Below are positions 1-32,390 of a DNA stretch of 32,390 bases, in pieces (position 1 is the stretch's first letter; every line of letters starts with the position of its first letter). Source of the DNA: Lysobacterales bacterium. Its GTDB lineage: Bacteria; Pseudomonadota; Gammaproteobacteria; Xanthomonadales; SZUA-36. The notes under the pieces were generated by a model. The model was not told the DNA's origin, did no database searches, and saw only the letters and a program-made list of their open reading frames with translations. The DNA lies in the NCBI GenBank assembly GCA_009692275.1, contig SHZL01000003.1, positions 1-32,390 of the forward strand. Reading direction: 5' to 3'. Position numbers and translations under genes: made by a program.

Positions 1-1
1 C

Positions 2-2242
2 AAGTCAATCAATCCAAAGTCTATCAATTTTGGCACAATCACCTTCAGCCTGGCTCTTGTCTTTGCCGGGGGGTTTGCTTACAGCCCGCTGGCCACTGCG
101 CAGGAGGCGGATGAAGCTACCGAGCTTGAGGAAGTGGTCGTCACCGCCTCGCGGCGTGAAGAGAAATTACAGAATGTCGCCATGTCCGTATCCGTGGTTG
201 ATGTCAAACAGTACACGGATGCCGGCCTGACCAGCTTGGCGGACATCCTGCCGTTTGTGCCGGGTGTGTCGGTGGTGGGCGGCGGTGGAAATTTCTTTAA
301 CGAGGTTTATATCCGCGGCATCAATGCCGTGCTGGCCGCTGGCGTTACCAGTTATGTCGATGACATCCCGATTGGATCATCGACGGTTTATACCACCCCC
401 GCCCCACTGGACGGCACCCTGTTGGACCTCGGCACCCTGGATGTGCTCAAAGGCCCGCAGGGCACCCTGTACGGCTCCAGCGCCTTGGGCGGCATATTGA
501 AATTCAATACCCGGGAAGTGTCACTCACTGACTGGACCGGCAGCCTTTCTGCGAACCTGTCCGATACCCATCGCGGTGGCCTGAACCAATTGTACCGGGT
601 GAATGCCAATGGACCCCTGGCCAAGGACGCACTGGGCGTGAGCTTTACTGCCTTCTGGAACGACAAGACCGGATATATCGACAATGTGAGCATACCGAAG
701 GACGGTTGGGATGATTACCAGTATTGGGGCGCTTCCGGCAGCTTGCGCTGGGCCGCGACCGACAAGCTCGAAGTCAAGGTCCAGGGTCTGTACCAGAAAT
801 CCAAGCAGGACGGCCTGGCGACCATACAGGCCAACTCCGCCGACGATTACCTGTTGCCTGGTGTGGGTGCCGGGGAGCCCTGGTATGGCAAGTACGAGAC
901 CGGAGAGGCGCTGATCAACCCCAGCGAATTCGAGGCTGACATGCTGGGCCTGACCATCGACTATGACCTGGGCTTCGGCGTGCTGTCTTCGATCACCAGC
1001 ACACAGTCGGAAAACTTTACGCAGTCGCAGGACCTCACGGTTCCGTTTGCATTCTTCGCAGATATCTTTTTCCCTGACAGTGCGCCACACACCTCGGCAT
1101 TTTTTGTAGGCGACCTGGGCTTTGACAAGTTCACCCAGGAGTTGCGGCTGGTATCCACCTCCAATCAGAAATTTGAGTGGATAGTAGGCGGTTTCTACAC
1201 CAGCGAAGAAGGTCACAACACCCAAGTGTTGGACATCACCCCGCCGGTAGACTTGTTCTACGCCAATTTCCCATCGAATTACGACGAGTTGTCGCTCTAT
1301 GGCACTGGCACCTACTACTTCACACCTGATTTCGACGGTAGCGTAGGCGTGCGGTACTCGGATTACAGTAATGACGTGCAACTGGAAGCCAAGGGGCCTC
1401 TGGTTGCGCCGGTCCCCCTGACCAAGATCAGTGACAATGTCACCAACTGGCTGTTCAACCTGCGCTACCGGGTCGCCGATAACATGGCGGTTTATGGCCG
1501 CATTGCCAGCGGCTACCGCCCGGGCGGGGCCAACTTCCTGCTGCTTGACCCGAGCGGTAATCCGCTCACCGAGGCGTTTTACAAACCCGACTCCTTGTGG
1601 AGCTACGAACTTGGCCTCAAGGGCACATCTGAAGACGGGCGCTTTGGCTATGACGTTGCCGCGTTTTATATCGACTGGCAGGATTACCAGATCGGCATAG
1701 TTCGCGGCGGCCTCCAGGTTGCCGGAAACGCCAGCAAGGCCACCAGCAAGGGCTTCGAAGCCTCCCTGAGTTTTGCCCCAACCGAAGCGCTGGTCTTCAC
1801 GGGCGCCTTCTCCTACATCGATGCCAAGCTCGCGGCCGACGAGCCGGACCTGGGAGGTTTGGATGGCGATCAATTGCCCGATACCCCCAATTGGCAGACC
1901 GCCCTGGACGTGCAGTACAACTTCACCCTGGGAACTATGCCCGCCTATGCCGGCGCATCGTGGCTCTACAAAGGCTACATGCCGGTTGGATTCGATGGCT
2001 ATACCGACAGCGACGGCGTGTACTGGCCGCCTTCGTCACCGAACCTCATCATCGATGGTTACAGCCTGGTTGACCTGCGCGCCGGCTTCACTGCCGGAAG
2101 CTTTGACGTTTCGCTGTATGTCACCAATCTGATGGATGAATGGGCTTACACCAGCTTTGCGGCCACGTTCACCGCTCCCTCGCTCGCCACGCCGACCCGT
2201 CCCCGGACCTTCGGTGCGGTTTTAAGGTGGAATTTTTATTAA
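2..2242 (+). CDS. TonB-dependent receptor, 5' end truncated by the window edge
   Basis: Frame is open from base 2. Translation upstream of the listed ATG gives a signal-peptide-like stretch (FSLALVFAGGFAYSPLATAQ) followed by EEVVVTASRREEKLQNVAMSVSVVD (plug start), LKGPQGTLYGSSALGGILKFNTR and a C-terminal barrel ending in RPRTFGAVLRWNFY. Confidence 0.93.
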   Translation, partial: KSINPKSINFGTITFSLALVFAGGFAYSPLATAQEADEATELEEVVVTASRREEKLQNVAMSVSVVDVKQYTDAGLTSLADILPFVPGVSVVGGGGNFFNEVYIRGINAVLAAGVTSYVDDIPIGSSTVYTTPAPLDGTLLDLGTLDVLKGPQGTLYGSSALGGILKFNTREVSLTDWTGSLSANLSDTHRGGLNQLYRVNANGPLAKDALGVSFTAFWNDKTGYIDNVSIPKDGWDDYQYWGASGSLRWAATDKLEVKVQGLYQKSKQDGLATIQANSADDYLLPGVGAGEPWYGKYETGEALINPSEFEADMLGLTIDYDLGFGVLSSITSTQSENFTQSQDLTVPFAFFADIFFPDSAPHTSAFFVGDLGFDKFTQELRLVSTSNQKFEWIVGGFYTSEEGHNTQVLDITPPVDLFYANFPSNYDELSLYGTGTYYFTPDFDGSVGVRYSDYSNDVQLEAKGPLVAPVPLTKISDNVTNWLFNLRYRVADNMAVYGRIASGYRPGGANFLLLDPSGNPLTEAFYKPDSLWSYELGLKGTSEDGRFGYDVAAFYIDWQDYQIGIVRGGLQVAGNASKATSKGFEASLSFAPTEALVFTGAFSYIDAKLAADEPDLGGLDGDQLPDTPNWQTALDVQYNFTLGTMPAYAGASWLYKGYMPVGFDGYTDSDGVYWPPSSPNLIIDGYSLVDLRAGFTAGSFDVSLYVTNLMDEWAYTSFAATFTAPSLATPTRPRTFGAVLRWNFY

Positions 2243-2264
2243 TCGCAGGCAAAACCATGACTAC

Positions 2265-2286
2265 CGGGGCCTGGTTTCAGGCCCCG
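2265..2286 (+). terminator. Candidate hairpin after the TonB receptor gene
   Basis: Perfect 9-bp stem CGGGGCCTG-GTTT-CAGGCCCCG 23 bp after the stop codon. No clear T-run follows, so terminator function is uncertain. Confidence 0.4.
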
Positions 2287-2305
2287 CTTCTGCAGGGATG
2301 CAACT

Positions 2306-2377
2306 GGGGTCAGAGTAAATACCCTGGCACGTTGCTCTGGCCCCAAAACCTGACCCGAGAATATTTACTCTGACCCC
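2306..2377. repeat. 72-bp palindromic interspersed repeat, copy 1
   Basis: 16-bp perfect terminal inverted arms GGGGTCAGAGTAAATA ... TATTTACTCTGACCCC. About 92% identical over the same 72-bp length to copy 2 at 3683-3754. Confidence 0.9.
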
Positions 2378-2387
2378 ATCAGCACAG

Positions 2388-3695
2388 GTGAGATCAATCC
2401 CGCAGCAGGGGCAGTGGTTGGGCCAGCCGCGCGGGCTGACCATCCTGTTCCTCACCGAGATGTGGGAGATCTTCTCCTACTACGGCATGCGCTCGCTGCT
2501 GGTGTACTACATGACCAAGCAGCTCCTGCTCGGTCAACAGCAGGCCTCGCTGATCTACGGCATTTATACGGCCACGGTCTATTTCACGCCGATCATCGGC
2601 GGCGCTATTTCCGATCGCTGGCTCGGCCGCAGGCGTGCCGTGATCATCGGCGGCAGCATCATGGCGATCGGTCATTTCATGATGGCCTCAGAAGCGTTCT
2701 TCTATTTCGCGCTGGCGGCCATTGCAATTGGCAACGGACTGTTCCTGCCCAGCCTGCCGAGCCAGATCGACGGCTTGTACACCCAGGAAGATCCGCGCCG
2801 GGGTTCGGCCTACAACATCTACTACGTTGGCATAAACCTCGGCGGGCTGCTGGCTCCGCTGGTCTGCGGCACCCTGGGCGAGGTCTACGGTTGGCACTGG
2901 GGGTTTGGTGCGGCAGGCATCGGCATGCTGCTTGGCCTGGCAATATATATATTCGGCAGGCGTTATCTGCCGCCAGACTCGAAGATTCCAAAGCGGCAGG
3001 AAGCCGGACTCAATCCGGTGTCCCGTGCTGCCACGGACCTGCGCAGGACCGTGCTCGTGCTGGGCGCGATCGGCTTGACGGTCATGCTCTTTCGCGGCGC
3101 CTACGAGCAAGTTGGCAACACCATCGCGTTGTGGGCCGACTCGGCGGTCGATCGGGTCGTCGCCGGCGGGCTTTCCATTCCCATGACCTGGTTCCAGGCG
3201 CTCAATCCGCTGCTGGTCATCCTGTTGACGCCCCTGTTCGTCGCGCATTGGACCCGCCAGGCGGTCAAGGGTCGGGAGCCTGCACCGGCACGCAAGATGT
3301 CCTTCGGCGCGCTGGGCGTGGCGGCGGCGTACCTGTTGCTGGCGGCTGTCAGCGGGGCCAGCTCTGCAGGTCAGGTCAGCTGGCTGTGGCTCGCGTTGTT
3401 CTTTTTAATCCTCACTGCAGGCGAGTTGTTCATTCTTCCGATTGGCCTTGGATTGTTTGCACGGCTGGCACCGGAAGGATACGGCGCCACCACGATCGCT
3501 GCGTGGTTCTTCGCCGCGTTCGGGGGCAATTTGCTGGCCGGTGTGCTGGGAATGCTGTGGAGCGTGATCGGGCATACCGAGTATTTCGCCCTGATGGCCG
3601 GGGTGGCGGCGACTGCGGGCCTGGCCTTATGGCTGCTGGATGGTCCGGCAGGGCAGTTGAAGAAGACGCATGCGGCGGTTTTGGGGTCAGAGTAA
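2388..3695 (+). CDS. POT/PTR-family (proton-dependent oligopeptide) MFS transporter
   Basis: N-terminal GQPRGLTILFLTEMWEIFSYYGMRSLLVYYMTKQ is the POT signature region. Many hydrophobic helices. GTG start; stop codon lies inside repeat copy 2. Confidence 0.88.
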   Translation: MRSIPQQGQWLGQPRGLTILFLTEMWEIFSYYGMRSLLVYYMTKQLLLGQQQASLIYGIYTATVYFTPIIGGAISDRWLGRRRAVIIGGSIMAIGHFMMASEAFFYFALAAIAIGNGLFLPSLPSQIDGLYTQEDPRRGSAYNIYYVGINLGGLLAPLVCGTLGEVYGWHWGFGAAGIGMLLGLAIYIFGRRYLPPDSKIPKRQEAGLNPVSRAATDLRRTVLVLGAIGLTVMLFRGAYEQVGNTIALWADSAVDRVVAGGLSIPMTWFQALNPLLVILLTPLFVAHWTRQAVKGREPAPARKMSFGALGVAAAYLLLAAVSGASSAGQVSWLWLALFFLILTAGELFILPIGLGLFARLAPEGYGATTIAAWFFAAFGGNLLAGVLGMLWSVIGHTEYFALMAGVAATAGLALWLLDGPAGQLKKTHAAVLGSE

Positions 3696-3754
3696 ATAAT
3701 CTGGCACGATGCTCTGACCCCAAACCCTGACCCGAGAGTATTTACTCTGACCCC
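3683..3754. repeat. 72-bp palindromic interspersed repeat, copy 2
   Basis: Same 16-bp arms and length as copy 1 in direct orientation. About 6 internal mismatches. Confidence 0.9.
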
Positions 3755-3765
3755 AAAACCTGGCC

Positions 3766-4206
3766 TCACCGCAGCAGCATGGCAATCACAACCACACCAA
3801 TGATCAGTAGTACCGCGGGGAGCAGCCATTTGGCCAACCCTTTGGATTGGGCGGGTGGCGTTGACGCAACGCTTTTCGGTTGTTGGGGCGCGGGATTTAA
3901 ACGGGCAGCGGTATCTGCTATGGCATCCTTGCCGGGACTCTGCGAGGCTTTTGCCGCAGTTTTCCTGAAAGCATAATCAGGACAGTGTTCCAGGAACCAC
4001 GAGCGGCCCGTATCAAGCCCCAGCCGGAATCTCAGCTCGCCGATCATCTTCAGAGTGGAGTGCGTGCTGTCGTATAGTGCCCGCTTCTCGCTATGCAGAA
4101 GTATCGTTGCGCAATCACTTAGCTCTGGCTTGATCTCCAATGCCGCCTGCACTTCCCCTGCGCTGGCGCCCCGATCAATGCCCAATTTTGAGTAAAGGTC
4201 TTTCAC
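3766..4206 (-). CDS. Tail-anchored J-like domain protein without an HPD motif
   Basis: N-terminal DLYSKLGIDRGASAGEVQAALE...LLHSEKRALYDSTH resembles a J-like domain. C-terminal single TM helix WLLPAVLLIIGVVVIAMLL. GTGA overlap with the upstream gene. Confidence 0.55.
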   Translation of the reverse strand: MKDLYSKLGIDRGASAGEVQAALEIKPELSDCATILLHSEKRALYDSTHSTLKMIGELRFRLGLDTGRSWFLEHCPDYAFRKTAAKASQSPGKDAIADTAARLNPAPQQPKSVASTPPAQSKGLAKWLLPAVLLIIGVVVIAMLLR

Positions 4207-4916
4207 GTATTCCTCAGCAATTTGACGGCTTCCTCGATTCTCCTGAATCTCTCTTTCGCCACCGCAACTGCAGCTTCTCCCATTGCTTCAACCCGGCCGG
4301 AATGGAATATGGCTGTCAGGTTCTCATAGGCGCTTTCAATTTCGCTCTGCGTTGCGCTTAAACCGACGCCCAGAGCAGCGCGGGCTTGCTCAATCGTCAT
4401 GCGCGCACCCGGCTGGCCGTCGTTTGCGGAATTTTCGAGCAGACCCTCGCTGGAAACCTGATCCCACCAAAGCATGCTGCTTGGGTCGCCGGGCTGAGAA
4501 AATGCAGAACCGGATATGGTTTGAAAGCGTTTTTCCAGGAGCTCAATTCCCAGGTACAGGGCATCGGCATAAAAGCGCAGGATATGGTTCTCGGTTATCG
4601 CTATGCGGCGATCGGCCATCGACATGGTTATGGCCAGGTCGAGAAAAGCCGTGCGCAGTTCCCTGCTTTCCTGCGCGACAGTGCGGATCGCCGTTTCAAT
4701 GCTCTTCGAATCGCCTTTGCGTATGGTCGCCAACACGTCATCGGTCGTTGTCGTTCCCATGCTGTCGGGAAAATGCGAGGCGGCAAATTCCAACTCGGAT
4801 TCATCCAGTGTGCCGTCGCTCGCGGCCACCCACAAAAGCAGCAGCTTGACGCAACTTGCCAACTGCTCTTTTTGGCTCTGCGGCGCACCCTTCAATTTTG
4901 AGTTTACGATTGACAT
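4203..4916 (-). CDS. TerB-like / J-like domain protein
   Basis: LLLLWVAASDGTLDESELEFAASHF...LDLAITMSMADRRIAITENHILRFYADALYLG resembles TerB. C-terminal ARAALGVGLSATQSEIESAYENLTAIFHSGR...FRRIEEAVKLL resembles a degenerate J domain. Confidence 0.6.
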   Translation of the reverse strand: MSIVNSKLKGAPQSQKEQLASCVKLLLLWVAASDGTLDESELEFAASHFPDSMGTTTTDDVLATIRKGDSKSIETAIRTVAQESRELRTAFLDLAITMSMADRRIAITENHILRFYADALYLGIELLEKRFQTISGSAFSQPGDPSSMLWWDQVSSEGLLENSANDGQPGARMTIEQARAALGVGLSATQSEIESAYENLTAIFHSGRVEAMGEAAVAVAKERFRRIEEAVKLLRNT

Positions 4917-4924
4917 CGTTGCCT

Positions 4925-6622
4925 TTACCCCTCACTCGCCGGTTTCCAACCCGGCCCACGCACCGCGCGGCCAGGTGTCGCGCCAGTATGAGCTCCATTG
5001 CTGACCACGGGCACGCCGTTGACCAGCACGTGCACCATGCCAATGGAATATTGATGCGGGTCGTCAAACGTGGCCTTGTCCGCAATGACTGCAGGATCGA
5101 AGATAGCCACGTCTGCGAAGTAGCCCGGCGCGAGCCGGCCACGAGCGGGGACATGCAAGGTTTCTGCGGGCAAGAGGGTTAATCTGCGCACGGCTTCCTG
5201 CAGCGTAATGACCTGTTCCTCGCGGACGTACTTACCCAGTAATCGGGCGACGTTTCCATAGGTACGCGGATGGGAGCCGCCTTCCAGCGTCTTGCCTTCG
5301 GCTGCCGGGGCATCTGCATCGGAACCGAACATTACCCACGGCTGGCGAATCTGCTTTTTCAGGTTTTCCTCGGACATGAGGAAATAGACGGTACCAACAC
5401 GGGAGCCGTCTTCAATCACCAGGTCGATGATGGTATCGCGGTAGTCCTGTCCGCGCTCCTTCGCGACTTCGGTCAGTGTTTTGCCCATGTATTTTTTCTT
5501 GAGTTCTTCGTTCTTGAACTCAAGCAGGATCATGCCATCAGGGCCGGCGAGAAACCCTATGTTTTCCCAATCCTGGGCGTTAACGGCCATTTCCTCTTTT
5601 ACCCGGGCACGGGTTGCAGGGTCCTTGAGACGCTCGACCCATTTGTCGTAACCACCCGCCTGCACCCAGGTCGGCATCGATGCATCCAGGCCGGTTGCCC
5701 CGGCAACATAGGTATACATGTCGGCCGTGACCGCAACACCCTCGTCCCGCAGCGCATTGATCCTGGCGATGGCCGTATCCATCTTGTCCCAGTTCGGCTG
5801 GCCGGCGGCTTTCAGATGGTGAATTTTGACCGGCAGGTTGGCTTCCCGCCCGATGCGCAGGGTTTCGTCGATGGCCTCGATGAATTTATTGCCTTCACTG
5901 CGTATATGGGCTGTATAGATGCCGCCGTACTGGCCTGCAACCTTGGCCAGTTCCACCAGCTCTTCGGTTTCCGCATAGGTGCCGGGCACATAAATCAGCG
6001 CGTCGGTTAAGCCCAGGGCACCGTCCTGCATGGCCTGCCCGACCTGTGACTTCATGAGCTCAAGTTGTTCCGGTGTCGGGTCCACGTCATCCATGCCCAG
6101 GACATTCACGCGCACCGTGGCAGCAGACACAAAGGTTGCGAAGTTGGGTGCTACCCCGCTGGCTTCAACGGTTTTCAGGTACTCGTCCACGGTACGCCAG
6201 GACAACTCAACGTCCTCTTCCGCGAACAGGGCCGCCCAGAATTCTGCAGCCGTGTCGCTCAGGGGACTGAGTGAGGCCTCGCTGAGCACTTCAAAGGTGA
6301 CGCCCTGCAGCACATCGCTCATCGCCCTGCCGTCTGCCAGCAGTGACACATGCGCATGGCTCATTACATTGAAGAAACCGGGCGTCACGGCCAGCCCGCT
6401 TGCGTCGACGACAAGGGTGGCTGTGTCCTGGCCGAAACTGCCGATAGCACTCAAGCGATCTCCGCTGATTGCAATATCGGCCTTATAGGGCGGCGCTCCC
6501 GTTCCGTCGTAGATCGTTCCATTGCGGATCAGCACATCGTAATTGACGGCAAATGCACTGTAAGTGGTCAGCAAGCTGGCGGCAAAGGCGAGAAAGGTAT
6601 TCAATGTCCGGAGCCGGTTCAA
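4925..6622 (-). CDS. N-acyl-D-amino-acid deacylase / D-aminoacylase-family amidohydrolase, exported
   Basis: Signal peptide MNRLRTLNTFLAFAASLLTTYSAFA, then YDVLIRNGTIYDGTGAPPYKADIAISGDRLSAIG; VTPGFFNVMSHAH; YTAHIRSEG; HHLKAAG; MFGSDADAPAAEG. Confidence 0.88.
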   Translation of the reverse strand: MNRLRTLNTFLAFAASLLTTYSAFAVNYDVLIRNGTIYDGTGAPPYKADIAISGDRLSAIGSFGQDTATLVVDASGLAVTPGFFNVMSHAHVSLLADGRAMSDVLQGVTFEVLSEASLSPLSDTAAEFWAALFAEEDVELSWRTVDEYLKTVEASGVAPNFATFVSAATVRVNVLGMDDVDPTPEQLELMKSQVGQAMQDGALGLTDALIYVPGTYAETEELVELAKVAGQYGGIYTAHIRSEGNKFIEAIDETLRIGREANLPVKIHHLKAAGQPNWDKMDTAIARINALRDEGVAVTADMYTYVAGATGLDASMPTWVQAGGYDKWVERLKDPATRARVKEEMAVNAQDWENIGFLAGPDGMILLEFKNEELKKKYMGKTLTEVAKERGQDYRDTIIDLVIEDGSRVGTVYFLMSEENLKKQIRQPWVMFGSDADAPAAEGKTLEGGSHPRTYGNVARLLGKYVREEQVITLQEAVRRLTLLPAETLHVPARGRLAPGYFADVAIFDPAVIADKATFDDPHQYSIGMVHVLVNGVPVVSNGAHTGATPGRAVRGPGWKPASEG

Positions 6623-6781
6623 TTTCCTTTCCTTCCTGATTGCATCGGGGAAGTCTGATTATGACCAGTTTTCAGCCGGAGAACAGCGCGCCACCGTTTT
6701 GGCACAGCGATTGGCCGGATTGGAATACCAGAAGTTTGGGGTCCGGGTAAGAATGCATGAACTGCTGAAGGAATCTTGATT

Positions 6782-8695
6782 ATGAAACCGGTGCATAAAT
6801 TAATCTGCCTGCCTGCCGTCGTGCTGGCAGCATTCCAGATGATTGACGTGAAATCCATTGCGGCTGCGGATATCCCGGACGTCAGCAACGCGGCTGTGGT
6901 GGAAGCCTTCGTCGATGGCGTAGTGAAACCCAGCATGAAAGAAACCCACAGCCCATCGGGCGTGGTGATGGTGATGAAGGAAGGGCGGATCATTCTGGCC
7001 AGGGGCTACGGATTTATCGATGTGGACAAGCGCATCCCCGTCGACCCCGTAAGCAGCCTGTTCCGGCCGGGTTCCATTTCCAAGTTGTTTACCTGGGTAT
7101 CGGTCATGCAACTGGTCGAGCAGGGCAAACTGGACCTGGATGCCGACGTCAACCAGTACCTGACCACATTCCAGATCAAGGATACCTGGCCCGGTCAGCC
7201 CATCACCCTGCGCCACATCATGACACACACCCCCGGATTCGAAGACAGCGCGCTGGGCTTCCTCATCACCGACGACCCTGCGCGCATCATGCCGCTGGCG
7301 GATTCCCTGGCTAAATACCAGCCCAATCGCATCAATCCCCCCGGCCTGCATACCGCCTACTCCAACTACGCCACGGCGCTGGCCGGCCTGATCGTGGCCA
7401 ATGTGTCGGGAATGGAGTTCAACGCCTACCTGCAAAAGAACATTTTTGACGTCCTGGGCATGCAGCACTCTACCTTTGTCGAGCCCCTGCCACCGGAACT
7501 GGCCGGTGACATGGCCAAGGCTTACAGCTATAACGCCGGCACCGACAGCTACGAGGAGGAAAAATACGAAATCATTTCCAATTTCGGGCCGGCAGGGGCG
7601 ATGGCAGTCAGCGCTTATGACATGTCCCTGTTTGCTCATGCGCTGCTCAACGAAGGGGCATACCAGGGTCGCCGCATACTTGAAGCTGCAACATTGCAGC
7701 AAATGCTGGACGAAGGATTTGCCCACGACGACCGGGTCCGTGGAATGGGCCTGGGATTCATCGAACGTCGCTTCGGGCCCGAGGGATTCGATAATTTTGG
7801 CCACGATGGAGGCACCACCATTTTTATTTCCCACTTCGGAATGTCGCTGAAAGAAGATTTCATGTTGTTTTCCTCGTTCAGCGGTCCCGGCGCCGGGAAA
7901 ACCGCGCATGCCTTTGTTGGTGCGTTTTACGATGAATTCTTCCCGCCCGACGTGCCCGTCATCGAACCTCCCGCGGATTTTGCGGATCGTGCCGCGAAAT
8001 ACACGGGCACGTTTACCAGCTGGCGTAACAACTTCAGTGATTTCGAGTCCCTGCTGCGCGGCCTGGGCGGCACGAAGGTAACCGCCCTGCCGGACAACAC
8101 GCTGATGATTGGACCAAGCCGCTACGTGGAAGTGGATAAGAACCTGTTCCGCGAAGTCAACGGCAACGAGCGGATTGCATTCCAGGAAGACGCGGAGGGC
8201 GAGATCACCGGGATGGTGACAGATGGCATGGGGGTGTGGCAGGAATACCGCACGCCTTTCTATGAGGTCACGCAGTTCATCGGCTTGCTGGTCGGCCTGC
8301 CATTGTTGATCCTGCTGGGAGTGCTCCTGCGCCTCTGCTTTAATTGGCCTGGCTACAAATCGCTGGCCGGTGCGGAAAAAAACGCGCGGCGGGCATCGGT
8401 GCTGCTGGCGATATTCAATATCCTCTTCTTCATACTGGCGGGAATCGCCGTCAGCGGCGGTCTTATGTCCTTGATGTATGAGCTACCTACCCTGCTGAAG
8501 GTATCTTTCATATTTCCGATCCTGGCGACACTCGCGGCGCTGTACCACCTCTACCAATCTGCACAGCTGTGGCGTCAACCCGTATTTGGAAGCTCCATTT
8601 CCCGTATTGCTTACAGCATCGTGACACTGGCCGGGTTGGGCTTGAGCTGGTTTTATTACCACTGGAACCTGCTGGGGTTCAACTACTACAGCTAG
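6782..8695 (+). CDS. Beta-lactamase (class C)-fold serine hydrolase with C-terminal transmembrane helices
   Basis: SxxK motif in FRPGSISKLFTWVSVMQLVEQGKLDLDADVNQYL; YSNY; GHDGG; C-terminal hydrophobic helices. The ORF track starts at a TTG; the ATG at 6782 is more likely. Confidence 0.88.
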   Translation: MKPVHKLICLPAVVLAAFQMIDVKSIAAADIPDVSNAAVVEAFVDGVVKPSMKETHSPSGVVMVMKEGRIILARGYGFIDVDKRIPVDPVSSLFRPGSISKLFTWVSVMQLVEQGKLDLDADVNQYLTTFQIKDTWPGQPITLRHIMTHTPGFEDSALGFLITDDPARIMPLADSLAKYQPNRINPPGLHTAYSNYATALAGLIVANVSGMEFNAYLQKNIFDVLGMQHSTFVEPLPPELAGDMAKAYSYNAGTDSYEEEKYEIISNFGPAGAMAVSAYDMSLFAHALLNEGAYQGRRILEAATLQQMLDEGFAHDDRVRGMGLGFIERRFGPEGFDNFGHDGGTTIFISHFGMSLKEDFMLFSSFSGPGAGKTAHAFVGAFYDEFFPPDVPVIEPPADFADRAAKYTGTFTSWRNNFSDFESLLRGLGGTKVTALPDNTLMIGPSRYVEVDKNLFREVNGNERIAFQEDAEGEITGMVTDGMGVWQEYRTPFYEVTQFIGLLVGLPLLILLGVLLRLCFNWPGYKSLAGAEKNARRASVLLAIFNILFFILAGIAVSGGLMSLMYELPTLLKVSFIFPILATLAALYHLYQSAQLWRQPVFGSSISRIAYSIVTLAGLGLSWFYYHWNLLGFNYYS

Positions 8696-8723
8696 GGAAA
8701 CTCTGATTTATTCAGAGTTTTCC
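8695..8723. terminator. Candidate bidirectional terminator between convergent genes
   Basis: GGGAAACTCTGA-TTTAT-TCAGAGTTTTCC hairpin, 12-bp stem with one mismatch, A/T tracts on both sides of the CTCTGA core. Located at the junction of convergent stop codons. Confidence 0.5.
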
Positions 8724-10129
8724 TGGTCACTGCGCCCGCGCAAATTGGCTTCGACCGGCACGCCGTCCTGCTTGTATACCGTGCCGCCTTTCATCACCAG
8801 GTCGACGTCCTGCAACAGGCTGATATAGCGCAGGACGTCTCCCTTGACCGCGACGATGTCGGCATAGCGGCCGGCTACCAGGCTGCCCCAACGCTGCTCG
8901 ACGCGCATGAACTTGGATGGCCAGTAAGTGGCAGCCTGGATGGTCTCCATGGCGGGCACACCCATCACGTTGACCCAGACATCCAGTTCATGCCAGGTGG
9001 ACTGGCAGTGAAATTTGAGCGGGATACCGCTGTCCGTGCCCACCAGCAGGACGACGCCAGACTCACGTAATTGCTGGAATTTGCGCTGCAGCGTTGGCTT
9101 GCGTTTGGGCGTCAACTGGAAATAGAGCAGTTCATCAGGGTGCGCAATGGATGCGGAAATGTCGGCGATGGTGTCCGCCTGCAGTCCACGGTTCCAGCAG
9201 TTGTCATCCAGGGCTTCCGGATTGTCCCGCGTGTACTCGTAGTTCCACAATCCTTCGACGGTTGGAGTCCAGTACAAGGGATCGCCGACGATCATGCCGG
9301 CAGCGGTACGCTCCTCGAGTGGAAGCATCACGCTTTCCGGGTATTCCGGCGCACTGGACAGGCCCGTATGCTCGAAGTTGTCGACGCCAACCAGCAGCCC
9401 GCGGCGTATCTCTTCCGGGCGGTGGGCATGCGCCACCACTTTGAGGCCACGTTTATGCGCCTGGTCGACCAGGGCCTGCGCTTCCTCGATTGTCATGAGA
9501 TCCTGGTCGATCATCTTGATGACATCGACACCGGCATCAGCGAGCCGGTTGACCTTGTCGCGCGCGTCATTCGGGCCGTTTATGCCCCAGCGGTAATCTT
9601 CCGTGCCCGGGTAAGGCGCATGCTGCAAAAACGGCCCGGAGACAAACAGCCTTGGCCCGGGAATTTCCCCGTCATTGATGCGTTTGCGCACCTGCAGGCT
9701 GTCATCCAGCCCGGCGCCCAGGTCGCGGGCCGTGGTGACGCCCGCCAGTAACAGCTGCACCGCAGAAGCCGGCATGATTTCGCTGGCGAATCGTTGCTTG
9801 TAGGTCGGCATCCAGTGGTCGTAGTCGGCATGCCCATTGATATCCAGGTGCACATGCATGTCCCACAAGCCGGGCAGCACGCTCATCCCTTCCGTTGAAA
9901 TCACTGCATAGCCAGCAGGTACCGGCAGTGAATCCACCGTGCCGATTTTCTCGATGGTCGCGCCGTCAACCAGTACCACGCTGTTGTGCAGCGGCGTCGA
10001 GCCCAACCCGTTGATCAGCGTGCCGCCCACCAGGGCTTGCTTGCCAGCCGCCGACGCGGTCGCTGCAAAGCATGCGGCTGAAAGGACGATCAAGAGTTGG
10101 CAGGACATCCGGAATCCGCTGTGTTCCAT
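8708..10129 (-). CDS. Imidazolonepropionase-like amidohydrolase, exported
   Basis: MEHSGFRMSCQLLIVLSAACFAATASA signal peptide; LPGLWDMHVHLDING; VAHAHRPEEI; GTDSGIP; AGRYADIVAVKGDVL. Start placed at the ATG preceded by GGGAG rather than the listed upstream start. Confidence 0.85.
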   Translation of the reverse strand: MEHSGFRMSCQLLIVLSAACFAATASAAGKQALVGGTLINGLGSTPLHNSVVLVDGATIEKIGTVDSLPVPAGYAVISTEGMSVLPGLWDMHVHLDINGHADYDHWMPTYKQRFASEIMPASAVQLLLAGVTTARDLGAGLDDSLQVRKRINDGEIPGPRLFVSGPFLQHAPYPGTEDYRWGINGPNDARDKVNRLADAGVDVIKMIDQDLMTIEEAQALVDQAHKRGLKVVAHAHRPEEIRRGLLVGVDNFEHTGLSSAPEYPESVMLPLEERTAAGMIVGDPLYWTPTVEGLWNYEYTRDNPEALDDNCWNRGLQADTIADISASIAHPDELLYFQLTPKRKPTLQRKFQQLRESGVVLLVGTDSGIPLKFHCQSTWHELDVWVNVMGVPAMETIQAATYWPSKFMRVEQRWGSLVAGRYADIVAVKGDVLRYISLLQDVDLVMKGGTVYKQDGVPVEANLRGRSDQENSE

Positions 10130-10182
10130 GTTCAATCTCCCAGCAGGAATTGGGTCGCTCTGACCCTGCATCCCGATATGTT

Positions 10183-12585
10183 TCAGGCCAGCTGGCGCAC
10201 ATTCAGCTGTGGCGCAGGCCTGGGCACGGGTGCAGTTGAGTACAACGTAGTGCGCTGGTATGGCTTGCGCCCGCAGGAGATGATCACGCGTTCCAGCGTG
10301 GCCGGTTTCATTTCCTGCCCGTGAACTGCGCCCGCCGCACGCGTGATGCTTTCGTTCATCAGGGTGCCACCTATGTCATTGGCGCCCGACTGCAGGCAAA
10401 CCCGTGCGCCTTCCAGGCCCATTTTCACCCACGAGGTCTGGATGTTCGGAATGTGCGTGGACAGCACCAACCGCGATACGGCATGCATCAGCACTGCTTC
10501 GCGAAAGGTCGGGCCGCGCCGTGACTGGCCACGCCGGTAAATGGGCGCCTCATCGGCCACGAACGGCAGCGGCACGAATTCGGTGATGCCACCGGTACGA
10601 ATCTGCAGTTCCAGGACACGCAGCAGGTGGACCGCCCAATGGTGGTAGGCATCAACATGTCCAAACATGATGGTGGCCGTGGTTGGCAAGCCGACCCCGT
10701 GTGCCGCCCCGACCACGGCCAGCCACTGCTCCGTGTTGAGCTTGTCCGGGCAGATGATTTCCCGGATATCGTCGGACAGGATTTCCGCCGCGGTACCCGG
10801 CAGGGTCTTGAGCCCAAGCTCTTTGAGCTGCCGCAAGAACGCTGGAATTGTGAGGCCCAGAGTTTCCGCCCCGTGGGTAACCTCCAGCGGAGAAAACGCG
10901 TGGATATGCATGTCCGGCAAAGCCTGGTGCACCGCAGCACAGATGTCCAGGTAGGACTGTCCGGTGAACTCAGGATGGATGCCCCCTTGCAGGCAGACCT
11001 CGGTGGCGCCGCGTTCCCAGGCTTCAATCGCGAGGTCAGCCACGTCCTGCGGGGTTTTCAGATAGGGTGCGTCGCTGGCTGGCGTGCGTTTTTTTCCCTT
11101 GGCAAAAGCACAGAACTTGCAGCGGTAGGTGCACAGGTTGGTGTAATTGATATTGCGATTGACCACGTAACTGACCTGGTCACCACAAATCGATGCACGC
11201 ATGCGATCCGCTGCCTGGCAAACGGCAAAATACTCATCTCCCCTGGCATCAAACAGGCGGCTGATCTGGGCAATGCTCAGGGTGTTACCGTGTTCTGCCT
11301 GGTGCAGGATTGAACTTAAAGCGGCTGACACGTGGCGGCGATTGATGCGTATGTAGGAGGCAGATGGCGCCGTCCGGAAGTCGTGCGGGACTTCTACAGA
11401 CGTTCCGCTCAGCCAATTGTCTTCTCTCGCCAGGCCTGCGCTGTCAGACAGCTTCAACACGAAGGGCCGCACTTCGTCAGCCAGCCAGGTTTCGGCGGCG
11501 AGCGCGAAATTGCGGTAGATCGTCAGCCGCTGCTGCAGGCACTTGCCGGCTGCCCTGGTTTCCTCGGATAACACTTCGAGCTCAGGCCAGGGTGATTCGG
11601 GATTGACGTGATCCGGCGTGAGCGGGGACACGCCACCCCAGTCGTTGATGCCGGCTGCTAGCAGGCGTGCCCAGCCCCCCGAGTTGAGATTGGGTGGAGC
11701 CTGGATACTCATTGCCGGGCCAAAAATGATCCGCGCCATGGCCACGGTCCAGAGCATTTCTTCTGCCGCCGGTGGCGCAACCCGGGCCATCTTGGTATCG
11801 GCCTTGGGCACGAAATTCTGGATGATGATTTCCTGGATATGGCCGTACTTCTGCTGCACATCCCGGATCGCCAGCAATGAATCCAGCCGTTCTTCGCGCG
11901 TCTCACCAATGCCAATCAGAATGCCGGTCGTAAAAGGAACCCTGGCCTGGCCCGCGTCCTCCAGGGTCTGCATGCGCACCGCCGGGTCCTTGTCGGGTGA
12001 ACCGTAGTGCACCTGCCCTTTCCCGCACAACCGCGGCGATACGTTCTCCAGCATGATGCCCATCGAGGCAGACACCGTACGCAGCATGGCAATCTCCGCC
12101 GGCGTCATGCATCCGGCGTTGATGTGGGGCAGGAGGCCGGTTTGCTGCAAAACTTCCCGTGCGACGTGAGCGACATACTCAAGCGTTGTGGCAAAGCCCA
12201 TCTCGGCCAGCATCTTGCGGGCCGCCTCGTAGCGCAGCTCCGGTTTCTCGCCCAGCGTGAACAAGGCTTCCTTGCAGCCCATTTCCTTGCCCTGCCGGGC
12301 AATGGCCAGCGCTTCTTCAACCGACATGTAGGCGGAAGACAGGTGTTTGGGCTCGGTCGCAAACGTGCAGTAATGGCACAGGTCACGGCACAGGCGGGTC
12401 AGTGGAATGAATACCTTGCGCGAATAGGTCACGATATTGCCATGGCCGGCATCGCGTAGCGCGGCTGCCTCAGCGCAGAGCTGCTCCAGCGGAACCGTGG
12501 CAGACATCCGGTGGACCTCAGCCCGTCCCGGAAAGGTGTACCCCGGCAGATTGTGGACGGGGCTCTGATTTATTGCGTCACTCAT
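10183..12585 (-). CDS. fbiC: 7,8-didemethyl-8-hydroxy-5-deazariboflavin (FO) synthase, fused CofG-CofH type
   Basis: Two radical-SAM CxxxCxxC motifs: CRDLCHYCTF in the N-terminal half and CTYRCKFCAFAKGKKR in the C-terminal half. About 800 aa; CofG followed by CofH order. Confidence 0.95.
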   Translation of the reverse strand: MSDAINQSPVHNLPGYTFPGRAEVHRMSATVPLEQLCAEAAALRDAGHGNIVTYSRKVFIPLTRLCRDLCHYCTFATEPKHLSSAYMSVEEALAIARQGKEMGCKEALFTLGEKPELRYEAARKMLAEMGFATTLEYVAHVAREVLQQTGLLPHINAGCMTPAEIAMLRTVSASMGIMLENVSPRLCGKGQVHYGSPDKDPAVRMQTLEDAGQARVPFTTGILIGIGETREERLDSLLAIRDVQQKYGHIQEIIIQNFVPKADTKMARVAPPAAEEMLWTVAMARIIFGPAMSIQAPPNLNSGGWARLLAAGINDWGGVSPLTPDHVNPESPWPELEVLSEETRAAGKCLQQRLTIYRNFALAAETWLADEVRPFVLKLSDSAGLAREDNWLSGTSVEVPHDFRTAPSASYIRINRRHVSAALSSILHQAEHGNTLSIAQISRLFDARGDEYFAVCQAADRMRASICGDQVSYVVNRNINYTNLCTYRCKFCAFAKGKKRTPASDAPYLKTPQDVADLAIEAWERGATEVCLQGGIHPEFTGQSYLDICAAVHQALPDMHIHAFSPLEVTHGAETLGLTIPAFLRQLKELGLKTLPGTAAEILSDDIREIICPDKLNTEQWLAVVGAAHGVGLPTTATIMFGHVDAYHHWAVHLLRVLELQIRTGGITEFVPLPFVADEAPIYRRGQSRRGPTFREAVLMHAVSRLVLSTHIPNIQTSWVKMGLEGARVCLQSGANDIGGTLMNESITRAAGAVHGQEMKPATLERVIISCGRKPYQRTTLYSTAPVPRPAPQLNVRQLA

Positions 12586-12588
12586 TAC

Positions 12589-13449
12589 CTAAACCTCGCT
12601 TGCCTCTGCGGCTGGCATGTTGCAATCCCTGTCGCACAGAAATTTCCATGTTGCCGTGTGCTGAAACTCTTCATTGTGCCGGTAATACTCCAGCAAAATT
12701 CCTAGATCCCCGGGCTCATCGACGTCCATACCCACCGTCAGCGATTCCAGTAAAACGACGTCTGCGTGACGCGAACCGGCGCTGGCACAATGTAACGCAA
12801 AACTGTCCGGACCATAGCAGAACTCGAAGGGCTGCCCCGCATCGAGGAACAGGCAATTGGTGCCGCCACGATCCGCCGAGGGGCTGATTCCTATCATTTC
12901 GCCGGCACAGCTTACTGCCCGGGCGAGGAAAATTCCCGCCAGGCGGTCCAGTTCCGTGCCGGTCACAAGCGGAATGTCGGAATGAATGATCACCAACCGG
13001 CGTCCTCCGTTTTGGCGGATGGCCTCAACCCCAAGGGCAATGGCCGCGTTCATGTCGCAGTTGCCATGCTCCTGCACCAACAGCAGTCCCCGCTGCAGGG
13101 CCAGTTCAGCCACCCGCGGGTCCGCAGTCACAATGGCAATTCCCGAGACTGCCTTGCTGGCAACCAGTGCATCCAGCACATCCTTCAGCATGGCAAAAGC
13201 AAAATCTTCACGCTTCGGTCCAAAGTACTGCTGCAGGCGTTGCTTTGCCATCGTCAAAGCCTTGACCGGAACCAGTGCCCACAGGCTTTTGGCAACGGGA
13301 CTGCGCGCTGCAACCGAACTGTTGGCGAATGCTTGCGTTTCTAGCGGTATTTGAATAATGTTCAAACTCTGGGTGATGATAGCAAAAGTTACACGTGTTG
13401 CAAGACGGACTGAAGCGGCCACGCATTGCCACGCTCGCAGTGTCACCAT
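12589..13449 (-). CDS. cofC: CofC/FbiD-type phospholactate (or PEP / 3-phosphoglycerate) guanylyltransferase
   Basis: LWALVPVKALTMAKQRL...AIVTADPRVAELALQRGLLLVQEHGNCDMNAAIALG...VIIHSDIPLV...ISPSADRGGTNCLFL...DVDEPGDL. Start uncertain: the ORF track opens at a TTG (13515), an ATG is at 13449, and the conserved core begins only near 13290. Confidence 0.85.
   Translation of the reverse strand: MVTLRAWQCVAASVRLATRVTFAIITQSLNIIQIPLETQAFANSSVAARSPVAKSLWALVPVKALTMAKQRLQQYFGPKREDFAFAMLKDVLDALVASKAVSGIAIVTADPRVAELALQRGLLLVQEHGNCDMNAAIALGVEAIRQNGGRRLVIIHSDIPLVTGTELDRLAGIFLARAVSCAGEMIGISPSADRGGTNCLFLDAGQPFEFCYGPDSFALHCASAGSRHADVVLLESLTVGMDVDEPGDLGILLEYYRHNEEFQHTATWKFLCDRDCNMPAAEASEV
13351..13365. promoter_or_regulatory. 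Candidate operator palindrome (site A) near the cofC/pgl divergent region
   Basis: TTGAATAATGTTCAA (extends to TTTGAATAATGTTCAAA, 13350-13366). 13 of 15 positions match the palindrome at 24580-24594. May overlap the 5' part of the cofC ORF depending on the true start. Confidence 0.4.
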
Positions 13450-13567
13450 TATGATGAAATCGGTATGCCGTACAAGTTCAAATTGCGCCACTAACCCCCG
13501 GTTTTGGTGAATCAATGCAAACAGGAATGATTAGGCCAGGTTGTCTGCGGCTCCCAAGTGACCCGCA

Positions 13568-14254
13568 GTGAATCTGTTGTCGCTGGCATCACCACCGGAC
13601 CTCGCCAGGGCTGCGGCGGAACACATTGGTACCTGCGCGCTGCAGGCGGTTGCGCAACGCGGTCGATTTTCACTCGCCCTCAGCGGCGGCAGCACGCCGT
13701 GGCTGATGTTGAACCATCTGGCTCGCCTGGATCTGCCCTGGGATCGTTTTCATGTTTTCCAGGTGGACGAAAGGGTTGCACCCGATGGCGACCCGGAAAG
13801 AAACCTGACGCACATCCAGGCCCAGTTCACCAGCCGGGTCTGCATTCCACCGGGCCAGGTGTATGCCATGCCGGTACTGGAAGAAGACCTCGATGCTGCC
13901 GCCAACAACTACATGCACACGCTGCACGGCCTTGCCGGCATGCCGGCGATCCTTGATCTCGTTCACCTCGGGCTGGGGGGCGACGGGCACACGGCTTCAT
14001 TGTTTCCGGGCAACCCCGTGCTGGACTCGCTGGCTCTTGACGTGGATATTGCCCGTGTTGCGCAGCAACGCATGCGCATGACGCTGACTTATCCCGTCAT
14101 CAACCGCGCACGGAATATCCTGTGGCTGATCAGCGGGGCGGACAAAGCCGGCATGCTGCAGCGCCTGATCGCGCAGGACCAGTCAATTCCGGCAGGACGC
14201 GTCAGCCAGGACCTGGCGACCATTTTTACCGACATTCCGTTGCTTACTACCTGA
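13568..14254 (+). CDS. pgl: 6-phosphogluconolactonase
   Basis: FSLALSGGSTPWLMLNHLARLDLPWDRFHVFQVDERVAPDGDPERNLTHIQ; DLVHLGLGGDGHTASLFPG; WLISGADKAGML. GTG start. Confidence 0.93.
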   Translation: MNLLSLASPPDLARAAAEHIGTCALQAVAQRGRFSLALSGGSTPWLMLNHLARLDLPWDRFHVFQVDERVAPDGDPERNLTHIQAQFTSRVCIPPGQVYAMPVLEEDLDAAANNYMHTLHGLAGMPAILDLVHLGLGGDGHTASLFPGNPVLDSLALDVDIARVAQQRMRMTLTYPVINRARNILWLISGADKAGMLQRLIAQDQSIPAGRVSQDLATIFTDIPLLTT

Positions 14255-14287
14255 TTTTATTGCTAACACACTGAGACATTGCCAACC

Positions 14288-15307
14288 ATGACTACTCATT
14301 CCAAGCTCAAACTAGGTTACAAAGCATCCGCTGAACAATTCGGCCCCCGCGACCTGCTGGAGTTTTCGGTCCTCGCAGAGGAGGTCGGCTTTGACTCGGT
14401 TTGGGTCAGCGATCACTTCCAGCCGTGGCGGCATAAAGGCGGGCACGCACCGTTTTCGCTGGGCTGGCTGGCGGCCCTGGGCGAGCGCACATCCAGGATC
14501 ACCATGGGCACCAGCGTTGCTACACCGACCTTCAGATATCACCCCTCGGTCGTAGCACAAGCATTTGGAACCCTGGGAGCGCTCAGTCCGGGGCGCGTGG
14601 TGCTGGGGGTTGGCACCGGTGAATCGCTGAACGAGGTGCCCGCCACGGGCATGGAATGGCCGGGGTTCAAGGAGCGCTTCGGGCGGCTCAAGGAATCGAT
14701 AACCTTGATGCGCAAACTTTGGACCGAAGAGCGCGTGACCTATGACGGTGAGTATTACAAAACGTCAAACGCCACCATTTATGACCGGCCGGACGAACCC
14801 ATACCCATCTACATTGCTGCCGCCGGCGAAATGGCAGCCCGGCTTGCCGGCAGGGTTGGCGATGGTTTTATCTGCACCAGCGGCAAGGCCCCGAAGCTTT
14901 ACAGCGAAACCCTGCTGCCCAATGTTCAGACCGGGCTTGAAGCATCCGGGCGGAACATGAACGACCTGGAAAAAATGATCGAGATGAAAGTATCGTTTGA
15001 TACGGACATCGACGCTGCCCGGGACAACACCCGGTGGTGGGCTGCGCTGGCTCTGTCACCCGAGGAAAAAACCAGCGTGGAAGACCCGCAAGAAATGGAA
15101 CGGCTGGCGGATGCCTTGCCGCTGGAGCGCATCACCAGTCGCTGGATCGTTTCCGCTGATCCGGAAGAGCAGGTGGAGCGCATCCGGCCCTATATTGAAC
15201 TTGGCTTCACCCACCTGGTGTTCCACGCGCCGGGTCCGGACCAGGAGAAATTCCTACGCCTGTATGCCGAGCAGGTGCTGCCACTATTGCGCAAGAAATT
15301 CGGTTGA
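14288..15307 (+). CDS. fgd: F420-dependent glucose-6-phosphate dehydrogenase (luciferase-like fold)
   Basis: [124 protein letters not shown]. Close throughout to remembered mycobacterial Fgd1, including the active-site His/Trp/Glu and phosphate-binding Lys/Lys/Arg positions. Confidence 0.94.
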
Positions 15308-15347
15308 GTTCCAGAACGACTGCTAACCGATTACGCGTCGTCTTCCG

Positions 15348-16115
15348 GTGAATTCGCCTGGACTGCTGATACACCCCGTAACGGACCTGCCGCTGGTCCG
15401 TAGCGGAGACAATCTCGCGCTGCTGATCGGCACTGCCTGTGATCGTGTCGGCTTCGCCCTGCAGGATGGTGACGTGCTGGTCCTGGCGCAGAAGATCGTA
15501 TCCAAAGCGGAAGGCCGGCAGGTGCTGCTGGCTGATGTTGAGGCTTCCCCGGAAGCGGTGAAACTTGCCAAAGAAGTGGACAAGGACCCAAGGCTGGTTG
15601 AACTTGTCCTGCGGGAATCGGACACCATCATACGCAAGACCCGCGGCGTGCTGATCGTGCGCCACCGCTTGGGCATCGTCAGCGCCAACGCGGGGATTGA
15701 TCAATCCAATATCTCCCACGACGAAGGCGAGTCGGCACTGCTGCTGCCGCTGGATCCGGACCAGTCCGCCCGGCGCTTGCGCGCTGACTTTGCCGCGGAC
15801 CACAACTTAAACCTCGGTATCATCATCAGCGACAGCATCAACCGTCCGTGGCGCATGGGCACCGTTGGCATCGCCATCGGCAGCGCGGGCATTACGGTAC
15901 TTGATGACCGGCGCGGACAGGCCGACATGTTTGGCCGGGAACTCAAAGTCACGATGATCAACCGCGCGGACTCAATTGCGACAGCAGCCATGCTGGTGAT
16001 GGGTGAAACCACCGAACGCGTCCCGGCCGCCATAGTGCGGGGCTTTCCTGCCGAAAACTCTTCGCAGGGAGCTGCGGACAGCCTGCGGCCCCTGGCCGAA
16101 GACTTGTTCAGGTAA
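15348..16115 (+). CDS. cofE: Coenzyme F420-0:L-glutamate ligase, single-domain CofE
   Basis: LVLAQKIVSKAEGRQVLL; RHRLGIVSANAGIDQSNI; LLLPLDPDQSARRLRADF; GIIISDSINRPWRMGTVGIAIGSAGI. 255 aa, with no FbiB-type C-terminal nitroreductase domain. Confidence 0.94.
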   Translation: MNSPGLLIHPVTDLPLVRSGDNLALLIGTACDRVGFALQDGDVLVLAQKIVSKAEGRQVLLADVEASPEAVKLAKEVDKDPRLVELVLRESDTIIRKTRGVLIVRHRLGIVSANAGIDQSNISHDEGESALLLPLDPDQSARRLRADFAADHNLNLGIIISDSINRPWRMGTVGIAIGSAGITVLDDRRGQADMFGRELKVTMINRADSIATAAMLVMGETTERVPAAIVRGFPAENSSQGAADSLRPLAEDLFR

Positions 16116-16117
16116 GC

Positions 16118-17071
16118 ATGAGCACGGGGCGATATCTCGCCATCACCGGTGGCGTGGGCGGCGCCAAGCTGGCACTGGGTCTCTCTAAAATCCTGCCGCC
16201 TGAGCAATTGGCGTTTGCGGTCAACACCGGTGATGATTTCCGCCATCTTGGCCTGCTTATCTCGCCGGATATCGATACCCTGATGTATACCCTCAGCGGC
16301 GACAACAATACCGAGACCGGCTGGGGCAGGAAAGGCGAAAGCTGGCAGTTCATGGACGCGCTGGCGCAACTGGGTGGCGAGACCTGGTTTCAGCTCGGGG
16401 ACAAGGACCTTGCCCTGCATGTCGAGCGCACCCGCAGGCTGGCAGCCGGAGAGTCGCTCACACGTTGCACCTCGGCCCTCGCCGCGTCGCTGGGCATAGC
16501 GCATCCCATCTGGCCCATGTCCGATGACAGCGTAAGCACACAGGTGCTCACGGCCGGCGGGCCGCTGGCTTTCCAGCACTATTTCGTGCGCGACAAGTGC
16601 GTTCCGGTGGTCACGGGCTTTGCATTCCAGGGTTCAGGCAACGCGAGGATCAACTTGGAAATACTCCACTGGCTGGACCAGCCTGACCTCGCCGGCGTGA
16701 TCCTTTGCCCTTCCAATCCCTTCGTCAGCATTGATCCCCTGCTCTCACTGCCCGGCATGCGCGAGCGCCTGGCAAGGTGCGAGGCGCCCGTCATTGCGGT
16801 GTCACCCATTGTTGCCGGCGCCGCCATCAAGGGGCCTGCCGCCAAGATGATGCATGAACTGTCACTACCCGTTTCGGCCACTGCGGTACTGCGCCACTAT
16901 GCCGATTTCCTCGATGGCTTTATCGTGGACGAGCGCGACAGCGAGTTGCAGGCTGAACTGGACTCGTCCGGAGTCGCCATCAAAAATGCGCAGACCGTGA
17001 TGGACAGCCTGGAGGACCGCGTTGCGCTGGCCCGGGTTTGCGTGGAGTTTTGTGCCAGCCTGCCGTTCTAG
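16118..17071 (+). CDS. cofD: 2-phospho-L-lactate transferase (F420-0 synthase) CofD/FbiA
   Basis: YLAITGGVGGAKLALGLSKIL; VNTGDDFRHLGLLISPDIDTLMYTLSG; WFQLGDKDLALHVERTRRL; GVILCPSNPFVSIDPLLSLPGMRE. Confidence 0.95.
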   Translation: MSTGRYLAITGGVGGAKLALGLSKILPPEQLAFAVNTGDDFRHLGLLISPDIDTLMYTLSGDNNTETGWGRKGESWQFMDALAQLGGETWFQLGDKDLALHVERTRRLAAGESLTRCTSALAASLGIAHPIWPMSDDSVSTQVLTAGGPLAFQHYFVRDKCVPVVTGFAFQGSGNARINLEILHWLDQPDLAGVILCPSNPFVSIDPLLSLPGMRERLARCEAPVIAVSPIVAGAAIKGPAAKMMHELSLPVSATAVLRHYADFLDGFIVDERDSELQAELDSSGVAIKNAQTVMDSLEDRVALARVCVEFCASLPF

Positions 17072-17103
17072 CCCTAAGTTCTAGCCCTAAGTTCAAGCCT
17101 GAA
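17065..17103. repeat. Three imperfect 13-bp tandem repeats at the cofD 3' end
   Basis: GTTCTAGCCCTAA / GTTCTAGCCCTAA / GTTCAAGCCTGAA. First unit contains the cofD stop codon. Confidence 0.8.
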
Positions 17104-17105
17104 GC

Positions 17106-18137
17106 TCAGGCCAGTCGATAGAAGCGCGTCGCCGTATGGTGGAATAAAGCACTGCGTTCTGATGCGGAATATTCCGCAGTGAGGCGCTTGAACGCATTCC
17201 ACAATACCGTGTAGGAACACGATGCCTTGTCCACCGGAAAATCGCTCTCGAACATGCAGCGCCCGGCGCCGAACAATTCTATGCAGGCGCGGAAATAAGG
17301 TGTCATGGCCGCGGCCAGCTCAGCTGAACTGGGTGGCGCGGCGCTCTTGTGCCAGCCAAACCCTGCCGACGTCAGGGTCCGGCCACCGAGCTTGACGCAG
17401 ACGTTTTCGCAGCGGGCCAGTTCCGCCATGTCCCTGCGCCATGCATTGAACACTTCTTCGCGCTGCCCGGCATATGGGCCTATGCCCAGTGGACCAGCCA
17501 TGTGGTTTAGAGCTATGGGCAGCTGTGGGAAGGCTTGTGCCAGTTCGGTGAGCTGCGGGATTTGCGGATGGAACAGCCAGGCGTCAAAGCTCAGGCCCAG
17601 GCCTTGCACGCAGGCCAGTCCCTGGCGGAAGTCCGCAGTCTGCAACAGGTTCCATAGCGGCTTCGTATGGGCGTTGTGCACCTGCTCGCTCGCATCCCAG
17701 GCACTGGCATGGCGCACGCCGCGAAAGCGTTTGCTCGCCGCCCTGTGGGCTTCGAGCACAGGCTGCACTGCAGCGCCCAGTGCCAGGTCCGCAAAACCGA
17801 CTATGCCGGCCGCCACGTTGACCTGCCCACCCGGCACATTAGTCTTCCCCGCCGGGGCCGGATACACGCCGGCGACACTATCGACGAATTCGGTTTCTCC
17901 TGCCGGCCTGAGTTCAACCGGACCCTCCGTGCGGTAGAACTGCAGGCACTCCACGAACACGCTGCTGACCACCTTGTGGCCGCCCCCAACATTTCCGCTG
18001 ATATCCTGCAGGAATTCATCGACGAGGTAGCGGTTATCGGGGTAATCCCACAGATGATGGTGGCAGTCGCAGATGGGCAGTTCCGGTTCGAGCACAGCCT
18101 CCCGGGTCAGCTCCAGCCAGGCACTCCGGTCGGGCAT
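17106..18137 (-). CDS. Amidohydrolase_2-family (TIM-barrel metal-dependent) hydrolase
   Basis: PICDCHHHLWDYPDNRYLVDEFLQDI; ALNHMAGPLGIGPY; CMFESDFPVDKASCSYTVLWNAFKRL. Confidence 0.88.
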   Translation of the reverse strand: MPDRSAWLELTREAVLEPELPICDCHHHLWDYPDNRYLVDEFLQDISGNVGGGHKVVSSVFVECLQFYRTEGPVELRPAGETEFVDSVAGVYPAPAGKTNVPGGQVNVAAGIVGFADLALGAAVQPVLEAHRAASKRFRGVRHASAWDASEQVHNAHTKPLWNLLQTADFRQGLACVQGLGLSFDAWLFHPQIPQLTELAQAFPQLPIALNHMAGPLGIGPYAGQREEVFNAWRRDMAELARCENVCVKLGGRTLTSAGFGWHKSAAPPSSAELAAAMTPYFRACIELFGAGRCMFESDFPVDKASCSYTVLWNAFKRLTAEYSASERSALFHHTATRFYRLA

Positions 18138-18139
18138 GC

Positions 18140-18562
18140 TCAGGGCGCCGGCCCCGCCGGCTTGAATACGGGCACAGTGACTTGTTCCGACCAGGCCGCA
18201 AACGCTACCTCGACGCGCAATCCGCTGCGCACCTCATCCGCGTCGCATCCGTTCACCTGGCTCATCATCACCGGGCCCTCATCCAGCTTGATCAATGCAA
18301 TGACGTACGGAACATCGGCTGCATAGGCCTCCGCAACCGGTCGCCGCACCACGGTCCAGGTCGTCACGGTGCCGAATCCGCTGGCCTGCTCCCACGCGGG
18401 TTCGCGCGCCATGCACCCGGTGCAAAAACTGCGCGGATAGAACTGGTACTGGCCACAGTTGCCGCAATGCTGGATGAGCAACTGGTGTTTGCGGCAGGCA
18501 TCCCAGTAGACCCGGCTGACCGGGGTTGGATGTGGCAGGAATTTTTCCGTGTTCGCTGTCAT
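18140..18562 (-). CDS. Zn-ribbon/OB-fold DUF35 protein, acyl-CoA-associated
   Basis: YWDACRKHQLLIQHCGNCGQYQFYPRSFCTGCMAREPAWEQASGFGTVTTWTVVRRP: CxxC...CxxC Zn ribbon. 1-nt overlap (TGATG) with the upstream thiolase-like gene. Confidence 0.9.
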   Translation of the reverse strand: MTANTEKFLPHPTPVSRVYWDACRKHQLLIQHCGNCGQYQFYPRSFCTGCMAREPAWEQASGFGTVTTWTVVRRPVAEAYAADVPYVIALIKLDEGPVMMSQVNGCDADEVRSGLRVEVAFAAWSEQVTVPVFKPAGPAP

Positions 18563-19737
18563 CAGTCCCGCTCCCTGCCCAGTATCAAGGTGGAGTGGCT
18601 GGACATGATGCCACCCTGAGCATGGACCAATGCAATCTCCGCCTCCCCGACCTGTCGCTCGCCGGCAGCGTGGCGCAATTGGGTCACAGCTTCCGTCAGG
18701 GCAAAAATTGCACCCGGGTGTCCAGGATGACAGTGCGACAGCAGCCCGCCATGGGTATTCATCGGCAGTGAGCCTTCCAGCGCAGTTTCACCTGCTGCCA
18801 CAAACGAACCTGCCTCGCCCTTGGCGCAAAAGCCGAGATCTTCGAGCTCGATCAGCACCACCGGGGTAAAGCAGTCATATATTCCCGCGACGTCGATATC
18901 TGCCGGACCCAGCCCTGCCATGTGGAATGCCCGGCGTCCTGAATCAGCCGCAGCTGAAGTGGTCAGGTCGTGCGCCTGGCTGATGTGTTCATGGCTATGA
19001 CCTTCTCCTGCGCCCAGCAGATACACCGGGTGATGCCGGAAATTTTTCGCCCGGCTGGCCGAAGTAAGGATAACTGCCGCACCACCGTCGGATACCAGCG
19101 AACAGTCCAGCAGGTGCAGCGGATCGGCGATCATGCGCGAATTGAGTACATCATCGATGCTGATCAGGTCGCGCATTTGCGCAGCGGGATTCCGCGCCGC
19201 ATGCCTGCGCGCGTGCACGGCTACCGCGGCAAACTGCTCCGGCGTTGTTCCATAGGTATCCATGTGGGCGCGGGCAATCAGCGCGTAGTAGGCCGGCACC
19301 GTTGGCCCGTAGGGAATCTCGAATTCGCGGTGCCCGGTGGACGACTGCATCTGCATGGCCTGGTCACGGCTCAGCCCGCTGCGCAGGCTGTCGGCGAGGC
19401 AGATCAGTACCGTTTCGCACACACCTGCCGCGATGGCATTGGCGGCGTGGAACAGGCTGGAATAGGTCGTGCCCCCGCCGGCGCTGGCGCTGATACAGTA
19501 GCGCGGAAAAATCTGCAGGTACTCGGCCAGCACTTCCGCCTGGTACATGTGCGGCTCGGCCATGGAATTACAGGTAACCAGGCCGTCCACCTCGTCCTTG
19601 CTCATGCCGGCATCGTCCAGCGCACGCAAAGCCGCCTCGATGCACAGTTCGGTGGAGCTCAGTCCCGGCACCTTGCCGACTTCGGTGTCGGCCGCTCCGA
19701 CAATTGCTACTTTGCCACGCAGGGTATCCACGCCCAC
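18562..19737 (-). CDS. Thiolase-like (SCP-x/Ltp family) protein, candidate aldolase
   Basis: VAIVGAADTEVGKVPGLSSTELCIEAALRALDDAGMSKDEVDGLV; YDCFTPVVLIELEDLGFC; PMNTHGGLLSHCHPGHPGA. The usual nucleophilic Cys region reads ISASAGGGTTYSSL. Confidence 0.88.
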   Translation of the reverse strand: MGVDTLRGKVAIVGAADTEVGKVPGLSSTELCIEAALRALDDAGMSKDEVDGLVTCNSMAEPHMYQAEVLAEYLQIFPRYCISASAGGGTTYSSLFHAANAIAAGVCETVLICLADSLRSGLSRDQAMQMQSSTGHREFEIPYGPTVPAYYALIARAHMDTYGTTPEQFAAVAVHARRHAARNPAAQMRDLISIDDVLNSRMIADPLHLLDCSLVSDGGAAVILTSASRAKNFRHHPVYLLGAGEGHSHEHISQAHDLTTSAAADSGRRAFHMAGLGPADIDVAGIYDCFTPVVLIELEDLGFCAKGEAGSFVAAGETALEGSLPMNTHGGLLSHCHPGHPGAIFALTEAVTQLRHAAGERQVGEAEIALVHAQGGIMSSHSTLILGRERD

Positions 19738-19743
19738 TCCGGT

Positions 19744-20166
19744 CTACACGCTGCGCCGCGGAAAGCACACGGTGGCGTCGCCGGGCAGGATTTCTTCACC
19801 TTTCTGGTTCCTGATGAACAACTTGAGCGTGACCCGGCCTTGCGCAGCATCCACTGCAGTGACCGCGCCGCCGGAATACAGCACATCACCAATATATGCA
19901 GCCTTGCGGTTGCGGTATTCGAGCGATTCCAGGTCGCCATCTTCGCCCAGCCAGTCGGTCACGCACTGGCTCAGCCAGTCGCCCATTTGCGGCCCGGCAA
20001 TCACGAGGCCAGGGTAGCCTTCCACTGCGGTAGCATAGGGATAATCAAAATGAATGCGGTGTGCATTCCACAGCACGGCGTTGTACAGGAACAGCTCCAC
20101 GTTATCTACCTTGAACTCGCGCTCCGGCAGGGCATCACCCGGATGAATTTGGTCGATTCGTGCCAC
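19744..20166 (-). CDS. MaoC-like hydratase subunit (hot-dog fold)
   Basis: LYNAVLWNAHRIHFDYPYATAVEGYPGLVIAGP matches the MaoC/mesaconyl-CoA hydratase type. GTG start overlaps the upstream TAG. Confidence 0.85.
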   Translation of the reverse strand: MARIDQIHPGDALPEREFKVDNVELFLYNAVLWNAHRIHFDYPYATAVEGYPGLVIAGPQMGDWLSQCVTDWLGEDGDLESLEYRNRKAAYIGDVLYSGGAVTAVDAAQGRVTLKLFIRNQKGEEILPGDATVCFPRRSV

Positions 20167-20663
20167 TATCGCATGATCCGGGTGGTTTTTTCAGTGACTA
20201 CCGGCAAGCCTTTGGCGTTGACGACTTCCGTCGTGACTTCGTAAAAAATCAACGGGCCCTGCGCGCCCTGTTTCTCATGAATATCCGTCAGGGTGCGCGT
20301 AGCTACCAGTACATCGCCGGGAAAGATGCGCTGGTGCCAGGTCAGTTTCACGCCACCCGCCATCGCCCGCTTGAGCGGGAATTCCGGCACCAGCGGGTCA
20401 ATCGAAATTCCGTCCGGCGTCAGCTGGTCCAGTTCAACCACATCCCAGAACAATGAAATATGGAACATGGGCGGAGCTTCATCACCTGCCAGGTATTTCT
20501 TCCCGCGCTGGCCAGTGGCAACGGCATACTTGCGAATATCCCGGCGCGTGACGAGTTCTGTCCTTGGCGGGGAGGACTTACCAATATGTGCCAGCAATCC
20601 AGGATTGAGCAGGCTGGTCAAAACGGAACGTCGAGCGCGAGGTGCCGCACTGCGATCTGCCAT
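20166..20663 (-). CDS. FAS1-like / MaoC N-terminal dehydratase subunit
   Basis: VTRRDIRKYAVATGQRG...APPMFHISLFWD...LDGISIDPLVPEFPLKRAMAGGVKLTWHQRIFPGDVLVATRTLTDIHEKQG (hot-dog half). Start uncertain because it overlaps the upstream gene. Confidence 0.8.
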   Translation of the reverse strand: MADRSAAPRARRSVLTSLLNPGLLAHIGKSSPPRTELVTRRDIRKYAVATGQRGKKYLAGDEAPPMFHISLFWDVVELDQLTPDGISIDPLVPEFPLKRAMAGGVKLTWHQRIFPGDVLVATRTLTDIHEKQGAQGPLIFYEVTTEVVNAKGLPVVTEKTTRIMR

Positions 20664-21031
20664 TGGCCATCGACTTTCTTCACCAGGTCACGATACACGC
20701 CGCTGGTCATGACGTTGATCTTGCCGTGCTCGGACTGGAATGCCACCAGGTTGGACACGACCCTGGCCGAACCTTCCTCAGCCGATTCAAAGTAGATATT
20801 GGAGATCACGTGGCGGCGATCTTCAGTGTGTGCGTTCATCGAGTCGGTCATCAGCTTCATGATGGCCTCGCGGCCAACAAACGGAGGAATTTCCCCTGCG
20901 CCCTTGATCTCCAGCTCAAAGCGGGCATCGCTGGTGAAACACGGCTCCATGAGCGCGACATTGCGCTGGTCCAGGCCGGAAACGGCTTTGGCAAGCACTT
21001 CGTGAATGGCAATGATGTCTATGGGGTTCAT
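20618..21031 (-). CDS. SnoaL-like / NTF2-fold protein
   Basis: IHEVLAKAVSGLDQRNVALMEPCFTSDARFELEIKGAG...FVGREAIMKLM...TSGVYRDLVKKVDGQWQIAVRHLALD. Confidence 0.82.
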   Translation of the reverse strand: MNPIDIIAIHEVLAKAVSGLDQRNVALMEPCFTSDARFELEIKGAGEIPPFVGREAIMKLMTDSMNAHTEDRRHVISNIYFESAEEGSARVVSNLVAFQSEHGKINVMTSGVYRDLVKKVDGQWQIAVRHLALDVPF

Positions 21032-21062
21032 GGCTTTTCCTGTCAGGTCAAATTACGTGGGC

Positions 21063-21671
21063 TTATTTAAAATCGGCCATTTCCAGCACACTGGCATGGA
21101 ACAGCCTGCGGGCCTGTAGCAAATCCAGCCAGCCATCAAAGTATGCGGCCGTGCGCAAGCCAATCAGCAGGGCGTAGGCAACTTCAGCGTGGTCGCTGGC
21201 TTCCGCCGGTTTGCACCCCGCCTGCCTGAACAACTCCTCCAGGTAGTTCTTGCAAAAGAGATCCAGCGCGGATTTTTCGGCATGCAACTGGCGGTCATGC
21301 ACGGCCACGCCAAAACACTCCAGCATGAATCCTGTCTCTGAGTTGGCGATGCCCTTGCCGGCAAAGAACAGATCCGCCAGGTAGTCTACCTGTTGCGCCG
21401 GGCTCGCCTTGCGGAAGCTGTTGATACGCTCGATGATGCGTTGCGACACCACATTGAAATAATGCGCGAGGATGGCGTCCTTGCCGGAAAAATAATAAAG
21501 CAGATGGCTGGCGGTCATTCCCGCCTTGCGCGCTACATCCCGCAGCGTGGTGCTGGAGTAGCCGTTGCGGATGATGCAGTCGTGAAAGGCTTCCAGGATC
21601 AATTCCCGCCGGTTGTCCCCGCGGGAACCGGCCAGGACACTGGGATCTTCTACTTTCACTCTTGTGGTCAT
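21063..21671 (-). CDS. TetR/AcrR-family transcriptional regulator
   Basis: RRELILEAFHDCIIRNGYSSTTLRDVARKAGMTASHLLYYFSGKDAILAHYF helix-turn-helix signature. Confidence 0.93.
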   Translation of the reverse strand: MTTRVKVEDPSVLAGSRGDNRRELILEAFHDCIIRNGYSSTTLRDVARKAGMTASHLLYYFSGKDAILAHYFNVVSQRIIERINSFRKASPAQQVDYLADLFFAGKGIANSETGFMLECFGVAVHDRQLHAEKSALDLFCKNYLEELFRQAGCKPAEASDHAEVAYALLIGLRTAAYFDGWLDLLQARRLFHASVLEMADFK

Positions 21672-21721
21672 ATGTGCCTGGAACCCGGGAAACTTTCACC
21701 AGCCCTGAACTACTAGTGGCC

Positions 21722-22474
21722 TCAAAGCTTACTGGATTCACCTCCGTCAATCACGAAAACACTGCCGGTAACGAAATTGGCGCTGGCCGAGGACAGGTAA
21801 CAAATCAGCGGGCCAATTTCGTGAATTTCTCCCATGCGCCGCGCGGGTATTTTTCTCAGGCGGCGCTCCAGCATTTCAGCGGATTCCAGTACTGCCTTTT
21901 GTGCATCGGTCACGAACGCGCCGGGTGCAATGGCGTTGACCTGCACGCCCTTGCTGGCCCATTCAGCCGCCAGCGCCTTGGTAAACTGCAGCAAAGCCCC
22001 CTTGGACGACGAATACGAAACCAGTCCCGCCTTGCCCAAAATCCCGGAGGTCGAGGCGATATTAATGATCTTGCCGGTCCCCCTCGCGACCATGTGCTTG
22101 CCGGCAGCGCGCGCCAGCACCGCGGGTGCCGTAATGTTTACCGCCAGCACCCGGTCCCATTCGCTCTCATCCTGCTCAAGAAACGCCCCGGCGGGAGCAA
22201 TGCCGGCGTTGTTGACGACCACGTCGAGCCGCCCAAAGCGCTCAATCGCAATCTGCGGCAAGGCAGCAACGGCCGCCCGGTCCTGCATGTCGCAGGTCTG
22301 GATAGCCACGAGACCGGGGTGATCCGCCGCAAGTTGCTCAAGTTCTTCGGTAGACCGAGCTACGGCAAGGACGCTCGCGCCCTGCTCCGCCAGCGCAACG
22401 GCGGCCGCCCGCCCCAGCCCGCGACTGGCGCCGGTGACAATGGCTACCTTGCCTTCGAGTGCGAAGTCGATCAC
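21722..22474 (-). CDS. Short-chain dehydrogenase/reductase
   Basis: GKVAIVTGASRGLGRAAAVAL; VVNNAGIAPAG; YSSSKGALLQFTKALAAEW; VNAIAPGAFVTD. Confidence 0.95.
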   Translation of the reverse strand: MIDFALEGKVAIVTGASRGLGRAAAVALAEQGASVLAVARSTEELEQLAADHPGLVAIQTCDMQDRAAVAALPQIAIERFGRLDVVVNNAGIAPAGAFLEQDESEWDRVLAVNITAPAVLARAAGKHMVARGTGKIINIASTSGILGKAGLVSYSSSKGALLQFTKALAAEWASKGVQVNAIAPGAFVTDAQKAVLESAEMLERRLRKIPARRMGEIHEIGPLICYLSSASANFVTGSVFVIDGGESSKL

Positions 22475-23676
22475 ACAACTTCCTCAGTCAATTGCCGGGC
22501 AATACCCAGGCGCAAGACCTCTGATGCACCTTCATAGATGCGCATGGGTCGCGCCTGTCGATACAGTTTTTCGATTTTTGACCCGCGCATCAGCCCCCAC
22601 CGACCCATCACCTGCACACAGCGGTCAACGACACGCGAAGCCATCTCGCTGGCGGCCAGCTTGGCCATGGACGAATGGTGCAGCGAGGCCACCGGATCAT
22701 CAATCGCCATGTAGGCTGCGCGATACGTCAGCAGTCGCGCCATTTCAATTTCCGTCCAGCTGTCGGCCAGCATTTGCGCCACCGGACCCAGTCGCGCCAA
22801 TGGACGGCCGAACTGCACCCGGGTGCGGGTGTGGCGCACGGCTTCTTCCAGCGCCGCCTGGGCCAGGCCGACTGCCGCACCAGCCACCGAAACGCGGAAC
22901 ACGCCCAGCGTGGCCAGCACCAGCGACAGGCCGGTGCCTCGCGCGCCCAGCCGGGCTGAATCCGGCAGTAGCACGTTATCGAAATGAACCTCACCCAGTA
23001 CATGCGGCGCAATCAACTCCGGGCTGGGTGAAACCGACACACCGTGCGCATCTGCCGGCACCAGCAGCATGGTGAATCCTGAGTCTTCGTAGGCAAAGAC
23101 CAGGTAATAGGCAGCAAAACCGGCGTTGGAAATAAACGACTTTGTGCCATTGAGGCGCAAGCCGCCGTCAACGACCGTCACTTCGGTCTTGATGGATTTG
23201 AGGTCCGAACCGGCTTCCGGCTCGGTCAGCGCCAGCGCGGCGAGCACCTCGGCGCTGGCAATGCGTGGCAACCAGTGCGCACGCTGTGCCTGCGTCCCGG
23301 CGCTGGTTATGGCGTAACTGCCGATGCCCTGCAAGGCAAACAAGGAGTCAGCATGCGAAGAGGTTGCCATCAGGGCCTCCCGCACCACGCAAATGGCCAG
23401 GGGGTCAAGCCGGGCAAACCGGCCGCCGAATTCCCCGGGCACCATCAGTTGCGTCAGTGCACTGTCGCGCAGGGCTTTGAGCACACCGGGGTGAACCTCG
23501 CTCATTTCGTCGGCTGCGGCGGCAACGGGCTCTATTGACCGGGCAAATTCCCTCGCCTCCTGCTGTATTTCAAGGTACTTCATACCGAGGCTAAAAGGTC
23601 CAGGCGTAAAAGGCACCACGCCTGAGCCTGTTGGTTCCGGAGCATCGGCCGGGGCGGTGTTCTTCTGTTGTTTCAT
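22471..23676 (-). CDS. Acyl-CoA dehydrogenase
   Basis: LALTEPEAGSDLKSIKTEV; GTKSFISNAGFAAYYLVFA; VQFGRPLARLGPVAQMLADSWTEIEMAR; CVQVMGRWGLMRGSKIEKLYRQARPMRIYEGASEVLRLGIARQL. Start trimmed to MKQQK. Confidence 0.95.
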   Translation of the reverse strand: MKQQKNTAPADAPEPTGSGVVPFTPGPFSLGMKYLEIQQEAREFARSIEPVAAAADEMSEVHPGVLKALRDSALTQLMVPGEFGGRFARLDPLAICVVREALMATSSHADSLFALQGIGSYAITSAGTQAQRAHWLPRIASAEVLAALALTEPEAGSDLKSIKTEVTVVDGGLRLNGTKSFISNAGFAAYYLVFAYEDSGFTMLLVPADAHGVSVSPSPELIAPHVLGEVHFDNVLLPDSARLGARGTGLSLVLATLGVFRVSVAGAAVGLAQAALEEAVRHTRTRVQFGRPLARLGPVAQMLADSWTEIEMARLLTYRAAYMAIDDPVASLHHSSMAKLAASEMASRVVDRCVQVMGRWGLMRGSKIEKLYRQARPMRIYEGASEVLRLGIARQLTEEVV

Positions 23677-23692
23677 TGAAATCAAACCCCTG

Positions 23693-24463
23693 CTATTTCT
23701 TCGCCCGGCCCTGGAACTGGGGTCGCCGTTTTTCCATGAAAGCGGTAGCACCTTCAATCATGTCCGCGGAGCCTATGGCCTGTACCAGCATGCCGAGGCC
23801 GCTGAGGTAGTTATCGCGGCACTGGTTCCACCACACGTTGGAGCTGATCTTGGCGATTTCGAGGTAACGCGGGCTCATGTATAACAACTCGTCCGCCCAG
23901 CGCGTGACTTCCGCTTCGAGCTGATCAGCGGGGACAACCGCATTGATCAAGCCCATTGCCAGTGCGTCGTTCGCCTTGTACCTGCGGCACATAAAGGCAA
24001 TTTCCTTGGCGCGTTTTTCGCCCACGCTGTGCGACAGGAAATTCGTTCCGCCCAGAACAGGTGCGCTGCCAACTCGTACGCCGGTCTGTCCAAACGTGGC
24101 ATTCTCGGCCGCAATGGCCATGTCACAGGCCACTACCAGCTCGTTGCCGCCGCCTGCCGCTGCGCCGTTGACCGCAGCAATGACGGGCCGCGGGCTGGTG
24201 CGGATCGCTTCGTAGACATTCAATGACCCATAAAACATGCGGCGCAGGGCTTCCGGGTCCGGTTTACTCAGATTGGCCAGGTAACCGCCGGCACAAAACG
24301 CCTTGCCAGTCCCGGTCAGCACGATCACACCCGCGTCCGACGCATTCTGCACGGCATCAATCAGTGCCCGGGCCATTTCGGCATCGTACGCGTTCATACG
24401 GTCCGGGCGGTTCAGGCGGATCCAGGCAACTTCGCCCCTGCGTTCTGTTTCGATGTCCGACAT
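23693..24463 (-). CDS. Enoyl-CoA hydratase/isomerase (crotonase) family
   Basis: VAWIRLNRPDRMNAYDAEMARAL; GTGKAFCAGGYLANL; PVIAAVNGAAAGGGNELVVACDMAIAAENATFGQ; C-terminal EGATAFMEKRRPQFQGRAKK. Start trimmed to MSDIETERRG (24463). Confidence 0.93.
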   Translation of the reverse strand: MSDIETERRGEVAWIRLNRPDRMNAYDAEMARALIDAVQNASDAGVIVLTGTGKAFCAGGYLANLSKPDPEALRRMFYGSLNVYEAIRTSPRPVIAAVNGAAAGGGNELVVACDMAIAAENATFGQTGVRVGSAPVLGGTNFLSHSVGEKRAKEIAFMCRRYKANDALAMGLINAVVPADQLEAEVTRWADELLYMSPRYLEIAKISSNVWWNQCRDNYLSGLGMLVQAIGSADMIEGATAFMEKRRPQFQGRAKK

Positions 24464-24550
24464 GCTTGCCTCGCTTTTACTGGACTGAAGAGTGTAAAAA
24501 CCCCTGGTTTCGCGGAACCGGAGAGTAGCCAGTAACTCCCGGCTGCTTGC

Positions 24551-24594
24551 TTGACAGTTGGATACATTCTGTGGAAGTATTGAACAAAGTTCAA
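24551..24594. promoter_or_regulatory. Candidate divergent promoter with operator palindrome (site B, 24580-24594)
   Basis: TTGAACAAAGTTCAA (24580-24594) lies almost midway between the divergent starts at 24463 and 24709. Plus-strand TTGACA at 24551-24556. Minus-strand TTGAAC, 17-nt spacer, CAGAAT (24594 to 24566). Confidence 0.5.
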
Positions 24595-24708
24595 GTTCTG
24601 TTAAAGAAGAGTTTATTTTTACCATCCGGCCCAGCCAGCAGAAGGGCTGGAAATACAGCTGCGGATTGATCGCTTAGCAGCAATCCAAATCCATCGGGGA
24701 CACTCATA

Positions 24709-27033
24709 ATGAACTGTTCTAAATTACTCAAAACCGCCGCTATTACGGCATGCCTGGCAGCAGCCATTACCCTGTTTTCAGTGACAAATCTGTCCGCGCA
24801 GGATAATTCTAAAAAGGATTCAAACGATCCGGGCGCAGGCACTACCGATTTCGATAACCCGACTCTCGAAGAAATTACCGTGACTGCCCGCAAGCGGGTG
24901 GAAAGCCTGCAGGAAGTGGCCTTGTCGGTCAGTGCCATGGGCGCGCAAGAGATCAAGATGGCCTTTGCCACCGACGTTCGCGACCTCATCTTTATTTCCC
25001 CCAACACCGTGCTTGATGACACCAGCCAAGGTCCCGGTGGCGTGGCCGCGGCCTATATCCGCGGTATCGGCGTGTCAGAAGTGGAGAAGAACTTTGACCC
25101 CGCAGTGGGCGTGGTGGTCGATGGCATTTTCCGCGGCACCATGACCGGTAGTATCGAGCGGGCCATTGACCTGGAACGCATGGAAGTGGCGCGCGGGCCG
25201 CAGGGCACCTTGTTTGGCAGAAACACCATCGGCGGCGTCATCATCATGGAGCACAGCAAACCCACCGGCGTGCTCGGCGGAAAATTCCGCGCCAACTACG
25301 GCAATTATGAAACCGGCGTGCTCGACGGCGTATTCAATTTTGGTATTGGCGATAAACTGGCGGTCAAGCTCACCGGCGCCTACCGCGACCAGAACCAGGG
25401 CTATTTCACCAACCTCGTTACCGGCCGCCATGATGGCAAGTCCGAATATACATCCTGGGGTGTTAACGTGTTGTGGACCCCGGTCGAAAACCTCGAACTG
25501 GAATACACCCTGCAGCAAGAGCGCACCAACCAGGACACACCGCCGCTGTTGAATGTCGGCCAACCTGGCCAGCTGTTTTGTGACGTCCCCATCTGGGGAT
25601 GGTGTTCTCCCAATACCACCACTCCAGTATCCGGAGGCCGCTATCTGACCTTGCAAGCCTATGGTTCGGATGTCACCAACCCGTTTCCGGGAGCGCCATT
25701 TACTCCACCTGGTTATGACGCACCGTTCGAAGGCCCCAGTGGCGCGACTTTTGACGCCGATACCAACCAGTTCGAAGTGCGCTGGGACCTGACCGATGAC
25801 TACCGCATTGATTACCTGATCGGCAAGTGGAAAACAGATGAGACGGCGGTCAATGACTGGGATGGCGTGACCCAGATACTGTTTCATACCTCGCGGCCGG
25901 CTCAATACAAGCAGCTCAGCAACGAATTGCGCCTGACCTACGATGCTGGCGACAAGCTGGTTTACACCGTTGGTGGGTATTACTGGGACTCGGAATACCA
26001 AATCCAGTTGCAAAGTTATATCGGTTTTGTGGTCCCCAGCCTGGTGCTGGATCTGCCGCAGTTCACCGACCAGGGCAGCAAGTCCCTGGCGTTTTTTGGC
26101 GAAGGTGACTACAGCTTCAATGACAACTGGACCCTGACCCTGGGCGGACGCTGGACCCAGGACAAGAAAACCACCCAGCAGACCGGCATTGTAACGGCAG
26201 GTGCAAAGGAAGAATGGAACAAGTTCACGCCTAAGGCCGCCATCAAATACACCATCAATGACGCATCGATGGTCTACGGCCTGTTGTCCAGCGGGTACCG
26301 TGCCGGCGGCTTCAACGGCCGGGTGGATTCGATCGAAACCGCAACGACACCCTACGACCCGGAGACCCTGGACAATTACGAACTGGGATATCGTTCGCAA
26401 TGGGCGGATGACACCCTGGTGTTTAATGCCACCTATTTCTACATGGATTACCAAAACAAGCAGGAAGAAATCCAGCAGGCTTCAGATAGCAGCGGCACCG
26501 GCCAGGTGACGCGGGTAGTCAACGCAGCCGATGCCACCATCCAGGGCGGGGAATTTGAGCTGATGTGGCTGGCAACCGATGGCCTGACCCTGCGCGCCAA
26601 CCTCGGCTTGCTGGATGCCAAGTACGATAGCTTCGTGGTCAATACTGGCACCAGTGACCATCCTGTATACACGGACTACTCTGATCTCAACTTCAGGCGG
26701 GCGCCAAAAGCAACCTTCAGCCTGGGCGGCAATTACGCATGGGATGTCGCTGGTGGTGCCATCACATTAAATGCTGTCTGGCATTATCTGGGTGCCCACG
26801 AAGTGGATTTTGCCAACAAACCCGAGCTTCACAACGACGCCCAGAACCTGGTTGACGCCTCAATCGATTTTTCTAACGATACCTGGTGGATAAGCGGATA
26901 CGTGCGCAACCTGCTCAAGGCAGATGGCTACCAGATCGGCTTTGACGTAGCCGGATTGTGGTCCTATGCAGCGCCCAGGACACCGCGCATTTATGGAGTT
27001 GAAGTCGGCTACCGGTTTGGCTCGAGCGAGTAG
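24709..27033 (+). CDS. TonB-dependent receptor
   Basis: Signal peptide, then LEEITVTARKRVESLQEVALSVSAMGAQEI; RGPQGTLFGRNTIGGVI; C-terminal GYQIGFDVAGLWSYAAPRTPRIYGVEVGYRFGSSE. Confidence 0.95.
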   Translation: MNCSKLLKTAAITACLAAAITLFSVTNLSAQDNSKKDSNDPGAGTTDFDNPTLEEITVTARKRVESLQEVALSVSAMGAQEIKMAFATDVRDLIFISPNTVLDDTSQGPGGVAAAYIRGIGVSEVEKNFDPAVGVVVDGIFRGTMTGSIERAIDLERMEVARGPQGTLFGRNTIGGVIIMEHSKPTGVLGGKFRANYGNYETGVLDGVFNFGIGDKLAVKLTGAYRDQNQGYFTNLVTGRHDGKSEYTSWGVNVLWTPVENLELEYTLQQERTNQDTPPLLNVGQPGQLFCDVPIWGWCSPNTTTPVSGGRYLTLQAYGSDVTNPFPGAPFTPPGYDAPFEGPSGATFDADTNQFEVRWDLTDDYRIDYLIGKWKTDETAVNDWDGVTQILFHTSRPAQYKQLSNELRLTYDAGDKLVYTVGGYYWDSEYQIQLQSYIGFVVPSLVLDLPQFTDQGSKSLAFFGEGDYSFNDNWTLTLGGRWTQDKKTTQQTGIVTAGAKEEWNKFTPKAAIKYTINDASMVYGLLSSGYRAGGFNGRVDSIETATTPYDPETLDNYELGYRSQWADDTLVFNATYFYMDYQNKQEEIQQASDSSGTGQVTRVVNAADATIQGGEFELMWLATDGLTLRANLGLLDAKYDSFVVNTGTSDHPVYTDYSDLNFRRAPKATFSLGGNYAWDVAGGAITLNAVWHYLGAHEVDFANKPELHNDAQNLVDASIDFSNDTWWISGYVRNLLKADGYQIGFDVAGLWSYAAPRTPRIYGVEVGYRFGSSE

Positions 27034-27097
27034 TCAGTCCCGAGACCAGTGCTGCTGGCACGGCAGAATCTGTAGACTGGCTGAAGTCGTGAAACAC

Positions 27098-27130
27098 CTG
27101 ATCCTCGCATCTTTGCGGGGATCAGTTTTT
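27098..27130 (+). terminator. Rho-independent terminator after the TonB receptor gene
   Basis: CTGATCCTCGCA-TCTT-TGCGGGGATCAG (12-bp stem with one T.G pair) followed by TTTTT. Confidence 0.85.
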
Positions 27131-27174
27131 GCGGCGCTGTCTGCAGTCCCTGAATTTAATCTGGAGGATTCAAA

Positions 27175-27762
27175 ATGTCTGACGCACCAAAGCCCAAATT
27201 TGACCCGGTAAAACTCGAACAACTCAGCGTGGCTCAGGATTATCCTATGGAGCCGGATGAGTTTAATCTGCTATTCCAGGAAAACGCCTATTGCGAGATG
27301 GCCCACGTCAACGGGCGGGGATATCCGGTTGTCACACCGATGTTTTATGTCATTAAAAATGACCACATCATGATGAGCAGTATCAAGGAATACCGTCACA
27401 AGGTAGGCCACTTGATGAAAAACCCAAAGATAACGGTCAGCATCCACAATGACGGCACCAATGTTCGCCATCAGAAAGCCATCCTGGTCATGGGTCAGGC
27501 CAAGATTCATGACGACGATGCTTTGATGCGCGAAATTCACTGGATGATCATTGACAAGTATTTCTTCGAAATTACCACCGACGAAGATCGCGCAGCGGTT
27601 TTTGAAGCTGTGCACACCCCCCTGCGCTGCATCATTGAAGTGGTGCCCGAGAAAATCCTGACCTGGGACCTGGGCAAGATGCTCGAGGCGCATGATGAAG
27701 GCGTCTGGTACGGCGAGTCCCAGAAACTGGTCAGCAAGCACATGGATAAGAAGTATTTGTGA
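27175..27762 (+). CDS. PPOX/FDOR-like split-barrel flavin- or F420-binding protein
   Basis: FQENAYCEMAHVNGRGYPVVTPMFYVIKNDHIMMSSIKEYRHKVGHLMKNPKITVSIHND pattern of the pyridoxamine-phosphate-oxidase-like superfamily. RBS-like GGAGG upstream. Confidence 0.78.
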   Translation: MSDAPKPKFDPVKLEQLSVAQDYPMEPDEFNLLFQENAYCEMAHVNGRGYPVVTPMFYVIKNDHIMMSSIKEYRHKVGHLMKNPKITVSIHNDGTNVRHQKAILVMGQAKIHDDDALMREIHWMIIDKYFFEITTDEDRAAVFEAVHTPLRCIIEVVPEKILTWDLGKMLEAHDEGVWYGESQKLVSKHMDKKYL

Positions 27763-27771
27763 TCCCTTAGT

Positions 27772-27799
27772 AGCAAACAGCAAGCAGCAAGCGGCAAGG
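27772..27799 (+). repeat. Four imperfect 7-bp tandem repeats in a short intergenic gap
   Basis: AGCAAAC/AGCAAGC/AGCAAGC/GGCAAGG between the PPOX-like gene and the acyl-CoA ligase. Confidence 0.75.
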
Positions 27800-27830
27800 A
27801 ATAAGCAAACCAGGCAACAGGAAGAAAAAG

Positions 27831-29492
27831 ATGGGCCGGTGGGACGATAAGTTTGAACGACACGCGAAGCAGCGGGCATCGTGGAAAATGCAGGAATATT
27901 CCCAGCATGACCGCGTACTGCCGCGCATCATTGAAGACAAGGCGCGGCAGTATCCCGATCATGTCGTGTTCCAGTTCAGGGATTATCCCATCACCTTTGG
28001 TGAGCTGAACGAGCGCATTAATCGCACGGCCAACGGCTTCCTTGCGCTGGGTGTGCAGCATGGCGACAAGGTCGCCATCATGCTGCCCAACTGCCCTGAG
28101 TTTCTCTACGCCTGGTTTGCCCTGAACAAGATCGGCGCCGTCGAGGTGCCGATCAACGTGGCGCTAAAAGGCAATGGACTGGCCTACCAGATGGTGCAGT
28201 CCGATTGCGTGGCGCTGGTGGCTGACCTGCAGTACCTCGACCGTCTGGAAGGCATTGCCGGTGATCTGAAGGCCATTCGTCATATCGTGTTCATGGACAA
28301 TGACAAGAGCGGGGTCGCCACACCCGGCTGGGCCGGATTTGAATACCTCACGTTTGCGCAGTTAATGGATCATTCTGCCGAGGCCCCGAAGGTGGTCGTT
28401 CATTACAGCGACCTGGCAACCATCCTGTATACCTCCGGTACTACCGGTGTTTCCAAGGGCGTGATGTTCAGCCACCATTACTGGTACGACATCTGGGCGG
28501 AATCGGTGAAGTACTCGCGCTATACCAACGATGATGTGCTGTACACCGGCCTGCCCTTTTTCCACGGCAACGCACAGGGTATTACCGTGGGTCCGGCCAT
28601 CCTGGCCGATGCCAAGGCAGTTGTCGTAGAGCGGTTTTCGGCCAGCCAGTTGTGGGACGACTGCCGCCGCTGGAATTGTACGGAAGCGAACTATATTGGT
28701 GGCATCATCCCCATCCTGCTGAAACAGGATCCGCGCGATGACGACGGCGACAATCCCGTCCGCCTGATGGTAGGCGCCGCAGCACCCCAAGACGAATGGC
28801 ATGCCTTCCAGAAACGCTTCAACACCAAGATCCTCGAAGTGTACGGCATGACCGAATGTTACTGTTGCCTGGTCAGTCCATACGACGAGCCCCGCGCCGG
28901 CGCGTGTGGCAAGACCATTACCGGCTGGGATGTGCGTATCGTCGATGACGACGGCAACCAGTGCCCGCCCGATGAAGTGGGCGAGTTCATTGCCCGTTCC
29001 AACAAGATGTTCGTTGGCACCACGGGCTATTACAAGAAACCCGAAGATACCCTCAACCTGTTTTCCAATGGCTGGATTCACACGGGTGACATGGGGCGCA
29101 TGGACGCGGATGGCTATTTCTTTTTCGCTGACCGCAAGAAACAGGCGATACGCCGCCGTGGTGAGAACATTTCATCCTTTGAAGTCGAGGCCGTGATCAG
29201 TGCGCACGATGCCGTGCTGGAATCCTGCGTAGTGGGCGTTCCATCGGAACTCGGTGAGGAAGAAGTCAAGGCCGTGGTGGTACTCAAGCCCGGTCACAAA
29301 GTGACTGAGGAAGAGTTGATTCGCTGGTGCGAACCGCGCATGGCTTACTTTTCCATACCGCGCTACATCGCCATCAGAAGCAGTTTGCCCAAGACACCCA
29401 GCGAGCGGGTGGAAAAATTCAAACTGAAAGATGAAGGCATTACCGCGGATTGCTGGGACCGCGAAAAATCCGGGATCAAACTGCAGCGATAA
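27831..29492 (+). CDS. Acyl-CoA synthetase / carboxylate-CoA ligase (ANL superfamily)
   Basis: ATILYTSGTTGVSKGVMFSHHYW; YGMTECYC; WIHTGDMGRMDADGYFFFADRKKQAIRRRGENISSFEVE; LPKTPSERVEKFKL. Confidence 0.95.
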   Translation: MGRWDDKFERHAKQRASWKMQEYSQHDRVLPRIIEDKARQYPDHVVFQFRDYPITFGELNERINRTANGFLALGVQHGDKVAIMLPNCPEFLYAWFALNKIGAVEVPINVALKGNGLAYQMVQSDCVALVADLQYLDRLEGIAGDLKAIRHIVFMDNDKSGVATPGWAGFEYLTFAQLMDHSAEAPKVVVHYSDLATILYTSGTTGVSKGVMFSHHYWYDIWAESVKYSRYTNDDVLYTGLPFFHGNAQGITVGPAILADAKAVVVERFSASQLWDDCRRWNCTEANYIGGIIPILLKQDPRDDDGDNPVRLMVGAAAPQDEWHAFQKRFNTKILEVYGMTECYCCLVSPYDEPRAGACGKTITGWDVRIVDDDGNQCPPDEVGEFIARSNKMFVGTTGYYKKPEDTLNLFSNGWIHTGDMGRMDADGYFFFADRKKQAIRRRGENISSFEVEAVISAHDAVLESCVVGVPSELGEEEVKAVVVLKPGHKVTEEELIRWCEPRMAYFSIPRYIAIRSSLPKTPSERVEKFKLKDEGITADCWDREKSGIKLQR

Positions 29493-29523
29493 CTCGACGA
29501 TATAGCCTGGGGAGAAAGCACGA

Positions 29524-31299
29524 ATGGGTGACACAGACCAGAAGCCAAGGGGCGGAATAGATCGCGGGATAACGCGGCGGGATATGCTGGTTGCTACCGG
29601 CGCCGCCACGGTTTCCCTCGGCGTACTTGCCCTGAACTCAGCCGCCGCCGAGAACGCAGTCCAATGGGACCGTGAAACCGACATCCTGGTGGTTGGCAGC
29701 GGTGTTGCTGCCGCGAGCGCAGCCATCACCGCCAACCAGAACGGCGACGATGTGCTGGTCATCGAAAAAGCGCCCATCACCGGGGGCACGGCGGCCAAGT
29801 CCGCCGGTGTGCTGTGGATTCCGGACAACTTCACTTTGAAAGCCAAGGGCATTGATGACCGCAAGGAAGACTGCTTGCGCTACATGGTGCGCTTTTCCTA
29901 TCCGCAACATTACGACGGCGCCGACGCCACGCTGGGCATTTCCGCTGCCCAATACGACCTGCTGGCAGCGTTTTACGACAATGCATCGAAGACCATAGAC
30001 AGCCTGCGCAGCAATGGTGACCTGCAAATTGGTGAATGGCGCATGTTCGCGCTGGATCGTCCTGCCACCGATTACCTCGACCAGGTGCCGGAAAACAAGG
30101 TGCCCGCAGGCCGCGCATTGGGCCCGCTGAAAAGTGATGGCACCATGGGCTTGGGCGCAGACCTGATGACGCAACTGCATGCCAGTCTGCAACGCCGCGG
30201 CGTGCCGGTGCTCACCGCCCACCGCGCGACACGGATTGTGATGAACGCCCAAGGCCGTGTCATCGGCCTGGAATGCGACGCCGCCGGGAAAACGGTAAGA
30301 CTGCGCGCCCGCAAGGCGGTGATTTTCGGCAGCGGCGGCTACGCCCACAACACCGAATTTGTCGATGCCTACCAGAAACAAAGCCTCATGGGCGCCTGTG
30401 CCATGCCCTGGTCTACCGGTGATTTCATCAACATCGCCGGAGCCGCGGGCGCGAGCATGGGCGACCTGTCCACGGCCTGGCGTTCGCAGATCGTGCTGGA
30501 TGAAGCACTGCAGGCCAGGACCCTGGCCGCCGGGGTCTTTTTCCCGCCGGGAGATTCAATGCTGCAGGTTAACCGCTACGGTGTGCGCGCCGTGGACGAG
30601 AACCGCAATTACAACGACCGCACGACCGTGCACGGCTATTTCGATGCCACCCAGTCGGAGTTTCCCAACCTGCTGATGTTCATGATCTATGATCAGCGCA
30701 GTGCCGAAGCCTTTGCCGGGGATTACCCGTTACCGGCAACACCCACCGGCGGTAGCCACGTGCTCACGGGCAACACCCTGGCCGAATTGGGCGCGCGCAT
30801 AGAAGCCCGGCTCGCCGAGGTTTCCCGGCACACGGGCGGCTTCTCCCTGTCGCCCGACTTCGTTGCCAACCTGCAGCAGACCATCACGCGCTTCAACGGC
30901 TACGCACTGTCGGGAAATGATGAAGAATTCCATCGCGGAAAATATGCCTACGATAATGAATGGCATTGGGTGTTTTCGCCCATGCGCAGCGACACGAAGT
31001 GGCCGGCCAACAAGGGCCCCACGGTGACCATGCATCCCTTCCGCGATGAAGGCCCCTACTACGCCATCATCCTGGCGGCCGGTGCGCTTGATACCAGCGG
31101 CGGACCCGCTATCGATGCCAGCGCGCGAGTTCTGGACACCACCGGCAAACCCATTGCGGGTTTGTACGGCGCGGGCAATTGCATTGCCAGCCCTTCTTCA
31201 AGAGCCTATTACGGGGCCGGGCATACCCTGGGCATGGCCACAACCTTTGGCTTCATAGCGGCCAATGCGGCCCACCTTGAAGCGGTGGACAGTGCCTGA
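29524..31299 (+). CDS. Tat-exported FAD-dependent dehydrogenase, KstD / fumarate-reductase flavoprotein family
   Basis: Twin-arginine signal GITRRDMLVATGAATVSLGVLALNSAAAEN; DILVVGSGVAAASAAITANQNGDDVLVIEKAPITGGTAAKSAGVLWIP; C-terminal GLYGAGNCIASPSSRAYYGAGHTLGMATTFGFIAANAA. Confidence 0.9.
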   Translation: MGDTDQKPRGGIDRGITRRDMLVATGAATVSLGVLALNSAAAENAVQWDRETDILVVGSGVAAASAAITANQNGDDVLVIEKAPITGGTAAKSAGVLWIPDNFTLKAKGIDDRKEDCLRYMVRFSYPQHYDGADATLGISAAQYDLLAAFYDNASKTIDSLRSNGDLQIGEWRMFALDRPATDYLDQVPENKVPAGRALGPLKSDGTMGLGADLMTQLHASLQRRGVPVLTAHRATRIVMNAQGRVIGLECDAAGKTVRLRARKAVIFGSGGYAHNTEFVDAYQKQSLMGACAMPWSTGDFINIAGAAGASMGDLSTAWRSQIVLDEALQARTLAAGVFFPPGDSMLQVNRYGVRAVDENRNYNDRTTVHGYFDATQSEFPNLLMFMIYDQRSAEAFAGDYPLPATPTGGSHVLTGNTLAELGARIEARLAEVSRHTGGFSLSPDFVANLQQTITRFNGYALSGNDEEFHRGKYAYDNEWHWVFSPMRSDTKWPANKGPTVTMHPFRDEGPYYAIILAAGALDTSGGPAIDASARVLDTTGKPIAGLYGAGNCIASPSSRAYYGAGHTLGMATTFGFIAANAAHLEAVDSA

Positions 31300-31318
31300 T
31301 CACCGCGCGCCTGCAGGC

Positions 31319-31759
31319 ATGAAGCGCAATCCGCTGTTGCCTGGCCTGTTGCTGGCTGCCGGTTCATGGGGCCTGGCCCTGGTCGGCATGGTCCTGGTCG
31401 GCACGGTCTGGGCTGCCCCCCTTCTGGCGGACTCCGCTCCAGTCAGCCTTGCCACAGATGTAGCACCGATCATGACCCAGCGCTGCGTCATGTGCCACAT
31501 TGCCGGAGCGGCGCAAGGCGGACTGGACCTGTATACGAATCTCTGGGGCGCAATCGTCAACGTCAAGTCCACGCAGAGTTCACTGAACCTGGTCGAACCC
31601 GGTGACCTGGATAAGAGTTACTTATACCTGAAGCTTACCGGGGCTCAACTCAGCGCCGGCGGTAGTGGTGCGCAGATGCCCTTCCAGGCAGGGCAACTCG
31701 ACGCCGGGCAGTTAGAACTGATCCGCTCCTGGATAGCGCAGGGCGCCCCGAATAATTAG
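31319..31759 (+). CDS. Small exported c-type cytochrome-like protein
   Basis: N-terminal hydrophobic signal, then LATDVAPIMTQRCVMCHIAGAAQGGLDLY (CxxCH) and LIRSWIAQGAPNN. Start trimmed to the ATG at 31319. Confidence 0.85.
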   Translation: MKRNPLLPGLLLAAGSWGLALVGMVLVGTVWAAPLLADSAPVSLATDVAPIMTQRCVMCHIAGAAQGGLDLYTNLWGAIVNVKSTQSSLNLVEPGDLDKSYLYLKLTGAQLSAGGSGAQMPFQAGQLDAGQLELIRSWIAQGAPNN

Positions 31760-31779
31760 TCGAAGCGGAGTAGAACGTA

Positions 31780-32307
31780 ATGGTCGACAACACTGCCAAC
31801 AACAGCGCCAACAACGATGCCAACATGGATGATGTGCACAAACTGCTAATTGGCTTGCAAAGCCGTATTGACGAACTGGAAAGCCGGGCCGCATTGCGCG
31901 ACCTGGTAAGCGACTACTGCATCGGTTTCGATACCCGGGACTGGGACCGCTTCATCTCGATCTGGCACAGCGATGCCGTGTGGGAAATCGGACCGCCTTT
32001 CGGCACATTCAACGGTCACGAAGGTATCCGCAGGGCGGTATACGAAATCCTCTACCCCGTGTGGCGCGAAACCCATCACCTGACATCGAACCTGAGACTG
32101 AGCTTCAGCGACCCGGACCACGCCCATGGGATATGCAACGTCGATTGCATGGGCGCCACCATGGACAATGTCGTGCAGATGATCAGCGCCACGTATACCG
32201 ATGATTTTGAACGGCGCAAGGGCACCTGGAAAATCGCCAAGCGCAACGTGGTCATCCACTATTTCAACCCGGTTCCGGGTGCGGTGATGAGCGCCCCGGG
32301 AGTTTGA
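31780..32307 (+). CDS. SnoaL-like / NTF2-fold protein (ring-hydroxylating dioxygenase beta-like)
   Basis: ALRDLVSDYCIGFDTRDWDRFISIWHSDAVWEIGPPFGTFNGHEGIRRAVYEILYP; WKIAKRNVVIHYF. Confidence 0.85.
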   Translation: MVDNTANNSANNDANMDDVHKLLIGLQSRIDELESRAALRDLVSDYCIGFDTRDWDRFISIWHSDAVWEIGPPFGTFNGHEGIRRAVYEILYPVWRETHHLTSNLRLSFSDPDHAHGICNVDCMGATMDNVVQMISATYTDDFERRKGTWKIAKRNVVIHYFNPVPGAVMSAPGV

Positions 32308-32313
32308 CTTACG

Positions 32314-32390
32314 ATGAGTAGGATAGGCCTGCTTGACCCCGCAGAGTGGGACCATGAACTTCGCAGCCGTTTTGCTGCCGACGAAGCAAC
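32314..32390 (+). CDS. Start of a possible carboxymuconolactone-decarboxylase-like protein, truncated by the window end
   Basis: MSRIGLLDPAEWDHELRSRFAADEAT resembles the N-terminus of CMD-family proteins. Only 25 codons are visible. Confidence 0.4.
   Translation, partial: MSRIGLLDPAEWDHELRSRFAADEA

Follow-up and report, generated by a model that had tools for sequence, protein, structure and literature searches.

Which reaction can be expected of a thiolase-fold protein that lacks the nucleophilic Cys of thiolases and is encoded together with a DUF35 protein? The question is raised by two adjoining genes in the window, i.e. the whole stretch of 32,390 nucleotides that was analysed, which comes from a metagenome-assembled genome (2.2 Mb, 66% complete):

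19737–18562, minus strand: THIO, a thiolase-fold protein of 391 aa (GTG start) without the nucleophilic Cys, predicted to be a beta-hydroxyacyl-CoA retro-aldolase
18562–18140, minus strand: stand-alone DUF35 partner of 140 aa, with the Pfam domains zf-ChsH2 and OB_ChsH2_C

An original prediction, made from the DNA letters, had proposed that this pair cleaves a beta-hydroxyacyl-CoA by a retro-aldol reaction rather than by thiolysis. The features it had listed are all present: the two genes overlap by one base, which is shared by the stop codon TGA and the start codon ATG in the junction TGATG (...GGGACTGATGACAGC...); the YDCFTP motif occupies residues 287-292 of THIO; and Gly88 sits in place of the nucleophilic Cys, within SASAGGGTTYSSL (residues 83-95). 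Pfam assigns Thiolase_C_1 to THIO with 212 bits, and both domains of the 140-aa protein (DUF35) are far above their cut-offs. Moreover, THIO is matched by the NCBIfam model PRK06158 'acetyl-CoA acetyltransferase' at 421.4 bits for a cut-off of 421 bits; since this cut-off is exceeded, by a margin of 0.4 bits, automatic annotation would call the protein a thiolase. Literature searches on the gene set gave mostly papers on steroids.

The active site of THIO was delineated by alignment, which gives the following positions:

19474..19476, minus strand: codon of Gly88, at the position of the thiolase nucleophilic Cys and of CtSal Gly89 (alignment, invariant in 84/84)
18868..18879, minus strand: YDCF motif, with Tyr287 as proposed base and Cys289 as proposed acid (alignment, invariant in 84/84; roles after PMC12329534)
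18727..18729, minus strand: codon of His337, the retained His of the thiolase GHP motif (alignment, invariant in 84/84)

Gly88, Tyr287, Asp288, Cys289, Phe290 and His337 are invariant in the 84 fully aligned relatives of THIO, a set that reaches down to about 50% identity. The nucleophilic Cys of the DUF35-type thiolases 6ESQ and 7YVY ('AACAS') aligns on Gly88, and as Gly is found there in all 84 relatives, the missing Cys is neither due to chance nor a sequencing artefact. A nucleophilic Cys elsewhere in the protein, which the original prediction had named as evidence against itself, was searched for in every conserved Cys column of the 84 relatives, and no credible substitute was found. The Cys columns kept in all of them are C212, C289 and C304. 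Those of C212 and C304 hold Cys also in TcLtp2 and in 4U4E (the Sphaerobacter thermophilus 'thiolase'), and that of C304 in CtSal as well, thus neither is a new nucleophile; Cys289 falls on the position of the catalytic acid of Sal, and its column is that of the acid-base Cys of SCP2 thiolases, not that of the thiolase nucleophile. The His of the thiolase HDCF/HDAF motif is absent from THIO, its place being taken by Tyr287 in 84/84, while the His of the GHP motif is kept as His337 in 84/84.

Tyr302 and Cys304 are both essential to Sal, the Y302F variant having nearly no activity and the C304A, C304S and C304H variants none detectable, and Ltp2 has the catalytic Tyr294 and a second catalytic Tyr344 (PMC12329534). 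By alignment, Tyr287 of THIO corresponds to CtSal Tyr302 and TcLtp2 Tyr294, Cys289 to CtSal Cys304 and TcLtp2 His296, His337 to CtSal Gln352 and TcLtp2 Tyr344, and Leu332 to CtSal Gln347; Arg201, present in most members, corresponds to the CoA-contacting Arg216 of CtSal. The alignment of catalytic tyrosines called for by the original prediction thus succeeds for Ltp2 Tyr294 and fails for Ltp2 Tyr344, whose column is the invariant His337. Judged from these alignments, the THIO family is a combination of the Sal dyad with the GHP His of thiolases, without the two Gln of Sal and without the second Tyr of Ltp2. As a natural active-site variant with His in place of Gln or Tyr, it could be used to probe how the Cys of Sal gets activated. 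Further Cys-less branches paired with DUF35 carry either YDCF with Ser at the His337 column (L110, L113) or, as 4U4E, YDSF with His (L111 and L112, homologues of 4U4E with an adjoining DUF35), and the third active-site residue therefore varies between His, Gln, Tyr and Ser.

At the structural level, a single-chain AlphaFold2 model of THIO was computed (37-sequence alignment, mean pLDDT 84.4, pTM 0.89). In a Foldseek search with this model, 4U4E, 9MYR (Sal-Shy) and 6OK1 (Ltp2-ChsH2) rank by E-value above all true thiolases, with PhlC/MucC lower. A phmmer search of the PDB with the THIO sequence likewise gives 330 bits for 4U4E, 233 for CtSal 9MYR and 220 for TcLtp2 6OK1, and lower scores for true thiolases. 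Furthermore, a maximum-likelihood tree sets the THIO family, 4U4E, Sal and Ltp2 against SCP2, archaeal and Bbs thiolases with a support of 100/97, and in a second tree, to which IpfD was added, the Cys-less DUF35-paired group is split from true thiolases with a support of 100/100; archaeal DUF35-type thiolases and BbsB stay outside the Cys-less branch in both trees. Within the Cys-less side, where the deeper order is without resolution and several rows are long branches, the THIO family forms a branch of its own (100/98 or better) that groups with neither Sal nor Ltp2, and CtSal and its orthologue L108 make a separate one. That THIO could be an Ltp2 orthologue is rejected on its residues together with the tree.

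The distribution of the gene pair was examined in the best 80 of 125 relatives found by a search of genome contigs (50–81% identity to THIO). DUF35 adjoins THIO in 78 of these 80 loci, and the contigs of the other two stop there. The partner contains a Zn ribbon:

18413..18466, minus strand: C4-type Zn ribbon of DUF35, Cys33-x2-Cys36-x10-Cys47-x2-Cys50 (alignment)

Each of the four Cys is conserved in at least 95% of 87 aligned sequences, and the site is of the C4 type as in ChsH2, as opposed to the C3H1 type of Shy. In the steroid pathways, DUF35 physically links the aldolase to the hydratase acting just before it (Shy, or ChsH1–ChsH2), whereas in the window DUF35 is free and MaoC is encoded by separate genes. 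Sal relies on DUF35 for usable, stable protein. The original prediction had gone too far in stating that Ltp2-type aldolases need this domain, as DUF35 does not appear to be important for Ltp2 activity (PMC11321319).

The genes surrounding the pair in the window are as follows:

17106..18137, minus strand: Amidohydrolase_2 (lactonase-like) protein, directly downstream of DUF35 and conserved in the host family
19744..20166, minus strand: MaoC1, a hotdog hydratase subunit, like the C-terminal half of itaconyl-CoA hydratase 8KHG
20166..20663, minus strand: MaoC2, a second hotdog subunit (FAS1_DH_region/MaoC N type), like the N-terminal half of 8KHG
20618..21031, minus strand: SnoaL-like protein, weakly similar to the beta subunits of Rieske dioxygenases
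21063..21671, minus strand: TetR-family regulator, kept near the module in 28 loci (best 80 of 125)
21722-22474, minus strand: SDR
22471-23757, minus strand: acyl-CoA dehydrogenase
23693-24625, minus strand: BadI/MenB-like crotonase
27175..31299, plus strand: divergent set of a PPOX-class protein, an acyl-CoA ligase and a KstD-like FAD dehydrogenase
27831-29492, plus strand: the acyl-CoA ligase of this set
29524-31299, plus strand: the KstD-like FAD dehydrogenase of this set (243 bits for a KstD cut-off of 789)

MaoC1 carries a conserved N-x-H-R-I-H-x-D at 20067-20044 that matches the motif of 8KHG and, from their sequences, MaoC1 and MaoC2 look like a split two-domain hydratase. Among the best 80 of the 125 relatives, MaoC1 is directly upstream of THIO, with MaoC2 next, in at least 51 loci (about two thirds) and is found anywhere in the cluster in 54; the pair is not beside THIO in Binatia and some Bacillus. 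In the same 80 loci, the SnoaL-like gene is kept just upstream in 37 cases. The TetR-family protein probably regulates the cluster. The SDR, acyl-CoA dehydrogenase and crotonase genes (21722..24625), which occur as the same set in the same order in L037 and L034 and partly in L062 and L025, probably share the pathway of THIO, and the divergent genes at 27175..31299, which accompany the module entirely in L037 and in part in L034 and L062, are likely to serve substrate activation and desaturation. With its KstD-like protein far under the steroid cut-offs, this divergent set could possibly belong to an alicyclic acid pathway.

We propose that THIO and DUF35 form a retro-aldolase (a beta-hydroxyacyl-CoA lyase) belonging to a Cys-less, DUF35-paired branch of the thiolase superfamily, and we put the probability of this prediction from sequence at roughly three in four. 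A MaoC hydratase, a thiolase fold unable to form the usual acyl-enzyme and the residue pair of Sal together make 'hydrate, then retro-aldol' the best reading; each of the two known aldolases is supplied by a MaoC hydratase. The preference of the original prediction for retro-aldol cleavage over thiolysis thus stands, on residues, phylogeny, fold match and neighbourhood, but its Ltp2-type pattern has to be replaced by that of Sal, with the Tyr and Cys of YDC[YF]. In the pathway that we envisage, an acid would be activated by a CoA ligase and then desaturated, and the neighbouring MaoC1/MaoC2 would hydrate the enoyl product to a beta-hydroxyacyl-CoA. THIO would then break the bond between the alpha and beta carbons with no covalent acyl-enzyme: Tyr287 would accept the proton of the beta-hydroxyl, bond cleavage yielding an aldehyde or a ketone, and Cys289, which His337 may polarise in place of the two Gln of Sal, would protonate the acyl-CoA enolate to give acetyl-CoA or propionyl-CoA. 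DUF35 would flank the THIO dimer, after the pattern of the wider group of DUF35-paired thiolase-fold enzymes, heterotetramers in which the thiolase-fold dimer is central, and would shape or stabilise the active-site cleft. Several observations count against a retro-aldolase. Gln347 and Gln352 of Sal, the proposed activators of its Cys, are Leu and His in THIO; the retained thiolase-type His could suit another reaction; a beta-keto substrate could be supplied by the SDR that both the window and many relatives encode upstream; and Binatia and some Bacillus have no MaoC pair beside THIO.

We regard it as unlikely that THIO is still a thiolase or Claisen-type enzyme (hydrolytic retro-Claisen, decarboxylase or acyltransferase) using Cys289 or water as nucleophile. 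The match to PRK06158, barely above its threshold, and the GHP-type His are in favour of such an activity, as is the very weak malonyl-CoA decarboxylase activity of TbSLP, which has YDCF (PMC12329534); however, Sal showed no such decarboxylation, the nucleophile position is Gly throughout the 84 relatives, Cys289 takes the acid-base and not the nucleophile position of SCP2 thiolases, and the archaeal DUF35-type thiolases and BbsB by phylogeny, as PhlC/MucC by fold, lie further away. It is highly improbable that THIO is non-catalytic, i.e. a dead thiolase-fold scaffold binding the MaoC hydratase: non-catalytic partners are common in heteromeric hydratases such as ChsH2 (PMC11321319), but the Tyr/Asp/Cys/Phe/His set is fully conserved across phyla, and Binatia and some Bacillus have THIO but no MaoC pair linked to it. 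We also find it quite improbable that THIO is a steroid side-chain aldolase proper, a Sal or Ltp2 orthologue acting in a steroid or bile-acid pathway. The common tree branch, the similar operon logic (hydratase, aldolase and DUF35) and the KstD-like FAD dehydrogenase of the window would fit this role, but the THIO family branches apart from both enzymes and keeps neither Ltp2 Tyr344 nor Sal Gln347/Gln352, the Zn site of its DUF35 is C4 and not the C3H1 of Shy, and the KstD-like protein, at 243 of 789 bits, is far under the KstD cut-off. In addition, a profile search for the steroid-ring enzyme HsaA in 25 genomes, 24 of them THIO carriers, gave no match over the 450-bit cut-off, which leaves a steroid side chain unsupported as the substrate. 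This marker is imperfect, because the control genome G262, which carries a true Sal, also stays below the cut-off (373 of 450 bits). In the host family, HsaA gives trace scores or none in five THIO-positive members (83-97% complete); the exception is G024, with a strong HsaA-like match and, on the same contig, a separate Ltp2-like gene. HsaA-like proteins scoring 360–404 bits occur in several Halieaceae carriers of THIO, and steroids may therefore be used by those hosts.

Within the retro-aldolase reading, the substrate is probably a non-steroid CoA ester, of the aryl- or alicyclic alkanoyl type. A narrower proposal, that the beta carbon of such an aryl or alicyclic alkanoyl-CoA is a ring carbon and is hydroxylated by a Rieske oxygenase instead of being hydrated, is possible and rather doubtful. 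It draws on the 25 relatives, mostly Halieaceae, whose cluster includes a Rieske alpha gene, usually placed right behind DUF35 (so in most Halieaceae carriers), and has a Rieske-beta-like SnoaL upstream; on the ligase that adjoins DUF35 in Bacillus carriers, joined in Alteribacillus by an aromatic-acid:H+ symporter; and on the precedent of IpfD/IpfE, the same pair of genes outside steroid catabolism, which takes the acyl-CoA group (propionyl-CoA) off the ipso-diol of ibuprofen-CoA. This carbon skeleton needs cleavage beside a carbinol carbon, from which we infer retro-aldol chemistry, and the sequences too point to IpfDE being a retro-aldolase and not a thiolase. Against the Rieske route, no Rieske alpha gene lies within the window, the MaoC pair accompanies THIO more constantly, IpfA and IpfB are just 24-34% identical, over part lengths, to the Rieske and SnoaL proteins of the relatives, and IpfD clusters with Ltp2 and not with the THIO family. 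On plasmid pIBU218 (L121), the pair at 13228-14826 consists of a Cys-less, Ltp2-like IpfD (YDAF and Tyr) and an IpfE without Zn-ligand Cys, and a second Ltp2-like/DUF35 pair is found at 938-4556 with crotonase and CaiB-type CoA-transferase genes.

Carriers of THIO among the best 80 of the 125 relatives belong to Halieaceae and other Gammaproteobacteria, Emcibacter, Binatota, Myxococcota, Rokubacteria and Alteribacillus/Bacillus; in the host family, seven further members carry the gene, which is partial in one of them. In Binatia, the pair lies mostly among housekeeping genes (FtsK, RNase J, Ruv, YebC), which thus give no clue to a pathway. In Halieaceae and their kin (L040, L043, L044, L056, L080, L083, L090, L095), the conserved gene order is APH-ligase-TetR-hydrolase-LLM-TetR-SDR-SnoaL-ligase-MaoC2-MaoC1-THIO-DUF35-Rieske-TonB-GST-PQQ dehydrogenase. 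Both aldolase types lie side by side in L057, where an Ltp2-like/DUF35 pair with two acyl-CoA dehydrogenases (4285-9872) is divergent from a P450 gene that directly precedes a THIO of the query type. The THIO cluster is also present in metagenome-assembled genomes labelled Klebsiella pneumoniae (L047, L054, L057), labels which are probably wrong.

The window also contains genes for cofactor F420:

10183..17071: F420 set comprising CofGH, CofC, CofE, CofD, an F420-dependent glucose-6-phosphate dehydrogenase and a phosphogluconolactonase-family protein

This is a complete-looking biosynthesis set in a proteobacterium, with CofGH as a fusion, and the F420-dependent glucose-6-phosphate dehydrogenase scores 494.8 bits for an equivalog cut-off of 420. 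In the host family, CofE is present in 8/8 THIO-positive versus 2/31 THIO-negative genomes (Fisher 7e-7, uncorrected for kinship and physical linkage). Cof genes occur at most 4 kb from THIO in 7 of the 80 other loci (best 80 of 125), one of which is alphaproteobacterial; in the window and in L026, L029, L033, L037, L038, L050 and L052, which represent several lineages, the distance of F420 biosynthesis genes to the aldolase module is 0.4-4 kb. Among the Halieaceae carriers sampled, those with CofE in the genome contain an LLM-class gene in the cluster; this gene is missing in Pseudohaliea and Luminiphilus, which are without CofE. An obligatory link between module and F420 is ruled out by the Bacillus, Pseudohaliea, Luminiphilus and Cycloclasticus carriers without CofE, and those in Bacillus indicate that the THIO step itself does not require F420. 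Why Proteobacteria make F420 is an open question (PMC8498797), on which this repeated link bears; an F420-linked catabolic island, if true, would be a physiological reason for F420 synthesis in those Proteobacteria.

More tentatively, and with somewhat less than even confidence, we suggest that THIO represents a third design (Tyr-Cys-His) of thiolase-fold retro-aldolases in Pseudomonadota, Binatota, Myxococcota and Bacillota, which together with a free DUF35 and a MaoC hydratase encoded by two genes would make up a general non-steroid 'hydrate then retro-aldol' module bypassing beta-keto formation and thiolysis, and which in many Proteobacteria would be part of an F420-linked catabolic island. 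As the family is automatically named acetyl-CoA acetyltransferase or thiolase, retro-aldol C–C cleavage outside steroid catabolism is probably under-recorded.

Compared with known systems, THIO shares YDCF and the absence of the nucleophilic Cys with TbSLP of Trypanosoma brucei (5AB4-7), a proposed aldolase (PMC12329534), which unlike THIO is eukaryotic and without DUF35. The best match of THIO, by sequence (49%, blastp) and by fold, is 4U4E, which has Gly for Cys, the YDxF Tyr and the retained His (THP), but differs by YDSF instead of YDCF and lies in its own clade. The IpfD/IpfE pair of pIBU218, encoded near a ligase and a Rieske oxygenase, is likewise a Cys-less thiolase-fold protein with a DUF35 partner, the substrate of IpfDE being a beta-hydroxylated CoA ester; at 32% identity to THIO, with YDAF and a Tyr at the Ltp2 Tyr344 column against YDCF and His, and with IpfE devoid of the Zn Cys found in the C4 site of the window, IpfD is a functional parallel and not an orthologue, because it is Ltp2-like and groups with Ltp2. 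Ltp2 (TcLtp2-ChsH2DUF35, PDB 6OK1), which acts on a C3 side chain, resembles THIO in lacking the nucleophilic Cys, in the YDxF Tyr294, whose motif reads YDHF in Ltp2, and in a DUF35 with a C4 Zn site, and departs from it in identity (37%), in clade, in its oxyanion-hole His296 (Cys289 in THIO) and in Tyr344 (His337). Sal (CtSal-ShyDUF35, PDB 9MYR), which acts on the C5 side chain of bile acids in Comamonas, is 36-37% identical to THIO and falls in a separate clade; its Gln347/Gln352 are Leu332/His337 in THIO, its partner Shy is a DUF35 fused to MaoC with a C3H1 Zn site in place of a free C4 DUF35 and separate MaoC1/MaoC2, and no sign of a steroid pathway goes with THIO. Nevertheless, Sal has in common with THIO the Gly at the nucleophile position and the Tyr/Cys dyad, together with the CoA-contacting Arg216 (R201 in THIO), Gly390/391, a DUF35 partner and a MaoC hydratase in the locus.
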